A stretch of 64,000 nucleotides of DNA, taken from a virus. A program made the position numbers and the translations under genes. Positions 1 through 64,000 of this stretch are shown here, one piece after another (the stretch's first letter is position 1; every line of letters starts with the position of its first letter). Below the pieces are notes generated by a model, which ran no database searches, had not been told where the DNA came from, and saw nothing but the letters and a program-made list of their open reading frames with translations. The stretch lies in the IMG/VR virus record IMGVR_UViG_3300027782_000060, positions 1 to 64,000 of that record. One strand, written 5' to 3'.

Positions 1-73
1 ATTCCTGCCAGCGCGTGACCTTGCCAGTCTCTGCGTACGGCGGCTTCACAATGTGGTCAGGAACGCTCAACAT
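1..73 (-). CDS. Partial gene running off the left edge, N-terminal 24 residues only
   Basis: Reading leftwards from an ATG at 71-73 gives an open frame to the window edge that begins MLSVPDHIVKPPYAETGK. The Pro-rich start (VPDHIVKPPYA) loosely resembles the N-terminus of bacterial type I methionine aminopeptidases, but 24 residues are too few to name it. Its start codon overlaps the stop of a 10-codon upstream reading frame (67-99), which suggests translational coupling. I see no strong ribosome binding site directly in front of this ATG. It is the next gene of the leftward virion operon after the 235-aa protein. Confidence 0.4.
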   Translation of the reverse strand, partial: MLSVPDHIVKPPYAETGKVTRWQE

Positions 74-99
74 AGGTCTTGGTCAATCCAAACTTTCAT
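67..99 (-). CDS. Possible 10-residue leader peptide MKVWIDQDLC
   Basis: An ATG at 97-99 is preceded by GGAG (107-110, 7-base spacing) and opens a 10-codon frame ending in TGA that overlaps the ATG of the next gene. A near copy of the sequence, reading KVWVDQDLLTGGK before a stop, lies between the nuclease gene and the 235-aa gene (about 839-877). The two copies differ by a Val/Ile change and a synonymous Leu codon change, which hints at peptide-level conservation. A coupling leader is possible; a chance short frame in a DNA repeat is the alternative. Confidence 0.35.
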   Translation of the reverse strand: MKVWIDQDLC

Positions 100-120
100 T
101 TACAGGCTCCGTATTCTGCA

Positions 121-828
121 TTACGCATTAAACGCTTTAGTAAATCCTTCAGGACAAGTTTTTTTGCATATCAAATCTGCGATAACAGGTGCAACTGCTG
201 CTCCGATTGCAATACCAACACCCGCTGGCGTTGCCCATAATGCTGCTGAATCTAAACTTTTCGCTAAACAGTTCGAGATTATGTTTTTTAATAGCGTGTG
301 GTCAATACTCTCACTAACGAATGGTATTAGTAAAAATCCTTCCGTTATGATTTCGCTCATTGCCGCTACTGCCACGGCCTTGGTTGCCATATCTGCAACA
401 TAAAGAAACGGCTGTGCCATAATTGATAGAGTGGTTGATGTTGCTGCACCTGCGGGTTGTGCTGGCGTAAAATATGCAATAACCCCAGCCGAGATTGCTG
501 CAGTCACTGCTATGTTGCAGCCGTTTTCATCCACCCAATGGTAGGCATCGATTACGCCATCTTTTACTATTTCATAGCCTGATTCTATTTTGTTTCCCAA
601 ATCAATGAGTACTGGTACTACTTCGTCTCCCACCTCTAAGGCAATCATGTCTTCAAACGTGTGGTTCTCTTCAGGGTGAGCGTGGATGTACTTTCTGGCG
701 TTTTCGGTAAGTGCGTGATAGCCACAGTCTGAACCTTGCCATTCACCACCCCAACCGTAAGACCTCACTTCATAGGGGTCACAGTCTGAGCAATGAAAAA
801 CAACTCCAATACCTTTTTGTGCTGCCAT
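121..828 (-). CDS. Hypothetical protein, 235 aa, with hydrophobic Ala/Ile-rich C-terminal half
   Basis: I do not recognise this protein. The ATG at 826-828 is chosen because GGAGG at 837-841 sits 8 bases upstream; a longer frame from 861 has no such site. The N-terminal part has a short Cys pair (HCSDCDPYEVRSYGW, then a later Cys) that could be a small zinc or disulfide site. Residues about 110-225 contain several hydrophobic stretches rich in Ala, Ile and Val, possibly membrane-inserting helices, followed by CKKTCPEG. It follows the SNase-like gene in the same leftward operon, so a virion or late function is likely, but nothing defines it further. The start context (AGGAAAATAAAATGGCA) is nearly identical to that of the 112-aa gene at 16480. 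Confidence 0.75.
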   Translation of the reverse strand: MAAQKGIGVVFHCSDCDPYEVRSYGWGGEWQGSDCGYHALTENARKYIHAHPEENHTFEDMIALEVGDEVVPVLIDLGNKIESGYEIVKDGVIDAYHWVDENGCNIAVTAAISAGVIAYFTPAQPAGAATSTTLSIMAQPFLYVADMATKAVAVAAMSEIITEGFLLIPFVSESIDHTLLKNIISNCLAKSLDSAALWATPAGVGIAIGAAVAPVIADLICKKTCPEGFTKAFNA

Positions 829-870
829 TTTATTTTCCTCCAGTAAGCAAGTCTTGGTCAACCCAAACTT

Positions 871-1278
871 TTATTTGGTTTTGAATTCAGTCCATGTCTT
901 GTCGCCAACACCGAAGTATTCGCGTGCATATCCTGCGCCAACGATGTCTTTGTTGAGGCATGCGGTTGTTGGTGATTCGATGTCGCCCGATGAGTAGAGT
1001 TCTGCAAGTACACGACCGTACTTTTCGTTCTTGTCAACGATGGTTTTAATAAAAACGGTCTCGTGGTTGTGTAGCCAATCTTTCGTAAATTCCTTAGCCT
1101 TGAGTCCCATTTCTTTTTCGGCTGCGTCTTTGGTGCGTGATTCGGGTGTGTTGATTCCGTATAGGCGTACACGGATTTTGTGGTGGACACTAAAACCAAG
1201 GTCGACCATTAAGTCAACGGTATCTCCGTCTACGACATTGAGAACTTTTCCTGTGTACCAGTATGGATTAATCATCAA
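871..1278 (-). CDS. Staphylococcal-nuclease-like (thermonuclease) protein
   Basis: This 135-aa protein matches the SNase (OB-fold, calcium-dependent nuclease) family along its length. The N-terminal strand motif VVDGDTVDLMVDLG is followed by IRVRLYGINTPES, containing the family Arg and Asp/Glu region, and by KYGRVLAELY, the usual second Arg motif. It has no signal peptide, unlike many secreted relatives. It overlaps the end of the 741-aa gene by 4 bases (ATGA), so the two are translationally coupled. In phages such nucleases may act on host DNA or may be packaged in the virion; the location in the head operon favours a virion or late role, which is inference. The family assignment is clear. 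Confidence 0.9.
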   Translation of the reverse strand: MMINPYWYTGKVLNVVDGDTVDLMVDLGFSVHHKIRVRLYGINTPESRTKDAAEKEMGLKAKEFTKDWLHNHETVFIKTIVDKNEKYGRVLAELYSSGDIESPTTACLNKDIVGAGYAREYFGVGDKTWTEFKTK

Positions 1279-3500
1279 TAGCCACCTTCATCATCGGCAT
1301 AGTCACCAGCAAAATATGGGGAAAGCCATCCGGTGCGAGGTTTTTTGGGCAAATCAGGCATGAGGAGCGAAGGCTTTGGCTTATTCGGAGCGATTGGCGA
1401 ACCAACCGATGGCTTTGGCTTAAATGGGATTGAGGGCAATCCCATCGATGCTCTATAGGCATCCATTTCTGCCTGAGAATTAATCTTGTCGTAGCCCTGT
1501 CCTCGTCCGGTTCTGTTCCGTTCATCGTTCTCGGCTTGCCGTTCCATGCTGTCGGCACTACCTTGCGGGCGATTTGGTTTTTTCTCGTCACGTCGATTGC
1601 GGTAATAGTCGCTTACGCGCTTGTCGTCTTCACGAACCATGTCTGGCGGAATGTAGGTTCCATCAGCGGCAATCTTGCCACCATTGGGCAAACGGCCAGG
1701 ATTCCAGTTTGTCTTCTGACCCGGCTTGAGTTTGCGCGATTCCGCATCTACGAATTTCCTGAATGCCTCGCCGTCAAAGCCTCTTTTCTCAAGGTCTTCG
1801 CGAATTATTCCACGTTCACGGGTATCCGCCGAGCCTGTGTCTGTTTGCCAGGTCCGACTGGTTGTGTTAGCGGGTGGGTCTGGAGTCTCACCAATACGTA
1901 CTGCCTCTTGATTATGTAGCCACTCGCCGTACGCCGTAGCCTCGTCTGGTGTTTTGAATTTACCCAAGTGTTGACCGGTTTTTTTATAGTGCGACACCGC
2001 GGCATCGTAACCCTCATCCGTATCAGGGTCCCAATTTTCTCCATTGGGCCCAATAGTTGGAATGAGGACTTCACCATCATCGAATCCGACTGATATGCTT
2101 CTTACTGTTGCCTGTTCCCCACTTGGTAACGTCACTGGCTTGCGCTTGCTTAAGTCAATATTTCCAGAAACTGTCGGCTTGACAGGAGGGTTGGCGGGGA
2201 GTGTTGCGGCTACAGAGGGTTTAGCGGGGACCTTTGCTGCAGTAGGGGGTTTGGCGGGGAGTGTTGCTGCTCTAGGGGTATTACGTTCCATCGAGTCGGC
2301 GGTTCCTTGACGAGGCTGTGCGGAACGCATGAAATCTGTACCCTCTTGAACGCTGCCATCGCCATCTGCGTCTCGCGAATTGGGGTCATAGTTCTCGTCA
2401 GGAGAACCACCACCACGACCGCCAATTGTCTGCGGTTTGCGTGGCGCATTTGATTGACCTACAGTGCCCGCCTGTCGAGCAACAGGAGCACCAAGTTCTT
2501 TGATTTCTATGTCACCAAAAGCATCTTTCTTCTTTTTTGCTTCTTTGAGATTCTTATATCTCTCAAGAAGACGGCTACCTTTTGCTGCAAGTTTTGCTGC
2601 TGCTGCTACGGTCTTTGGCACTGGCTCCCCCCATGCCGAAGCAGACAATGCAAGGCGTGTTGGGTTGCCCTTGTCGTCCTGCATCGGACCTGAAGGATTA
2701 GTGAAGAAACGAACGAGGAATGAACCTTTGCGTCGCATTTTTTCCGGAGTATCTGCCGGACCCTTGACTCCAGGCTTGAGATTTAAGCCCTCTTTGTTAT
2801 TAAAGTACTTGCGTCCAGCGGCGGTTAGGCCACCTTTTGGGTCACGTAATTCTGCTGATTTTTCATTGTATGAAATGGCGCCCGCATGTCTAGAGTTAAT
2901 AAGACGGTCAGCAAAATCGTAACTAACATCAAATAGCCACTTGACGTCATTAGCCTCGTCAGTGTACTCATTTGGAAACAGGGCCACGAATTCACGATTA
3001 CTTAGCGACTCAACAAATTCAATTGCATTACCCTCTTCTACGGATAGAAAATTTTCAAGACTCTTTGTTTCTTGTTTCTTTCCTTTTTCCTTGGTAATTG
3101 GTCCGCCGACAATCCATGCATCACAGGTTCGAGCAGATGCACACTTGAAGTCAAAGGCCTCGCAGTATCCGAGTTCGCCAGCATTAATTACATCCCATGC
3201 AGCATTGCCTTTTTCATTGCCGAGACCCTTATCAATACAATCAAGCATTCTCGGGGTGCGAATGAAGGCAGCACAGTTGCCACATAGTTGCTTCTTTGAC
3301 TCACCGATTGTCACATTCCAGCGAGACGCTTTCTTTTTCCAGAAAGCATTATTTGCCTGCGTCGGATTGAGCGGACCATATCCACCGTTATCAATTGCAT
3401 TCTGTCTATTTTTTAAGTTGACAGGTATGTCCTGAGTGGCAATTGGGCATGAGATAGTTTTCTCTGCTTTGAACTCAACGTCATCCATGTGAATGTCCAT
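1275..3500 (-). CDS. Virion-region protein, 741 aa, with Cys-rich domain, RKYFNNKEGLN-type domain and calcium-loop motif
   Basis: Residues about 70-135 carry a Cys pattern (LCGNCAAF, later a Cys, then GYCEAFDFKC and RTCDAWIVGGP) that I know from phage head-region proteins and that could bind an Fe-S cluster or zinc. Residues about 215-330 form a second domain with GGLTAAGRKYFNNKEG and AWGEPVPKTVAAAAKLAAKG; this is probably the DUF6321-type phage domain. After it comes DADGDGSVQEGT, a D-x-D-x-D-G calcium-type loop shared with four giant proteins of this window, then a Pro/Ala-rich low-complexity linker and two copies of G[ST]ADSMER. The start is ambiguous between two nearby ATGs, the second 12 bases in. 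It lies between the Dps-like and SNase genes, 7 bases after the former. Confidence 0.8.
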   Translation of the reverse strand: MDIHMDDVEFKAEKTISCPIATQDIPVNLKNRQNAIDNGGYGPLNPTQANNAFWKKKASRWNVTIGESKKQLCGNCAAFIRTPRMLDCIDKGLGNEKGNAAWDVINAGELGYCEAFDFKCASARTCDAWIVGGPITKEKGKKQETKSLENFLSVEEGNAIEFVESLSNREFVALFPNEYTDEANDVKWLFDVSYDFADRLINSRHAGAISYNEKSAELRDPKGGLTAAGRKYFNNKEGLNLKPGVKGPADTPEKMRRKGSFLVRFFTNPSGPMQDDKGNPTRLALSASAWGEPVPKTVAAAAKLAAKGSRLLERYKNLKEAKKKKDAFGDIEIKELGAPVARQAGTVGQSNAPRKPQTIGGRGGGSPDENYDPNSRDADGDGSVQEGTDFMRSAQPRQGTADSMERNTPRAATLPAKPPTAAKVPAKPSVAATLPANPPVKPTVSGNIDLSKRKPVTLPSGEQATVRSISVGFDDGEVLIPTIGPNGENWDPDTDEGYDAAVSHYKKTGQHLGKFKTPDEATAYGEWLHNQEAVRIGETPDPPANTTSRTWQTDTGSADTRERGIIREDLEKRGFDGEAFRKFVDAESRKLKPGQKTNWNPGRLPNGGKIAADGTYIPPDMVREDDKRVSDYYRNRRDEKKPNRPQGSADSMERQAENDERNRTGRGQGYDKINSQAEMDAYRASMGLPSIPFKPKPSVGSPIAPNKPKPSLLMPDLPKKPRTGWLSPYFAGDYADDEGGY

Positions 3501-3507
3501 TCCTTAA

Positions 3508-3990
3508 TTAGCCAAGGGAAGAGCGAAGTTGCCAATCCCATTTTTCGTGCTGGTCAATTCTTTCAGCGATGAAGTTCGCTACACCCTGCTCGTTGGCATC
3601 CTCGGCGACCGTAAATACATCTTTGAGAAGTTGAACCATGCCTGTGTTTTTCATCATAAAGTCCGAAGCAAGTTCGCGTGGTGTGGTCACTTTGGTGTCG
3701 TCTGAAATGGATGCCAGGGACATCATTTCTCCTAGTGCAGGAGGAAATGCTCGCATTTTGCGTATGTTTTCGGCAAATGGGTCAATCGAACCATAGATAT
3801 CTTCATAGATTTCGGCAAATAGGGCATGGTATTGAAAAAAATCAGGACCAGTAACGTTCCAGTGAGCACGATGGGCTGTGAAATACAAAACTACGGCATT
3901 TGCCATTGCTTCTTTTAAGGCGCTTACCAGTTTGCCCTCTCCTGAGCCTTCCATCATGATTATTGCCGACATTAAGTCTTTTTTGCGCAT
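3508..3990 (-). CDS. Dps-like ferritin-fold protein
   Basis: This 160-aa protein fits the Dps (DNA protection during starvation) family in length and motifs. The sequence AHWNVTGPDFFQYHALF followed by SIDPFAENIRK carries the family's ferroxidase residues with canonical spacing: His43, His55, Asp70 and Glu74 (12, 15 and 4 residues apart). Dps forms dodecamers that oxidise and store iron and protect DNA from peroxide. AGGAG lies 5 bases before the ATG. It is placed in the leftward head operon directly after the capsid gene and a 57-aa gene. A phage copy could protect DNA in the infected cell or be carried in the virion; both are inference. Family identity is strong. Confidence 0.92.
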   Translation of the reverse strand: MRKKDLMSAIIMMEGSGEGKLVSALKEAMANAVVLYFTAHRAHWNVTGPDFFQYHALFAEIYEDIYGSIDPFAENIRKMRAFPPALGEMMSLASISDDTKVTTPRELASDFMMKNTGMVQLLKDVFTVAEDANEQGVANFIAERIDQHEKWDWQLRSSLG

Positions 3991-4043
3991 CGCAACTCCT
4001 AGGTCACTACAAATTATACATTACAACACTAATGAAAGTAATG

Positions 4044-4217
4044 TTAAAAATCGTCTCTCAGATTGTATTTACCAACCTGTTTCTTCTTTTTCTTTTTTGG
4101 TCCCAGTTCATAGATGATTTCTTCTATATCATCCGCTGAGCCTTTGAAATTCTTGGCGACTTTTTCTAGATTTTGCCAATCCATGTCGTCATCTTCTGTT
4201 TCGAACTTACGTCCCAT
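4044..4217 (-). CDS. Small charged protein, 57 aa
   Basis: An ATG at 4215-4217 starts a 57-codon frame with an acidic, Trp-containing N-terminus (MGRKFETEDDDMDWQNLEK) and a Lys-rich C-terminal half (GPKKKKKKQ). A weak ribosome site (AGAAAG) lies about 5 bases upstream. It lies between the terminator after the major capsid gene and the Dps-like gene, filling an otherwise empty 300-base stretch. No family is recognised. The acidic/basic layout would suit a small nucleic-acid or virion-protein binder, but that is a guess. Confidence 0.6.
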   Translation of the reverse strand: MGRKFETEDDDMDWQNLEKVAKNFKGSADDIEEIIYELGPKKKKKKQVGKYNLRDDF

Positions 4218-4250
4218 AAATCTTTCTCACATTTGTGCGTTAATGGAAAA

Positions 4251-4281
4251 CCCCCAGCCCGGGATTAACCGGTACTGGGGG
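4251..4281 (-). terminator. Intrinsic terminator after the major capsid gene
   Basis: CCCCCAG at 4251-4257 pairs with CTGGGGG at 4275-4281, and an inner CCGG/CCGG pair extends the stem around a short GATTAA loop. On the minus strand the stem is followed by TTTT. It lies 36 bases past the capsid stop codon. Strong capsid transcription would end or be attenuated here, with genes further left read through or started separately. Confidence 0.8.
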
Positions 4282-4316
4282 TTCGCCTACTTCACTAAAT
4301 TACGCCAGGGCGTTTA

Positions 4317-5627
4317 TCAGGCAGGGGCTCTGTCGAAATCAATCTTAACGAAGGCTTCCGGACGCTTGACTGCGAGAGCCAAACGCTGTTCGGCCAACAC
4401 CACAATGGCGTTACGGACGAAGAAGTCGCTGTGCTGTTCGCTGATGCGGATGCTGGCCTGCTCACGGTCGTACAACTGTGCGCCGGTACCGAATGCACCG
4501 ACAAGAGCGGTACCTTCGGGGATGGCGGGAGTTTCGACGACGGGGATGCGCCACAACTTGGGCTCGCCACCAAGGGCCACCGAAACGGCCACGAGGTACT
4601 GACCGTAGGCATCCTTCGACAATTCGATGTCTTCCCAGTCGTTCGGGTGGAGAACCACGCCGGTCGGCTCGTAGTAGGCAAGGAATGCGAGGGTTGCGGC
4701 ACGGCGGATTGCGTCAGCCTTGTTGTCCGCAACCGGAGTGGTAGCGCCGTCCGACCATGAGTATTCCTGAACACCAGTGGTGTTAAGAACGCCAAGGAGG
4801 TTTTCGCCAGTACCGTTACCGGAAAGAATCTGAGCATCTTCCTGCAAGCGGAGACCGTACATCAATTCGTTGTCGATGATTGAACGCAATTGCGGCTCAT
4901 CGGCGAGAACGTTACGGTGTGCTGCTTCCCAGTGAGCGATGGTGCGGACCGGAGCCTGCTCACCCACGAAAGTGAAGGATGATTGCGGCTTAACACCAAA
5001 GTTGGTGTTGTCGCTATTACGCTGTGCAACTGTAGCAGCGTTGTTTGCGAAACCGGTCATACGGAAGTATTCAATGATTGCGGCAGTGGTAGTGCGGGCC
5101 GGGAACAAGTCACGGACGCGCTTTGTACGCATTGCGGGGACGACGATGGGGTCACGCTGGATTCCACCGAAAGGGCGGTCGTACGAGGGGAGACCCGAGT
5201 AGACGTCCTTCACGTTGTAGTTGCCGCCAGTAAGTGTCTTGGTGGTGATGAACGGCGAAGCCATGTTGGCACCGTTGCGTCCACCGTCAAGGCTCTTGAA
5301 CTGAGCAGACTGGATGAATTCGTCACCGATTGACTTGAACTGAGGAGTGTTATTGCTGTACGAACCACCAGCGGCGGCTGCACCAGCAACCGAGCCCTGA
5401 GGAGCCGAACCCCATGCGTCAACATCGCGCATTCCTTCAAGACCCTCGATGAGGCTCTTGATTTCTCTGATGTCCTTCATGTTGACGTCAAAGGCTGACT
5501 TTTGGGCGGTTGAAACAACGACGGTACCGTTTTCAATTTGGAATGAATCGGCAATAGCCTTGTTTTCTGACATTTTTGAACGAAGTGCGCTTTGCAGTTC
5601 ATTCAGGCGGGAAGTGTCTTCTGACAT
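4317..5627 (-). CDS. Major capsid protein, HK97 fold
   Basis: This 436-aa protein has the organisation of HK97 gp5-like capsid proteins. Residues 1 to about 66 form a charged helical delta domain, followed by a flexible Gly/Ala/Ser-rich stretch and a long conserved shell domain. Family-typical segments include RDLFPARTTTAAIIEYFRM, EQAPVRTIAHW, a P-loop-like PTGVVLHPNDWE and a late QASIRISEQHSDFFVRN strand. The delta domain ends in GLEGMRD (Gly65-Met66), which resembles the G-M-x-S motif found between domains of the giant proteins and is a plausible maturation cut. AGAGG lies 7 bases before the ATG. Upstream is a 173-base AT-rich gap (5628-5800) without a gene, likely holding a promoter that I cannot place precisely; downstream is a strong terminator. 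Confidence 0.95.
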   Translation of the reverse strand: MSEDTSRLNELQSALRSKMSENKAIADSFQIENGTVVVSTAQKSAFDVNMKDIREIKSLIEGLEGMRDVDAWGSAPQGSVAGAAAAGGSYSNNTPQFKSIGDEFIQSAQFKSLDGGRNGANMASPFITTKTLTGGNYNVKDVYSGLPSYDRPFGGIQRDPIVVPAMRTKRVRDLFPARTTTAAIIEYFRMTGFANNAATVAQRNSDNTNFGVKPQSSFTFVGEQAPVRTIAHWEAAHRNVLADEPQLRSIIDNELMYGLRLQEDAQILSGNGTGENLLGVLNTTGVQEYSWSDGATTPVADNKADAIRRAATLAFLAYYEPTGVVLHPNDWEDIELSKDAYGQYLVAVSVALGGEPKLWRIPVVETPAIPEGTALVGAFGTGAQLYDREQASIRISEQHSDFFVRNAIVVLAEQRLALAVKRPEAFVKIDFDRAPA

Positions 5628-5800
5628 TTTGAAACCTCTTCTGTTTCTTTGTAGTGGGTTGGGTTATTTATTGCTTTTGCTCTGGCTTAGGTAAGCACCC
5701 GGTCCTGAAACTTAAATACAAACATACATCATCAATAACATAGCGTATTGCAACAATTGCAGTTTTTTATTATATTAGTAACTAAAAAATCAGATACAGG

Positions 5801-5992
5801 TCATTCTGCTTCTGAATCATTCTTTTTAGCAGGTATAGACCTAAAACCAAGGCGCATTTTGTCAAGTAAATTACTTACCTTTTCGTCATCTTCCCCTAGT
5901 GATACCGCCATTGTATTGAGCGCATAATAGGTAGCACGTCGACGTTGTTCTGCTGTAATTTCTCCGTCTTGTCCTTCTGGTTTCTGCTTCAT
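5801..5992 (-). CDS. Small hypothetical protein, 63 aa
   Basis: A short charged, probably helical protein (MKQKPEGQDGEITAEQRRR at the start) of unknown function. It overlaps the stop of the 106-aa gene by 4 bases (ATGA), so it is very likely translated by coupling. It is the last gene before the gap preceding the major capsid gene. Nothing identifies its role; a minor head or assembly factor would fit the position. Confidence 0.7.
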   Translation of the reverse strand: MKQKPEGQDGEITAEQRRRATYYALNTMAVSLGEDDEKVSNLLDKMRLGFRSIPAKKNDSEAE

Positions 5993-6297
5993 AGTGAATC
6001 CATCCCTTGCTCTTTGTCGTCCTCTGACTCTTCATCTGTTGCGGATACCCAAGAATCGCCAACATACGTTCTTGTAACGTCACTATTTTCGTCATACGTC
6101 CAAATTTCACCACGAACAATGTCTGCCGAGCCAGGGTCTACGGCATTCCCGTCTTTGTCAAGGAATATGGCTAAATCTTGATTCTTCTTGACCTTGCTTT
6201 TGGATTGCTTCTTGGGCTTACGCCGATTCAATGGCGCTGCGGTTGCGCCAATATCGCTAATTCGTAAATTAAAAATTTTCTTTAATTCGTCATCCAT
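5989..6297 (-). CDS. Small hypothetical protein, about 102 aa
   Basis: The basic Lys-rich segment NRRKPKKQSKSKVKKNQ is followed by a short beta-rich part (LAIFLDKDGNAVD, WTYDENSDVTRTYVGDSWVS) and an acidic tail. The ATG at 6295-6297 is preferred because GGAAA lies in front of it; an alternative ATG 12 bases upstream overlaps the stop of the giant gene. It sits between the 3,271-aa protein and the 63-aa protein in one translationally coupled series. No family is recognised. Confidence 0.7.
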   Translation of the reverse strand: MDDELKKIFNLRISDIGATAAPLNRRKPKKQSKSKVKKNQDLAIFLDKDGNAVDPGSADIVRGEIWTYDENSDVTRTYVGDSWVSATDEESEDDKEQGMDSL

Positions 6298-6299
6298 AT

Positions 6300-9200
6300 T
6301 TATTTCCATGGTCCGTAGTGCTTGGTGTCGAGGGCGTACTTCCTTGACTCATCAACTGAATAGCGTCGAGTTTCTGATTCGTCGATATTCCCCATTGCGT
6401 AGTACAAGAATTTTGGAATTTCATGTTTCCCGCCATTGGAGTAATCGTAGACCGTTGCTTCGCCCATCAAGCGCACCTGTCTGATATTTGACTCAATGCG
6501 AGCCTTTTCTGACTCCGTTTTGGCAACACGTAGTTTTTCATTGAGACGCAGAATCTCTCCTGCCGTCCTGTCGACTTCAACCCAGGCATGTCCATACCTG
6601 ATGCCAGCAGCCTCACCACCAGTTCCGAGGGGTATGCCATGCACGACTTTGACTTCCGTTCCTTCTTCTTTGCTAAATCTGTTGGTTAGTTTTTGGGCTA
6701 ATTCAAAAGCGGCAGAATAGCAATCCCCATCTCCGTCTGGGTTTACTTGCCCATACTTCTTCTCAAAACGGCTATCAAAGTTCTTGGTTTTGGATGACAT
6801 TCCTTGTGGGCTTCGCATCCAATCGTCTGACTGGTCAAAGAGCGCAGTAAGAATTTCGGCTCGCTTTGGATAGAGGGTTGCAAATCTGACATTCCCGCGC
6901 TCCATGCCATTTTCGTTAAATTTTTTACCAATATAACCTTTTTCTCTATCGATTAGGAATAATGCTACAGATTCAGCAAAATCTTCAATCAGAGTATATT
7001 CGCCAGCATCATACGCTGTTTGGGCATACGGAGTAACCCCATCTGTTCCCGCAGTAAAACGCCTGCTCACAAACTTAATAGTCCAACCTTTGCCAAGAAA
7101 CTCATTTTTCCATTCTTGTGAAGTTCTTTTATCCCCATCCGAGGCGTTTCTCCATGCTACGCCGTCCGATATTTTTTCATGATGCCACTGCTTTATGATT
7201 CCAAATATTCCTCCGGCATCTTCTGAAATTCGTTCAGCGACCCTGTCAAAAGAATGACCCCATTCGTGACGCAGAGTATGGACGCTCGGCAGAGCGCCGT
7301 TATAAACCGTCATTACTCCATTAGCACTCATTGTTGCGGCAGAAACAAAGTTTGGATTACCATATTTTTCTTGCGAAAATTTATCGTTTTCATTTGCTGC
7401 GTCTATTAATAAAAGTTGAGGCACTTTCATTTTGTATTTTTTTGAAAGTTCTGCAATATTTGCTATTTCGTATTCAATTGCTTTTAGGTTCATTTGCTCC
7501 AAGGAACTTATATTGTTCTGTTGATGCAATCGTTTATCAAGTTTTCGTACTCTGTAGAGATAGTCGTATGTTTCTTGCGTAATTTGCTTAACAACTAATG
7601 CTCCATTGATTTTTGTTGCAACGGCGTAGGGAATTGCCTTTGTCTTGCTCGTAATCGGGACATCTCTTATGAGGATGTTATGTCCTTCTGGCAAATCTGA
7701 TAAAAATGTTTGTGCAAAGATGCCGTCAAGTTGGCCCACAAAAGACGACCCGTTCAACGTGTAAGGGTCATTGCTGTCGACCTTAATAGCGTTTCTGAAA
7801 TCTTCAATGGCCTCGACGGCCTCTTGAGTCAACGACAATGTTGGCCTGGTTGATGGTGTTATTTCTGGCTTCTGAATTGCCTGTCCTGTTGGCGCTCCGG
7901 GAGGCGGTGGAATCGTTGGTCTTGTTGGCGTCATGACAGAAGACATTCCAGTTCTGCTGTCGTCAGAAGGAGAGTAGCCCCATTCCAGCCATGAATTACC
8001 TTCGGTAAAGATTTCTCCGGCTTTGACTTTCTTAGAAACAATCTTGTAATCCCCATCAAGATTGGATTCGCCGTGATATTGGGCGTATTCGCGTAACGGA
8101 GAAACCCAATCACCTGCATTTATATCATCGCCAACATTCTTGGGAACAGCGCGATAGATGGTTATTTCCTTCTCGGGCTTTCCGCGCATGTCTTTAATCA
8201 ACTTGAACATCTTGCTATTCAGCAACATCTGCCCGTGGCTATACATTCTGTAACCATCATCCGTATATACGTCTTCTGGGTATATCCCGTTTCCTGTCAG
8301 GTCGCTTAATGGCGCCCCAGCATCACGCAGTGGAGCGGTATGTGACATTCTGTAATCTTCTGAACTAGAAAGAACGCCGGGATTATTCTGTGCACGAATA
8401 ATTAGGGCACGTTTCTTATTGTGCAAAATTTCTTGGTCCGATATTTCCCTAAGCATTAAGTCACTCACCCGACCAATTGGCATCGAGCGCGATGACATGC
8501 CACTAGAGGAACGTGGAGAATCATCTAAAATTTTTAAAATGTCATCAAAATTTCCTACATAATTGGCTATTGCGCCCCAAAGTTCCGACGGCTCCATTGT
8601 TACATCTTCATTGAAGTTGGTAATAAAATATAAACCGTATTCGCCAAACCATGCTTGTTTTACAGCATTCCTTTCTGCTGGGGTTGCATCAAAATCAGGA
8701 TGGTCAACTAATGACATTATTGCAAGAGCATTTGCCCACTCGCCATGCCTATCGACACCCCTGCCCATAGCAAAATGACCGAAGGCATCATGCAATCCAT
8801 CTCGACCGCCCATGTCTCCTGCCTCTGGATTAATTAATGAAGCAAGAAAAGAACCTACAAATAAATTGTTTATTGGAATACGCTCTATTGCTTTCACAGG
8901 ACTAACCCGACTGCCTTTGGAAAGTTTTTTAAGTAAATTTCTTAAAAAATCTTCAAATCTTGACAACTCACCACCGTCGCCACCAAGAATATCGGCGTAT
9001 TTCTCATCCAATATCTCCCATTCTGCGACATTATACATACCTTCTATTGACTCCGGATTTCCAGTTTCTCCCGTATAGCGTTTACGCGCCACTAATTCTC
9101 CCGCAGGGGAGTAGTAGTTAATCCATTCACCATCTTCTTTTGTTGTAAATTGATTTTCCAATGCCTTCTTTAAGGCTGCTTCAACATTTTCTGGTTTTGT

Positions 9201-12200
9201 TAATTCAATCAGTCTCCAGTCTCGTTGAACTGGGTATTCTTTTTGAAATATTGGATTTGGTTTTGAATGAAGCATTATGATTCCATCAGAAGATACGCTG
9301 ACTGCAATTGAATCAATAATGTCATTGACCGAATCTTTCACCGCTGGATGAAATGGGGCTTTTCTTATTTTACGGTCGTCAAGTTTGTCAATTGCTGTTT
9401 CTAATTCCTCAAAGCCGCGCATGCTTTCGGCATCGTCAATCTCTAATGCATTTAGTACTTCTTGGAGTGTTTTCCCATGCAGTGAAATCAAATCACGACG
9501 AGAAAGCATCCCGGATGGCAATTTATCTTTTGAAACATATTTCTGTGCGGCCTGCTCAAATAGAGCAATAGCAGCGTCCTGTGCTTCGTACACATTGGGA
9601 GAATTGAACTGATTGGGTACTTCAAAACTTGCTATTGGTGTTCTGACCCCAAAAATTTGATATTCCTGAGACGGAAACCCTTCCACTACTTCTGTCTTGG
9701 GGACTCTTACGAGATATGTTTTACTTGTTGGGAAGTCGTTGCGTACATATCCAGTACTAGGTCCTTGTGATACATGGCTGTAACTGAGATGTTCTTTTCC
9801 TGCTTTTGCTAGCGGATAAGCATATTCATACCGAGCCATTACTATTTTCCCATTATCAATATAGCGACGCGCCAAATCTCTTAAATATTCAGGATTAATG
9901 CGTTCATCATCTTGGCCTTCTATGTAGGTGCCATAGTCCCTATGACCAATATCCCTACCTGGAACTCTTGTGTTTTGAGCCAACTTTGGCCCATCCCAAA
10001 CTCCAGTTTCATCATATTCTTTCAACGCAAGTTGATAAGCGTTCAAATCCTGCTCCGCCTCCTCGTAGCGGTTGATGATACTGTTTCGGGTTATGGCATT
10101 GAGCCTCTGAGTATCCATGCCTTGACGTGCATAAGTCCCATCGCCGCCCTTGGGCAGCGTGAATGATGGGTCAAGAACGCCACCGTCAAGTACTGGTACG
10201 CCAGTATGAACCAACCACGTCGCATCGGGGTCGTCTTTAGTTAACGACCATGCCCTGTCCTCCATCGAGCCACGTGATTCTCTTATTTGCTTACCACGTT
10301 CGGCGAGGGCTGCAAAATTTGGTAGGTCAACGATTGATATTGCATTTATATGTGCAATATCTCCATCGTTTTCCATTCTGTCCAAATTGGCAATTCGGTC
10401 GTTTACGTGTTCGAGTTGTTTTTCAATTTGAGATAGATAGCCATTAAATATGGAACCCAAAGCGTCCTTGTCGCCCATCCCGCTTGATTCTTCTGCTGAG
10501 ATATTTCGGGTTATGCCTTTTTTTGGATATTGCGTTCGTGGCAATGCGACGCCATTTGTTTCCCCATTCCATATGCCTGTTTTTTGCCATTCATCAATAG
10601 TTTTTGATAAAACGGATTTTTCGTCTTGCAATACTTTCTGCAACTTTTCCAAGTCTGTCCGCCCAAAAGTATTTCGTAATTCTGAACCCGCTTCACCAAA
10701 TGAATCATGAGCAGTTACATCCAGCCATTCAGAAACTATTTTAGAACGCATGCCGACCATATCGCGACCAGGAGAAATTAGACCAGGGACATCACTTGAT
10801 GGGGATACTATATTTTTTACAATGTCACCCATTTCCTCAGCAACAGGAAGGGTTCCATCAGAATCAATTGCATCAGAATTCACATCATTCATTCCATTTT
10901 CATCGCGAAATGTCGGTGAGTTATTGAGGATGTAATTTACGGCTTTTTGCGCATCCGAGATAGCATTCTTGACAGTATCTGGGTCATCTTTTATTTTTCT
11001 CTTCCAACCCTTGATGTATTCAGAGTGGTTTTGCTGCGGTTCTGCTTCCATACCAAGCACGCCCATAAGAAAGGCTGAACCAAATTCAGCCACTAACTCT
11101 TCGTACGCGTAGTCCTGATTACCAAACTCATTCATATCAAGCCTATTGAGTCGCTGACTATGCCCGGTCCAGTGAACAAGTTCATGCATCGCCGTCTGGT
11201 AATAGCCAAGCGGCTCAGTGAATGTGGAGAATGGGGGCAGACTTATGGAGTCATCTGTTGGATTGTAAAAAGCACGCAGACCAAATCCGCCATTTCTAGT
11301 TGGCATATTCGTTGACTCACGAATCGTGGCCCCAAGTTCTTCAATTATGGAGTCCATGCGCTGAACTCGTTGTTCATCGCTAAGAACCGGTAGCGCATAC
11401 TTTTCTGGGTCGACGCCAGACACTTGGTCAATATTAAAAACATTGTGGAGTCGCGGTCTCATGTACCTACGTGTTTCTATTGTCCCGTTTGGACCAATAA
11501 TCTCTTTCTCCATTGATGACCAATGGACAATAATTGTCCCACGTTCGCCCTTTTGAACTTGACCACCAAGTTCTTGCCACATCTTGTATGTGCCCCACAT
11601 TGGGTGCGTATGGTTAGAATCTGTTTGCGTTATTCCAAGATTAAATATATTGGAACCACGATAGGCCTGTTTGGTCTTCGCATTTCGGGGAAGCAGAGCC
11701 CCTAGGTTCCATGGCCTAACCCATTTGTCCCCGTCTGCTTCATCCAGCGAGGCAAGTATTGCGTCTGACAATTTTGAATACATTTCTTCAATTTTGTCTT
11801 CTGCTTTTTTGCTGTCATTTGTTGCCTTGGCTGACCGCATACCGACGGTATCGCCCGCAACAATTCCACTAAATTGCTTGAGCATCTTTACGGCTCGCGG
11901 GTTCAAATCATTTCTGTTGTCTTTGATTGTGTTATTGGAAACCTGTTCCCGCACTGTAGCAATATGGGCTCGATTTGATTTAACACGATTTGCTTTTTTT
12001 GGAATTGTTAATTTTGTACCAAAAACATTGTCTTTATCTGCAAACAATATTGCGTTAATAGAAGAAAGAAGAGTTTGTTTTTGTTTTGCCTCAGATATTT
12101 CAGAGTCAAACTTATTTAAAGAATCAAGTAATATTTGTTGCTCTCTGTGTATCTGCGATGCATCTGCCAATAACTTATTCGGAGGCATATCCTTAAACGC

Positions 12201-15200
12201 TGATGGATTTTTCTCTCTGGTCGAATTGACTTCTTTTACCCATCCTGCAATATCGTTAGATTCAATAAATTTGACTGGGTTAATTAAAGAACCGTCGCTC
12301 AATTTACTGTTTTTCATCGAGAGCAATTGCGATGTTGTTGAATTAAATCTTTCAAGAGTGAGTCGTCGGTCATCCTCCATTGTCATCAGTTCTGTGTTAA
12401 TACCAGAAAGATGAGAATGTATGGCATCAATATTGTTGAGCGCACTAATTTTTGTGGCTTTGTCCTTAGAGGAGTTGACATCTATAAGTGCATCATTGAA
12501 TGCCCCATGTATTTCTCCTGCGCCCATAAGGTGGAGCGAGTTGAGTCTTTCTTCTTCCTTAAGTCCTTCAGAACGAAGACTGCGCGGTATTGTAGAGTTC
12601 ATGTATCCAACGTTTACGTCGCCCCATTCAGTATTCTCATTGGCGACTAATCGGGTCAGGTCAGTGTTCCCTAAGTAGGCACCATCAAGCATGGAGCCCT
12701 CTAGGTCAATAGTCGCATATCCGTTTTCGTCAGAGAAAGTTAAATTTGATAGATTTGCACCACGAAGGTCTGTATTTTTTAGAGACAAATTCCCAACGAT
12801 GATACTATTTGAGAAATTTGAACCAGCCAGATAAGAGCCATCAATGGATGAATTGGCAAAAAATGAATGAGAGAAGTCTCCGTTCGTCATGTCTATGTCT
12901 CTAGCGGATAGGTTTATAAAAGTTCCATTAGACATCACGCCATTTGTTATGTCGCAATTCTCGATGTCAACGTTATTAAATTCAGGAAATGAGATGTAGA
13001 GGTTTGATACATCCATATTTTCCAACTTGTGGTCGCTTAGTAAAGTGCGGCCATTATCTCGTTTGAGTAGACCGTTCAATAAACGAGCATCTTCTTTTGC
13101 CGATATATCCGGCAAGAAATTTGAATTTTCAAGAATATTATTTACTGAATTTAGCGATATTGAATTTCTTCGAACGCCCCTGCTGGAACTCATTCCGCCA
13201 GATTCTGGCATTCTCTCTTCAAAGTATTGTTTTGCCCATTCGGCATTACTCAATGAACCAGCGCCATACTTCTTGTCCCCAAAAAACTTATCCCAAACTT
13301 TTTGGTCATGAATAATGAATGTCCCATCCTGGCGGCGTTCTGCAGCAATTTTCGGAGTGCGCCCAGTATTATCCCAAAGATAAAATTCGTCATAAAGACC
13401 AGACGTTATTTGTCTGGAAATAGTTCCTCGTGAACGCAACTCATCCGATATGTGACTACCATATCCATTACCAAGAATTGCTCCGCCATTCTCCGCACGC
13501 TTGCTAATATTTGCATCCGCTTCCTTGGATGGGACGTAGACAAAATGGCCAACAGTTCTGTATCCAGCATCACGCATCATTGCAAGATGTTCTGTTCGTT
13601 TGCCTATTCCTTGAACGACAACATCTCCATGCGATTCTGCCGCTTCGGCCATAAATAGGTCGGTCAAGCGTCGTGAGCGTGGGTGCAAGGCTTGAGCGCC
13701 ACGCCCACCACCCCACCCGTCCATGTGTGTTTTTATCTCATCTGGGTCAATATGAAAAGCGTTGTTACTATTTGGTACACCAAGAACCCCAGTAGTGACT
13801 AGTGTAGATTTACCCGAACCAGGGATGCCCCCAACGTGATGATATGTGGGTTGCTGTTTGCCAAGTTTGCTTTTATCTACCCTGTCGAAAATTATTGCTC
13901 GTGCGCGTTGTTCGTCTTTGCCTAGTAGGCCCGTGGACGAGCGCATGCCCATGCGACGATTTTCGTTAAGTGATTCAGAGCCTGTTCGCAACAGCATCTC
14001 TAATGGAGCATCGTCAATATATCCAGGATTTTGATTTAGCCAATCAACATATTCTTTCGAGTCTAAATTATCTGATGATGGGAAAATCGAATTTCCAAAT
14101 CTTTGCGATGAAGCCATACCCCCAGAGAATGGGTCGTCATCAAAAGAAGAGAAGCCATTCCCACCGAGCATTGATTCCAATTCCCACATATCTAAACCAA
14201 GAACCGCTGCCATATTTTGCTTTGAGAGATTGTCCACTCTGTTGCGATTGTTTGCATCGCCATCAGTCGCATGGGCGAATGCTTCGGCAAACCATTCAAT
14301 GCGAGCAGTTTCCGCATAGTTGCTTATTCTTAATGCCGATTCATGCTCGTCATCAGTTCCCCATGCGGCCTCGTGATAAGAAGTTCTGAATGTTGCTTCT
14401 CCTCTGTCTTCAATTTCTTGCAGACCTTGAAACATTTCAGCAAATTGTGCAATGTAATGTTCTTTTGCTTTATCGTTTGTTTTGGCGGCCATTGTTTCCC
14501 ATGCATGGGCCAATTCGTGTCGCATGTTCATGACATTGTCAGTGTCACGATGTCCGCCGTTTGCATAGAATGAAGAACTTGGGAAGGTTGCCGCATTAAA
14601 ACCTATGAAGCCCTGAGGCGCCCACCCAGCCATTGTTGACATCCATGAGGTCGGACCAAAGTTTGCAGTTTCAGTGTTGGGTTGATGGTTTGTCACAACC
14701 ATGACCGGAAGACCATATCTCCGAATAAAATTCGCTACCGCAGGATTTGTGTCGATTTGGTCTTTTAATGACCGAGCAAGTTGTTGACCAGCATCGTAAT
14801 CAATTTCTGCGTCCTCAATGCGTCGTGAAAGATTTTTTGGTGACCCAACCAAGTAGGGGCTTTTTTCTAGAGCAGTACGAAGCGTGCCAGGGCTAGATAT
14901 GACGTTGTCATCAACCAGCCACTTCAGTTGCTCGTTACTGTTATTCTCATATTTTCCAGAAACGTTACGCATTGGCCAAGTTCTTGCCCTGACTGTACCT
15001 TTAGCCGCTCTGACAAACTTCTTGGGTATTGAAACTCCAGCATCAACTGGAGGAAGAACTCCTGGAGTAAGTACGGTATTTTCTGCCCACTCTCTTGTTC
15101 GTCGACTACTAGATAATCCAGATGAGCCAACTCCAAGATTGCTAACTAAATTTTGAACATCACGTTCAGTAATCGCGCCAGCCATAGGGTCACTGCTGAG

Positions 15201-16115
15201 ACGCCTATTCTTTTCGTTTTGCTCAGCGGTTCCTTCCATAAGTTTAGAAACACGCCCTGCAAGACTTTCAGGAATAGTGAATCTTGGAATAATAGGTCTT
15301 TCGAGCGGCTTCCCTTCAAAAACAATTCCGTCTTTGTCGGCGTCAATTGCTCCTGTGACGTCGATAAACACCATACCGGGAGGGGCGGACCGTAGGCCTC
15401 TTCCTAATTTTGGCCCAAGTCCTTTAAATTCCATCTCAGCAACCTGTGCGCCATTAACTTGCGCTGCTAGAACTTTCTTGTGTGTTTCTAGGTGGAGTTC
15501 AGAAAATAGCGATTTACTTCGCTCGCGTTTGGGCTTTGGTTTTAACTTCTTGAAAGCCTCAGTGATTGTTCGTTCTGCTGCTTGGCGCATATGGCGACGC
15601 CCAAGGGATGTGGTTCCGGCAAGGCGGGCATAGTCGCTCATGTTGGTACATGGCATCCAGACAGTCTTGCCACCACGAGAAATTCTTCGACTAACACCGA
15701 TACATCCCAATTGACGAGACCTATTACGCGCCACTTCTACATCGCTAAATACATCTGGGTCATTATCGTTGGGCGCCCACCCGAGGGACTTTGTGCCCAT
15801 TCCTCCACCAATAAGCGCAGACGGCGCTCCGGCGACAATGCCACCACCCTGGATATTGTCAATTGCAGATATTGGTCGTTGTCCTAGAGTTTCCCACTGT
15901 TTTTTAATCTTATTAGAACCACGAGCATCTCGTTGTGGGGGAGTCCCTATTACGGACGATGACTGAATGCGCTTTTTTGCACTGACGTAGTCGTCATGAT
16001 TACTACATGGATGCCATGCTCCGTCGTCCATTTGATGAGCACCAGAGCAACCAAGTTTTTGTGCTTGACGCAATGCCCTCATCTTGGACATAGTTTTCGA
16101 TGATAGAGCAGCCAT
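6300..16115 (-). CDS. Giant polyvalent polyprotein, 3,271 aa: zincin, zeta kinase, pentapeptide, ArdC, ADP-ribosyltransferase-like, zincin, Cys/His domains
   Basis: The ATG at 16113-16115 has AGGTGG 7 bases upstream. Two Cys-motif repeats (LGCSGAHQ; LGCIGV) come first, then the shared DADKDGIVFEG module near residue 260. Domains in order: zincin (HELAHAWE, ~532); zeta-toxin-like P-loop kinase (GIPGSGKST, ~765); pentapeptide repeats (~1030-1140) with a helical region; ArdC anti-restriction (ssDNA-binding WVRPWN start, HELVHWTGH ~1643); an unassigned region; a HDAFGHFAMGRG domain (~2445); an ADP-ribosyltransferase-like domain (ITIYRAVPK, ~2655); zincin (RHEWGH, ~2950); and a C-terminal Cys/His domain (GDCYSAA, GHAWVEV). 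G-M-x-S motifs lie near 14117, 13945, 13192, 11845, 10750, 9508, 8497, 7943 and 6799, nearly always between domains. I infer processing into about ten pieces. Confidence 0.92.
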   Translation of the reverse strand: MAALSSKTMSKMRALRQAQKLGCSGAHQMDDGAWHPCSNHDDYVSAKKRIQSSSVIGTPPQRDARGSNKIKKQWETLGQRPISAIDNIQGGGIVAGAPSALIGGGMGTKSLGWAPNDNDPDVFSDVEVARNRSRQLGCIGVSRRISRGGKTVWMPCTNMSDYARLAGTTSLGRRHMRQAAERTITEAFKKLKPKPKRERSKSLFSELHLETHKKVLAAQVNGAQVAEMEFKGLGPKLGRGLRSAPPGMVFIDVTGAIDADKDGIVFEGKPLERPIIPRFTIPESLAGRVSKLMEGTAEQNEKNRRLSSDPMAGAITERDVQNLVSNLGVGSSGLSSSRRTREWAENTVLTPGVLPPVDAGVSIPKKFVRAAKGTVRARTWPMRNVSGKYENNSNEQLKWLVDDNVISSPGTLRTALEKSPYLVGSPKNLSRRIEDAEIDYDAGQQLARSLKDQIDTNPAVANFIRRYGLPVMVVTNHQPNTETANFGPTSWMSTMAGWAPQGFIGFNAATFPSSSFYANGGHRDTDNVMNMRHELAHAWETMAAKTNDKAKEHYIAQFAEMFQGLQEIEDRGEATFRTSYHEAAWGTDDEHESALRISNYAETARIEWFAEAFAHATDGDANNRNRVDNLSKQNMAAVLGLDMWELESMLGGNGFSSFDDDPFSGGMASSQRFGNSIFPSSDNLDSKEYVDWLNQNPGYIDDAPLEMLLRTGSESLNENRRMGMRSSTGLLGKDEQRARAIIFDRVDKSKLGKQQPTYHHVGGIPGSGKSTLVTTGVLGVPNSNNAFHIDPDEIKTHMDGWGGGRGAQALHPRSRRLTDLFMAEAAESHGDVVVQGIGKRTEHLAMMRDAGYRTVGHFVYVPSKEADANISKRAENGGAILGNGYGSHISDELRSRGTISRQITSGLYDEFYLWDNTGRTPKIAAERRQDGTFIIHDQKVWDKFFGDKKYGAGSLSNAEWAKQYFEERMPESGGMSSSRGVRRNSISLNSVNNILENSNFLPDISAKEDARLLNGLLKRDNGRTLLSDHKLENMDVSNLYISFPEFNNVDIENCDITNGVMSNGTFINLSARDIDMTNGDFSHSFFANSSIDGSYLAGSNFSNSIIVGNLSLKNTDLRGANLSNLTFSDENGYATIDLEGSMLDGAYLGNTDLTRLVANENTEWGDVNVGYMNSTIPRSLRSEGLKEEERLNSLHLMGAGEIHGAFNDALIDVNSSKDKATKISALNNIDAIHSHLSGINTELMTMEDDRRLTLERFNSTTSQLLSMKNSKLSDGSLINPVKFIESNDIAGWVKEVNSTREKNPSAFKDMPPNKLLADASQIHREQQILLDSLNKFDSEISEAKQKQTLLSSINAILFADKDNVFGTKLTIPKKANRVKSNRAHIATVREQVSNNTIKDNRNDLNPRAVKMLKQFSGIVAGDTVGMRSAKATNDSKKAEDKIEEMYSKLSDAILASLDEADGDKWVRPWNLGALLPRNAKTKQAYRGSNIFNLGITQTDSNHTHPMWGTYKMWQELGGQVQKGERGTIIVHWSSMEKEIIGPNGTIETRRYMRPRLHNVFNIDQVSGVDPEKYALPVLSDEQRVQRMDSIIEELGATIRESTNMPTRNGGFGLRAFYNPTDDSISLPPFSTFTEPLGYYQTAMHELVHWTGHSQRLNRLDMNEFGNQDYAYEELVAEFGSAFLMGVLGMEAEPQQNHSEYIKGWKRKIKDDPDTVKNAISDAQKAVNYILNNSPTFRDENGMNDVNSDAIDSDGTLPVAEEMGDIVKNIVSPSSDVPGLISPGRDMVGMRSKIVSEWLDVTAHDSFGEAGSELRNTFGRTDLEKLQKVLQDEKSVLSKTIDEWQKTGIWNGETNGVALPRTQYPKKGITRNISAEESSGMGDKDALGSIFNGYLSQIEKQLEHVNDRIANLDRMENDGDIAHINAISIVDLPNFAALAERGKQIRESRGSMEDRAWSLTKDDPDATWLVHTGVPVLDGGVLDPSFTLPKGGDGTYARQGMDTQRLNAITRNSIINRYEEAEQDLNAYQLALKEYDETGVWDGPKLAQNTRVPGRDIGHRDYGTYIEGQDDERINPEYLRDLARRYIDNGKIVMARYEYAYPLAKAGKEHLSYSHVSQGPSTGYVRNDFPTSKTYLVRVPKTEVVEGFPSQEYQIFGVRTPIASFEVPNQFNSPNVYEAQDAAIALFEQAAQKYVSKDKLPSGMLSRRDLISLHGKTLQEVLNALEIDDAESMRGFEELETAIDKLDDRKIRKAPFHPAVKDSVNDIIDSIAVSVSSDGIIMLHSKPNPIFQKEYPVQRDWRLIELTKPENVEAALKKALENQFTTKEDGEWINYYSPAGELVARKRYTGETGNPESIEGMYNVAEWEILDEKYADILGGDGGELSRFEDFLRNLLKKLSKGSRVSPVKAIERIPINNLFVGSFLASLINPEAGDMGGRDGLHDAFGHFAMGRGVDRHGEWANALAIMSLVDHPDFDATPAERNAVKQAWFGEYGLYFITNFNEDVTMEPSELWGAIANYVGNFDDILKILDDSPRSSSGMSSRSMPIGRVSDLMLREISDQEILHNKKRALIIRAQNNPGVLSSSEDYRMSHTAPLRDAGAPLSDLTGNGIYPEDVYTDDGYRMYSHGQMLLNSKMFKLIKDMRGKPEKEITIYRAVPKNVGDDINAGDWVSPLREYAQYHGESNLDGDYKIVSKKVKAGEIFTEGNSWLEWGYSPSDDSRTGMSSVMTPTRPTIPPPPGAPTGQAIQKPEITPSTRPTLSLTQEAVEAIEDFRNAIKVDSNDPYTLNGSSFVGQLDGIFAQTFLSDLPEGHNILIRDVPITSKTKAIPYAVATKINGALVVKQITQETYDYLYRVRKLDKRLHQQNNISSLEQMNLKAIEYEIANIAELSKKYKMKVPQLLLIDAANENDKFSQEKYGNPNFVSAATMSANGVMTVYNGALPSVHTLRHEWGHSFDRVAERISEDAGGIFGIIKQWHHEKISDGVAWRNASDGDKRTSQEWKNEFLGKGWTIKFVSRRFTAGTDGVTPYAQTAYDAGEYTLIEDFAESVALFLIDREKGYIGKKFNENGMERGNVRFATLYPKRAEILTALFDQSDDWMRSPQGMSSKTKNFDSRFEKKYGQVNPDGDGDCYSAAFELAQKLTNRFSKEEGTEVKVVHGIPLGTGGEAAGIRYGHAWVEVDRTAGEILRLNEKLRVAKTESEKARIESNIRQVRLMGEATVYDYSNGGKHEIPKFLYYAMGNIDESETRRYSVDESRKYALDTKHYGPWK
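7940..8500 (-). other. ADP-ribosyltransferase-like domain inside the 3,271-aa protein
   Basis: The segment contains ITIYRAVPKNVGDDINAGDW followed by SPLREYAQYHGES and a closing WLEWGYSP, the pattern of phage polyvalent ADP-ribosyltransferase-like domains. The Arg of IYRAVP is the likely NAD-binding residue. It is bracketed by GMSSR (about 8497) and GMSSV (about 7943), giving a fragment of about 185 residues. Activity cannot be judged from sequence alone. Confidence 0.65.
10950..11850 (-). other. ArdC-type anti-restriction domain inside the 3,271-aa protein
   Basis: This segment starts with the ArdC N-terminal pattern (DKWVRPWN, AYRGSNIFNLG, WGTYKMWQELGGQV, KGERGTIIVHW) and ends with a zincin-type metal site (HELVHWTGH) and YEELVAEFGSAFL. 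ArdC proteins protect incoming DNA from restriction and are known from conjugative plasmids and phage polyvalent proteins. It is bracketed by GMRSA (about 11845) and GMRSK (about 10750), so one cut at each motif would free an intact ArdC of roughly 365 residues. Confidence 0.92.
13190..13945 (-). other. Zeta-toxin-like P-loop kinase domain inside the 3,271-aa protein
   Basis: A Walker A loop (GIPGSGKST) is followed by AFHIDPDEIK and a long helical stretch ending with VVVQGIGKRTEHL and VYVPSKEADAN, the arrangement of zeta-toxin/UDP-N-acetylglucosamine kinase-like proteins. It lies between GMRSS (about 13945) and GMSSS (about 13192), a fragment of about 250 residues. In toxin-antitoxin systems this fold blocks cell-wall synthesis; its action here after delivery is inference. 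Confidence 0.82.
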
Positions 16116-16141
16116 TTTCAATCCACCTAAAGCAGTGATAT

Positions 16142-16480
16142 TCAGGACAAGAACAAATAAGTTTTGATTTCTTCTGGGGTCTTACCCTCCAAGGCCAACG
16201 CCAACTTTTTCGCCTCTTCCGTGTCTCCGCTACTTCTAGCATTCCATAATGACGCTTCCTCTAGTTCGGTAGCGTACTTTTCCATTAGCGTGTCATGTAC
16301 TGAATTCCATTCGGAATCACTAGCACTAGATTGAACAAGACTTTCAATTGCTAGAACTGATTCATTCTGAAACTGCTTTCTCATATCTTGGTCAATTGAA
16401 AATGGAGGGAATGTCATAAGCAAACCTATGAGGTTATGTGCTAGATGAAATTCTTCTCGTGGGTCTACTTTTTGTGCCAT
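16142..16480 (-). CDS. Small hypothetical protein, 112 aa
   Basis: A helical, mildly acidic protein (MAQKVDPREEFHLAHNLIG at the start; EEAKKLALALEGKTPEEIK near the end). AAGGAAAATAAAATG gives a good start context, nearly the same as that of the 235-aa gene at 828. It sits between two polyvalent proteins in the leftward operon, 19 bases after the 1,753-aa gene and 26 bases before the 3,271-aa gene. No family is recognised; it may be a partner or loading factor for its neighbours, which is conjecture. Confidence 0.75.
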   Translation of the reverse strand: MAQKVDPREEFHLAHNLIGLLMTFPPFSIDQDMRKQFQNESVLAIESLVQSSASDSEWNSVHDTLMEKYATELEEASLWNARSSGDTEEAKKLALALEGKTPEEIKTYLFLS

Positions 16481-16499
16481 TTTATTTTCCTTGTCCTAG

Positions 16500-19400
16500 T
16501 TACTTACGTCCTGGTACTACGTATCCCGGCGAAAGACCTCGTCCTTGAGAGAGTGAAAGAATCTCATCAACTGGAAGTGGGTCAGCAAATACCGAAACCG
16601 CTGCACGGTTCATGAGCAACATTACATCACCTCCAACATCTAGGGCGTCAGCACCAAATATTGGACCATAAACGTTTTCGTGTTGATTAACCAGGGTGGT
16701 TAGGCGGAATAGCGCATTTCGCAATTTCTTATATTCTTCTGGCGATGGATTCGATTCAAGTGCACTAATTAACTGCAATGTCATTCCTCCAATGGCCGAA
16801 TCCCAAACTTCTGAATCTCGTGGAATTTTTCCAAAAACGTCACTAACTAATTGGTCAACAAAATCTTGTTGTGGGGTTTTTTCTAATTCTCCCTCTGGAT
16901 AACCAGAGAAGTTTCCAAGAATGGGTGAAGAAAACGCACGATGCTGTTCACGAATGGTATTAAGTTCGCTAGATTTCATAATTTTGGCGGTCGGGGGTAG
17001 TAGGCCAGCAATTCCTCCTGGTCCGTCACCAAGTTCGCCTGGGTCTGGATAGTACCCTCCAATCCAAGCAGTACTTGGACCAGTTGACCAGTATTCACCA
17101 GGACCATATGCTTCGCCAGCGGGTGGGAGAAATCGCTTTGGATGGTCCATGTACGAAATTGCATAACCACGAGCACCAGTTCCACGTTTGATTGGCATCC
17201 AACCGGCAGCAAGGAGTGCGCTATATTCTTCTTCATTAATTGGGTTTGGAGTTCCATTCATGCCCGCCGCTTCCCATGCAAATGCGAGGGAGTGTCCGCT
17301 GTCATTTCGCCCCTTACTGTTGTAGGCCTTTTTCCATTCTCTTTCGCCTACTTTGAGGTCTTTAGAAAGAGCAAGGATGCCACCTGGTGTCAGCATTCTT
17401 GCACCAGACTCAGCAGAAGCAATTAATGGCACGGAGTCGTTGTTGCCTGCCGCACTCTTATCAAGAGCGTCCATCTTGCGAGCCTTCGCATTGAGTAGTT
17501 TCTTTCGAGCAATACGGCTTATCTTCATTGCTCGCTTGTCAAGGAGTGACGGCCTGTCAGTCTTTCGCTCGCCAACCTGTACTGAACCAATGTTTATGCC
17601 TTGTTGGCGCATCTTTTTGATTCGGCGTTCTTTGGCTTTTTCGTCAGCCTTACTTAGGTCTTGTGTTTTTGTACGTAAGAAATCAAGTAATCCACCAACT
17701 CTGCTTGCTTTCTTTACCTTGACGTCATCTCCAGGAACTCCAGCAGAACGAAGAATGTCGTCTTTTTCGCTTAATGGACGTCCAGGTACATTGATTGCGG
17801 TTGAAGTTGCAGCCATTTGTGCTTTAGAAAAATTGAACTCAAAAGGCCTATTCGAGCCAGACTTTGAATAGGGATTTATTTTCTCCACTGGGGCAGAGTT
17901 CTTGCCCTTAGTCGTCGTCGTTGCGCCAATGTCCATAATTCTTGCCTTGGAAACTGGATGTAAATGGTCAATGGCGAAGTCGTATGAGTCATTTTTGTCA
18001 ATGAGTGAATCATCGGCATCTCCCTGTATGCGCGCTGCACTAAGCGTCTCCAGGTCATCGGATAGACGCAGAAGGGTGGTTAGTTTTGTGACTTTTTCTT
18101 TATGTTCTTTTATTTCGCCCTTGGCAAGATGCTCACGCGCTTCCTTGGCTAGTTCTTTTGCTTTTTTCTGAACGCCATACTCGCCAGAAAATAAAGGCTT
18201 AAGCCCTTCTTCTGCAAGAAGGAAATGACCATAGGCATCTTGGTTTGCGACAACCCACGGATTTCCTCCCCCTGTTTGTTTCATTATTTTTGCACGTTCT
18301 TTTGCTGGCAACGTCTCGTCAAGAAGACGTCTATCTGTTCCATTGACTGGAATATCAAACTTGTCGAACAACATGTCGATAAGTTCGCTTTCACGCGCAC
18401 GTGCCCTTTCGGCAAATAACTGCCTATCTGCGGGCGATAGGGTTTCCCATAATTGCCCATCATTAGCAGAAGCCCTCTGTTGCCCTGGACTTATCTCATG
18501 CGCCTTGTAGAGCGCACTCTTCCGGGCAGAACGCATTCCTGTTGGTGAGCCGATTGCTGTTCTTTCCAGCATTGCCGTGCGTGAACGCTGAGTAAATCCA
18601 GCGGGTCGTACAGCGCCACTAGTGCGTGAACCCATGCCTGAATTGGGGGCAACACTACCGCTACTACGTCGAACGCCACCGCTCAATGCAACGCGTGAGT
18701 CAAATGTTGGGGCGATATAGTCTAATGCGTACTCAACGCGGTCGCTAATTCCAACGTCGGAATCCTCACCAAAGACTTCTTTAAGTGCCTGTATGGCATT
18801 GAGAACATCTTGAACACGTTGCGAAGGCATGTCTGCATCCTCGAACATGTCACTAATGGATTGATGCAGTCTCTTATTGCTGTCAAATTTTTCTGCACCT
18901 GGATACACGTCACCAAACGCTGAATTGCGCGAGAAATCTGACAACTTCTTTGTTGCGTCATTAATATCGCGTTTGCCTTCTGGAGTGAGGCCACTAGTAC
19001 GTGAACTCATACCTCGCCAGAGAGTGTCGGGTAGGCCTGAATCAATTTCCTCAGGAGACCATCCGTCGTAAATGTCTGCTTCTCTTGAGAATTCAGAGAC
19101 ATCCGGGCCTGGATTAAACATGCTTACGTTTTCCATGAACGTCTTGCTGCGTCGGAAATCCGCTTCTGTCTTTCTTGGAAAACGAGTGAGCCAATCCTCT
19201 AGGTCTGCTTCGTATTCGTCACTAGCAACGTAGTTTTCTCTGTCAGCCAATGAGGGAAGAAATCTATTCGTGTCAAAGTCATTATTGCTTGGCTTCCTTG
19301 ATGAGCGCATGCCAACGCTTTGTTCCCAGCCCTTATCTAGTTTTGTGCCATTTAGATTTGCTCCAGAAAAAATTGCACCATCTAGGTTTGCGCCAGTAAA

Positions 19401-21761
19401 ATCGACATTCCTGAGGTCTGCATCTGTCATGTCTGCCATGGACAAGTCCGTACCTCTGAGGTCTGCATCTCTGAGATTTGCCCCCTGTAGTTTGGCATTT
19501 GTCATATATTTAATATTGCCTAAATAAGCATTACTCAGGTCTACATTTTCAAGATTTGCTTTCCATAATGATGCCCCAGTTAGGTCAGCGCCACTGAGTT
19601 TGGCGCCCCCAAGGTCAACCTTGTCTAGATTTGCAAAACCAAGTTGAGCATCGTTTAAATTTACTCCATTCAAATTGGCATCTAATAAATTTGCTTCACG
19701 CAAATCGGCATACTCTAGACGTGCGCCTTCGAGATTTGCATCTTCGAGATTTGCTTTAATTAAATCGGCTGCATAAAGGTCAGCATCTACGAGGCGGGCG
19801 CCTTGCAAATTGGCTTCATATAAATTGGCTTCGCTTAAATTCGCTCCAGTGAAGTTTTTATTACTTAAATTCACACCTTCGAGATTGGCACCAGAAAGGT
19901 CTTCTCCACTTAAATCTTCCCTACTTAGCAAATCATCTGAAAGACGCTTGCCTTTCCACTTCGTTTCGGACAAATTCGTCTTTTTAGTAGTCGCGTCTGG
20001 TCCCTTGCGAGAGGACATGCCAGTACCTGAACTAGTAGGGAAATCTTTCAAGACTGCAGGGTCATTTTCTGCGAGAATGTCAGTGAAAAGAGCAAGTTCT
20101 TCATCGCTCATGTTTGAGGAATCAAAAACAACTTCAGGGTCTTGGCGTGGTACTCCGACTCTGCCACCTTCATCTACATTGAATCTGCCGGGGAATTCTC
20201 GATACAAAACATCTGACAATGGATTATTTCCCTCAATATCATAATTCCCACGAGAGTCCGTATCTATACCGAACTGAAGCGCATCATTTGACCATGCAGC
20301 ATTGTCGAAGAAAAGTTCATCTACTTCGGATTGCTTGAGCGGGTTATTGTTGCCGGTTCTAGCCGAGCGCATTCCTGCCGCCTCACGGCGACCCTGCATT
20401 CTGCTGGCAAGCGTTTTGTCTGGAGCGTGGGTTCCACCTGAAGTGAAATCGTATCCAGCCTTCTTGATGTCATTCATGATGCGACCGAGTGCATCAGGAT
20501 TTTTCTCTAGTTCATCAACCCAACTGTCGTCGACGTTGTTGTACGTATATGTGCGACCACCAGCAAACGTGACAATTAATTCCTTTGCCGAATCATCCCA
20601 TGTCATTTTTTCAACAGCGCGCGAATCGCCGGTATTCAACTGAGTCTTTTCACCACGCCCAACCCTAGACAGGTCTATCGAGCCAGTACGTTTAGCGATA
20701 ATCGCATCACGTCGACTTCTAATGTTCCCAGCAATAGAACGCATGCCAGTGGCATTTGCGTTATCGCTATCAGTCAACGGAGAAGGAGCATTTAATTTAT
20801 TGAGGGATGAGGCGTCAGTTCCGAGAATACTGCGAAGTTTTGCCTCGTCAATTACTCCACCACCATTCGCGCCCGAGCGGCGATTCTTTTCATTCTGTTC
20901 TGCTGCTCCACCAATCAGTGAAGCCACACGACGACCGACACCTTCTGGAAGAATGAATTTAGGAATAATTGGTCGTTCTAATCCAGGCTTACCCTCAAAG
21001 ACAATGCCATCCTTGTCAGCATCAATCGCTCCGGTAACGTCGACGAATACCATTCCCATCGGAGCGGAACGTAGTCCACGACCCAACTTTGGACCAATTG
21101 CACCACCGAGTCTTTTGAGTTCAATGACTTTGGGGTGCGTATAGAAAGGACTGAGTGATTTAGCATAAACATTCTTGGCTGCCATGACATTGAAACCAAT
21201 ATTGCGCTGTAGCGACTTGGTGTATGTAGTTTCGATATTCTGCTGTAGCGAGGAATGAGAAATTGTTATGTCATTGCTTCTGAATTCACCGGTTTTTTCA
21301 TTGAAGCCAAGACCAGCCGAACGAATTTTCGCCATTAGCGAAGATGACTTCTGGTCATTCTTAAATGCGTAAACCTTGAAGTTGATGGCATTCTGTCTGG
21401 CGTCGATATTGAACGAACGCAGTTGAAAATCTCGGGCTGACGGGGTTGATGAGTTTGCTCTAGTAACATATGAACTCTTGTATGAAAAAGTCGGCTTCTT
21501 TATTTCGCCAGCATTTGATGCAGATTCAATAAGTGATTCAATAAATAATTCAGTATCATTCACTAATGGACGCTTGTCGGTGGCAATGACGCCAACCGGA
21601 AGTGCTTCTTGTAGGGACTTGAGTGATGTCGAGTTAGCCCAATTAGCCCACTCTTTTGCTCTGTCATCGGCTCCGTAGAAACGAAAACCACCATCTTTTT
21701 CAATGACGAGGCCAAATACTTTTTCCTCGACCGCGTCTCTAAGGATGGCGTAATTTTTCAC
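16500..21761 (-). CDS. Polyvalent polyprotein, 1,753 aa, with KTSC domain, long pentapeptide-repeat domain and ADP-ribosyltransferase-like C-terminus
   Basis: A GTG start overlaps the stop of the 677-aa gene (GTGA) with GGAGG 6 bases upstream. Residues 1-220 are unassigned. The shared module with GPKLGRGLRS and DADKDGIVFEG follows near 225-270. Next are a KTSC-like domain (about 375-440: FAGGRTYTYNNV), a short acidic domain, and about 35 pentapeptide units (about 610-810; consensus A[N/D]L). The C-terminal 680 residues contain IDHLHPVSKA, possibly HNH-like, and near the end IKRGTGARGYAISY with YGPGEYWSTGPS, which resembles an ADP-ribosyltransferase core. Seven G-M-x-S motifs (about 20745, 20372, 20015, 19310, 19008, 18632 and 18537) separate these parts. 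Beta-helical pentapeptide proteins can mimic DNA, for example to shield gyrase; use here is inference. Confidence 0.9.
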   Translation of the reverse strand: MKNYAILRDAVEEKVFGLVIEKDGGFRFYGADDRAKEWANWANSTSLKSLQEALPVGVIATDKRPLVNDTELFIESLIESASNAGEIKKPTFSYKSSYVTRANSSTPSARDFQLRSFNIDARQNAINFKVYAFKNDQKSSSLMAKIRSAGLGFNEKTGEFRSNDITISHSSLQQNIETTYTKSLQRNIGFNVMAAKNVYAKSLSPFYTHPKVIELKRLGGAIGPKLGRGLRSAPMGMVFVDVTGAIDADKDGIVFEGKPGLERPIIPKFILPEGVGRRVASLIGGAAEQNEKNRRSGANGGGVIDEAKLRSILGTDASSLNKLNAPSPLTDSDNANATGMRSIAGNIRSRRDAIIAKRTGSIDLSRVGRGEKTQLNTGDSRAVEKMTWDDSAKELIVTFAGGRTYTYNNVDDSWVDELEKNPDALGRIMNDIKKAGYDFTSGGTHAPDKTLASRMQGRREAAGMRSARTGNNNPLKQSEVDELFFDNAAWSNDALQFGIDTDSRGNYDIEGNNPLSDVLYREFPGRFNVDEGGRVGVPRQDPEVVFDSSNMSDEELALFTDILAENDPAVLKDFPTSSGTGMSSRKGPDATTKKTNLSETKWKGKRLSDDLLSREDLSGEDLSGANLEGVNLSNKNFTGANLSEANLYEANLQGARLVDADLYAADLIKANLEDANLEGARLEYADLREANLLDANLNGVNLNDAQLGFANLDKVDLGGAKLSGADLTGASLWKANLENVDLSNAYLGNIKYMTNAKLQGANLRDADLRGTDLSMADMTDADLRNVDFTGANLDGAIFSGANLNGTKLDKGWEQSVGMRSSRKPSNNDFDTNRFLPSLADRENYVASDEYEADLEDWLTRFPRKTEADFRRSKTFMENVSMFNPGPDVSEFSREADIYDGWSPEEIDSGLPDTLWRGMSSRTSGLTPEGKRDINDATKKLSDFSRNSAFGDVYPGAEKFDSNKRLHQSISDMFEDADMPSQRVQDVLNAIQALKEVFGEDSDVGISDRVEYALDYIAPTFDSRVALSGGVRRSSGSVAPNSGMGSRTSGAVRPAGFTQRSRTAMLERTAIGSPTGMRSARKSALYKAHEISPGQQRASANDGQLWETLSPADRQLFAERARARESELIDMLFDKFDIPVNGTDRRLLDETLPAKERAKIMKQTGGGNPWVVANQDAYGHFLLAEEGLKPLFSGEYGVQKKAKELAKEAREHLAKGEIKEHKEKVTKLTTLLRLSDDLETLSAARIQGDADDSLIDKNDSYDFAIDHLHPVSKARIMDIGATTTTKGKNSAPVEKINPYSKSGSNRPFEFNFSKAQMAATSTAINVPGRPLSEKDDILRSAGVPGDDVKVKKASRVGGLLDFLRTKTQDLSKADEKAKERRIKKMRQQGINIGSVQVGERKTDRPSLLDKRAMKISRIARKKLLNAKARKMDALDKSAAGNNDSVPLIASAESGARMLTPGGILALSKDLKVGEREWKKAYNSKGRNDSGHSLAFAWEAAGMNGTPNPINEEEYSALLAAGWMPIKRGTGARGYAISYMDHPKRFLPPAGEAYGPGEYWSTGPSTAWIGGYYPDPGELGDGPGGIAGLLPPTAKIMKSSELNTIREQHRAFSSPILGNFSGYPEGELEKTPQQDFVDQLVSDVFGKIPRDSEVWDSAIGGMTLQLISALESNPSPEEYKKLRNALFRLTTLVNQHENVYGPIFGADALDVGGDVMLLMNRAAVSVFADPLPVDEILSLSQGRGLSPGYVVPGRK
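19320..19930 (-). repeat. Tandem pentapeptide-repeat array
   Basis: About 600 bases of 15-base tandem units encode A(N/D)L-x-x repeats, visible on the plus strand as repeated AAATTNGC/AAGTCNGC blocks. It forms a right-handed beta helix in known families. GMSSR precedes it and GMRSS follows it, so it would be released as one piece. A smaller array lies at 12690-13020 in the 3,271-aa protein and another at 48330-48930 in giant protein 1. Confidence 0.92.
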
Positions 21762-23791
21762 TTGTTACCTCCGAGTATTTCAACAAGTCTTTCCTGTTGA
21801 TTTTCGAGAATATTCAGCCTTTGCTTGCTGATTGTATTAATAATGTCAACATGTGCAAGTTCCGCATCGGAAAGCGCGCCATCACGCTGAAGTCTCTCTT
21901 TAAAGTTTACAAAATTAAATAGGCGAGCCCGTGCAATTAATTCCCTAATTTCAGTAATGTACTGATTTTGCTGTGATTTTTTAAGTTCAGCATAATATTT
22001 GCCGAAAACGCCATTGGCAGACAATGAGCGCATGTCTTCAATTGCGCCCTTATTACGGTCTGCAATCTTTATTTTAGCCAAGTCTGTTAATTCTGAGTCA
22101 AAGGAATTGACTACTGGAACATTTTCGTCCGCTAATTGCATCACTTCTATTGACAGCGGATTTCTGTTTCTATTGGCACTCAAATAGTCAGAGACAAATA
22201 GTGATGCCATTTTTTTTGGACTAACTTGATTCATTGGAATGTCTCGACGTGGAGTTATTCCAGGGTAGGTATTTAGTGTCGAATCCATAAGATAATTACG
22301 GCGACTACCCGAACCAATCGGATACACATCTGGCGACTCTAGGCCCAGATGTTGTTGAATATCGGAAGCATAAGTGCTATTGATATGGTCAAACTCATTG
22401 CGAGATTGATAAATTGAATAAGTTTTGCCTCTAGGGCCATCAAGCCGAGTGACTCCATTGCCCATATCTCGCAAGCGGAATAAATTGTTTTTTGTGAGGG
22501 CCTGCTGAAGAATATCCGGCGAAATTCTTGCCAGGCTTCCACCCTGCTCAATAAAGGCTGCAGCCTCATCTACGTCTTTAATCTTGTCGGCTATTGCGGC
22601 AACAGACGAAGTCTCACGTGATGGCGCTGTTTCTGCCACTGGGATGCCGTCAAGAAGTTCACGAACCCACCGTTCCGTCTTTTTCCCATTTCTACCCCTA
22701 ACAATTTCATGGGGTCTATTCACGCTTACAAAATTTTCGGAATACTTAATACCATCGCCAGTTTCTTGGGCTACCTTCATGAGACGGGCGGTTGGATTTT
22801 CTGAATTATCAATCGCTGCTGCTGAATTGACTGTTCTACCAAGTTTGCGGCGCTCGCCAACGGTTAATGAGCGTACCTTTTCGAGAGTGATTGTTGAGCC
22901 ACCTGGAAGAACATAGGTTAGATTAGTTACTCCAGTATTGGAAAGAAGTCCTAATTCATCTTGACCCAGGCTTGGAAGGTCGTTGATTCGCATAAGATAT
23001 GCGGCACCCTCCATGTCTCTGTTGTCTGGAATTGCGCGAAGGACTCTTGGTGTTACTACTGGTTCAAGAACAAATCCATCACGACGCACCATGCGTGAAG
23101 CATTGATTTTGGGAGCGCCCATCTCTTTTGCAAGGCGGGTAATTTCGGCCATCCGTGAGGCTGGATTAGCGTCTGCGACGCGCGGTATTTGTGGTCGACG
23201 TGAATCTATGAGGCTGCCACCATAATCCCCAGGGGTCAATGGGGTCCCTTGCATGGCATCGGCTACGGCTCGTTCGCCACGACGAAGTGCTCGGGCAATT
23301 ACGCCAATAACGACCCCCAGTGGTCCTGGAATGTCAAATAGTTGGGCTCCACATGTGGATAGTTCGTTATTAGTAAAACGACCACCGTATTGATATCCTT
23401 CAGGGCATCTTGCTGTTCTGTCCCTCTTGGGGCCGCGTGGCCTACTGAAGTTAGGTACTCCGGGAGTTATTGCCGTGAATAGACCGGACCTAACCGGGCT
23501 ACGCAATGGAGACGAATCTCCAGGAAGGACATAGGAACCAGCAGCCTGTAGTGTTTGTCCCAATTTCCCACTAGAGCCAACCAGCCCTACTCTTTTAACT
23601 TCGTACTTAAATCTAGTTCCGTGGGACTGAGAAAGTGCTTTGTATGTGACTATTTCTGGATTTACGGCCTTTTGAGAAAAAAGAATGCTTCCGCCCTGTG
23701 GCTGGCGGTTCGTTTCGACGATATGACGACGAACAGTAACCACGGAATTTGGGCAACATTTACTCGGTTTCTGCAAATCGTAAATAATCAT
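21758..23791 (-). CDS. Virion-region protein, 677 aa, with RCPEG module and kinase-like C-terminal part
   Basis: The ATG overlaps the stop of the preceding gene by 4 bases. Residues about 70-170 hold a module KLGQTLQAAG, then TARCPEGYQYGGRFTNNELSTC, which is shared with the N-terminus of giant protein 2 (RCPPGTPNANQFTDENMSNC). Residues about 470-620 (YSIYQSRNEFDHINSTYASD, LGLESPDVYPIG, and later NSFDSELTDL) weakly resemble the kinase-like domain of giant protein 1 but lack an obvious catalytic Asp-Asn set, so it may be degenerate. It has no G-M-x-S motif, unlike the neighbours on both sides, so I expect it to stay uncut. The C-terminus is helical. Function is unknown beyond the probable virion association. 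Confidence 0.8.
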   Translation of the reverse strand: MIIYDLQKPSKCCPNSVVTVRRHIVETNRQPQGGSILFSQKAVNPEIVTYKALSQSHGTRFKYEVKRVGLVGSSGKLGQTLQAAGSYVLPGDSSPLRSPVRSGLFTAITPGVPNFSRPRGPKRDRTARCPEGYQYGGRFTNNELSTCGAQLFDIPGPLGVVIGVIARALRRGERAVADAMQGTPLTPGDYGGSLIDSRRPQIPRVADANPASRMAEITRLAKEMGAPKINASRMVRRDGFVLEPVVTPRVLRAIPDNRDMEGAAYLMRINDLPSLGQDELGLLSNTGVTNLTYVLPGGSTITLEKVRSLTVGERRKLGRTVNSAAAIDNSENPTARLMKVAQETGDGIKYSENFVSVNRPHEIVRGRNGKKTERWVRELLDGIPVAETAPSRETSSVAAIADKIKDVDEAAAFIEQGGSLARISPDILQQALTKNNLFRLRDMGNGVTRLDGPRGKTYSIYQSRNEFDHINSTYASDIQQHLGLESPDVYPIGSGSRRNYLMDSTLNTYPGITPRRDIPMNQVSPKKMASLFVSDYLSANRNRNPLSIEVMQLADENVPVVNSFDSELTDLAKIKIADRNKGAIEDMRSLSANGVFGKYYAELKKSQQNQYITEIRELIARARLFNFVNFKERLQRDGALSDAELAHVDIINTISKQRLNILENQQERLVEILGGNK

Positions 23792-24435
23792 TTATCGCAT
23801 CCACAATCCTCGCTTGGTGGAACAGCGGACTTAAACATTGCACCATCGTCCATTTCGCCTTCGTAATCCCATTGAGAATCGTCGCGAAGGTAGTCACAGA
23901 AGTCTGGCTCCATTGTAGAGAAGTCAACTAATACTAAAATAGCATGTTTTATATCCTCTGTAGTGACTACTGGATTCTCGTCATTCTCGTAAGGCTGTAA
24001 ACCTTTTGTATTCCATTCGTCCCAAAAAAATACATCGTCTGCTGATTTCTTATCAGGACCATTTAATTTACGAAGACGATTATTGAATTGTGAATCTGAG
24101 AAAAGTGAACCATTTACGCCTTTTTTTAGTTTGCGACGGCAGTTTTTCATGGTGGGATGGTGGCATCCTTCGTTTGGCCACAATCCCGTAGTTTCGTGGT
24201 GGAGCCAAGCGCAAATGTTGTTTAGTGGGAATAATTCAGGATGGTCTGCGAGGATGACCTTGCACCGCCTAAAGCCACCTGGTTTACGCATGATTGGACG
24301 CCAGTATCGAAGGAGGCGTTCTAGATTGCCACGACGCGGACCATGACCCTTGAGAATGTCTCCAGTAATGCGTTCCTGAGGAAATATATCTGGGATTATT
24401 GCATCCTGTGGTGCTTTGATATTGTATTCACCCAT
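23788..24435 (-). CDS. Conserved phage protein, 215 aa, with RYWRPIMRKPGGFRRC motif
   Basis: GGAGA lies about 5 bases before the ATG at 24433-24435, which is preferred over an upstream GTG. Residues about 35-100 contain a conserved block: RGNLERLLRYWRPIMRKPGG, then CAWLHHETTGLWPNEG and HHP. I have seen this block in actinobacterial phage head-region proteins but know no assigned function. The Trp, His and Cys residues could form a metal site. An acidic C-terminus ends in CGCDK. It is coupled to the 677-aa gene downstream. It is probably a structural or packaging-associated protein. Confidence 0.75.
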   Translation of the reverse strand: MGEYNIKAPQDAIIPDIFPQERITGDILKGHGPRRGNLERLLRYWRPIMRKPGGFRRCKVILADHPELFPLNNICAWLHHETTGLWPNEGCHHPTMKNCRRKLKKGVNGSLFSDSQFNNRLRKLNGPDKKSADDVFFWDEWNTKGLQPYENDENPVVTTEDIKHAILVLVDFSTMEPDFCDYLRDDSQWDYEGEMDDGAMFKSAVPPSEDCGCDK

Positions 24436-24460
24436 ATAATTCTCCACTCGTTATATATGA

Positions 24461-24847
24461 TTATAGTTCAAAAGGGACAAGCATTTTGTCGGCAAGTTCG
24501 TTTGTTATGGAACGAAAAACCTCTTTGCCCTCGGGTGTCGACCAATACTGCTGTCTATTTTCTGGAGCAATATTAATCATACCGTATTTTAGAAGTAGGT
24601 AACTCATATATTCGCTATCACGAATAATGTTGCCTCGGCCAGTATTGTCAATTCCAAAGAATTCTTCGCCCTTGGTCATTCTCATGTCGGCGTAGGTGTC
24701 AACTCCATATTGTTGTTTTTGCATAAACCCAATTGCCTGGTCGATTGATAGATTACCAGTGTTGGTGAGGTTGACTGGAAACACTCCAAACATTTTATTA
24801 ACAAAATTCTCCCACTTTATTTGATTATCATTTTCTATGTAAATCAC
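24461..24847 (-). CDS. Hypothetical protein, 128 aa
   Basis: The GTG at 24845-24847 overlaps the stop of the 1,070-aa gene (GTGA) and has GGAGA 7-8 bases upstream. The frame is open further upstream from 24895, but that start would overlap by 52 bases and has no site. The protein is mixed helical (VIYIENDNQIKWENFVNKMF at the start) with no motif I recognise. It follows the metalloprotease-like protein in the operon and precedes the RYWRPIMRKPGG protein. Confidence 0.75.
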   Translation of the reverse strand: MIYIENDNQIKWENFVNKMFGVFPVNLTNTGNLSIDQAIGFMQKQQYGVDTYADMRMTKGEEFFGIDNTGRGNIIRDSEYMSYLLLKYGMINIAPENRQQYWSTPEGKEVFRSITNELADKMLVPFEL

Positions 24848-27800
24848 TGCATTGTCTCCATTTTTTCGCCCAACATTTGATTTGGATACATCCATCTCAT
24901 AAATTTCATTATTGCCGCTATCTCATTATCCGACAATGCTCGCGTAGTGGCAGATTTTTTACCATCTGGTGATATAGATATGTCTATTTGCGATAAAGCA
25001 ACACCAAATAGTTCGGCAACGGCAAATTCTGCCGTAAATTCAGAAAATTGTGGATGGATGGCCAACATTGGTAAATGCTGAGGAGTGAGGTGTCCCATAT
25101 ATGGGGCATAACCCGTACCCGACCTGCCCGTCTTGATGCTCGGTTCACCAATTCGTTTTCCCACTTCAAGAAGTAGTTCTATTTCTTCTTTTGACAGTTT
25201 GTCCCACCAATTCATTGATATTAATGAATCTTCAAGGAACGTGCCTATATCTTGTGGTCTTGCGACGCCCAAAAGTGCCTTTAATGATGTATCAATTAAT
25301 TTTTCATATCCTTTAATGAAAGTATCATCCGGTAGTGCTAGGAATTCAGTTTTGGTCAAATTTGAAAATGGCCATGGCAGCATTGCATCGTCAGGAAATG
25401 CCCTCAACGCAGTTGTTGCTCTCACGCTCAGTGACGGAGATACCATGCCGTTTGTTGGGTCGGTAGGAATTGACAGGGCAAGTCTATTCATATTCATGAT
25501 TGCAGCAGATAGTTTCCTTGACTCATTAATATCGAGTCCCTGTATCTTCACTCCATCGCCATTCATGTCCATAATAGCGAAATCAGGAAATCCAACTTCA
25601 TTAAGAAGTGCTGAATAATTGCGCAATTTCAATCCACTAAAGATATTTCTTCGCTGAGCATCTTCAATCAGTGCTGAATTAAGGAGTATTGCGACCATTC
25701 CAATATTAAGATTTTCTCCCGATACAAATCTAGGCCCATTGTTTGCAAACGCAGTAGACAGGTCGCCAACGTAGATAGCGTCCAATTGATTTAGTATACG
25801 AGCAATCCCTTCTCCAATTTTTATCTCATTAGTTCCATCAAATAGTGGTTGTTTTAGAAAATCTACTATTGCTTGTTTTGCTAATTTTTGCTTGTCAGAC
25901 AAAGAAGAATCACCCTGATTATTGAATTCAGCCCACTTCAATATCATTTGATTCGTGGCATCAACTACGGCATCCGTATTTCTCCATCCATAATGAGCGG
26001 GTGCTTCGTCCGGAGTTTTTTTATATTCAGGAGACTTTTTATCGCGTTCTAAGTTTAAGGAAATTGCGTCGACACGCGCCAAATCAGCATGAAGGAGTCG
26101 ACTCTTTGCTAAATCAATATCGCTCTTAGCAAGTTTTACTGCTTTTTCAACAAATAAATCTTGATATAAATTTTCTACTTTTATTTCATCTTCTATTGCT
26201 GCGAGTATCTCGGGAGTTATTGGAATCTGCAATTTGTTTGCTGCATTAATGCGTTCGTCTATTAATTTTTTTCTCAGAATAGATGCTTCATTTTGCACAT
26301 CAATATATGCTTGAATATTTTGTAGCATGTGATTTGATTCATGCACTGCAATCATGCCGGTCGTTAAAACTCGCGCATCTTCCATGATGGATGATAGTTT
26401 TCTTTGAGTTTTTCTAAGAGTGTTGTCACTAGAAATTGTTCGCTGAGCCGACAAACTCGCATCCTGGGCACTTGTTAGCAAGTCTGAAAGCAAAGGATTG
26501 TTATTGGATTTTACAATTTTGTCTACGAGTTGTCGCAAAATATTGCTTTGTATAAAAGGCTTTTCTCTATCTTTGGAGTCTTTGAAAGTTACTGCTGGAA
26601 TTTTTGGAGTTTCAAGAAAAAAATTAGTTTTAGGGTCTATGACTGAATTAGATATTTTTACATCTACAAAAGCCTCAATGGCATTAACTAGGTTTTGTGA
26701 TATTTTTTCAGCATCATTAACTCTCGCAGTTGGATTTTGTTGAATTATTTCATTTAGTGAAGTAATAATACTCACAAGTGTTGCATCAACCCTATCTAGA
26801 TTGTTCAAATCTTCTAGTTGGCGCTTAGTTATCCCGGCATTCAAGAGTTGCTCATTCATTGCGTTTGCAGAAATTGCATGGCTTACTAAGAATGGAGCCA
26901 TTCTTTTATCGGCAGTAACCGATACTGCTGGCGTTACTGCAACTGCTTCTTTGTACCAAAAAACAATAAGGGGCTGCCTTGTTCGTGTTGGAGCGTACTT
27001 TTCCCCTACTGGGTCGACCATGACATAATCATTGGTTCCGGGCCTAGTGCCGACTGCACCTTCGTAACTCTTACTATCCGCTGCTCTTCTCATATGATAA
27101 TTAAATTGAGCAGACATTGGTTGGGCATCTATTGAGAGTAGGAAGGAATCCAGGTATCGCCTTGCCCAATCAGGGATAACATCATCATCATTCGGCAAAT
27201 TATTTAAAAACTCAATGTATGATTCGCCAGAGGCAAAAGACGGAATAGTTTTTTTAAGTATTGCTAATGCCTCGCCTTTTTTTGAAAAAGGGACACCATC
27301 GTTGAATTTCATCTCAACATATGAGCGAATTTTTCTAAAACTATCTCGCATTTCCTGTTCTGAAATTGGAGCAAGCCTATCTTCGAGTGTCTGTGGTCTT
27401 GTCACGACACCACTTCTCATCCCGCCACGAGTTACGGGTTTTGTAATCTGATTCGTAGGTTTGGTCTCCCGAATGTTCCCGGCGGCATCTAAGACAAAGT
27501 CGAAGCCAGGGATGAATGGCCTCATTGTTGGAAGCCCGTCATCTACAAATCCATCACCATCACCATCTATGGCTGGCTTGTTTCCTATTGACATTCCAAT
27601 ACCCTTAAATCCATATTTTTCTCTAATGGACTTAACGCTTCTAGCAAGTACAGAACCCTGTATTCGTGATGCGTTTTGTGATGCATTCATTGACTTAAAC
27701 TGAAGAGCCCTTTCTCCTATGTCTTGTTTTTTCTCAACAACAGGAGAGAGTTCGGTGATTATCTTTGCACCCTGCAACATTTCTTCGCCGACTGGCTGGG

Positions 27801-28056
27801 TGCCATTAATGAACGTACGCATCCACTTGGGCTTATCTTCAGGACTGGGGGCATTCCAGAGGAAACGATGAAATTTGCTGAATTTTAATTCTTTGACATT
27901 GGGGTTAGATTTAATGAAATGAAAGAATTTAACGTACTCAACATTTCCCTTTTTATCAACGAGAGCACCAGTTGAATTTTTCTCACCAACGGGGTCGAGT
28001 AAGTAATACAACTTGCTGTCGTAAAAAGTTCCTACTAAAACTGCACGCAATTTCAC
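24844..28056 (-). CDS. Polyvalent-type protein, 1,070 aa, with calcium-loop module and HESNH zincin site
   Basis: The GTG start overlaps the stop of the 103-aa gene (GTGA) with AAGG 6 bases upstream. Near residue 165 it carries the shared module in a variant form: GIGMSIGNKPAIDGDGDG, then RPFIPGFDF, with D-x-D-x-D-G spacing. One G-M-x-S motif (GGMRSG, about 27420) follows at residue 210 and could separate an N-terminal 'tag' part from the effector part. The remaining 860 residues are mainly helical, with MIAVHESNHMLQ near residue 571, an HExxH zinc-protease site. A later PAHYGWRNTD and a D-rich MDMNGDGVKI loop are visible. I infer one cut releasing a zincin-like effector. Confidence 0.85.
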   Translation of the reverse strand: MKLRAVLVGTFYDSKLYYLLDPVGEKNSTGALVDKKGNVEYVKFFHFIKSNPNVKELKFSKFHRFLWNAPSPEDKPKWMRTFINGTQPVGEEMLQGAKIITELSPVVEKKQDIGERALQFKSMNASQNASRIQGSVLARSVKSIREKYGFKGIGMSIGNKPAIDGDGDGFVDDGLPTMRPFIPGFDFVLDAAGNIRETKPTNQITKPVTRGGMRSGVVTRPQTLEDRLAPISEQEMRDSFRKIRSYVEMKFNDGVPFSKKGEALAILKKTIPSFASGESYIEFLNNLPNDDDVIPDWARRYLDSFLLSIDAQPMSAQFNYHMRRAADSKSYEGAVGTRPGTNDYVMVDPVGEKYAPTRTRQPLIVFWYKEAVAVTPAVSVTADKRMAPFLVSHAISANAMNEQLLNAGITKRQLEDLNNLDRVDATLVSIITSLNEIIQQNPTARVNDAEKISQNLVNAIEAFVDVKISNSVIDPKTNFFLETPKIPAVTFKDSKDREKPFIQSNILRQLVDKIVKSNNNPLLSDLLTSAQDASLSAQRTISSDNTLRKTQRKLSSIMEDARVLTTGMIAVHESNHMLQNIQAYIDVQNEASILRKKLIDERINAANKLQIPITPEILAAIEDEIKVENLYQDLFVEKAVKLAKSDIDLAKSRLLHADLARVDAISLNLERDKKSPEYKKTPDEAPAHYGWRNTDAVVDATNQMILKWAEFNNQGDSSLSDKQKLAKQAIVDFLKQPLFDGTNEIKIGEGIARILNQLDAIYVGDLSTAFANNGPRFVSGENLNIGMVAILLNSALIEDAQRRNIFSGLKLRNYSALLNEVGFPDFAIMDMNGDGVKIQGLDINESRKLSAAIMNMNRLALSIPTDPTNGMVSPSLSVRATTALRAFPDDAMLPWPFSNLTKTEFLALPDDTFIKGYEKLIDTSLKALLGVARPQDIGTFLEDSLISMNWWDKLSKEEIELLLEVGKRIGEPSIKTGRSGTGYAPYMGHLTPQHLPMLAIHPQFSEFTAEFAVAELFGVALSQIDISISPDGKKSATTRALSDNEIAAIMKFMRWMYPNQMLGEKMETMQ

Positions 28057-28337
28057 TTTGTGCCTTCATTTTCATCAAATGCTTTTGGAAACTTTGAACG
28101 TGCTATTTCCTCGTCGACTTCCATTATTTCATGGGAGCCGTTAATCATAAAACCAGTAAGGTCGGTGGTGGCGAGCCACTCATCTTTTCTCCATTCAACT
28201 TCCTCAATCCCCTTGGAGCCTTTCTTCGGGTAGTCCAGGTTGAGATAAAGGCGAAATAGGCCAATAACCTTCCCATTGTTGAGCACATGAAAGAAGTACC
28301 TAGTTGATTCAGGGGTATCGGATGAAATCATTTTCAT
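28053..28337 (-). CDS. Small hypothetical protein, 94 aa
   Basis: The ATG at 28335-28337 overlaps the stop of giant protein 2 (TAATG) and has GGGAGG 6 bases upstream, a strong coupled start; a longer frame from 28364 is less likely. The protein is beta-rich (STRYFFHVLNNGKVIGLFRL) with an acidic C-terminal half. No family is recognised. It lies between giant protein 2 and the zincin-containing protein. Confidence 0.75.
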   Translation of the reverse strand: MKMISSDTPESTRYFFHVLNNGKVIGLFRLYLNLDYPKKGSKGIEEVEWRKDEWLATTDLTGFMINGSHEIMEVDEEIARSKFPKAFDENEGTK

Positions 28338-31300
28338 TACTTGCCTCCCTGTTGTTGTGCCCAAGTCTGAAAGTTCTTCCTGGCTAGGTTGCCTATTCCC
28401 TTGACGTCACCCTTGGGCATTGGAAGTTCTCCTGCAGCGGCAGCCATTCTTCGGAATAACTCCAAACGAATGACATCATCTTTTTCTTTTTGATACTCGT
28501 CATAAGCATCGTGTGCTGCTTGCTTAACTTTAAACGATTCAGGCGTGTGTAGTTGCAACTCGTACAAGAAACCATCAGGGTGTTTTACTACGATGTTAAT
28601 TCCTTGATATCCATCGCCTTCGTCCCAGTAGTTTTTAACTTGTACTTCATGCCCTATTCCCTCAAGACGACTAATTACGTTTTCTGCTCCGCCAACATAT
28701 TCTTCTTCAGGAAATGTCATTGTGTATCTGACCGCGTCGGGAACCTGCAGTTGTGCCTCTTCTACCGATATGCCGCTATCTCGCGAAATATTAGTTATCT
28801 TCTTTGCGTTTCCTTTAGTTGCCTTAAACCTGAATTCAAGACCTTCCATCTCTCCGCCACCTTCGGCGGCCATGTCAATCAAATTGTCAGTAAGTTCTGG
28901 TTCAACTTTTTTGACTTTGTCATGTAGTTCAACTGCTTTTTCAACAACCTCGTCGCTATATTGACCTTCGGCTGGCATTTCGTCGATAAATTCAGGTATA
29001 TCTACACCCTTGTGAGTTCTCTCAATTTTTGGTGGCGTCTTTACTTCGGGAGTATCGGGCTGGCCTGAGGATACTTTCTCGGGGACGCCGCCCTCGCCAG
29101 CACGGACGCGCACATTCTTGCCAACAGAGGACCGCATTCCCCTGCTTGGTTTTTTAGCATATTCCTCACGCCGAGCAACTTCTTTTTTAATTTTATCGAA
29201 CTCTTTTGAACGTCGCATGTAGGTAAAATCACTGTCACCCTTGTCTCCAGGGCCTCCCAAGTAACGTAAATATTTTTCGTATATTGCTTTTAATTCTTCA
29301 TCACTCGTATTGCGATAAGGACGTAAAAGAGAACCGCGACCACCGCCATCTACTCCAGCATCTTCCCTACGTCGAGCAACTTCTTTTTTAATTTTATCAA
29401 ACTCTTTAGCCCGTCGCATATAGGTAAGGTCGCCGTCTCCCTTATCTCCAGGGCCACCCAAGTAGCGCAAATACTTGTCGTACTGGGTTTTTAGTTCTTC
29501 GTCACTCGTGTCGCGATAAGGACGCGAAAGAGAACGCATTCCTTGAGGTTCACCACTCACTTCTTCAAGTTTTCCGCCACGTATTTCTTCAAGTTTTTCA
29601 CGAGGTACGCGTACTTTTCCGCCACTCACCCCACTCTGTCGAGCGGCCCACTCTTCGCCACGTTTGCCTGCCTCCACCTGTGCTGCGGCAACTTTTGGAT
29701 TCTTTCGTGCACCAAGAGATTGTTTACGAATGAATTGATTATTGCTATGTAATTCATCCAACGTGTCTGTCAATTTGGAGTGATATTCATCCATCTCTTT
29801 GACTATTTCACCCAACTCAATTCCTGGGACTTCATCATTTTTAACAAATTGACGTTCGCCTTTAAGTTTCGCCTCTTTAATTCCCCACTTATCCTGGAAT
29901 GCTTTTCCTAAAGTGAGGGCTTCGACAACGTTTGTTTGTACTTCCTTCCATCGAAGGCTAAGTTTCTCATCTTCTGGAAGTTCGTCATTAATTAACTTAA
30001 TTGCCGCCCACCTATGATGGCCGTCCAGTACGTATCCATCGCGTGTTGCAAGTAATGGGTCAGTCCACCATGCTTTGACTTTTACCCCATTGCTGTCAGC
30101 AAATTTATATTCCCCAGCAAGCCACTTCGCACGCATTTCTTTATATTCTGGTGTACCTTTTTTGAGTCCGAGTGATTCGGCGTGTGAATCAAATTTTGTT
30201 AAATTTTCTCGAATACCATCACGCATTTCGTCAGTCTTATGACCAACCAATTGACGTTGTGATGCTTTATACGATTCTGGCCTGGCTGTTTTTAGAATAA
30301 CTGCCGAAGTAGGGTTGCCATCCTTGTCTACAGGCTTTAACGATGATTCAAGACTCTTTTCAAATTCTTTTACAACATCAGCCTCGCTATTATTCCAGTC
30401 GACAAGACTGTAGAACTCTTCTTTTTCACCAGGACCAAATGTTTCATCCCTGCCTGGTGCTACATGTTTTGCTTCTAATTCTTTAAATCTTGCCAATTCC
30501 TCTGGCGGAAGGTTCTTTTCATCGATAGCCGCCCATTTCATAGGGATGTGTCCATCTTTTGCGGCACGCATCGCTAGCGTATCGTCACCCAGTGTGCGGC
30601 CCGACAATTGTGGCATCTGTTCCCTATCAATGCCGATATTTTCTCCACACATGACATTTTTGCCAGCAACATATAGTTTGCATAAATCTACGGTAAGTTC
30701 ATCGAGTAGTGCGTTTCTTTCGTCAGCAGAAAGATTTTCAAGTTTTTTAACATTTGCTTCAATCATTTTCCTGAATGCTGCTTGACTGTCGGATACTTCT
30801 GCTGCAAGACCATCATTATCTACTTCGACGTTGTACCCACGTGCGAGCATTGCGATTGCCGTAGCACCATCTGTCGTATGGTAGATGTCCCTGCTATCAA
30901 TTAAAGACTTTTCTCCACTTCGCGCAACACCAAATCGTGATTGGAGTTCACTTTCGCTCAAACCATCGAGGTTCACTCCGTCCAGGGCATCCATTGTTTT
31001 ACTGACAGCATCCTCATGCATCTTTCTGGCATTGGGCTGCACTGCGCTTGATGTATCTACCCTATTTGCACCAACGCTGTCTCGTCCTCCTGGCGTCGTA
31101 ATGCCCGAGCGACGCGACGCCATTCCTCCAGATGAAGGAACGCGCGACGGAGATGAACGTTCTCCTGGTTGCTTGTCAGTCAATACGCGACGCTCAACAA
31201 ATTGCATTGACTGCCTATACGATTCACCCTGTTCAAATCCTGGTGATTCAGGCTTAAAGAATGGATGTCCATCACGTTCTTCGAGGGCTTTAACTTTGTC

Positions 31301-34300
31301 ATCTAGGTTGTCTGTGAATTCGGCGTTTAGTTTTTCCAAATCCCCCGCTGCTGCTGGAATGATGTCAAGTGGGGTCTTGATGTCATCTGGAAGAGTACGT
31401 CGTTCCGTGCTTTGCCCACTTGCTGCGGCAATTCCAATGTGCTCTCCATAGGCACGAGTAAACGACAAAAGTGCTTCTAGTGGCATATCAACAACACGAA
31501 CTTTTTGCGCAAGTTGGTCGTTATCTTCTCGGTCAAAGTTTGCCGCTACTTTTCCGAATACGCGATGATGGCCATCTAGAATATAACCGTCTTTTGTGAC
31601 AAGTATTGGCCCAAGCATCCGAACTCTGTCATAATCTTGTTGAGTGAATGGCGTGCCATCTGGTCGTTGACCAATTTGCAACATGTCTTCGTAACTAGTA
31701 ATTGCGTCTGATAGTCCAAGAACTGTTCCAGCAACAAGTTCATTTTGTGTTGCGCGCAGAGTCATGGGGTCGCGGTCTTCTGGTTCGCTGACGTTAACGC
31801 CGTTTGCCCTAAGAACATCAACAAAATTGTCAATCATGTCCGGCTCAACCTTGCGGATGTCGGTCAATGAGAAGAATTCTTGTTTCTCAGCCTCTGTCAA
31901 TGGGTCAACCGTGTTTCCTGGGTAGTAGCGACTACCGAGGGCGCGATATACGTTTTCTAATCTGTCAGACTCAGCCTTGGCTCGCTTGAAAAGTTCTGGG
32001 TCTGTCTGTTCGGACAATAGCCCCTGCTTCACCCAGTCTGGGGTGTTTGCGCCGTTGTAGGAGTCAAAGGAGTTGCCATGAACATGGCCACCAACCCAGA
32101 GCCTTATTGCAGGGGCGTTGGGGTCAGTCACGGTTCCACCAACTTGCGGCATATCGTCACGAATAATGCCCTTGTGCTTTCCACAGAAAATGTTTGCTCC
32201 TTCTTTATGCACGGAACAAAGGTTGAAACTCATTTTCTTGGCAGCGGCCTTGTCTACGCCTTTGAGCCATTTCTTAAAGGACTTAAATTCTCCCCAAAGG
32301 TCACCCTCGTCATGGGAGTCAGACAGGTCAACATGATGTCCGGCAACTAAGAGTGCAATTGCATCATCCATGTTGTCTACTGCGTAAACATCCTTGCCGT
32401 CATATGTTTGATAATTGGCTTTTCTTACGCCAGGAGAAGTGCGAGGGTCTCCCTTTGACATTTCAAGAATGCGCTTGCGCCTCTCATCGTCGGATTCGAC
32501 GCCCTGTTTGATTTTTGATTTTTTACCAAATCCAAATTTCTTGGGCTTGTCAGATTCTGCAAGTTTACTATCGCGACGAGATGCCATACCAGCACCAAGG
32601 AGTTGTTGGGGACGGCCATTTTCATCGACGCGAGGTTTCCGTCTGTCCATATCGCGAGGGTTCATTTCCCCAAGGCGAGCACTCATTCCCTCAATGCGTT
32701 TTTTTATTTCATCGGTATCAAAAATGTCCGAGTCTGTCGCTCTCTCCTGAGGGATAAACATTCCGATTCTGGAAGTGCTACTTGGGCTAATGATTTCATC
32801 AATGTCACTGTCAAACGCAATGTCATCTGGGGTCTTATCGGAAATATCGCCATCGAATGGAACACTAGGCTTCTTGCTACTCATGCCAGCGTCTTCATAG
32901 GACCATTCTTTACCGTCCCAGCGAATTACGGAACCGTCCGGGCCTCTAACAGTACGATTGTTGGTGCGCTTAATTCTGTCAATCTTGTTGCCGATTGGCT
33001 CAAATTCGTCGCCAAAATCCTCTAAATCATCAGGGTCTACGTCAAGGAAGTGATAGGGGTCTGACTGTCCCTTAAATAAGACGCGAAGTTCACGTGTTTT
33101 GGGGTTGTATTCAACAGTATCTACCGCTTCGCTTACGAAGTCGTCAATACCATTTTCGTATATTGATTTATATCCGTCTTCTGAATAACGAATACCTTGT
33201 CGTCTCTGTGAAACCCTCGATTCTCCTGACGGGGATTTGGCCGACATGCGTGGTTCAATTTTGCCTTTGGTTTCTTTTTCATGTTTAGCCAAATCCTTAA
33301 TACTTTTCAGTTGAGACTCGACGGCATAACGCTTTCTCCAAGCATCGCGCATTTCTTTATTTGTAGTCGGCTCGCCGGGTAATGGGTCTGGATTAAGAAC
33401 GTCTACGCCATCGGGATTAGTAGGAACGAGCGTCATTGAATGATTCGGAACCAATGAGAGTTCCTCTGACATTTTTTCAGAGGCCATCCCCTGTCGCATG
33501 CGTTCAATTTCGGGTAGCGCATACGGCGCAATACCAGCACCAATTTTGTCAATGACGTCATCAATTTCTGAATTAGTCAATCCAGCCTGACTTAATTGCT
33601 GTCGCACATTATCTAACTCGACACCATCAAACGAAACAGTGACATCTTCCATGTCTAGTGCTTCTACGGGGATGCGGATTTGTTCTGCGTCTGCAATAGT
33701 CACGCCACCAGCAACAAGTGCCTCATGCGCAAATCCTGGGTTTCTGCTCTTGACAGAAGTTGGGACCCCGTGTCCGCCACCAAGGCCTGTTTTATTTCCG
33801 GTAATGCTTGACTCTAGGACTTCGGCAATTTGTTTCATTCCATCAAGTTCGCTTGATTCAGAAACATCCGATAGATTCACAAAAGCACTACCGACTTCTG
33901 CTCTGTTGGTAGAAAGTACGGGAGTTGGAAGTACTTCTCCACCAGTGACGTCTCCGCGACCGTATACGGCACGCTGAGCAACTTCTGGAGCGAGAACCAA
34001 ATCAATAACTTTTCCGCCAGCACGTGATTTTCCGGATGGATTTACATCATCTGTTTCAGAGAAGAAGTGCGGATTGCGAGAAATGCCATTTCCAGGCAGT
34101 TCATTTAAGTAATCCGCAATTTCGTCCGTATGTGTTTTGTGAACCATGAAACCAGAGTGGCTGCGAGCACCATCTGGCAAATTTTCAGACATTCCTAATT
34201 TGCCCTCAAACTCCTTTAACATCGACGCCGATGCACTATTCGGCTTTGTTTCCGTAATGTTCTTGAGTTTTCCAGTCTTTAAGAATTCCTTAAACTCTTC

Positions 34301-37300
34301 CGGGTGCAGGGAAATTCGAACCCTGTCGTCAAACTGTTGGTGGTAGTCGAAAAGTTCATCGTCAACTATTGACTTAATTTCAGAGGCATCGAGGCTTGTG
34401 AATAAATCTTTGAGTTCCGGTGAAAGCGAATTAACAAATTCAAATTCTTCTTGATTTGAGGGTTCTGCTTTCCCAGATAGGAGACCACCAAGTTTTGCTA
34501 CGGACGATTCAACGCGTTGGTCACGCTTTGGAATCTCTACGCTTCTGTCTAGGCCAAGTGCTTTTCTGAATTTGTCATTACTCTCGCCTTCCATACGTGC
34601 AAGCGTTTCGGGCGACATGCCGATGCGGGTATCCGTACCGTAGATACTGCTTCCATTTTTATCGAAGCCATCAACAATCGCTTGATTTCTAGCAGACTGA
34701 CGCGCGGCCCTGGGACCTGAACTACTCAATCCACGAGTTGTACGCTTTTCTGGAACAACTTTTGAACGTTCTTTGCTTATTGAACTCAAGAGCGTACGAC
34801 GTTCCAATTCTTCCAAAGAATCAGCACCTAGTTCAATCCCATTGAGATTTTTCTCCATGTCATCGAGAATTTCTTTTTTGCCATGTTGCTCTAATGGTGT
34901 TGCAAAAATTGTCCCATCAGGGTCGACGCGAACAACAGAAAGACTTCCTGGCGGCAAGAGGTAGTCATCAGTGTCGCCGTTGTGTGCATTCTTTGATGGG
35001 ACGCCACGACTGCCCTTGGGCATTTCGATGACCACTCGCCTGTTGGCTTCGGGCTGGCTGAAATCAAAACCATCACTAGTATCAAAATCGACAACTTTGC
35101 CACGCATAATTTTAGTGTGGTCGATTGTGTCCCCATCCGAAATTCCATTTTTTGGAATTTGCATGGAGGTAACCAGTTTGACGTCGTCGTCAAATTTTGA
35201 TGTTTCTATTAAATCCAGGAATGGCACAACGCCGCTCTCGAAATCATCATCAATAATGTCGCCAGACTCACTAGGAGTTGAGCGCTTTATTTCCCCCCCA
35301 GTTTTTGCTGCTTGTCGTTTTTCCGCACTCCTACTCAGCATCCCAGACAATTTGCTTGGGTCTGAAGAATCCATAAGGGCTTCGACCGATTCGCGCTTTT
35401 CTACAGTTTCACTACTGTCAAGAATCGCACGCTGTTCTGGAGTCGAGCGTGATTTGATTTCGTCCAATTTACTTCCAACATATCCTGCAGAATCCGTATC
35501 TGGAGTGGGAGGCTCATTGCTTGGTTCGTAGTTTGGATTACGTTCAAGATTCTTCTTGGTATTGAAACTTGGATTATTTCTTACTTCGCCACGCTTATAT
35601 GGGCGGTCGGCTCCGCTGAAGGCATCCGCACCAGAATCACTCGCTGTTCCAGCATGGTCTGAAATTTCACGCGCCCAGTGCGAAAGTTCATCATCGTCTA
35701 TTTCAACGACATCGTAACCACGTTCTTCGGCACGTTTTGTTGCTAATTTTCGGAAACCTTTTTGCTGAGGTTTCAGTGGTGAGTCGACTTGTCTTAGGTA
35801 CTTCCCTGGAGTCGGGTCGAAGCCATCTCTTAGGTATTCTTCACGTTTGGCGTCGGCGAGTGCTGCTTTCTTGCCATTCATGTCAAGTATTTGTTGCATG
35901 CCCTTTGTTGCGAGCCATAACTTGGCTTGCTCATCTTTATTTAATGATTCTGTTTCCGATTTAAGAATTAAAGCATCTGCTTCACCACGTAAAAACTCGT
36001 ATCTAGTATCCATTTGCTGTGGAGACAACTTCCAATAGGCGTCTTTATCTATGCGAGGAAGTTCACCTTGTTCTGGTACAAATCCCCCCTCTTCTGGACC
36101 CATGCCAAATACGCTGTCCAACCACAGTTTTTGCATGTCTTTGTTCTGCCCAATATCAGCGCCACTTGATGGAGAGGCAGTCCACTGAGAGTCTTTGTCC
36201 GCAAGAATCATTGGCGTTATGTCTTCCCACTTAAGGTCGACGGTTTTTCTTGGTGGAATTGGGGGCTCAATGGCTCCTTCGTCCCAATCCGGAGCCGTTC
36301 CACCAACATGGATATTTATTGGTCCATTGATAACGATATTGATAGTCGTGCTGTTATCAATTATTGTTGTTCCAGGGGGCGGGGATGGCGTTGTTGGCGG
36401 CGCAGTCGGTATCTCGGGGACATCTGGTCCTGGGACGTCAGGAACCTCAGGTGGGGCCCCAGGAGGTAGTGAGGGTACTGGTGCTGGGTCTACGGGGTCC
36501 ATCCATGAAGTGAATTGCCTTACTTCCGGACCTTCGATAACTCCCAATTTTTCAAGCGCAAAGAGTTCTGTCGTTCCCTCCATGAGGGCAAGTTGACGAT
36601 GCGCACCTTCTTCAGGGAGACCAAGTACTCCTAGTGCTCCCTGAACTTTGTCTTGATAGTAATTGCCAGATACAAAATGAAGAAATGAATCTTCAAACTC
36701 GTCTGTCCCAAAGGGAGGGAATCCCATTGCGCCCGTTTTGGCGAAGGGCCCCCCTCTATCGGCAGTGGCACCCATCATTGAGTCCATGGCACTTGCCCAC
36801 GTCCCATTGCTCCATGCTGCTGGAGGTGTTTCTAATTTTTCAAGTTTTCCGTCAATGACTACGGGGAAGAAACCATTTTTGTCATAAAAATCATATATTT
36901 TATTTCTAGCAACGTTATATTGTTGAACGTGACCAAGTTCGTGCCACATGACGTGAGCACCCTTCATCTCCTCTGAGGAAACGCCAAGGTCAGCAACTCC
37001 ACGAGCGGCACTTTGTTCGTTAGCATAACCAACAAGGTTTACAAATTCTTGCGCATCAGTAATTTCGCGCATAACTCTTAATATCTCTGTTTGTTTCTCT
37101 GCTTCACTGAGAGACACATCTGATTCTATTTCAAGAAATAGCGAACCATTTTTTTCGTAAGGCATCCTACCTCGAACAGCGACGGACATTGGATTGATGG
37201 TAATGGTCACCGCAGGCATCCCATTTTCATCCATGTTAGGCAATGCCATTGCCTCCGTAGTGACTAAATCTTTTCCAGAAATTCCATGACTACTGAAACC

Positions 37301-38626
37301 ACCAAAAGCATCTTGCCTATCGCCCATTTCGTCTTTGTATTGAAGCAATGAACCAAGCATTCCTCGTTGCGTTTTGTGGTGAATCTCTCGGGTGCGCTCG
37401 ACATACTCGTCTAGGGCTTTCTGAGCATCAGCATCACCATTTCTTGCTGCTTCCCTAATCGATTCAGGAACCATCTCTGTAATTTCTTGACGTAATGATT
37501 CGTCGTAGCGTTTTGCATTGTACGACGCGACTTCTGCCTTCTTTGCAGAGTCAAAAGAATTCCAGATGTCGTCGGTTATTTCCTCGCCATTTGATGGGTC
37601 GAAGAATGTAAAGTCAGGGTCCGCATCGGAATATATTTTTGCAATTTTAGAAAAACTATATTCATTAGCAAGAGCATGAATATGGTCTCCGTTTGCAGCA
37701 CCAATGGAGTCGTCCATATCAATGCCATGTTTTGTAAACATATTTTCTATTGCGCTTGTTCTTGCACCCCACTTCTCCCGCATTCTTTCGGCTTTAGTGT
37801 AGACGCCCTTTACTCGTTCTGCTTTTCGGAATGCTTCGGCGTCATAGGCAGTATCAAAACGAAGGTCTTGCCTGCTGGTCGCTCCACCGCTGCCATCTAG
37901 TCTTTCGGCGAGACGTCGACCAACGCGTAGAATTTCTCGCGCTACGGTCAATGGGGAAAATACAAAACAGTTAGACATGTTTTCGTCAGTAAATTGGTTT
38001 GCATTTGGTGTGCCTGGAGGGCAGCGCATTTTTCCGGCAGCATCAAATACGACACCAAGAGCCGCCGCTGCAGCATTACCTACACGCTGTTCGGGCTGCA
38101 TTTGCCCAATCGTTTGTCCAAGCCCCTTGTAGCGAACTTCACTTAGAAGGCGAGGTGTTGGGTTGCCGTCCAGACCACGCTCATACTCGCGAAAAACTGC
38201 AGTAGGCCTACTTGCAATAGTCTTTTTGAATTCTTCTTTGCTTGCTTTTATTTCTTCTTTGGAAGGCATTTTTGCTGGGTCAATCCAGCCAAATTTGGCA
38301 CCTTCTTTTGACTTCATTTCGTCATAGGTAACGTGAAGTTTTAATACCTGACCTGGTTTACGTGTCGCCTTAGGGTTGAACTCTATTTTTAGTTTTTGCT
38401 CATCCTCGTCTGCTGAGGTACGTTTTGATTCAGGCTTAGCAGTGGCGTTGCTGGCCTTAGCGTCAGGGCTTAGTGCTTTGATGGAAAGAAATGGGTTGAG
38501 GTATGGCTGAGCAGCAGCATACGTCTGTAGTTCTTTAAAATATAGAGCAACCTCATCGATGTTACGCTCATGCAACGTATTGGAACGCTTAATGGAATAA
38601 CGATGAGGGATACCTTTACCCGCCAT
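28337..38626 (-). CDS. Giant polyvalent polyprotein, about 3,429 aa: zincin, KTSC-like, two ParB-like units, RelA/SpoT-like domain
   Basis: The ATG at 38624-38626 has GGAG 6 bases upstream; a GTG 18 bases further up is less likely. An RCPPG module near residue 200 is shared with the 677-aa protein. Domains: zincin (WHELGHVQQ, ~560); a Pro-rich linker (~720-750); unassigned regions; a KTSC-like part (~1830-1870); two tandem homologous units, each with a Cys motif (CGKHKGI; CGENIGI) and a ParB-like core ending DGYILDGHHR (~2350) or DGYVLDGHHR (~2870); two YLRYLGGPGDKGD repeats (~3035-3155); and a C-terminal RelA/SpoT-like domain (DAVRYTM ~3298, ELQLHTPES ~3358). G-M-x-S motifs near 35340, 33490, 32884, 32585, 31121, 29540 and 29135 fall between domains, so each ParB-like unit and the RelA/SpoT domain would be cut out singly. 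Confidence 0.92.
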   Translation of the reverse strand: MAGKGIPHRYSIKRSNTLHERNIDEVALYFKELQTYAAAQPYLNPFLSIKALSPDAKASNATAKPESKRTSADEDEQKLKIEFNPKATRKPGQVLKLHVTYDEMKSKEGAKFGWIDPAKMPSKEEIKASKEEFKKTIASRPTAVFREYERGLDGNPTPRLLSEVRYKGLGQTIGQMQPEQRVGNAAAAALGVVFDAAGKMRCPPGTPNANQFTDENMSNCFVFSPLTVAREILRVGRRLAERLDGSGGATSRQDLRFDTAYDAEAFRKAERVKGVYTKAERMREKWGARTSAIENMFTKHGIDMDDSIGAANGDHIHALANEYSFSKIAKIYSDADPDFTFFDPSNGEEITDDIWNSFDSAKKAEVASYNAKRYDESLRQEITEMVPESIREAARNGDADAQKALDEYVERTREIHHKTQRGMLGSLLQYKDEMGDRQDAFGGFSSHGISGKDLVTTEAMALPNMDENGMPAVTITINPMSVAVRGRMPYEKNGSLFLEIESDVSLSEAEKQTEILRVMREITDAQEFVNLVGYANEQSAARGVADLGVSSEEMKGAHVMWHELGHVQQYNVARNKIYDFYDKNGFFPVVIDGKLEKLETPPAAWSNGTWASAMDSMMGATADRGGPFAKTGAMGFPPFGTDEFEDSFLHFVSGNYYQDKVQGALGVLGLPEEGAHRQLALMEGTTELFALEKLGVIEGPEVRQFTSWMDPVDPAPVPSLPPGAPPEVPDVPGPDVPEIPTAPPTTPSPPPGTTIIDNSTTINIVINGPINIHVGGTAPDWDEGAIEPPIPPRKTVDLKWEDITPMILADKDSQWTASPSSGADIGQNKDMQKLWLDSVFGMGPEEGGFVPEQGELPRIDKDAYWKLSPQQMDTRYEFLRGEADALILKSETESLNKDEQAKLWLATKGMQQILDMNGKKAALADAKREEYLRDGFDPTPGKYLRQVDSPLKPQQKGFRKLATKRAEERGYDVVEIDDDELSHWAREISDHAGTASDSGADAFSGADRPYKRGEVRNNPSFNTKKNLERNPNYEPSNEPPTPDTDSAGYVGSKLDEIKSRSTPEQRAILDSSETVEKRESVEALMDSSDPSKLSGMLSRSAEKRQAAKTGGEIKRSTPSESGDIIDDDFESGVVPFLDLIETSKFDDDVKLVTSMQIPKNGISDGDTIDHTKIMRGKVVDFDTSDGFDFSQPEANRRVVIEMPKGSRGVPSKNAHNGDTDDYLLPPGSLSVVRVDPDGTIFATPLEQHGKKEILDDMEKNLNGIELGADSLEELERRTLLSSISKERSKVVPEKRTTRGLSSSGPRAARQSARNQAIVDGFDKNGSSIYGTDTRIGMSPETLARMEGESNDKFRKALGLDRSVEIPKRDQRVESSVAKLGGLLSGKAEPSNQEEFEFVNSLSPELKDLFTSLDASEIKSIVDDELFDYHQQFDDRVRISLHPEEFKEFLKTGKLKNITETKPNSASASMLKEFEGKLGMSENLPDGARSHSGFMVHKTHTDEIADYLNELPGNGISRNPHFFSETDDVNPSGKSRAGGKVIDLVLAPEVAQRAVYGRGDVTGGEVLPTPVLSTNRAEVGSAFVNLSDVSESSELDGMKQIAEVLESSITGNKTGLGGGHGVPTSVKSRNPGFAHEALVAGGVTIADAEQIRIPVEALDMEDVTVSFDGVELDNVRQQLSQAGLTNSEIDDVIDKIGAGIAPYALPEIERMRQGMASEKMSEELSLVPNHSMTLVPTNPDGVDVLNPDPLPGEPTTNKEMRDAWRKRYAVESQLKSIKDLAKHEKETKGKIEPRMSAKSPSGESRVSQRRQGIRYSEDGYKSIYENGIDDFVSEAVDTVEYNPKTRELRVLFKGQSDPYHFLDVDPDDLEDFGDEFEPIGNKIDRIKRTNNRTVRGPDGSVIRWDGKEWSYEDAGMSSKKPSVPFDGDISDKTPDDIAFDSDIDEIISPSSTSRIGMFIPQERATDSDIFDTDEIKKRIEGMSARLGEMNPRDMDRRKPRVDENGRPQQLLGAGMASRRDSKLAESDKPKKFGFGKKSKIKQGVESDDERRKRILEMSKGDPRTSPGVRKANYQTYDGKDVYAVDNMDDAIALLVAGHHVDLSDSHDEGDLWGEFKSFKKWLKGVDKAAAKKMSFNLCSVHKEGANIFCGKHKGIIRDDMPQVGGTVTDPNAPAIRLWVGGHVHGNSFDSYNGANTPDWVKQGLLSEQTDPELFKRAKAESDRLENVYRALGSRYYPGNTVDPLTEAEKQEFFSLTDIRKVEPDMIDNFVDVLRANGVNVSEPEDRDPMTLRATQNELVAGTVLGLSDAITSYEDMLQIGQRPDGTPFTQQDYDRVRMLGPILVTKDGYILDGHHRVFGKVAANFDREDNDQLAQKVRVVDMPLEALLSFTRAYGEHIGIAAASGQSTERRTLPDDIKTPLDIIPAAAGDLEKLNAEFTDNLDDKVKALEERDGHPFFKPESPGFEQGESYRQSMQFVERRVLTDKQPGERSSPSRVPSSGGMASRRSGITTPGGRDSVGANRVDTSSAVQPNARKMHEDAVSKTMDALDGVNLDGLSESELQSRFGVARSGEKSLIDSRDIYHTTDGATAIAMLARGYNVEVDNDGLAAEVSDSQAAFRKMIEANVKKLENLSADERNALLDELTVDLCKLYVAGKNVMCGENIGIDREQMPQLSGRTLGDDTLAMRAAKDGHIPMKWAAIDEKNLPPEELARFKELEAKHVAPGRDETFGPGEKEEFYSLVDWNNSEADVVKEFEKSLESSLKPVDKDGNPTSAVILKTARPESYKASQRQLVGHKTDEMRDGIRENLTKFDSHAESLGLKKGTPEYKEMRAKWLAGEYKFADSNGVKVKAWWTDPLLATRDGYVLDGHHRWAAIKLINDELPEDEKLSLRWKEVQTNVVEALTLGKAFQDKWGIKEAKLKGERQFVKNDEVPGIELGEIVKEMDEYHSKLTDTLDELHSNNQFIRKQSLGARKNPKVAAAQVEAGKRGEEWAARQSGVSGGKVRVPREKLEEIRGGKLEEVSGEPQGMRSLSRPYRDTSDEELKTQYDKYLRYLGGPGDKGDGDLTYMRRAKEFDKIKKEVARRREDAGVDGGGRGSLLRPYRNTSDEELKAIYEKYLRYLGGPGDKGDSDFTYMRRSKEFDKIKKEVARREEYAKKPSRGMRSSVGKNVRVRAGEGGVPEKVSSGQPDTPEVKTPPKIERTHKGVDIPEFIDEMPAEGQYSDEVVEKAVELHDKVKKVEPELTDNLIDMAAEGGGEMEGLEFRFKATKGNAKKITNISRDSGISVEEAQLQVPDAVRYTMTFPEEEYVGGAENVISRLEGIGHEVQVKNYWDEGDGYQGINIVVKHPDGFLYELQLHTPESFKVKQAAHDAYDEYQKEKDDVIRLELFRRMAAAAGELPMPKGDVKGIGNLARKNFQTWAQQQGGK
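28340..29015 (-). other. RelA/SpoT-like domain at the C-terminus of giant protein 2
   Basis: The last ~220 residues show the RelA/SpoT nucleotidyltransferase pattern: EFRFKATKGNAKKI, DAVRYTMTFP, a central YQGINIVVKHPDGFLYELQL and a trailing helix with AHDAYDEY. RelA/SpoT-fold enzymes make (p)ppGpp or modify tRNA when acting as toxins (toxSAS group). This domain is listed among known polyvalent-protein modules. The fragment begins just after GMRSS (about 29135). Confidence 0.75.
29150..29525 (-). repeat. Two direct repeats of RPYRDTSDEELK...YLRYLGGPGDKGD module
   Basis: A ~55-residue charged helical module (RPYRDTSDEELK, YLRYLGGPGDKGD, TYMRRAKEFDKIKKE) is present twice here and a third time in giant protein 1 at 48095-48260. 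The 29150-29330 copy and the 48095-48260 copy are nearly identical at DNA level over long runs, so recent copying between the two genes is likely. GMRSL and GMRSS flank the pair. Confidence 0.85.
29545..32585 (-). repeat. Tandem duplication of a Cys-motif plus ParB-like unit
   Basis: Two homologous units of roughly 490-520 codons lie head to tail: 31125-32585 and 29545-31120. Each runs DDAIALLVAG/GATAIAMLARG, DLC or NLC, a later Cys-Gly (IFCGKHKGI or VMCGENIGI), DMPQ/QMPQ, EFFSL/EFYSL, a TLRATQNELV/KASQRQLVG helix and DGY(I/V)LDGHHR. GMASR precedes each unit and GMRSL closes the second. The ParB-like core with GHHR is known from DNA-binding and nuclease proteins; a CTPase or nuclease role is open. 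Confidence 0.78.
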
Positions 38627-38655
38627 TCCGGGCTCCAATCCCACTTACTGCTTTG

Positions 38656-40452
38656 TCACTTACCGGTTTCGTCAACTTCAGCCGAAAGCAATTCAAACTC
38701 AACAAGAGTCTTAAGGAATTCATCGGTGGGACCGCCTTCGACAGTTAGCGACTTCTCCCCGCCGGAAACCCATTCAGCAGGAATCATGTCTTCCTTGCCC
38801 ATTGCCTTGGCTTGTTTCATGATGTGCATTTTTGCTGCCTCGACATCTTTTGCTCGGCCATGAGACATGATTGCGTTACGAAGGTCAGATTCATTGGCAA
38901 TTGGGAAAGAACCGTCATCCATTGCGGTGCCTTCTTTGGCCATTTCTTGACGCTTGTCGTCCGGAAACGCTCTCTTTAGTGCAATTTCTGCAGCCTCTGC
39001 CTCAATCTGGTCGGTGTCTTCAGGCTCCCACTTATCCCAGCCAAGAACTTCGCCATCAAGGGCGACGAACACGTCATAGGACTTCTGGTCAAAGCCATCC
39101 ACTTCTACTTGATAGGCGTCAAATCCCTCAAATACGCTTGGCTCAACAGCCACGACGATTCCAGGAACCGACTTCACGGCAAGTTCAGCGGCTTCATTGA
39201 AGTCGATAAGTTGAATATCGTCCATGAGCGACTTCTGTTCAAAAACGCTGTCATCAAGACGGTGGAATCCAAGCACTTCTGCCGTGGTTCCATCAATGAA
39301 AATCTCATTGACATTGCCAGACTTAGTCTGAACGTCGATAACGAACATGTCGGCTTCTTGTGAGTAGCCAGAATCGATAACGTCACCCTTGAACATCATT
39401 TCTGCGAGACCTTCGATGTGGAGGAGCCCTGGGAGTCCCTTTTCTGCCATGCAGCCACCTGGGCAGTCATCACAGACGGAGATTGAACCTGGATGTACTT
39501 TGCGGTCAATTGCACAGAGGTATCCATTAATTCCGACGTCGGCAGACTTGGTGCCCATTTTGCGGAGACGAGCCATACGGAGGTCTTCCATGCTGGGGGT
39601 CTGACCATTCATTGGGCGACGCATGGGAACGATGTCTTCCTCTTCGTCGCCTTCAAGGAGGTCTTCCTCATCATCTATGCCGTCTTCTGGACCTTCGGCC
39701 ATGTCTTCTTCGTCCAACTTGTAGCGCATACCACCACGACCGTAGCCCTTTGGAGTAGCCATGACTTCTTCTTCATCATCCATCATGTCTTCGTCTGGCA
39801 AATCCTCGTCATCGCCCATGCTCATTGCGGCATCCATTGCTTTTCTTTGACGACGCATTCTCTTCATGTTGTCGTCATGCGACTTGCTAGCCACGTCTTC
39901 TTCGTCATCCATCATGTCTTCGTCGTCCATGATTTCTGATGCAGGCATACGCATGCCCTTGCGGTACGGCTTTCCGCCCCACATCTTGCCGTTAGTCATT
40001 TCCTCATCTTCAGGCATTGACTCCATGTCTTCGGCTACGGTTTCTTCGTCTTCCGTATCGTCCATGGGCATCCCCATAGCCTTGCGAGCAGTACGACGAC
40101 GCATCATCATTTTCTGCTGCTCGGTCATGTCGTCTTCTTCGTCCATCATGTCTTCGTCTGCCATGTCATCAACAGGAACCATCTTGATTTGAACAGGCAT
40201 GGCACCACACTTGCCACAGACTTTTGAGCCAGCCTTAAAGCCACACTCGCTGACGGCAAGACCCTTAGCGCACTTAGCAACACTGCCGTCGCTTTCAATC
40301 TTAACTATTGCTTTTTCGTCGTAGTTCATTGTTGTCGACTCCTTGTAGTGCATGGTTTTTAAAAGGCAGCCATTGGGGCTACTACAACCACTACATGGCA
40401 TAATAGCCTTTTCTTGGTTCACCATGCAGAAGTATTTGAATTGTTTGGCCAT
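38656..40452 (-). CDS. Acidic Cys-rich virion-region protein, 598 aa, with PepSY-like strands and C-terminal SFPIANESDLRNAI domain
   Basis: Two Cys clusters (MPCSGCSSPNGC; SECGFKAGSKVCGKCG) at the N-terminus look like zinc ribbons. Residues about 90-300 are very acidic and Met-rich with repeated DEDMMDDEE runs. Residues about 305-345 hold another Cys group (YLCAIDRKVHPGSISVCDDC). Then come two PepSY-like segments (EADMFVIDVQTKSGNVNEIF; YDVFVALDGEVLGW). The C-terminus has DGSFPIANESDLRNAIMSHG and AKAMGKEDMIPAEWV, a domain common in phage head proteins (DUF6582-like). The upstream ATG at 40452 keeps the first Cys cluster but has no good ribosome site; ATG at 40329 has AAGGAG 9 bases upstream and may be the real start. 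A scaffold or cargo-adaptor role is possible. Confidence 0.75.
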   Translation of the reverse strand: MAKQFKYFCMVNQEKAIMPCSGCSSPNGCLLKTMHYKESTTMNYDEKAIVKIESDGSVAKCAKGLAVSECGFKAGSKVCGKCGAMPVQIKMVPVDDMADEDMMDEEDDMTEQQKMMMRRRTARKAMGMPMDDTEDEETVAEDMESMPEDEEMTNGKMWGGKPYRKGMRMPASEIMDDEDMMDDEEDVASKSHDDNMKRMRRQRKAMDAAMSMGDDEDLPDEDMMDDEEEVMATPKGYGRGGMRYKLDEEDMAEGPEDGIDDEEDLLEGDEEEDIVPMRRPMNGQTPSMEDLRMARLRKMGTKSADVGINGYLCAIDRKVHPGSISVCDDCPGGCMAEKGLPGLLHIEGLAEMMFKGDVIDSGYSQEADMFVIDVQTKSGNVNEIFIDGTTAEVLGFHRLDDSVFEQKSLMDDIQLIDFNEAAELAVKSVPGIVVAVEPSVFEGFDAYQVEVDGFDQKSYDVFVALDGEVLGWDKWEPEDTDQIEAEAAEIALKRAFPDDKRQEMAKEGTAMDDGSFPIANESDLRNAIMSHGRAKDVEAAKMHIMKQAKAMGKEDMIPAEWVSGGEKSLTVEGGPTDEFLKTLVEFELLSAEVDETGK

Positions 40453-40466
40453 ATTTGATTACGTGA

Positions 40467-40473
40467 TTTCAGT
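40467..40473. promoter_or_regulatory. TTTCAGT/ACTGAAA element upstream of the acidic 598-aa gene
   Basis: On the minus strand the sequence reads GGTATACTGAAAT. The same TATACTGAAA core occurs before the protease gene (52468-52481). TATACT resembles a -10 box, but no -35 with 16-18-base spacing is clear (TTGCAC lies only 14 bases away). It may be a phage promoter or regulator site in the 62-base gap 40453-40514. Confidence 0.35.
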
Positions 40474-40514
40474 ATACCCTATATTGAGCAGTGCAAATGA
40501 ATAATATTTTATGA

Positions 40515-43500
40515 TTATTCATTTAAGGGTATTTCCACTTCTCTCCCCTCGCTATTGAATTTTTTGACTGTTCGGGAATTGACTTCTGGAACTGACTTGT
40601 CAATAAATGTGGCCATACCAGCCATTGCTAGCATGTCAGCAAAATTTGATAGCAATTTTGCTCTATCTGCATTGTCTCTACCGACCTGTCTGTCAATGGA
40701 TAGAAATAACGCATCTAAAATGTTGTCTAATTCATCCTGCATTAAATATATTGCCCCAGCGTTAGTTCTCTTGTCGGATATGAGGCCCGACTTCTGTCTT
40801 GTCATTATTGTGTGTAGCGTACGTAGGGCGGAAGACGCTTTAGAATCGTCTGATTTTCCTGCTTCATATAAGAGCATGTCTTGGATAGACTTAAAGAAAG
40901 TTGCTTCTCCACGAATCTCCGCCCTCCCGGTTTTGGACGCCATACCCGTAGATGAACGCATCCCCTCTGCTCTTGCTTCACCCTTGCGTGCGCTCATATA
41001 TTGAGCGGTTGTTTTAGTTGGAGCCATGGAAATTCGTGAAGAAATATTGTTATTTTCTGATGCAGGATTCTGAGTTTCTGCCCCATTGCGATTAATTCGT
41101 GGAGTCTTTGGCTTTTCCAAGTCTTCTCCGCCATTTTTCACATATGGGTCGCTTGCATACTCTTCTGCTAATTGAGCAAGAGAGATGCGCATTTTTTCAG
41201 CCTGACCCACATTGCGTCTCTGTTCATTTTTGGAAACATCTTTTTTGTTAGAAGAAATATAGTCATCTAAAAGTTGAATCATTGAGTCAAGTTTGGAGAG
41301 TGTAATGTCTGTATCACCGTCTGCCATGAGGGCTGCATCTATGTCGTCCCATATGGCGGTGTGTTGGTCGTCTTCCATGCGCGTTGAGGAGTAATACTTC
41401 TTAATCGCGTTTGAACGATTATTTAATAAATTTCTAATTGCCTCGGAGCGATTCTTTCTTTCTACCGAAGCCCGAGCCATGGCCTCAGCAGACCCTTGGC
41501 CGATTTTTTCAGAACGAGATTCCGGAGCACCATTCCTCAAAGAAACTTCACTCTTAATTCTCTTACGAATATCTGTTTTAATTTTCTCCATTCGGATATT
41601 CAAATTCTTCGCATTCTCGCCCATCTCGTACTGCTGTAGGTTGACAAACGGCCTCGTTGAGTCCCACATTCGCATAAGTTCCTCATTCGAGAGGTCGCTG
41701 AGTGTCGCAGGCAGAGATTCCATAAATTTCTGTGAACCAAATTCTGGCATTGGTTTTAGTGCAGTGCGTGAAGACATTCCTGCACTACGCCCCTTGCCGA
41801 AGCGATTAATGAGGTCTTGCCTTCTTGCCAACAGCGTGTCTGTTAATTCTTTTGCTTCGGCGGGGTCGGACACGATTGAAGCCACAGTCGCTTTGATTGT
41901 GTCCGGAGAAATTGCTTCCAGTTTTGCAACTTGGTCCTTGATTTGCTGGTCAGTTATCTGCCTATACACAGGAGCAGCAGGGCTTTGTCCTCTTAGTGAG
42001 TCAATTTCACCAACAGTATTCCCCCATGCTGCACCCTTCGGGCCGCCTTGCGCTCTCCACTTCATGGAGCCACCATTATCAACACGAATAGGGTTTCCGT
42101 TTTTGTCAGCACGAACATTGTCATTAAGTACGGCATCCCAGTTGGCGAGCCATGCGTCTGCCACAAATCCTTCAATGACTTTTGCTTGCCATTGCTTACT
42201 ACCGTCACCCATAGCCCCAGTGATGGGTCTGCTTGGTTCGCTAATAAGTGTTGATACGACATTGGGCTTACCTTGATACGAGCCTTGGGAAATTTGCGGA
42301 ACCCCGAGACCGAGCATCTTGTATAGTTCTGCCGCGAGCACTTCACTTTCAATATGAGAGAGACTTCGTGGCGTCTTTACGTAATGGCGAACGCCATTCT
42401 CATCTTCAAAAAATCCGCCCGGATTAGAGCCGCCTTGACCGCCAACTTTTTTCCATCCATCTGTAACAATTGGCTTCTTGCGTTCCGGCTTTGAAGGCTT
42501 ATCTGGAGCCTTCACCGTGCCAGTATCTGTTTCTGTTTTGTCTGGCTTATTTCTGTTAAATAGAGATGACATGCCACCAATACGTGAAGATGATTCATCT
42601 CGCTCAACCTCCACCCCACGCGGAGTGAATTTTTTGCTTGAAGCCATTCCACCGGTACGGCCAGTAGGTATGGTTATGTTTTCGTCATCATAAGACATTT
42701 CCATTTCGTCAATAAGTGAAGAAATATCTTCAATCTTATTACTCAACAATAATTCGGCATCGGTTGAATTTTCATTTTCAATTGGATAATTGTCTAGTAG
42801 TTCACGTAAAGAATCTATTTTTTCGCCAGTGAATGAAGGTTGCTCTGATGAGTTGAAGAAATCAGTAATTGAATCCCATGCCGCTAGGTGTTCTCCGTCA
42901 ATTCTTTCTTGTTGAGAGAAACGTTCGGCCATTGACTGCGCCTTCTGGACTGACTGTTCAATGTTCCTGTAATGCTCAACGCCAAATCTTTCCTTGGCGT
43001 AAGAGTCAAGTACATCTTTTTGTTGTACGGGAGTGAGGGAGTCAAACTTAGACCCATACTTAGCCTTGGCCATTGTCTCAATATTTTTAACTGAGTCTCG
43101 CCCAACATCATCAATGGTTTCATATTTTTGAAGTTTTATTTCCTTCTTTGCAGCACTTCTGCGTTTTGCCGAAGAGGTTTGTGCAGACTCTTTCCACTTT
43201 CGCTCCGACTCGCGCCGCATTGCAAGGATGCCTTCAATTCGGGCTTTGCGTTCTGGGGCAATATTGGGGTCGTCTAACATGTCTTCGAGCGATGGACTAT
43301 TATCGGCTTCAAGTCGAGCAGCCTCGCGCTTTATTTTTTCTTCTTCATCTATTTCGCTGACACGCTGATGAACTGGAAGGAGCAAGCGTTCCCAGTCCTC
43401 CATATCAATGGCGTTTGGTCGCTTTTTAATTTGCTTAAAAGTCCCAGCGGAGTAGTAGCCAGATGCGCCTGTTTCAAAAACCAATACATCTTCCATTTGG

Positions 43501-46500
43501 TATGGTTCTAGGTCTATGAATTGAGCGCCATATTTGTTTTGCGCAGCCGTATTCAACCTGGACTTAGTGTCTTCTGAAACCAATGGCCAAAACTCTAAAT
43601 GACTTGGCAGGTTGACGTCGTCGCCTATTTGGCCACTTTGCTGAGCGCGCTCAAGTGCTGCTCGTCGCTCGGTGATTCTGCGTGTTTCTGCGATTGAATC
43701 CAGCAAGCGCGTTCTACGCTCGACATACTCTCGTCCCTTGATTCCATCAGGGTTCGCCTTGGGGTGATATGCACCGATACTCTCTATGAGTGCCAATGCT
43801 TCTTCATCGCTGATTCCTTCTGGAACCACCTGCTCTACTGATTTGCCTTTGATGTCTACATTGGGAATAACTTCGGCGTTGCGTGAGCCACCTTCGGTTG
43901 GTCCGCCATAGGGAACAAAATTCCCCATGGTATTTCCGGAAACCGCATTCATGGGCATGGGTCCATCGGTACTACTGGTTGAACGCATACCAATAGAGTT
44001 TCTTCTAGATTCTAAGCCGCCTCTGTTGTATTGATTCTTGCCATAGTTACTATGAAGTGAACGGAGCGTGCGCCACTGATTCGCGGTAAGTGCGCCATTT
44101 TTTTCATCATATGAAGAGGCAATACTTTGAACAATTCTGAAACCGGGTTGACGTCTTGCCCAATTAATCAATTCGCGCTGTTCAGCAACAGTGATTTCAC
44201 TAGGTGCTCCATTGTTGATGAGTTTTCCGGCAAAATCTCCAGTCTGCTTGAATTTCTCCGTGTCGAATCGTCCGTCCTTGCTAACACCAGCAAGTTCCAC
44301 CGGATGTGGCCCGACAACAGAAGTCCAGTCTGGGTCAATTTTCGCTAATTCTTCATAGGAATTCATGATGGCGTTATATTCAGGCAAAAGGAGTACTAGT
44401 TGAGCACGTCCTTCTTTCTTTTGTGCAGCAGCAAGATTGCCGTCGTACTTGGATAGGCCATCCTTGATAAAGAAATTCCCGTTATGTTTACGCATTATCG
44501 CGCGTATTTCATCACGGATTTCGCCAACTTCATCCTGTGATAGACCAACTTGAACTCTTGGATGTATTGTTGCCGCGTACGAGCGCATTCCATTGGGCAT
44601 ATACCCAGCGCCATTAGTGCGCGTATCTATCTCATCAAGTGCGTCCATGATATTGAAAGCCATTGCGTATTCATTATTTTTAGCCAATCCAGATGCCATT
44701 GACATGGCTTGATTTCTTCTATCGCTGCGCATTTTGCGCGTCATGTCGTTTTGGCCATTCTTTAGGCCGTCAATAACAGACTCAACGACTTCGAGGTCAT
44801 CGCCAATTAACTCAAGTCTGTCCTTGTCGCGATTCAGTAACTTGAGGGTATTCGGGGGCGAGCCCATGACCGTGCCATCTGGGTTGATTGTGTAGCGCGC
44901 ATCTTTCTTGACGGCATTGAGTGAAGCGATTAGTGAATTTTTGCCATTCTCAATGTCGTTGACCATTTCTGGAGTAATGCCACCAAAAACATATTTCTTT
45001 TTATCTTTGTAGCCAACAGACAACTCTTCGCGATTGGCATCGTAAAATACAAACGAAACATCTTTTGCGATAAATTTATTTGGTCGCGTTGGGTAGAGGA
45101 CCTTACTGGTGCCAAGCCCTTTACCCATTGGTGTCTTGCTTGACATGCCGCCAGAAGACGAAGAGGATACGCCAACATCAATCATCGTCTTTGAGCGGTC
45201 GGTGATTTTGGAACGACGAGCAGAATCGTCTGCCGCAGAATTAATCATTCTTCTTGCAAGTTTTGAAATCTCTCTTTGTTCGTCTTCGTCTTCTGGGTCA
45301 AATTCTTCAAATTCAGGACCATCTAGTGAAGAGCGACTATCTATAATGCTGGAAATTTGCTTAGCAAATTTTGTCCCAGTAAATGGTGGTCGACCAGCAG
45401 TAAATACTCTTTCCATCTCTCGGTCATCAATGTCGAATGAATCCAATATGTCAGCAACGTCTGCTTCTGTCACTCCAAGTTCAAAAAGCCTACGAGTATC
45501 AATATCGTTCATCTCAAATGGATTGCCGCTTGGAGACTCTTGTTTTTTTAGTGCATTTTGAACTTTTTCTTTTGCAAGTTTTACTGCAGCCTTATTGCGG
45601 CGACGCATAATATTTTCTTGAGCAACAAATTCGGCGAATTTTACATATTCTCCGACTGTATCTTCTAGGCTCGAACGCATATCTTCTAGTTCGCCATAGC
45701 GTTTTTCGTCAAAGTCAGAATCTGGCAGTCCAGCGTCTGTGCGGCGCTGGCCATTTTTCCAAATAATATTAAGTTGTTCATTGATTGAATTTATTTCGTC
45801 AATAAAACCATTCAGGTCTTTCTCAATTTCATCAAATTGTTCGAATTTAAATTGGTCGGCCAACTTGGCGTGAAGTTTTACATCTCCAACTTTCCTAGAA
45901 CTGGACATTCCACCAAATCGCTTATTGGTAGATTGACGCATGACATTTGGAAGAATTTCATTTACGCCCATTTTCTTTACGAGCAATTCACCAGTCTGTA
46001 AATCGCGTGCTCCGAATACAATCTGCCCATCTTTGTCTTTGCTCACATAGACAACTTTGTAACGTGGATTCGTAGGAGTAGAAAACATGCTTGGAGCATC
46101 AAATCCGTCAGGAAGGAAGTCCCCATCCTTGAGTGAGCCAACTGTCGACGTTCGGATTGATGCAAACGGCTCATCCATGGTAGGTATATTTGGGTTGTAA
46201 TTACTGTTTACTATTCGAGTGTCTTCGCCAACATATTCAGCAATTCCAGAAAAATATTGATTTGCGAGAGACTCGTAATACGATGCTGTTTTTGCAGAAT
46301 CGCCATAAGTAGAATCACTTGCTCGCGTCGTTGACTTAATTTCTCTTCCAGCGCGACGTTCGGTCCATTCGTTGGCTACTGGACCTTTCTTTTTCTTCTT
46401 CGGTACTTTCTTGGAACGAAGGTTTTGTTCAGTAAATGCACGCCTGTCTTCTTCAGACCATTTTGACGTAATTTTTTTGTTTGATTTACGCTTGGAAGAC

Positions 46501-49500
46501 ATGCCACCAGAAGACATGCTTCCGGTCATTATGTCGTCGATTTCCCCATCGTCAAAGCCCATATTCGCAAGTTCATTGCGACTTCTTTTTTGACCGTCGC
46601 CCAATTGAGATAATGATGCAGAATATTTTCTCATCCACTTAGCGTGAATATCTCGCGACTTTGACTTAGTATCGATATCAAGCGAATCCCAATCAACGTC
46701 ATCCGGATTTGAGCCAAATAAATTCGTTAACTCGTCATACAAATCAACGCTTAGTCTGTCAGATAGGTCATGGTATTGCTGTATGAACTCAAGGTCTTCT
46801 TGAGTAATTTCTCCATTTTTAACCATCTTGTCGATAGTTGAACCACCATTGCGCGACATCATTCCCGCTGCCCGAGTAAATAACAATGGGTCCTTTGATA
46901 GGAATGCATATTCTCTTGGTGTTAGTCCGGTACCAAAAACAGATTCTATTGTCTGTTTTCCATCTACGGCCTTCCTTAACGAACGACGTGTAAGTTCTGC
47001 AGAAAGCGCACGTCTAAGCGGCGTGAGTTCTCCCTCGTACCATTTATTAAACTGCTCCTTGGAGATTATTCCCGACCGTACGTCGGCGAGTTTATTTGCT
47101 CGTTCATTGTCGAACTCGACATCTAGTGAGCGAACTTCTACATCAGTCATATCTGCCGCTTGCGCCGCAAACTCCCAATTCTTCATCCTTGACTTCAATG
47201 GGAAAACTTGACCCGTTTCTTCTTCACCATCACGTACTGCCTTCGTAAGCAATCCTGACGGCTTCCATATTCTCCTGCGCATTTCTTGCGGGATGGCATT
47301 ATCTTTCGCCAGAACAGAGAACATTAAATCGTTGTATTGTCTTGAACCAGACGTACCAAGAAATACGTTGTAACCACGACTATCAAATTCACGAACTAGA
47401 GAGTCTTTCGAAGGGAACCATGAAGGAATGAATGAACCACGTTCTTCGTCCCACGCACGTGGTGCGCGAATATCGTACATTGAGAGAGAATCGGCCAATT
47501 CTCTGTCTGACCATCCGCTCAACTCTGGGACCGGTCCTTTTGTTCGCGTTGTCTCGCGCTTGATGAACAAGTTCAATGGAGTGAGTGAAAATGTAGGCTT
47601 AGTCTTGGCGCTGCTGCGACTTCCCATGCCGGATTTTTGCGGACTTGGTCGCTGGCCAAGAAGAGTGTCTGCTTCTTGCTCGGTGAAGCCAAGTTCAAGA
47701 ATCGCCTGTCTGCGTTTTCCTGCTTCTCCGTCTAAGAATTTCTGCCCATTCCATTCAGATGGATTTCCGCGTTCGTCGCGCTTAATCATCCCATCGCCAC
47801 GGTCTATGACTTTTTCTCTTTTTAGAGTGCCAGTTTCACCAGTTTTTGGCTTTTCACCAGACCGACGTTTTTTCTCTGCGCCCAATTCTGCCGCTTCTTT
47901 ACGTAATGGGATTTGACGCTTTCTGTACTCGGCGAGGTCAATTTCTCCATCGTCAAGAAGAGTTTCCAGTTCATTGAGCGAATTTACATTGTCATCAAGT
48001 TTTGATGTTAATTCATCATCTGGTAATCCTGGCATTTCTTTATTTCCTGGCAACTTTGTTTCAGAACTCATTCCCTTGCTTGGTTTTTTGCCATCTTTCT
48101 CACGCCGAGCAATTTCTTTCTTAATTTTGTCATATTCTTTTGACCGTCGCATGTATGTAAAATCGCTGTCACCCTTGTCCCCAGGGCCGCCTAGGTAACG
48201 TAAATATTTTTCGTACAGGGCCTTTAACTCTTCATCACTGGTATCACGATAGGGACGCGTAAGGGAACTCATACCCGAAGGGGTGCCCTCTTCGCCCTTG
48301 GTCGGCATATTGTCAAATTTTGTTTCTTTCATGCTGGATGGAGATAAACCTGGTTTTTCTAGTTCAATACCCTCCATGTTTGCGCCACTAAAATCAGCCT
48401 TATCCAGTTTTGCGTTTCTTAAATCTGAACGAGTTAAATTTGCATTACTAAAATTAGTGTTTGTCAAGTTTGCGGAGACAAAGGATGAGTTGGTCATATC
48501 GAGACCACCAAAGTTTGCACCTTCTCCCTGTACTTCTTCTAGCAAGACACCCCTCATGCTTCGAGCGTTAGAGAAATCCATATCCCTAATGTCAGCCATG
48601 ATTAGATTTACTCCATCAAGTTTTGCCCCTTCAAGGTTTGTTTCGTTCAATAGAGCGGAGTGCATATTGAGTTTGGTTAAATCTGCATTTGTTAGATTCG
48701 CTCCCGAGAAATCGATGCGCCATGCTTGACTTATCTTGCTTAAATTTGCATCAATTAAAGAAGCATCTTCAAAAGTGGCGCTGTCAATAATGCATCCAGA
48801 AAAATTAGATTTATCAAGAGTGGAGCCAAAGAAACTTGCGTTACGTAATGAGTAATTTTTAAAATCAATGCCAGAGAAGTTTCCTTTGGAGAAATCCATT
48901 CCATCCAAATCACCATCAACTTTTGATGCCAAATTGTCGATAAGTTTTTGAACTTCGGCAGTTCTTGCTGATGTACTTGCCAGAACAGTCTCCCCATTTA
49001 GGGAAACTTTCTCCATAAGCGTCTTGTACTCTGGTAATGCCATTTTTGTAGCAATAGATATGCCTGATTTGCCTGCTTTATCGACTCCTGACTTCATTTT
49101 TTCTTCTCTTGCAAGACGTTCAGCCGTAAGGCTTGGATTCTTTTTTTCCTGTCGTCTATCAGAAAAATCTATATATGCTTGGATTACTGTGACTGGACTA
49201 ATTTTGTCTATAACAAAATCTATAACGGAGTCTAATTTTTTCTTTTTTGCTGGCGTTGCGTCGCGCCCTCGTGAATCTCTATTCGTTTTGGCAGATGACA
49301 TCCCGACAGAAGGTGGTCGACTCATAAAATCTTCAACTTCTTGAGTCGTTATATCCCAATTTTCTGCAATTTCTTTTATTGACGCACCCTCGTCGTATTC
49401 ATCCTGCATGATTTGTCCGACGGAAGTTGATGACATTCCGCCCTTTTTATTTTCACTAAGCAATTTTTCAACTTCATGGGCTGAAATTCCCCAGTTTTCC

Positions 49501-50921
49501 GCAATCTCCTTAATAGATGCGCCTTCATCGTATTCATCCTGCATCACTTGGCCAATAGAAATACCAAAATCAGACTGCATTTCATTATTGATATCAAAAT
49601 AATCTTCTGGTTCAATTGGTTCGTATTTTTTTATCTTTTCTTGCCAAGAAGTAACTTTTTCGCCACTAATTTTCTTCAATGTTTTTTTAATTTTTCTTGT
49701 AGTTTTATTGCCCTTGACTTCATCTCCAGAAAGAGCAAATACTTCTTTTGCTGAACGTTTGAATGACTCTAGAAGTTTGTCGTCTTCTGCCATTTGTATA
49801 ATGTCAGATGCCGTAAACCAACCCGTATCAGTGCTTTCGCCGTCCATCGACCGTAAGTCATTCAGTTCATCCGGCCCAACCTCAAACACGTAAGTGTCGT
49901 ATTTCCAGTCAGGGGCAACCTGGTCTGTGTAGGTGTGAATTGGTTTGAGTGTAGAGATATCTCCACCAACCTCTTCGCCAAATTCTTCAATCGCAGTAGC
50001 ACCTGGAAGTTTTGAATTTTCTTTATCTTTGTGTGCCCCACCAGGGAATGACCACTTGCCACCACCGACCGACATACCATCAGCGCGTCTCGCTAGAAAA
50101 TATTCGTATTCTCCGTCTGAATTTTTACGACGGACCAACGCTCCCGCTGCGCCATACTTGCCCCAATAGCGTTTTCCGTTTGTAGAGAAGTAATAACCTT
50201 CGCCGTTATCTGGCTTATTCCCGCCTCCACGTGGGGCAAAGAAAGGACGCTTCGGCGCTTTTGATGCACCGGAACGAAGCGACCAAACATCTTCTGCTGA
50301 AATATTCTCCGCAAAATAAACGCCATCATCATCCCGTGAAATTACATACTTCTGCCCGATATTGGCAGGAGGAGGAGGAGGTGTCCTGCGACCAGAACGC
50401 TTATCTAGGTCGCGCAATTGTTCTTCGTCTGGGGTCCAGAAACCATCAAACTGTTCTGGTACATCGGCAATCGGTGGTTCTTGGAAATCCGGGCCGTCTG
50501 AGGCGTTCGCACTACGCATGCCGGTTTCGGCTGTATCGTCCACGGGCTTCAAGGAGTTGACGTCTCCGCCAATTTTTTCAATAATTGAGCGAAGTTTTGT
50601 TTCGTCAAAGGAAATATTGCCGTCACCACTGCGTCGTTGCTTTTCTATTTCTAGGGCGTCGCCTTCGGTGAGTGAAGAAATTTTGCGAGCAAGATTCTTA
50701 GGTACAAGGAATCTAGGGATTATGGGTCGTTCAAGACCGGGCTTGCCTTCAAACACTATTCCGTCTGTATCTGCGTCAACGGTTCCTGTTATGTCAACAA
50801 ATGACATTCCTGGCGGTGCTGCACGAAGCCCACCACTAAGTCGTGTTCCAATTTTTGGCCCTAGGCCCTTAGATTCGAGACTTAACCCAAGGCCGAAAAC
50901 TAAGGGCGCTTGTATTTTTTT
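40515..50921 (-). CDS. Giant polyprotein 1, about 3,430-3,470 aa, probably made as a -1 frameshift fusion to the prohead protease
   Basis: The first ATG is at 50805-50807, but the frame is open to 50933 and the residues before that ATG (SKGLGPKIGTRLSGG, LRAAPPG) match the other giant proteins, so coding begins upstream. No ATG, GTG or TTG exists there. An A7 run at 50915-50921 would supply it by -1 frameshift from the protease. Domains: shared DADTDGIVFEG module; Nudix (GGGKWSFPGGAHKDKE, ~255); two ~45-residue HTH-like repeats (~415-490); pentapeptides (~626-826); one YLRYLGG module; unassigned helical regions; a KTSC-like part (~1910-1980); and a kinase-like domain (~2780-3005; HYVKTPRSLSH, WLANWDAVLNDN, RVDNGGSMKWRAQG). 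About 17 G-M-x-S motifs, at for example 50516, 49433, 49298, 48270, 47625, 46502, 45905, 45146, 43988, 42647, 42570, 41778 and 40945, lie between these parts. Confidence 0.9.
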   Translation of the reverse strand, partial: KKIQAPLVFGLGLSLESKGLGPKIGTRLSGGLRAAPPGMSFVDITGTVDADTDGIVFEGKPGLERPIIPRFLVPKNLARKISSLTEGDALEIEKQRRSGDGNISFDETKLRSIIEKIGGDVNSLKPVDDTAETGMRSANASDGPDFQEPPIADVPEQFDGFWTPDEEQLRDLDKRSGRRTPPPPPANIGQKYVISRDDDGVYFAENISAEDVWSLRSGASKAPKRPFFAPRGGGNKPDNGEGYYFSTNGKRYWGKYGAAGALVRRKNSDGEYEYFLARRADGMSVGGGKWSFPGGAHKDKENSKLPGATAIEEFGEEVGGDISTLKPIHTYTDQVAPDWKYDTYVFEVGPDELNDLRSMDGESTDTGWFTASDIIQMAEDDKLLESFKRSAKEVFALSGDEVKGNKTTRKIKKTLKKISGEKVTSWQEKIKKYEPIEPEDYFDINNEMQSDFGISIGQVMQDEYDEGASIKEIAENWGISAHEVEKLLSENKKGGMSSTSVGQIMQDEYDEGASIKEIAENWDITTQEVEDFMSRPPSVGMSSAKTNRDSRGRDATPAKKKKLDSVIDFVIDKISPVTVIQAYIDFSDRRQEKKNPSLTAERLAREEKMKSGVDKAGKSGISIATKMALPEYKTLMEKVSLNGETVLASTSARTAEVQKLIDNLASKVDGDLDGMDFSKGNFSGIDFKNYSLRNASFFGSTLDKSNFSGCIIDSATFEDASLIDANLSKISQAWRIDFSGANLTNADLTKLNMHSALLNETNLEGAKLDGVNLIMADIRDMDFSNARSMRGVLLEEVQGEGANFGGLDMTNSSFVSANLTNTNFSNANLTRSDLRNAKLDKADFSGANMEGIELEKPGLSPSSMKETKFDNMPTKGEEGTPSGMSSLTRPYRDTSDEELKALYEKYLRYLGGPGDKGDSDFTYMRRSKEYDKIKKEIARREKDGKKPSKGMSSETKLPGNKEMPGLPDDELTSKLDDNVNSLNELETLLDDGEIDLAEYRKRQIPLRKEAAELGAEKKRRSGEKPKTGETGTLKREKVIDRGDGMIKRDERGNPSEWNGQKFLDGEAGKRRQAILELGFTEQEADTLLGQRPSPQKSGMGSRSSAKTKPTFSLTPLNLFIKRETTRTKGPVPELSGWSDRELADSLSMYDIRAPRAWDEERGSFIPSWFPSKDSLVREFDSRGYNVFLGTSGSRQYNDLMFSVLAKDNAIPQEMRRRIWKPSGLLTKAVRDGEEETGQVFPLKSRMKNWEFAAQAADMTDVEVRSLDVEFDNERANKLADVRSGIISKEQFNKWYEGELTPLRRALSAELTRRSLRKAVDGKQTIESVFGTGLTPREYAFLSKDPLLFTRAAGMMSRNGGSTIDKMVKNGEITQEDLEFIQQYHDLSDRLSVDLYDELTNLFGSNPDDVDWDSLDIDTKSKSRDIHAKWMRKYSASLSQLGDGQKRSRNELANMGFDDGEIDDIMTGSMSSGGMSSKRKSNKKITSKWSEEDRRAFTEQNLRSKKVPKKKKKGPVANEWTERRAGREIKSTTRASDSTYGDSAKTASYYESLANQYFSGIAEYVGEDTRIVNSNYNPNIPTMDEPFASIRTSTVGSLKDGDFLPDGFDAPSMFSTPTNPRYKVVYVSKDKDGQIVFGARDLQTGELLVKKMGVNEILPNVMRQSTNKRFGGMSSSRKVGDVKLHAKLADQFKFEQFDEIEKDLNGFIDEINSINEQLNIIWKNGQRRTDAGLPDSDFDEKRYGELEDMRSSLEDTVGEYVKFAEFVAQENIMRRRNKAAVKLAKEKVQNALKKQESPSGNPFEMNDIDTRRLFELGVTEADVADILDSFDIDDREMERVFTAGRPPFTGTKFAKQISSIIDSRSSLDGPEFEEFDPEDEDEQREISKLARRMINSAADDSARRSKITDRSKTMIDVGVSSSSSGGMSSKTPMGKGLGTSKVLYPTRPNKFIAKDVSFVFYDANREELSVGYKDKKKYVFGGITPEMVNDIENGKNSLIASLNAVKKDARYTINPDGTVMGSPPNTLKLLNRDKDRLELIGDDLEVVESVIDGLKNGQNDMTRKMRSDRRNQAMSMASGLAKNNEYAMAFNIMDALDEIDTRTNGAGYMPNGMRSYAATIHPRVQVGLSQDEVGEIRDEIRAIMRKHNGNFFIKDGLSKYDGNLAAAQKKEGRAQLVLLLPEYNAIMNSYEELAKIDPDWTSVVGPHPVELAGVSKDGRFDTEKFKQTGDFAGKLINNGAPSEITVAEQRELINWARRQPGFRIVQSIASSYDEKNGALTANQWRTLRSLHSNYGKNQYNRGGLESRRNSIGMRSTSSTDGPMPMNAVSGNTMGNFVPYGGPTEGGSRNAEVIPNVDIKGKSVEQVVPEGISDEEALALIESIGAYHPKANPDGIKGREYVERRTRLLDSIAETRRITERRAALERAQQSGQIGDDVNLPSHLEFWPLVSEDTKSRLNTAAQNKYGAQFIDLEPYQMEDVLVFETGASGYYSAGTFKQIKKRPNAIDMEDWERLLLPVHQRVSEIDEEEKIKREAARLEADNSPSLEDMLDDPNIAPERKARIEGILAMRRESERKWKESAQTSSAKRRSAAKKEIKLQKYETIDDVGRDSVKNIETMAKAKYGSKFDSLTPVQQKDVLDSYAKERFGVEHYRNIEQSVQKAQSMAERFSQQERIDGEHLAAWDSITDFFNSSEQPSFTGEKIDSLRELLDNYPIENENSTDAELLLSNKIEDISSLIDEMEMSYDDENITIPTGRTGGMASSKKFTPRGVEVERDESSSRIGGMSSLFNRNKPDKTETDTGTVKAPDKPSKPERKKPIVTDGWKKVGGQGGSNPGGFFEDENGVRHYVKTPRSLSHIESEVLAAELYKMLGLGVPQISQGSYQGKPNVVSTLISEPSRPITGAMGDGSKQWQAKVIEGFVADAWLANWDAVLNDNVRADKNGNPIRVDNGGSMKWRAQGGPKGAAWGNTVGEIDSLRGQSPAAPVYRQITDQQIKDQVAKLEAISPDTIKATVASIVSDPAEAKELTDTLLARRQDLINRFGKGRSAGMSSRTALKPMPEFGSQKFMESLPATLSDLSNEELMRMWDSTRPFVNLQQYEMGENAKNLNIRMEKIKTDIRKRIKSEVSLRNGAPESRSEKIGQGSAEAMARASVERKNRSEAIRNLLNNRSNAIKKYYSSTRMEDDQHTAIWDDIDAALMADGDTDITLSKLDSMIQLLDDYISSNKKDVSKNEQRRNVGQAEKMRISLAQLAEEYASDPYVKNGGEDLEKPKTPRINRNGAETQNPASENNNISSRISMAPTKTTAQYMSARKGEARAEGMRSSTGMASKTGRAEIRGEATFFKSIQDMLLYEAGKSDDSKASSALRTLHTIMTRQKSGLISDKRTNAGAIYLMQDELDNILDALFLSIDRQVGRDNADRAKLLSNFADMLAMAGMATFIDKSVPEVNSRTVKKFNSEGREVEIPLNE
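41780..42570 (-). other. Kinase-like (HipA/PI-kinase-type) domain in giant protein 1
   Basis: GGSNPGGFFEDENGVRHYVK gives a Gly-rich nucleotide loop and Lys, ESEVLAAELYKMLGLGVP a following helix, WLANWDAVLNDNV a catalytic-type Asp...Asn and RVDNGGSMKWRAQG a metal-binding Asp. This layout is typical of phage polyvalent kinase-like domains related to HipA and PI3/4-kinase folds. It is bracketed by GMSSL (about 42570) and GMSSR (about 41778), about 265 residues. Confidence 0.65.
49440..50515 (-). other. Nudix hydrolase domain in giant protein 1
   Basis: GALVRRKNSDGEYEYFLARR leads to a Nudix box: GGAHKDKE, then IEEFGEEVGG, with the usual G-x5-E and EE-x-G signature but a longer middle insertion and Glu where the consensus has Arg. 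It ends in TGWFTASDI. Nudix enzymes cleave nucleoside diphosphate derivatives such as NAD or (p)ppGpp-like molecules. GMRSA (50516) precedes it; a GMSST site (49433) closes the fragment after one HTH-like repeat. Confidence 0.8.
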
Positions 50922-52360
50922 GAACCACCAGCCTTAGTGGTGATAGTTTCGATAGATTCTGCGGCCTTGGTTAATGCGCTAATTGATTCAGTGGATAGCC
51001 CATTGACGACATGAATACCGTATTCGTCGATTTCTACATCAAGGCGGTGGTATTCGAGAACCGGGTCGATTGCTGACTTAATATAGAAAGCCTCATGTGG
51101 TTCACACGCAATGGTAAATACCTGCTGATTATCCGACTTCCCGGTCATTCCCTTGAGAATGTCAATAACTGCGTCAATTTTTTCATTTCCGGTAGACGAA
51201 GAAATAGAGCCGTTTTGAATTCCTGAAAGAACAAAATCTGCCGCTGTATCTGCGCCAAAATCAAGTGACTTTTCCATTCCATAATTACCCATCTGGGGAA
51301 CAGCAGAAGGCATTCCGCTCATCGAGTACGGATTGACGGCCTGTGGTTTGACCATCATTGGCATCGAAGGCATCTGTGATGGGACTACGGTTGGCGAGGC
51401 AATTCTACTGTCATCGCTATGACTGCCCATTTTTTCGGGCTTGCCAAACATATATTCGCCACTATCCGGGTCTCTGTAATACGAAAGACGGTATGTAATG
51501 TGGTTTCCTTGCCCAACCTCGCGGTTGAATACTACGGAATTTTCTGTTGCATAAACAACATCAAGATTCGCACGGGAACGCGTCATTAATTCCATGGCAA
51601 GCATATTCCGTGCTTCATCCGAAAGTGTTCTCGCCTCTCCTTCACCAAAAATATCTTCACGTGAATTATTGCTATGGTCGGGTCGGGCCTGCTGGGCAAC
51701 TCCACTAATGACTCGTATTGGAGAAAGCCTGTTGGCATCAACGGAGACAATCCGTGGTATTGCAGAGGGGGCAGGGGTACCACCGTACATATGAGGGGAA
51801 TTTGGCATACCCATTGGAACGCCACACTTTTCACCCTCTTCGCTCTTTACGGAGATGGTGGCGGTCAACTGATTGGCACCATGGAGAACAGGACTTACTT
51901 CATAAAGTTCGACTTCTCTTAAAATGTTAGCCTGTACATTTGGGTCGAAAGTGGCATTGAGTGTCTTGTAGCCAATTGACCATTCTTGTTCTGGACCAAA
52001 GAATGCAACGCTAGAGAATGCTTCTCTTCCTTTTTCAGTTGCGAGATTAAACTGAACGCGTGCATAAACTCCACCAACTCCGGCCTGCTTCATCTTTGCT
52101 GGCAGTCGCGGGTCGTTTGCGGGTACTTCGTAAATCTCGATGACCTTACCGATGGGGTCATTCCAACTGTGTCCCCAAACTACGCGAGGCTTGCGACGCT
52201 TGAGACTTTCATTAAACGCCCCCGAGACAATTACGTCGCCTACGCTGTCCTTGTTGCCAATAGCAGCAACAAAACATTCGACGATTCCTTGGGCCTCATC
52301 AATATTGAACTGCCCATTAAGTGCCTTGAAATTGATATCTGACGTGGTATTTTGCGACAT
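50900..52360 (-). CDS. HK97-type prohead protease (S78/U35 family)
   Basis: The ATG at 52358-52360 has AGGAG 4 bases upstream; a TTG 24 bases further up is less likely. Residues 1-170 show the family core: ECFVAAIGNKDSVGDVI, then VVWGHSWNDPIGK with catalytic His64 and FFGPEQEWSIGYKT with catalytic Ser128, followed by REVELYEVSPVLHGANQLT. The protease matures HK97-like capsids by cutting the delta domain and is enclosed in the prohead. The family is usually ~200-250 residues; the additional ~310 residues here include a Met/Pro-rich linker with SGMPSA, itself a G-M-x-S match, and a C-terminal alpha/beta domain. The gene ends at a slippery A7 that can fuse it to giant protein 1. It lies between portal and polyprotein, upstream of the capsid gene. 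Confidence 0.93.
   Translation of the reverse strand: MSQNTTSDINFKALNGQFNIDEAQGIVECFVAAIGNKDSVGDVIVSGAFNESLKRRKPRVVWGHSWNDPIGKVIEIYEVPANDPRLPAKMKQAGVGGVYARVQFNLATEKGREAFSSVAFFGPEQEWSIGYKTLNATFDPNVQANILREVELYEVSPVLHGANQLTATISVKSEEGEKCGVPMGMPNSPHMYGGTPAPSAIPRIVSVDANRLSPIRVISGVAQQARPDHSNNSREDIFGEGEARTLSDEARNMLAMELMTRSRANLDVVYATENSVVFNREVGQGNHITYRLSYYRDPDSGEYMFGKPEKMGSHSDDSRIASPTVVPSQMPSMPMMVKPQAVNPYSMSGMPSAVPQMGNYGMEKSLDFGADTAADFVLSGIQNGSISSSTGNEKIDAVIDILKGMTGKSDNQQVFTIACEPHEAFYIKSAIDPVLEYHRLDVEIDEYGIHVVNGLSTESISALTKAAESIETITTKAGGSKKYKRP
50915..50921 (-). promoter_or_regulatory. Predicted -1 ribosomal frameshift slippery site A-AAA-AAA
   Basis: Near the 3' end of the protease gene the zero frame reads TCA AAA AAA TAC, giving the canonical X-XXY-YYZ heptamer of seven A. 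Slipping -1 continues as ATA CAA GCG without meeting a stop, into the frame of giant protein 1. The zero frame stops five codons later at 50900-50902. The -1 frame is closed upstream by TAA at 50934-50936. A fusion of about 482 + 3,466 residues would result. I did not identify a firm downstream pseudoknot. Confidence 0.75.
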
Positions 52361-52390
52361 ATCTCTCCTAGCGTCTATTGACAATGATAG

Positions 52391-52477
52391 TTTCAGTAGG
52401 TGTGAGTATTCTGCAACTAATGATAACTATGTTGGAAATATGTCTAGTTTACTGAAATTAGTGTATTGAGTTTCAGT
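52391..52477. promoter_or_regulatory. Three ACTGAAA elements in the portal-protease gap
   Basis: TTTCAGT at 52391-52397 and 52471-52477 and its inverse ACTGAAA at 52451-52457 lie in the 124-base gap between the portal stop and protease start. The 52471 copy is embedded in AGTATACTGAAAC on the minus strand, the same core as at 40467. The mixed orientation suggests an operator or promoter region for the protease-polyprotein gene. No confident -35/-10 pair could be set. Confidence 0.45.
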
Positions 52478-52484
52478 ATACTAT

Positions 52485-54515
52485 TTATGGGCGGCAGAAT
52501 TCCCATGCGCGTTTTGCCTCTGAGGAAGCAATGCGTGGACGCTGGTTGGCTAACATGTCCGTAAAGACGGTATTAACAGACGTCCGTAAAGCGGTATACC
52601 GCTCATCATCACTACTTATCCCGTAAGAGTTGAATATAGATTCTGAAAGTGTTGCTACGCAGGAATCATAAAGGGATTTTATTCTTCCCATTTGAGCATC
52701 TATGTTTACGGCAGTTTCTTCGTTTGTGGGGGGCGTATACATTGCCCACTTCTCCGCATGATTGATTTTTGAGTCTTTTATAATGGCAGACAGAACGGGT
52801 CGAATGTCCTCGTCCATCTGTCTGGTCCAAACATCGGTTTGAAGAATTGAATTTATGTCAAGAACACCCTGGGCTAGGGATTTCTTTGATTTTTGACCAC
52901 TCAATTTTTCTAAAACAACACGCTGACTACGCTCCATAACTCGTTCGAGACTTCTATCTAATATCTCGGTCCAGCGATTGAGCGAAACTTCACTAATGTC
53001 TTCTTTGAACTGCATTTCCGCAGGATTCATGGACATTTGACCGAACGCTCCCGGACCGGCAGCCGCAGGGCCTCCAGTCATCTCTGGGGGTATCGCAGGA
53101 GCGCCTCCTGGAGTGGCCATTCCCCCGGCTTGCTCCATGGCAAGTGCACCGCTCATCGTATTTGCATCTGGCGCCCCTGGGGGCATTCCTGCTGCTTCTG
53201 GTGGCATTCCCGGCATTCCCGGCGGCATTCCTGGCTGTGCCCCCGGCATGGGCATACCCTGCTGTGGTGGGGCCATGGGCTTTTCCGTATTGCCGATTGG
53301 GGTCAGGTTGGGGTTCATTAGGAGGCTGTCGGCCAGTTCTGACTCAACTTTTTCCCTGCCAGTCACAGTCCTATATTCGTTTAGACTTATCATTCCGCTT
53401 CTGAATTCTTCTAGGCTATAACGCTCAACCTCTTGTTTGGCCATAATCAAAACAGGGACAGACGAAGTGTCAAAATCGACGTAATGGTCATCGTCTAGTT
53501 CGTCGAGTGCTCTGGCAAGAATTTCCAAGTGTGGCCCCATCGTTTCATTCCAGAAAACACGGATTTCTTCACTCGCATTGCTGAAAGTTCTGCCAGAGGC
53601 GTTGCCAATGACTGATTCGGGGACTCCGAAAGAGGCAAGAATTTCCTCTTTTGTAATTTGACGCATTTGGATATAGGCGGCATCTCTTGGGCTTGATGAG
53701 GTATCCACGAAATCAACGCCATCATCCGCACTAACTACCGTAGTTGAGCCAACTCGTCCAATATTTCCTCTGAATCGACTTCTCAATTCTTCTTTATCAT
53801 CATCGTCAATCTCTCCACGAAGAACAAGAAGCCCACCGGGTCTACCGTCATTGAGAAGGAAGTTGCGGTTATATAGTTTGGCTAAGTTTTCAATTTCAAT
53901 GGCAACACCAGCAGATTCCATTGGAGTCAAGGAAAGATACGGGTCAATTGGGTGTGGCCTACGAATCCAGCATACGTCCTGAGGTTTCATGATTACCTTG
54001 TCGCCATTCGGCATAAGGACTTCGTATCCAGAAACAAAAGTTTTAGGGTCGGGAATAGGGCTTGTATGCTGCGGCGGGAGCAGGTTTAGTCCAATAATCC
54101 CACCATCTCGCCCACGCACTTTTTCAATAAAGGCACCACGAGTTCCCAGCAAAATCTGAGATGACATTCTGTACCTAAAAATGTATGAATTTTCACCAAT
54201 ATTGGACTTGGTATTTAAGAGGTCTAATATTGTTGACTTCCCGCTCCTGCCCTTGCTTACAATCTGGCCATCAGGAGAGTTGTTCTTACGAAGAATAATT
54301 GGAAGGCGTGCCTGATTCCCGGCAATTGCGTCAATGCAACGGGAAACCCAAGTAACTTTCTGCATTCCCTCTTTGTAGGCACGTTCAATGTCCCACGGGT
54401 CACGGTATCCCTTGCCTTCAAAGGATGGGTTTTGTGCAATCGGAGCACCAGGCCCAAGAATGGCCCTAGTCGGACCAGGGATGAGTGATTTTGTTTCTGT
54501 CTTATTCCATGCCAT
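52485..54515 (-). CDS. Portal protein, HK97 family
   Basis: The 676-aa protein has the HK97 portal pattern: KVTWVSRCIDAIAGNQARLP near the N-terminus, RMSSQILLGTRGAFIEK, GLNLLPPQHTSPI, a GYEVLMPNGD loop, DVCWIRRPHPIDPYLSLTPM, NRNFLLNDGRPGGLL, and ITKEEILASFGVPESVIGN. The portal ring is the DNA entry and exit channel and terminase docking site. After residue 400 comes a Met/Pro/Gly-rich linker (PGMPPGMPGMPPEAAGMPPG), then an unusual C-terminal helical region of about 170 residues, so the protein is longer than typical portals of around 400-500 aa. It has a chance GMIS (RSGMISLNEYRTV) inside the conserved core, which I do not regard as a processing site. The ribosome site before the ATG is weak. 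Confidence 0.95.
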   Translation of the reverse strand: MAWNKTETKSLIPGPTRAILGPGAPIAQNPSFEGKGYRDPWDIERAYKEGMQKVTWVSRCIDAIAGNQARLPIILRKNNSPDGQIVSKGRSGKSTILDLLNTKSNIGENSYIFRYRMSSQILLGTRGAFIEKVRGRDGGIIGLNLLPPQHTSPIPDPKTFVSGYEVLMPNGDKVIMKPQDVCWIRRPHPIDPYLSLTPMESAGVAIEIENLAKLYNRNFLLNDGRPGGLLVLRGEIDDDDKEELRSRFRGNIGRVGSTTVVSADDGVDFVDTSSSPRDAAYIQMRQITKEEILASFGVPESVIGNASGRTFSNASEEIRVFWNETMGPHLEILARALDELDDDHYVDFDTSSVPVLIMAKQEVERYSLEEFRSGMISLNEYRTVTGREKVESELADSLLMNPNLTPIGNTEKPMAPPQQGMPMPGAQPGMPPGMPGMPPEAAGMPPGAPDANTMSGALAMEQAGGMATPGGAPAIPPEMTGGPAAAGPGAFGQMSMNPAEMQFKEDISEVSLNRWTEILDRSLERVMERSQRVVLEKLSGQKSKKSLAQGVLDINSILQTDVWTRQMDEDIRPVLSAIIKDSKINHAEKWAMYTPPTNEETAVNIDAQMGRIKSLYDSCVATLSESIFNSYGISSDDERYTALRTSVNTVFTDMLANQRPRIASSEAKRAWEFCRP

Positions 54516-54517
54516 AA

Positions 54518-54727
54518 TTATTCAGAGCCCAACAAATAGCCGTAGATTCCACAAGTTACACCCGCTACAATGAGGCCCACGGGAGGCGAGATTAATACTG
54601 TTCCAACGCTAGTCAATAATATAAACAATACCATCATTACATTGGCGGCTGTGGAACGCATGAATAAACGACCTAGTAGTGATGCTGGGTCCCATGGGCC
54701 GAGCAGGCGGCGTAGAATATTTTTCAT
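54518..54727 (-). CDS. Small membrane protein, 69 aa
   Basis: After a basic start (MKNILRRLLG) come two hydrophobic segments, about residues 27-47 and 48-65, separated by a Pro turn (ISPPVG), consistent with two membrane helices. Its stop lies 2 bases before the portal start, so the two are probably co-transcribed. A holin-like or membrane-anchoring role is possible, but the protein is not clearly related to any known holin. It is the first gene of the leftward block, facing the terminase gene across an 80-base divergent gap (54728-54807). Confidence 0.7.
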   Translation of the reverse strand: MKNILRRLLGPWDPASLLGRLFMRSTAANVMMVLFILLTSVGTVLISPPVGLIVAGVTCGIYGYLLGSE

Positions 54728-54807
54728 GTGTTAATGTGTTTCTCGTCCATTGTTGTCGGTTTCTTGTAACGGCAATCTAATACAAAAATTAGCCTCAGAG
54801 GTAGAAC

Positions 54808-56112
54808 ATGACAGATTGGAATAGTGTACTTGCTTTTTTGCAGCCAAAACTGCCGCCTTTCTGCCCAGAAGAAGCATCAATGACTCAAAAGGTTTTCCTG
54901 CGCACCTACTCACTAGAAGCCCTATTTGGCGGAGCAGCAGGCGGGGGCAAGTCGTCCGCACTCCTTATGTCCGCTCTTCAGTATGTAGATATACCTAATT
55001 ATTCAGCAATCATTTTCCGCCGTACGTATGCCGACCTTGCTCTCCCTGGAGCCATCATGGACCGGTTTATTAACTGGATGGCCCCATATGATGACGTTCG
55101 CTGGAACGCGAATAACTATACGGCAGTATTCCCGTCGGGCGCTAGAATTTCTTTTGGTTATCTCAACAATCAACAAGACTACCTGCGCTACAAAGGTGCC
55201 GAATTCCAATTTATTGGGATGGACGAAGTTACGGAAATACGAGAAAATGATTATCGATACATGTTCTCTCGTCTCCGTCGACCAGTATCTGGACCACTAT
55301 CCCAAGTCCCATTGAGAATGCGTTCAGCATGCAACCCTGCGCCTAACTGGGTTCGGCAACGTTTTATCGTTGAAGGGCATGACAAGGGTAGAATATTCGT
55401 CCCATCAAAACTGACCGACAACCCCGGAATTGACGCTGACTCCTATCGCGCCGCACTTCAAGCATTGGACCCAGTGGAACGAAAGCGCCTAGAAGATGGT
55501 GACTGGTGGGCAACCACACTTGGGTCGATGTTTGACCGTGAAAATATAGTAATTATCGACAACGAGGATATGCCAAAAATTACCACGTCCGCCAGGGCTG
55601 TACGATTCTGGGACCTTGCTGCCACAGAGCCTTCACACAGCAACCCCAATCCAGACTGGACAGTCGGCACCTTGGTTTTGTTTGACCAAGGCATAACCTA
55701 CGTGCTTGACGTAAAGAAAGCGCGAGTGCGTGGGGAGAAAGTTGAGCAGTTGATTGCTCAAACGGCATACGAAGATGGTCACGCTGTAGCAATACGCATG
55801 GAGCAGGAGCCAGGCTCATCAGGTAAGGCTTTAGTCGACCAATATGCCCGATACGTACTGAGTGGTTACGATTTCATGGGAATTCGTTCAACTGGTGATA
55901 AAACGACACGAGCAATGCCGTTTGCCGCAGCAGTGGCGAATGGCAACGTCCGGTGCGTGCGGGCAACTTGGCTTACGGATTGGATGGATGAACTTTCATC
56001 TTTCCCGGAAGCCTGCGACCACGACGACCAGGTTGACTCCGTGGTTGGAGGTTTTACACATTTGACGGGCTTGGGGTTGCCACAGCGCAAGCGCATAGGT
56101 ATCATCGTCTAG
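54808..56112 (+). CDS. terL: Terminase large subunit
   Basis: The 434-aa protein has all motor and nuclease motifs: Walker A GGAAGGGKSS near residue 42, FRRTYADLALPG (Arg motif), a Walker B FIGMDEV near residue 136, then the RNase H-fold nuclease with FWDLAATEP (first Asp), MEQEPGSSGK and HDDQVDSVVGG (last Asps). It cleaves concatemeric DNA and pumps it into proheads through the portal. AGAGG lies 5 bases before the ATG. It is on the opposite strand to the portal and head genes, with a short divergent promoter region between. No small subunit was recognised in the window. Confidence 0.96.
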   Translation: MTDWNSVLAFLQPKLPPFCPEEASMTQKVFLRTYSLEALFGGAAGGGKSSALLMSALQYVDIPNYSAIIFRRTYADLALPGAIMDRFINWMAPYDDVRWNANNYTAVFPSGARISFGYLNNQQDYLRYKGAEFQFIGMDEVTEIRENDYRYMFSRLRRPVSGPLSQVPLRMRSACNPAPNWVRQRFIVEGHDKGRIFVPSKLTDNPGIDADSYRAALQALDPVERKRLEDGDWWATTLGSMFDRENIVIIDNEDMPKITTSARAVRFWDLAATEPSHSNPNPDWTVGTLVLFDQGITYVLDVKKARVRGEKVEQLIAQTAYEDGHAVAIRMEQEPGSSGKALVDQYARYVLSGYDFMGIRSTGDKTTRAMPFAAAVANGNVRCVRATWLTDWMDELSSFPEACDHDDQVDSVVGGFTHLTGLGLPQRKRIGIIV

Positions 56113-56135
56113 GAAGTTGCAACCAGGAAGGTACT

Positions 56136-56636
56136 ATGGCTACTCCAGTTGAGTTAATTGAGGAAATCCGCCGACTTATTGGAGAAGCGAGTGCCGATAT
56201 CGTCGATGCAATAACATCGGATGGCGCAGACATCACAGAGTCTTGTTTAATCTATTCAGCAATTAATTCCTTGAAAAAGGATATTGCAATGTTGAATGAA
56301 CACACAGAGACATTGGTGGCGGACCGTATGAACGAATCGTTTGTGTCCCTTCCCGACGGCTTCCTTGCCGAAAGAAGAATTGGTAGTGACAGGAAGTCAT
56401 GGGACCACAAGGGTCTTGCTGCAGAAGTTTCCAATCGCGTTTATCAATCATCTATTGACATTGATACGGGAGAAGTGTTAGCGTCTCCCCTGGAAATGAT
56501 GCAGAAGATGCTGGAATATGCGGCCCCCTCTTATTGGCGAGTTGGGGAATTAAATAAAATTGGTATTAGTGCTGATGATTATTGCCAAAAATCTGAAGGA
56601 AAAATCAGCGTTGTTATTAGTAAAGAAAAACTGTAG
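56136..56636 (+). CDS. Hypothetical protein, 166 aa
   Basis: A mostly helical acidic protein (MATPVELIEEIRRLIGEASA at the start), with a beta-rich C-terminus. It lies 23 bases after the terminase gene and its stop TAG overlaps the GTG of the Rad52-like gene, so it belongs to the packaging-recombination operon. AGGAAGG in front of the ATG is a good ribosome site. I do not recognise the family. A role as a recombination or packaging accessory factor fits the position only. Confidence 0.8.
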   Translation: MATPVELIEEIRRLIGEASADIVDAITSDGADITESCLIYSAINSLKKDIAMLNEHTETLVADRMNESFVSLPDGFLAERRIGSDRKSWDHKGLAAEVSNRVYQSSIDIDTGEVLASPLEMMQKMLEYAAPSYWRVGELNKIGISADDYCQKSEGKISVVISKEKL

Positions 56637-57496
56637 TGGCGTCTGCCAAAAAACAACAATCAGAACAGTCGGAAACCGACAACATAATTAACGATAAGGG
56701 GATAAAGAAAATGAATATTGCTCATGATATTGCTTCACGTGACGATAATTGGGAAGAGGAGCATTGGCGCAAGACTGACGAGCGCCAAGCAAAGTTTGCA
56801 CGGGAATTAAAAATTGAGAACGAGCGCATTCAGGCCGAACTCAGCGAACCCTTTCCCCCAGAGATGGAGCGCGAACTTCGTAAGGGTGGTACGACTCTTG
56901 TTTACATTCCTGTCAGCGAAGTAATTGCACGTTTGAATAGGATTTTCGGGATACACGGGTGGTCATCCGAAATTATTAGATGCGAAAGGGATGCCCTTGA
57001 CCCAGATTTCATCGTGGCTCATGTTCGATTAAATATCCATATGGATGACAACTTCAGAATGGTCCAAAAAGACGGTTTCGGCGGTCAGAAAATTAAGCGC
57101 ACAAAACAAGGCGACATTGTTGACCTTGGTGATGAATTCAAGGGCGCTGTTTCTGATGCGCTAAAAAAGGCCGCCCAGCAACTTGGCGTGGCTCTATATC
57201 TTGCTCGTTCCGACGAGGCGCTTAGTCTTGAAATCGAGCGTGACCATGCCGTAAGTAATCCGGTTATTGAAGTAGACCCCAAAATCTCCGCACTTTGGTC
57301 GAAGTTCATTGAATTGAGCAAGCAGTTTGACTCTACGCAAAAGGAGGAACTTTCCCGATTCTGGGGCGAGTTCGCCAATGGACAGCCGAAGCCAACGCGA
57401 GAAACAGTAACTATTCATGGAGTCATGGCGCTCATTGAGCAGTCCACGAAGATTCTTTTCCCTGGCTCAGAACTCATGCACGATAAGGGTGAGTGA
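56636..57496 (+). CDS. Rad52-family single-strand annealing protein
   Basis: Residues about 65-200 match Rad52/Rad22-like annealing proteins: VYIPVSEVIARLNRIFGIHG, WSSEIIRCERD, FIVAHVRLNIHMDD, a Gly-rich GFGGQKIK, and DEFKGAVSDALKKAAQQLGVA. These form rings that anneal complementary single strands in phage recombination. The C-terminal part is helical and divergent. Two starts are possible: a GTG at 56636 overlapping the preceding stop, and an ATG at 56711 with AAGGGG upstream; the conserved core is downstream of both. The next gene, a RecB/Cas4-like nuclease, overlaps its 3' end, the usual pairing of annealing protein and exonuclease. Confidence 0.85.
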   Translation: MASAKKQQSEQSETDNIINDKGIKKMNIAHDIASRDDNWEEEHWRKTDERQAKFARELKIENERIQAELSEPFPPEMERELRKGGTTLVYIPVSEVIARLNRIFGIHGWSSEIIRCERDALDPDFIVAHVRLNIHMDDNFRMVQKDGFGGQKIKRTKQGDIVDLGDEFKGAVSDALKKAAQQLGVALYLARSDEALSLEIERDHAVSNPVIEVDPKISALWSKFIELSKQFDSTQKEELSRFWGEFANGQPKPTRETVTIHGVMALIEQSTKILFPGSELMHDKGE

Positions 57497-58280
57497 GGAA
57501 AAGGAAATCCCCACTGGCTTTGTTTATGCAATGCCACCATATTTGTCGCCATCTTCAATGAGTACCTTCAGGCAGTGCCCATTGAAGTTCAAGTTCAACA
57601 AGATTGACAAAATCCCCGACCAGCCATCGTCGGCCACCCTGCTGGGCAACTTTGTTCATGAAATATTAGAGGACTTCTATGTGCTACCCAATGAAGAAAG
57701 AACAATTACATCCGTAAAATCGCTTGCGTCAACGGTATGGCATCGTTCGGATTGGGAAAATAGAATTCGTGGCTATGTTCGCGCCGACGAAATGCTTAAA
57801 TTCCGTTGGAGCGCATGGTGGTGTCTTGAGAATTTATGGAAAGTCGAAAATCCAAAAGAAGTGTTTCCTCAAGGGATAGAAAGTGAACTCAATGGTCCTC
57901 TGGGGAAAGCCACAGTTAAAGGTTTTATCGACCGCTACGAGGGCATAGAGGATGGAAAAGTTAGAATTTCCGACTACAAGACTGGCAAAAAACCTAGCAA
58001 AAACTATGTTGAAGATAAATTCATTCAATTAAGAATTTATGCTGCACTATTATCAAAAGAAGTCCCAAATATCACCGAACTTCAGTTGTTGTATCTTAAG
58101 GATGGGGTCAATTTCACCTATCAATTAACCGAAGAAAGCAATGAGGGAATCATTCAATATGTATCCGAAAGCCATGAAATGGTAGAAGAGGCATGTAGAA
58201 CTGGTGAATTTAAATACAATAAAACGCGCCTATGTGACTGGTGTGCTTACAAGACGATATGTCCAGGATGGAAGAAATGA
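57489..58280 (+). CDS. PD-(D/E)XK nuclease, Cas4/RecB-like
   Basis: The GTG at 57489 overlaps the Rad52-like stop by 8 bases and is chosen over a longer frame from 57417. The sequence shows the family order: PYLSPSSMSTFRQCPLKFKF (N-terminal Cys), GNFVHEILEDFY (metal His/Glu helix), ATVKGFIDRYEGI with catalytic Asp, RISDYKTGKKPS (D...xK), QLRIYAALL, and three C-terminal Cys in LCDWCAYKTICPGW. With the first Cys these suit a 4Fe-4S cluster as in Cas4 and AddB. It probably resects DNA ends for the annealing protein in the upstream overlapping gene. It overlaps the downstream gene by ATGA. Confidence 0.9.
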   Translation: MSEEKEIPTGFVYAMPPYLSPSSMSTFRQCPLKFKFNKIDKIPDQPSSATLLGNFVHEILEDFYVLPNEERTITSVKSLASTVWHRSDWENRIRGYVRADEMLKFRWSAWWCLENLWKVENPKEVFPQGIESELNGPLGKATVKGFIDRYEGIEDGKVRISDYKTGKKPSKNYVEDKFIQLRIYAALLSKEVPNITELQLLYLKDGVNFTYQLTEESNEGIIQYVSESHEMVEEACRTGEFKYNKTRLCDWCAYKTICPGWKK

Positions 58281-58801
58281 ACAGAATGATTAGTGACGAC
58301 ATGTTTGCCTATATGGTTGCGGAGGATGTGAAAAACAAATTATCGTCATCGCAAAAAAGCATCCTTATGGAAAAAGAAAATTGGCAGAAGTGGCAGAAGT
58401 GCCTGCTTGTGTTAATTAATAATCTCGAAGAACAACTGGAAGATTTGCACGAAGACGAGACTGCTGATTTTCGGCGTTTTTCAGAGATTGAGTCTCGCTA
58501 CGGGAGTAAGAGAAATTTACTCCAGCAGGCAGAGCATTCATATAAGAACAAGCGAACAAAAATTGAACGTTTCAAGTTTCATGTTAATAAAAAACTTGAT
58601 GAAATAACGAAAATGATTGAAACCGGCTCAATCATGCACTCAACTGGCTGGGAACAAGTCGAATTCCTGAAACGTGCAATTTCTGCACATCGTCAACTGT
58701 TGACAGAAAACGATATGGAGCCAACTTCGATAGATGAAGCACTCTGGGCGTCGCTTCAAAACAAGTGGGAATTTGATAATATCGACGTATCATCCCTATA
58801 G
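58277..58801 (+). CDS. Coiled-coil protein, 174 aa
   Basis: The ATG at 58277 overlaps the preceding stop (ATGA), so coupling decides this start over an upstream frame. The protein is nearly all charged helix with a central region of long heptad-like patterns (LEEQLEDLHEDETADFRRF; SYKNKRTKIERFKFHVNKKL), predicted as a coiled coil. No domain is recognised. Position between the RecB-like nuclease and HNH genes suggests a role in recombination or replication, possibly as a bridging factor. Confidence 0.8.
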   Translation: MNRMISDDMFAYMVAEDVKNKLSSSQKSILMEKENWQKWQKCLLVLINNLEEQLEDLHEDETADFRRFSEIESRYGSKRNLLQQAEHSYKNKRTKIERFKFHVNKKLDEITKMIETGSIMHSTGWEQVEFLKRAISAHRQLLTENDMEPTSIDEALWASLQNKWEFDNIDVSSL

Positions 58802-58811
58802 AAAGGCAGTT

Positions 58812-59111
58812 ATGCGTTTTAGAAGCAAGAAAAAAGAAGCAGAATATGTAGAGCGAAGAAAAGTCGTTGTACGAATGCTTGAAAAATTCCCATACTGCCA
58901 AGCGTGTCCTGTTTTCGCCAAGCATGACGAAAAGGCGACCTACGTAAGAATGGGTAGCGTCGATGTACATGAACTCGTTAGGCGCTCCCAGGGCGGTTCA
59001 ATTATTGATGAATCAAATTTATTGTGCGTGTGCCGCTCGTGCCATATGAGGATAGGGAACCACCCTGCCTTGGCGTTCGAACTTGGCTTGGCTAAACATT
59101 CTTGGGCTTAG
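58812..59111 (+). CDS. HNH endonuclease
   Basis: The 99-aa protein has the HNH core: FPYCQACPVF (first Cys pair), VDVHELVRRSQGGS (catalytic His), ESNLLCVCRSCH (Asn and second Cys pair) and IGNHPALAFE. AAAGG lies 5 bases before the ATG at 58812; a frame open further upstream is not used. Phage HNH proteins near terminase often assist packaging cleavage. A degenerate copy of its last 20 codons lies at 59474-59536 beyond the opposite-strand 98-aa gene, so local duplication has taken place. Confidence 0.92.
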   Translation: MRFRSKKKEAEYVERRKVVVRMLEKFPYCQACPVFAKHDEKATYVRMGSVDVHELVRRSQGGSIIDESNLLCVCRSCHMRIGNHPALAFELGLAKHSWA

Positions 59112-59134
59112 TGCCTGTTTGTAAATAATCTTAA

Positions 59135-59431
59135 TTACTTACTCATCCGCATTACTGATATTTTTGATGCATTAGTATCACTGATGGCATAAATACCAGG
59201 GTATCGAGGCATTTCTGTAAAATCAATTTTTTCGTTAGGTGCTATTTTGATGCCATAATTAGAAGATGTGACGCTAGCGCCGCCAATATACACTATTGCT
59301 GTTGCATGAATATTTTGAACAATAAAAGTAACACTATAATTCACATCATCACCATCATCAAATAGGGCGGCGGCAGCGGTCGTGTTTGACAAGGTTACGT
59401 GTGAGTGCTTGACTACGAGTGGTCCTGGCAT
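59135..59431 (-). CDS. Small beta-rich virion-type protein, 98 aa, inserted between HNH gene and its duplicated tail
   Basis: The sequence is beta-rich (VKHSHVTLSNTTAAAALFDD, SVTFIVQNIHATAIVYIGGA, YGIKIAPNEKIDFTEMP) like a small decoration, fibre or head protein. AAGGA lies 7 bases before the ATG. It is a lone minus-strand gene among plus-strand genes, directly flanked by the HNH 3' end and the tail-like remnant at 59474-59536, so it may be a recently inserted cassette. No named family is certain. Confidence 0.75.
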   Translation of the reverse strand: MPGPLVVKHSHVTLSNTTAAAALFDDGDDVNYSVTFIVQNIHATAIVYIGGASVTSSNYGIKIAPNEKIDFTEMPRYPGIYAISDTNASKISVMRMSK

Positions 59432-59473
59432 GCGAACATCCTTTTATTTTCATTATATCCTACTTGCTCCTAG

Positions 59474-59536
59474 AAAATTATGAATCATCTTTCGTCACCA
59501 TTCAAACTTAGCCCAGCAAAACATTCCTGGGATTAA
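59474..59536 (+). pseudogene. Remnant copy of the HNH gene 3' end
   Basis: The frame KIMNHLSSPFKLSPAKHSWD plus TAA aligns without gaps to the HNH C-terminus, RIGNHPALAFELGLAKHSWA plus TAG. About half the residues are identical, including I, N, H, F, L and AKHSW; a TAG precedes the remnant in frame. By hand alignment about two thirds of bases match, and TGC follows both stop codons. It is too short to function. Confidence 0.55.
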
Positions 59537-59618
59537 TGCAATACTTCTGCTAACGGTCAATCATTTTGTAGTAAAGTTTTAATAGCCCAGAAAGGGCCCT
59601 TAAAAGTAGGAGAAAATA

Positions 59619-60257
59619 ATGACGCTAGCATTTGTTTTTAATGATACAGCAGCACTGACCGCTGCTCAAAAGGTTGCACTCGTAATGCCGTTCAGCGCAG
59701 AAATTCTTAGCGCGACGTTGCAGTTAAACACCGCCCCCACTGGCTCCGCTGCGACTTTCGACATTGAATCTGACGGAACCAGCATCCTTGCCGCTGGTCT
59801 TTCCGTATCCGCCACGACATTCGTGCCGGCTACAGCCGCTGTCATTCGCAAGAATGGCACCATCAGCGGTGCCGTCAATGGTGCCGGACCAACCGCTGTT
59901 TACACCGTTGCCGCTGGTCACCTTTTCAAGGTCGGCGACAAGGTTACTGTTTCGGGAGTCACTGTTTCAGCAGGTAGCGCAGTGCCTTACAACTTTACCG
60001 ACAAGCAGGTTTCTGCAGTTACTTCGACGACAGTCACTGTTACTGGCGTCGTTGGCACTCCAGGTACCTATAGCAGTGGCGGAACTATCGTCTGCACCAC
60101 CTCGCCAGTCATCGTTCCAAGAGGCGCAGTTCTTTCTTTTGACTGTGATTCAGTTGGCTCGACAGTCGCCGGTTCTGGTTACACGCTTGCAATCAGATAC
60201 AAGGAAGCAGCGTCTACAACGCTTGCAGTTGGCGGACTTGACGCTGGCCGCTTCTAA
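59619..60257 (+). CDS. Virion-type beta-rich protein, 212 aa
   Basis: AGGAG lies 6 bases before the ATG. The protein is Ala/Thr/Val/Gly-rich with regular beta strands (MTLAFVFNDTAALTAAQKV; VYTVAAGHLFKVGDKVTVSG; TTVTVTGVVGTPGTYSSGG), typical of capsid decoration, fibre or tail-tip proteins. The closing region (YTLAIRYKEAAS) resembles the end of the next gene's product, so the two may share a fold and origin. A strong terminator follows. The GC content looks higher and codon use richer in GCC/GTC/ACC than that of its neighbours, which may mark a highly expressed gene. Confidence 0.85.
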   Translation: MTLAFVFNDTAALTAAQKVALVMPFSAEILSATLQLNTAPTGSAATFDIESDGTSILAAGLSVSATTFVPATAAVIRKNGTISGAVNGAGPTAVYTVAAGHLFKVGDKVTVSGVTVSAGSAVPYNFTDKQVSAVTSTTVTVTGVVGTPGTYSSGGTIVCTTSPVIVPRGAVLSFDCDSVGSTVAGSGYTLAIRYKEAASTTLAVGGLDAGRF

Positions 60258-60284
60258 TTCGTAAATAATTCAGTAATTTGTATG

Positions 60285-60310
60285 AAAGCGGGAGGGAGAC
60301 CTCCCGCTTT
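60285..60310 (+). terminator. Strong intrinsic terminator after the 212-aa gene
   Basis: AAAGCGGGAGG at 60285-60295 pairs perfectly with CCTCCCGCTTT at 60300-60310 around a GAGA tetraloop (GNRA type). The T-rich end (TTTCTGCTTT) follows. The 11-bp stem with tetraloop also ends transcripts from the other strand in principle (AAAG tail). It marks the 212-aa gene as an independent, strongly transcribed unit. Confidence 0.88.
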
Positions 60311-60345
60311 CTGCTTTATCACTTAACTATTAAATAAGAAAAAAG

Positions 60346-60702
60346 ATGATGGCCAAACAACTAATAACCCTATGTGTTGGTGGAGAACTATCCGCAGCAA
60401 AAAGACGCACCTCGGCAAGAATGCCTGCTAGCGGAAAAATTATTGGCGTATACACCTCAGTGGGTACTCCAGCATCTGGTGCAACAATCATTGTCGACAT
60501 CAACATCGCGGATACGACAGTATTTACCACCCAAGCAAACAGGCCAACCATAGCGGTAGGGGCATATTCTTCGGCTGCGGGAACGGCGGCTAATAATAAA
60601 TTTGCCTTAGGCGATATTATCGTGGTCGATATTGACAGGGTTGGAACGGAAATTCCAGGAGAAGATTTGACTATTGGTATATGGGTAGATTTTGACTATT
60701 AA
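60346..60702 (+). CDS. Virion-type beta-rich protein, 118 aa
   Basis: A small beta-rich protein (LITLCVGGELSAAKRRTSAR, GKIIGVYTSVGTPASGATII, DLTIGIWVDFDY) with the look of a decoration, fibre or head-tail protein, and similar in style to the 212-aa protein upstream. Two adjacent ATGs are possible starts (60346, 60349); AAGAAAAAAG upstream is a weak purine-rich site. It lies between two terminators and so may be its own unit. Confidence 0.75.
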   Translation: MMAKQLITLCVGGELSAAKRRTSARMPASGKIIGVYTSVGTPASGATIIVDINIADTTVFTTQANRPTIAVGAYSSAAGTAANNKFALGDIIVVDIDRVGTEIPGEDLTIGIWVDFDY

Positions 60703-60758
60703 AATTAATGTACAATAGTTTTATAAACAAGAACTAAACCCGACAAGGTAGTAGTGAG

Positions 60759-60789
60759 AACGGCGTGAGGATTATCCTCCGCCGTTTTT
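60759..60789 (+). terminator. Terminator or attenuator hairpin before the RuvC-like gene
   Basis: AACGGCG (60759-60765) pairs with CGCCGTT (60780-60786) and inner GAGGAT with ATCCTC, leaving one unpaired T and a one-base loop region; TTTTT follows. It sits 30 bases before the probable RuvC-like start and 57 bases after the preceding stop. Simple termination of the 118-aa gene is the first reading; an attenuator for the RuvC-like gene is also possible. Confidence 0.82.
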
Positions 60790-60820
60790 GCTATTTATGC
60801 GTTCATTTCATATTGAGAAT

Positions 60821-61375
60821 ATGCACTATGCTCTCACTGTGAGTATATTGGGACTTGATTTATCTTTGACATCAACAGGATGGGCAATTAATAATAAAAC
60901 AGGTTCAATTGCCGTCAAGACCAAAGAATCTCAGCGCCTTTACGATATTCGCAAAGAAGTTAATAGAATTATTGTAGAAAATCAGGTAACTTGCGTTGTT
61001 GTTGAGGGTTATGCTTTTGCTGCTAGAAATTCACAGTCGCACAAAATAGGTGAATTGGGTGGCGTTATTCGTCTAATGTTGTTTGAATTGGGCATCCCTC
61101 ACGTAGACGTTCCGCCAACTTGTCGAGCAAAGTTTGCTACAGGGCGAGGGAACGCCGCAAAGACTGAAGTCATTTCTGCTGTCTCTGCACGAACTGGGAT
61201 AGTTTGGTCTGGTAAGGGTGCCGATGACGAGGTTGACGCATGGTTGCTAGAGGAGATGGGCTGGACAGCACTGGGTATGGGGCACTATGATTGGCCAAAA
61301 GTGAGCCTTGATGCATTGAAGAATGTTGATTGGTCACCGATAATGGAAACGGGCGCTCCTCATGGGAATACGTAA
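60821..61375 (+). CDS. RuvC-like Holliday-junction resolvase
   Basis: The protein has the RNase H-fold resolvase motifs in order: ILGLDLSLTSTGWAI (first Asp), CVVVEGYAFAAR (Glu), HKIGELGGVIRLML, RAKFATGRGNAAKTEV (Lys helix) and ADDEVDAWLL (final Asp pair). It would resolve recombination or replication junctions before packaging. The ATG at 60821 is preferred, giving 184 aa, because the conserved strand starts 10 residues later; an ATG at 60797 is possible but has no ribosome site and abuts the terminator U-run. The stop overlaps the start of the next gene. Confidence 0.9.
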   Translation: MHYALTVSILGLDLSLTSTGWAINNKTGSIAVKTKESQRLYDIRKEVNRIIVENQVTCVVVEGYAFAARNSQSHKIGELGGVIRLMLFELGIPHVDVPPTCRAKFATGRGNAAKTEVISAVSARTGIVWSGKGADDEVDAWLLEEMGWTALGMGHYDWPKVSLDALKNVDWSPIMETGAPHGNT

Positions 61376-61709
61376 TGGACCAATCAGTCAAATTGATATT
61401 GAAAACGAGATGCTCCGCCTCCTCGACATGCTAGAAGAAGAGACTGAAGCATTTGAAAAACTTGCTGGTGACGCTGCAAAAAAAGAAGCATTGTATAAAT
61501 CGAACTGGGCGAAAGAATATCTCTCTGCAAAAGGTTCAATCAAAGAACGTGAGGCTTGGGCAGAATATAAACTTGCTGACGAACATTTTGATTATAAGAT
61601 TTCTGAAAGCCTAGTTAAGGCCAAACGTGAAAAACTCCTCTCCCTTCGTACGTCGATTGATGCAATGCGTACGCTCAATGCAAACGTAAGGGCTCAGGTA
61701 GGGCCGTAA
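61362..61709 (+). CDS. Small helical protein, 115 aa
   Basis: The start overlaps the RuvC-like stop by 14 bases. The protein is almost entirely charged helix (ENEMLRLLDMLEEETEAFEK, AEYKLADEHFDYKISESLVK, LLSLRTSIDAMRTLNANVRA). I recall similar small proteins beside phage recombination genes but know no assigned function. A DNA-metabolism accessory role is inference. There is no strong ribosome site, consistent with coupling. Confidence 0.75.
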   Translation: MGIRNGPISQIDIENEMLRLLDMLEEETEAFEKLAGDAAKKEALYKSNWAKEYLSAKGSIKEREAWAEYKLADEHFDYKISESLVKAKREKLLSLRTSIDAMRTLNANVRAQVGP

Positions 61710-61765
61710 TGGCGTTAAATTGCTAGAGTTAAAGTGGTTAGGTTCATGAGAAATGGAGAATAATA

Positions 61766-62569
61766 ATGAATCATAAAATTGATAAATCCTTAGAAGATTT
61801 TGCTGTGGACATAACGACCTTGGAACATCTCAGTGGAAACCCAAGAACCGGAAATGTCAATGCAATTATGGCCTCATATGCAGAGTTCGGACAGTTACGA
61901 CCGATTGTCGTCAGACCCAATGACGATGGAACCTCCACAATCATTGCTGGGAACCATCAGGTCATGGCGGCTAAGAAATTGGGTTGGACCCATATTGCCG
62001 CAATCCAATATGACGCCGATGACTCTAGGGCTGTTGCGTTTGCGTTGGCAGACAACAGAACATCTGAACTTGGTCGCTCTGACTCCGCTCTTATTACCGA
62101 CCTTCTTGGTGAAATCGTTGAGGATTATTCAGAACTTCTCGATGGCCTCGGTTGGGACGATTTTGAAATTGCATCCATGGAAGAGAATATGTACGAACAG
62201 GAACGTATGCCAGAACAAGCATCACGCTCCGAATATATGACCCCTGTAATTCAACCTATTGCGGACATTGGGGCCCACATTCTTTCTTCTTTAGTAAGAG
62301 AGGACGATGAAGGTGAGCGACAGATTGTTGCCCCTTCAAACGTCTCACACGACGACGTCGCCGTGCGTGGTAGCGGACTTGTAACCAATCAGATGCAAGT
62401 ACCTAATGCTCCCAAGGCGGTTGTTCAATACACCATTGTCTTTGATGAACCAGAGCAGCAGCGCCGTTGGTACGACTTTATCAAGTGGCTTAGAAATGAA
62501 TCAGCATACGACGGAGATACAACTGCAGGGAAATTGATTTCCTTTATAGATGCACACTCAGAGTGCTGA
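61766..62569 (+). CDS. ParB/sulfiredoxin-fold protein, 267 aa
   Basis: GGAG lies 7 bases before the ATG. Residues about 15-110 match the ParB N-terminal domain: LEHLSGNPRTGNVNAIMASY, FGQLRPIVVRPND, IIAGNHQVMAAKKLGWT and ALADNRTSELG. The GNHQ motif replaces the common GHRR/GEHR but keeps the domain layout. Such phage ParB-like proteins may regulate transcription, act on DNA or associate with methylase-like enzymes. The C-terminal 150 residues are unassigned. It is the last gene of the rightward block, ending 3 bases before a convergent minus-strand gene. Confidence 0.85.
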   Translation: MNHKIDKSLEDFAVDITTLEHLSGNPRTGNVNAIMASYAEFGQLRPIVVRPNDDGTSTIIAGNHQVMAAKKLGWTHIAAIQYDADDSRAVAFALADNRTSELGRSDSALITDLLGEIVEDYSELLDGLGWDDFEIASMEENMYEQERMPEQASRSEYMTPVIQPIADIGAHILSSLVREDDEGERQIVAPSNVSHDDVAVRGSGLVTNQMQVPNAPKAVVQYTIVFDEPEQQRRWYDFIKWLRNESAYDGDTTAGKLISFIDAHSEC

Positions 62570-62572
62570 GAA

Positions 62573-62791
62573 TTAGGCTTGTCCCCATTTGCCCAATGGG
62601 CACGATGAGTTCTTGAGTCTGACCTTAACCTTCATAAAGCATCCACACTCTTTGCATTGGCGAGTAACTTTTAAAAGCCTGTCGCACGACATGCAAATAT
62701 TCCAGCGTTCCATAGCAAAATGAACTGGGGCGTTATTGGGGTTGTCTAGGTCAATGAATTCGTTTTCTTCAAACAATTCTTCGTTATTCAC
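62573..62791 (-). CDS. Zinc-ribbon protein, 72 aa (DUF6171-like)
   Basis: A GTG start overlaps the preceding stop (GTGA). Residues 30-70 contain ICMSCDRL, then RQCKECGCFMKVKVRLKNSS and CPLGKW, giving a Cys4-5 zinc ribbon as in small phage proteins of the DUF6171 type. Function is unknown; DNA, RNA or protein binding is possible. It ends the leftward operon of the right end. Confidence 0.8.
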   Translation of the reverse strand: MNNEELFEENEFIDLDNPNNAPVHFAMERWNICMSCDRLLKVTRQCKECGCFMKVKVRLKNSSCPLGKWGQA

Positions 62792-63117
62792 GATGCCTCA
62801 ATATACTTTTCTACAGAATAGTGCTCGATTAGATACTTCACGATTGCCGAGAACTCCGAGTAAGAGTCGAAATTCCCCAATAGCGGATGTCCTGATGGAA
62901 TGACCGCAACAAGCGAGTGGGTGCGAGTGTTGCTTCCTTCGTACTCTTTGATAGTAAACAATGAGATTGTCTCGGTGTCATACTCACGCCTTGCGCCCCA
63001 CCTGCCACCGTTATGTGTGAATTCAATTCCTTGGTAGGAGCAACTGATTACTGGCTGTGGCTTTTTTTGTCCCAAAGCAAGAACAATTAGTGGTTCTGGT
63101 TCTGTATTAGCAATCAT
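62788..63117 (-). CDS. Hypothetical protein, 109 aa
   Basis: The ATG overlaps the stop of the 114-aa gene (ATGA). A short beta-rich protein (PLIVLALGQKKPQPVISCSY; HSLVAVIPSGHPLLGNF) with a helical end. No family is recognised. It belongs to a coupled series of small genes typical of phage accessory regions. Confidence 0.75.
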   Translation of the reverse strand: MIANTEPEPLIVLALGQKKPQPVISCSYQGIEFTHNGGRWGARREYDTETISLFTIKEYEGSNTRTHSLVAVIPSGHPLLGNFDSYSEFSAIVKYLIEHYSVEKYIEAS

Positions 63118-63458
63118 TTTTTAATAACCTTCTGTGGCGCGCTAAAAAAACCATAGAGAAAACATGCAATGCCGACAAAAGTAGTCATCATCACCCAAAT
63201 TATTTTTTTCATAATTTTCTCCATTTGCAAAAAATCTTCTTTTATTGCTGGGACAAAGAAATCTTCATTATCCGATTCCGTATCATAATCATAAAAGTGG
63301 TCGCCATTTATGATGAAATCAGGAATTCGTGACTCTTCAACAATAAGAATGTCCATTAATCGCCGAACTATCTCGTCGTTAGACTGGAATTCGCTTGTTC
63401 CTTCTAGGGAATGATTGGCCAATTCGGCAATATAGTCCTCTAGCGTACTGAGATGCAT
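63114..63458 (-). CDS. Small membrane-anchored protein, 114 aa
   Basis: An acidic N-terminal 80 residues (MHLSTLEDYIAELANHSLEG) is followed by one hydrophobic segment near residues 88-108 (IIWVMMTTFVGIACFLYGFF) and a basic tail, a single C-terminal membrane anchor. AGGAAG lies just before the ATG. Function is unknown. It is coupled to the 109-aa gene downstream. Confidence 0.75.
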   Translation of the reverse strand: MHLSTLEDYIAELANHSLEGTSEFQSNDEIVRRLMDILIVEESRIPDFIINGDHFYDYDTESDNEDFFVPAIKEDFLQMEKIMKKIIWVMMTTFVGIACFLYGFFSAPQKVIKK

Positions 63459-63464
63459 CGCTTC

Positions 63465-63737
63465 CTACGGGTTGACGACTATTTGTGTTGATGTTGAGTT
63501 TGGCGCAGATGAGTCAACGGCGTCCGCCATGCGTCTTGTTTCGTGAGTTCGAATAATGTCGCAAAAAGAACAAAATGAAATACATTTTTTGCCGTCGTGC
63601 AGTATGGTCAAGAAATGAGCAAGTTGGTCGGAGTGGTCCACTTCGTCCACATATTTGCGTTGCTCTTCAAGAACTCGCTCTTTGAGGTAAATAATTTCAT
63701 CACTTAACTTGTGTACGCGCGAAACTAACTCACTCAT
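63465..63737 (-). CDS. Small protein, 90 aa, coiled-coil start and Cys pair
   Basis: The ATG at 63735-63737 overlaps the preceding stop region and has AAAGGGCA upstream; a longer frame from 63842 is an artefact of overlap. The first 45 residues are helical heptads (MSELVSRVHKLSDEIIYLKE), followed by KKCISFCSFCDIIRTHETR with a Cys-x3-Cys-x2-Cys group that might bind zinc. No family is recognised. Confidence 0.75.
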   Translation of the reverse strand: MSELVSRVHKLSDEIIYLKERVLEEQRKYVDEVDHSDQLAHFLTILHDGKKCISFCSFCDIIRTHETRRMADAVDSSAPNSTSTQIVVNP

Positions 63738-63909
63738 TGCCCTTGTCCTTGATTTTCCCAATATTGTTCTTTGCCTTACGAATACGTATACTTTCGTTTG
63801 ACATAACCATTGAGCGCAGTATTTTCTGCGCTTGTTCCTCATTTAATGTTGAGGGGTCGGCACCTATGATTGCTGCAGCCTCACTAATGGCATCAATTTT
63901 CTTCTTCAT
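63730..63909 (-). CDS. Small hypothetical protein, 59 aa
   Basis: The ATG at 63907-63909 has AGGAGG 8 bases upstream, which decides it over the longer frame from 63951. The product is short and helical (MKKKIDAISEAAAIIGADPS; basic C-terminus KAKNNIGKIKDKGNE). It overlaps the next gene by 8 bases. Function is unknown. Confidence 0.75.
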   Translation of the reverse strand: MKKKIDAISEAAAIIGADPSTLNEEQAQKILRSMVMSNESIRIRKAKNNIGKIKDKGNE

Positions 63910-63943
63910 AAAGCATACCTCCTGGACTAAATGATAGCCCAAA

Positions 63944-64000
63944 TTAGCCATTCACTAGTTGGTTTGCTTTTTCTTCAGGATTTGTTCTTGCGGCCCGATA
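63944..64000 (-). CDS. C-terminal end of a gene entering from the right edge
   Basis: From the window edge leftwards the frame reads YRAARTNPEEKANQLVNG and stops at 63944-63946. It is spaced like the other genes of this operon, 34 bases before the next start, and the composition is protein-like. Too short to name. Confidence 0.5.
   Translation of the reverse strand, partial: YRAARTNPEEKANQLVNG

What the first reader, a model, noticed from the sequence alone, without database searches (positions are those of the whole stretch)
6300..16115. One gene encodes about ten anti-host effectors
Seen in order: zincin, zeta-toxin-like kinase, pentapeptide repeats, ArdC, unassigned regions, a HDAFGHFAMGRG domain, ADP-ribosyltransferase-like domain, a second zincin, a Cys/His domain. 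Known: ArdC guards entering DNA against restriction and all these folds occur in polyvalent proteins. Inference: cutting at the nine motifs would deliver a whole kit into the cell with the DNA. The unassigned segments between motifs are prime candidates for new effector families.
Basis: partly seen in the sequence, partly recalled or inferred. Interest (0 to 1): 0.85.

Follow-up and report, generated by a model that had tools for sequence, protein, structure and literature searches.

The report
Phage polyproteins with lineage-specific cut sites
A bacterial virus strings many separate protein modules, including a known shield against bacterial DNA-cutting enzymes, into giant chains joined by one short repeated motif; each related virus uses its own motif, which suggests that the viral head protease cuts the chains into a set of proteins delivered with the DNA.

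Summary
The 3,273-aa ORF (6300-16121, minus strand) has nine GMxS motifs (0.6 expected) that split it into ten segments, eight or nine of them with a single recognisable or conserved module. No profile-defined domain is crossed by a motif. It is one of four to five motif-bearing giant proteins encoded between the S78 prohead protease/portal genes and the HK97-type capsid gene of a myovirus. (1) Each related phage lineage carries its own motif in its giant proteins (GM[RS]S, GMRSR, SSRS, STRS, LSSG, LRSSG, RGLxSST), almost exclusively. (2) One 414-aa module, 75-83% identical between phages, is bordered by GMRS, LSSG or STRS according to the phage it sits in. (3) The prohead protease is joined to a giant protein, either in one ORF or across a -1 frame with an A_AAA_AAA slippery site, a 7-nt spacer and a hairpin. 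I infer head-protease-processed polyproteins whose pieces are carried in the capsid. Cleavage, packaging, injection and anti-host activity are not shown. Modelling of two unassigned segments failed (pLDDT 56 and 47). Best filed as a new variant of phage polyvalent / head-cargo proteins.

The parts
6300..16121 (-). 3,273-aa motif-partitioned giant protein (probable ATG start at 16115)
   Evidence: ORF; nine GMxS motifs
15201..15389 (-). leader block (residues 245-307, ..GLRSAPPGMVFIDVTGAIDADKDGIVFEGKPLERPIIP..), shared with the 1,753- and 3,430-aa proteins and with many giant proteins of relatives; proposed head-targeting element
   Evidence: blastp 64-77% identity; function inferred
14202..14684 (-). 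zincin-like domain 1 (HELAH at residue 535), in the leader-containing segment 1-667
   Evidence: conserved in two other lineages, replaced by an HTH-like region in G013/G016; no significant Pfam hit
13950..14120 (-). 57-aa segment 668-724 without recognised domain
13197..13949 (-). segment 725-975: zeta-toxin-like P-loop kinase
   Evidence: PF06414 E 5e-7 at 753-879
11844..13196 (-). segment 976-1426: pentapeptide repeats plus unassigned C-terminal half
   Evidence: PF13599, phrog_15350 E 1e-6
10755..11843 (-). segment 1427-1789: complete ArdC unit (ArdcN + MPTase-PolyVal)
   Evidence: PF08401 4e-23, PF18818 8e-35; PDB 6sna 3e-48
9513..10754 (-). segment 1790-2203: unassigned 414-aa module found in other lineages with their own border motif
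   Evidence: 75-83% and 42% identity; motif-to-motif match in another position
8502..9512 (-). segment 2204-2540: HDxFGH..GxxxDRHGEWAN domain of unknown function
   Evidence: invariant H/D/R/E residues in six homologues; weak phrog_3170
7950..8501 (-). segment 2541-2724: 'ParB C-terminal' family / ART-like; a stand-alone 164-aa gene near tail genes in Mycobacterium phage Phabba
   Evidence: phrog_2579 2e-35
6804..7949 (-). segment 2725-3106: zincin-like domain (HEWGH at 2952)
   Evidence: homologous to G007_15976 2941-3254
6303..6803 (-). segment 3107-3273: putative Cys/His/Asp enzyme (GDCY..GHAW..YDYSNG)
   Evidence: 39% identical to the C-terminus of the L088 protein with C, H and D kept; activity inferred
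16500..21761 (-). 1,753-aa motif-partitioned protein (7 GMxS) with leader, KTSC and pentapeptide modules
28337..38644 (-). 3,435-aa motif-partitioned protein (7 GMxS)
40515..50807 (-). 3,430-aa motif-partitioned protein (17 GMxS); leader, NUDIX, HTH, pentapeptide modules; lies in the -1 frame after the protease
50900..52384 (-). S78 (HK97-type) prohead protease, proposed processing enzyme
   Evidence: PF04586 E 5e-12; TIGR01543
50915..50921 (-). A_AAA_AAA slippery heptamer at the protease / 3,430-aa protein junction
   Evidence: conserved in L004-L008, L095
50865..50907 (-). hairpin GCCCUUAG...CUAAGGGC, 7 nt after the heptamer; paired with different bases in L008 and L095
4317..5627 (-). HK97-fold major capsid protein with a conserved [FT][KR]SIG[DE] segment at its probable maturation border
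   Evidence: PF05065 1e-43; alignment; homologues 1ohg, 9lbm
52485..54515 (-). portal protein
   Evidence: PF04860 1e-45

Best explanation
The gene encodes one of several polyproteins made for the inside of the phage head. Each chain has a leader block that probably takes it into the prohead, and autonomous modules separated by a short motif. The phage's S78 prohead protease, itself joined to one polyprotein by in-frame fusion or -1 frameshifting, cuts at the motifs (probably just before the conserved Ser, e.g. GMR|S), as it cuts the capsid protein. The released modules (ArdC, kinase, zincins, ART-like and others) stay in the capsid and enter the cell with the DNA, where some counter host defence. 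Shown here: motif excess, module borders, lineage-specific motif replacement, protease-polyprotein linkage in sequence. Inferred: cleavage, the enzyme, the cut bond, packaging, injection and effector action.
For: Motif counts are nearly diagonal across lineages: GM[RSA]S 36 vs 0.7 expected in the window phage, GMRS 37-38 vs 0.1-0.2 in G005/G008, SSRS 17 in G007, [SGP]TRS 11 in G026, LSSG 17 in G024, RGLxS 12 in G016, LRSxG 18 in G012/G013. One module carries the recipient's motif at its border: VGMRS in the window, TLSSGS in L088, TLSTRS in L094. Motif codons follow background codon usage, so selection is on amino acids. HSP ends within 20 aa of a motif: 94 of 381, null mean 42, maximum 66 in 1,000. 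The same module lies motif-to-motif at another place in G008. The protease is fused in frame in G005, G007, G008, G012, G013, G016 and G024, or joined by an A_AAA_AAA/7-nt/hairpin -1 site in the window, L004-L008 and L095, with stem bases that differ but still pair. Position is between protease/portal and capsid genes. Cultured actinophages and a sister group without giant proteins show no comparable linker motif. Precedent: P1 DarA, a co-ejected antirestriction protein, is cut by prohead protease Pro (PMC12810830).
Against: No proteomics or cleavage data. The putative capsid cut segment (FKSIGDEF/TRSIGEAF) does not follow the lineage motif, and protease catalytic domains are 73-97% identical although motifs differ widely, so specificity change would need few residues or lie outside that domain. 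Zincins occur in every lineage read from protease to capsid gene and checked for them. Some borders differ: G008 lacks a strict motif between zincin and kinase (GFRS and AGMSS variants seen). Folding of segments alone is untested.
Confidence: 0.66

Rival explanations
1. The motifs are cut by one or more of the zincin-like metallopeptidases carried in the polyproteins (auto-processing, as proposed for polyvalent proteins), not by the prohead protease.
For: Three HExxH sites in this protein and HExxH in every lineage checked; Iyer et al. 2017 propose zincin auto-processing.
Against: Zincin positions are variable, and the one at the start of this protein family is replaced by an HTH-like region in G013/G016, whereas the S78 protease is always next to or joined to a polyprotein.
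Confidence: 0.15
2. The motifs are uncut linkers: the giant proteins are packaged and injected whole, like N4 virion RNA polymerase, and the motif is a hinge or a docking site on the head or portal.
For: N4 vRNAP is packaged unprocessed (Iyer et al. 2017); motifs lie in Gly/Ser/Arg/Lys-rich linkers.
Against: A generic hinge does not explain near-exclusive, lineage-wide motifs and their replacement after module transfer. A docking site could.
Confidence: 0.12
3. The motifs are DNA-level recombination tags or recent copies spread by gene conversion, which shuffle modules and carry no protein function.
For: Modules are shuffled at motifs; one 67-aa unit is repeated at 79-84% identity within the genome.
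Against: Codons at the motif vary as in the background; only the amino acids are conserved.
Confidence: 0.03
4. A host protease cuts the motifs after injection, and lineage differences follow the host.
For: Motifs differ by phage lineage and hosts are unknown.
Against: Does not explain fusion of the phage's own head protease to the polyprotein.
Confidence: 0.04

Closest known systems
Polyvalent proteins (Iyer et al. 2017, PMC5512222)
   Same: Many unrelated domains in one chain, ArdC-N + MPTase, zincins, ART-like, genes beside virion genes, predicted entry with DNA.
   Different: There, processing is ascribed to zincins or a C-terminal assemblin-like peptidase. Here an S78 prohead protease leads a polyprotein (fusion or -1 frame), a short motif marks most module borders, and the motif is lineage-specific.
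P1 Dar proteins (DarA, DdrB)
   Same: Head-internal, co-ejected antirestriction proteins; DarA is cut by the prohead protease (PMC12810830).
   Different: P1 makes separate proteins and DarA loses one N-terminal piece; here many modules per chain.
SPN3US head proteins cut by the prohead protease (PMC10052503)
   Same: Prohead protease cuts internal head proteins at a short motif, several sites in one propeptide.
   Different: There, N-terminal propeptides are removed; no multi-module polyproteins and no protease fusion reported in the passages read.
Retroviral Gag-Pro-Pol and picornavirus-type polyproteins (own knowledge)
   Same: Works like them: protease in the same chain, repeated sites, -1 frameshift with slippery site and hairpin.
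   Different: No relationship; dsDNA tailed phage, HK97-type protease, head cargo.
ArdC of plasmid pSa (PDB 6sna)
   Same: Segment 1427-1789 matches over its whole length (E 3e-48).
   Different: Here one module in a polyprotein.

Membership tests
Polyvalent proteins | Several domains of disparate activity in one polypeptide | tested here: met
Polyvalent proteins | Typical domains: ArdC-N, MPTase-PolyVal | tested here: met
   PF08401, PF18818 above cut-off
Polyvalent proteins | Gene next to virion structural genes | tested here: met
   between S78 protease/portal and capsid
Polyvalent proteins | Protein enters the host with the DNA | not testable with these tools
   needs virion proteomics or an injection assay
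Prohead-protease-processed head cargo | Prohead protease encoded with the cargo | tested here: met
   PF04586; fusion or -1 frame
Prohead-protease-processed head cargo | Repeated short motif at expected cut positions | tested here: met
Prohead-protease-processed head cargo | Capsid protein shares the lineage's cargo motif | tested here: not met
   capsid has [FT][KR]SIG[DE]; only a basic residue before Ser is shared
Prohead-protease-processed head cargo | Cleavage shown | not testable with these tools
   no proteomics
-1 programmed ribosomal frameshift | X_XXY_YYZ heptamer in zero frame, 5-9 nt spacer, downstream structure | tested here: met
   A_AAA_AAA, 7 nt, hairpin in three sublineages; folding z-score of the window structure modest, -1.54
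-1 programmed ribosomal frameshift | Frameshift product detected | not testable with these tools
   needs a reporter or peptides
ArdC antirestriction protein | Full-length match with HELVH site | tested here: met

The most novel reading that the evidence does not exclude
A group of tailed phages uses a retrovirus- or picornavirus-like strategy. About a third of the genome encodes polyproteins of exchangeable effector modules; their shared cut site and the head protease co-evolve, so that each lineage has its own cleavage code and an imported module is recoded to the new owner's code.
Probability: 0.5. Interest if true: 0.88.

Novelty: new variant of a known kind. Interest (0 to 1): 0.76.

Why it matters
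If the motifs are cut sites, they parse giant phage proteins of unknown content into single modules without any homology, giving candidate counter-defence proteins with exact ends. Lineage-specific motifs offer a natural series for studying how a viral protease and dozens of its sites change together. It would also answer, for one phage group, the open question of how polyvalent proteins are processed: by a head protease made in the same chain.

Tried and rejected
AlphaFold2 of segments 1790-2203 and 2204-2540 with 5 and 6 sequences: pLDDT 56 and 47, not interpretable; Foldseek of the first, no match better than E 0.58; profile searches of PDB with both alignments, nothing. tblastn of the leader in cultured phages: no match. 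DNA-level explanation of the motif rejected by codon usage. Looked for the lineage motif in the capsid protein: not found. Combined alignment A2 of two different segments was misaligned and dropped. The zincin-absence argument failed, since zincins occur in all lineages checked. First-try coordinate, length, file and term requests failed. The viral scan for segment 2204-2540 found no relative. Literature searches found no paper on phage polyproteins joined to a prohead protease; the library is open-access only. The domain-versus-motif permutation (p 8.5e-5) overstates the case, because some cores were found with queries already cut at motifs; with profile-defined domains alone p is about 0.1, and about 0.01 if the two whole-protein homology blocks 2288-2533 and 2779-3096 are added (by hand).

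Full report
What was given. One minus-strand ORF at 6300-16115 was said to encode about ten anti-host effectors separated by nine motifs. The window is the first 64 kb of a 90.3-kb IMG/VR virus record. It holds a portal gene, an S78 prohead protease, an HK97-type capsid gene and a large terminase; from tail-like ORFs in the rest of the record I read it as a myovirus (no profile search done there). Host unknown; the nearest cultured proteases are mostly in actinophages.

Observation. It holds nine GMxS motifs against 0.58 expected (maximum 4 in 2,000 shuffles). Four sister proteins carry 7, 7, 17 and 1-2; three neighbouring non-motif proteins have 0-1. Domain order is as reported, with one correction: the ArdC unit includes a zincin, so there are three HExxH sites. 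Between the motifs lie one module per segment, except a 57-aa segment with none and the first segment, which combines an N-terminal DUF3721 region, a leader block and zincin 1.

Segments are separable units. The ArdC segment matches free-standing ArdC over its whole length (PDB 6sna). Segment 2541-2724 corresponds to a stand-alone 164-aa gene close upstream of the tail-sheath gene in Mycobacterium phage Phabba. Segment 1790-2203 matches a motif-to-motif segment in relative G008 that lies at another place in the chain. Across genomes, ends of homology blocks lie within 20 aa of a motif 94 times of 381, null mean 42, maximum 66 of 1,000 (blocks are not all independent).

Lineage-specific motif. 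Fifty-three relatives of the protease were found and the protease-to-capsid regions of several records were read. Every lineage has a different over-represented motif in its giant proteins: GM[RS]S (window), GMRSR (G005, G008), SSRS (G007), STRS (G026, L094, L095), LSSG (G024, L088), RGLxSST (G016), LRSSG (G012, G013). The count table is almost diagonal; the patterns were chosen after discovery in the same data, but the excesses are about 30-fold or more. The best single test is the 414-aa module: 75-83% identical in the window, L088, L094 and L095, yet its left border reads VGMRS, TLSSGS, TLSTRS and PGTRS, the motif of the phage it sits in. Codons in the motif follow background usage, so selection is on the protein. 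A common theme is a Ser preceded by Arg or a small residue.

Link to the head protease. In G005, G007, G008, G012, G013, G016 and G024 the protease and a motif-bearing protein are one ORF. In the window, L004-L007, L008 and L095 they lie in -1 frames, joined at A_AAA_AAA read in zero frame (TCA AAA AAA or CAA AAA AAA), close to the zero-frame stop, with a 7-nt spacer and a hairpin whose stem differs in sequence but still pairs: GCCCUUAG/CUAAGGGC, GCCCAA/UUGGGC, GCCC-GACU/AGUU-A-GGGC (the bases were paired by hand). In the window an alternative fold is more stable than this stem in isolation, and the z-score is modest. Nucleotide identity between the window and L007 rises to 56/60 just after the heptamer from 43-51/60 upstream. 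The -1 frame restores the full leader block upstream of the 3,430-aa protein. An assembly error is unlikely, because several contigs share the same junction.

Leader. A block ending in DxDxDGIVFEGxPxERPIIP precedes the first motif in this protein, the 1,753-aa and 3,430-aa proteins and many giant proteins of relatives. It resembles a Ca-binding loop and may be the head-targeting element (inference).

Mechanism. The simplest account is a set of polyproteins brought into the prohead by the leader, cut by the S78 protease at the lineage motif, and ejected with DNA. Shown: motif statistics, module borders, motif replacement, protease linkage. Inferred: everything biochemical. Against: the capsid protein's likely cut segment ([FT][KR]SIG[DE], by analogy with HK97, own knowledge) does not vary with the motif, and catalytic domains are 73-97% identical. 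If the protease reads the motif, specificity must turn on few residues or on its variable C-terminal half.

Known relatives. Iyer et al. 2017 define polyvalent proteins and suggest zincin or C-terminal assemblin-like peptidases as processors. P1 DarA shows that an ejected antirestriction protein can be a prohead-protease substrate, and SPN3US shows many-site processing of head proteins. No paper found in the held library joins these, which is not proof of absence.

Limits. Structure prediction was inconclusive. All relatives with the linker motifs are metagenomic. 'Anti-host' rests on family membership of ArdC only.

Noticed in passing
L002 (record 64001-80000), gene at record 69284-71386: A PAPS-reductase-like gene appears to carry an in-frame intein (CVDGDTEV...LADHILTGNC).
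   Followed up: no
window 28337-38644 (residues 3035-3168) and 40515-50807 (845-911): A 67-aa unit occurs twice in tandem in one giant protein and once in another (79-84% identical), with the border motif: recent module copying within the genome.
   Followed up: partly
L107-L108 (G024), ORF of 3,305 aa: A motif-bearing polyprotein (LSSG) with a leader-like start lies away from the head genes, beyond the capsid gene, so polyprotein genes are not tied to one site.
   Followed up: partly
window 38656-40452: A 598-aa acidic protein follows the protease-linked polyprotein in the lineages read; no family; possibly scaffold.
   Followed up: no
window 16500-21761 (380-422) and 28337-38644 (1838-1877): KTSC domains recur as modules in two giant proteins and in relatives.
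   Followed up: no
window 3508-3990: Ferritin/Dps-like gene next to the capsid gene.
   Followed up: no
window 9513-10754, residues about 1975-2010 of the protein: Segment 1790-2203 has an LVHTG...LDPSF...GGDGTY pattern reminiscent of PARP-type ADP-ribosyltransferases; no profile or structure support found.
   Followed up: partly
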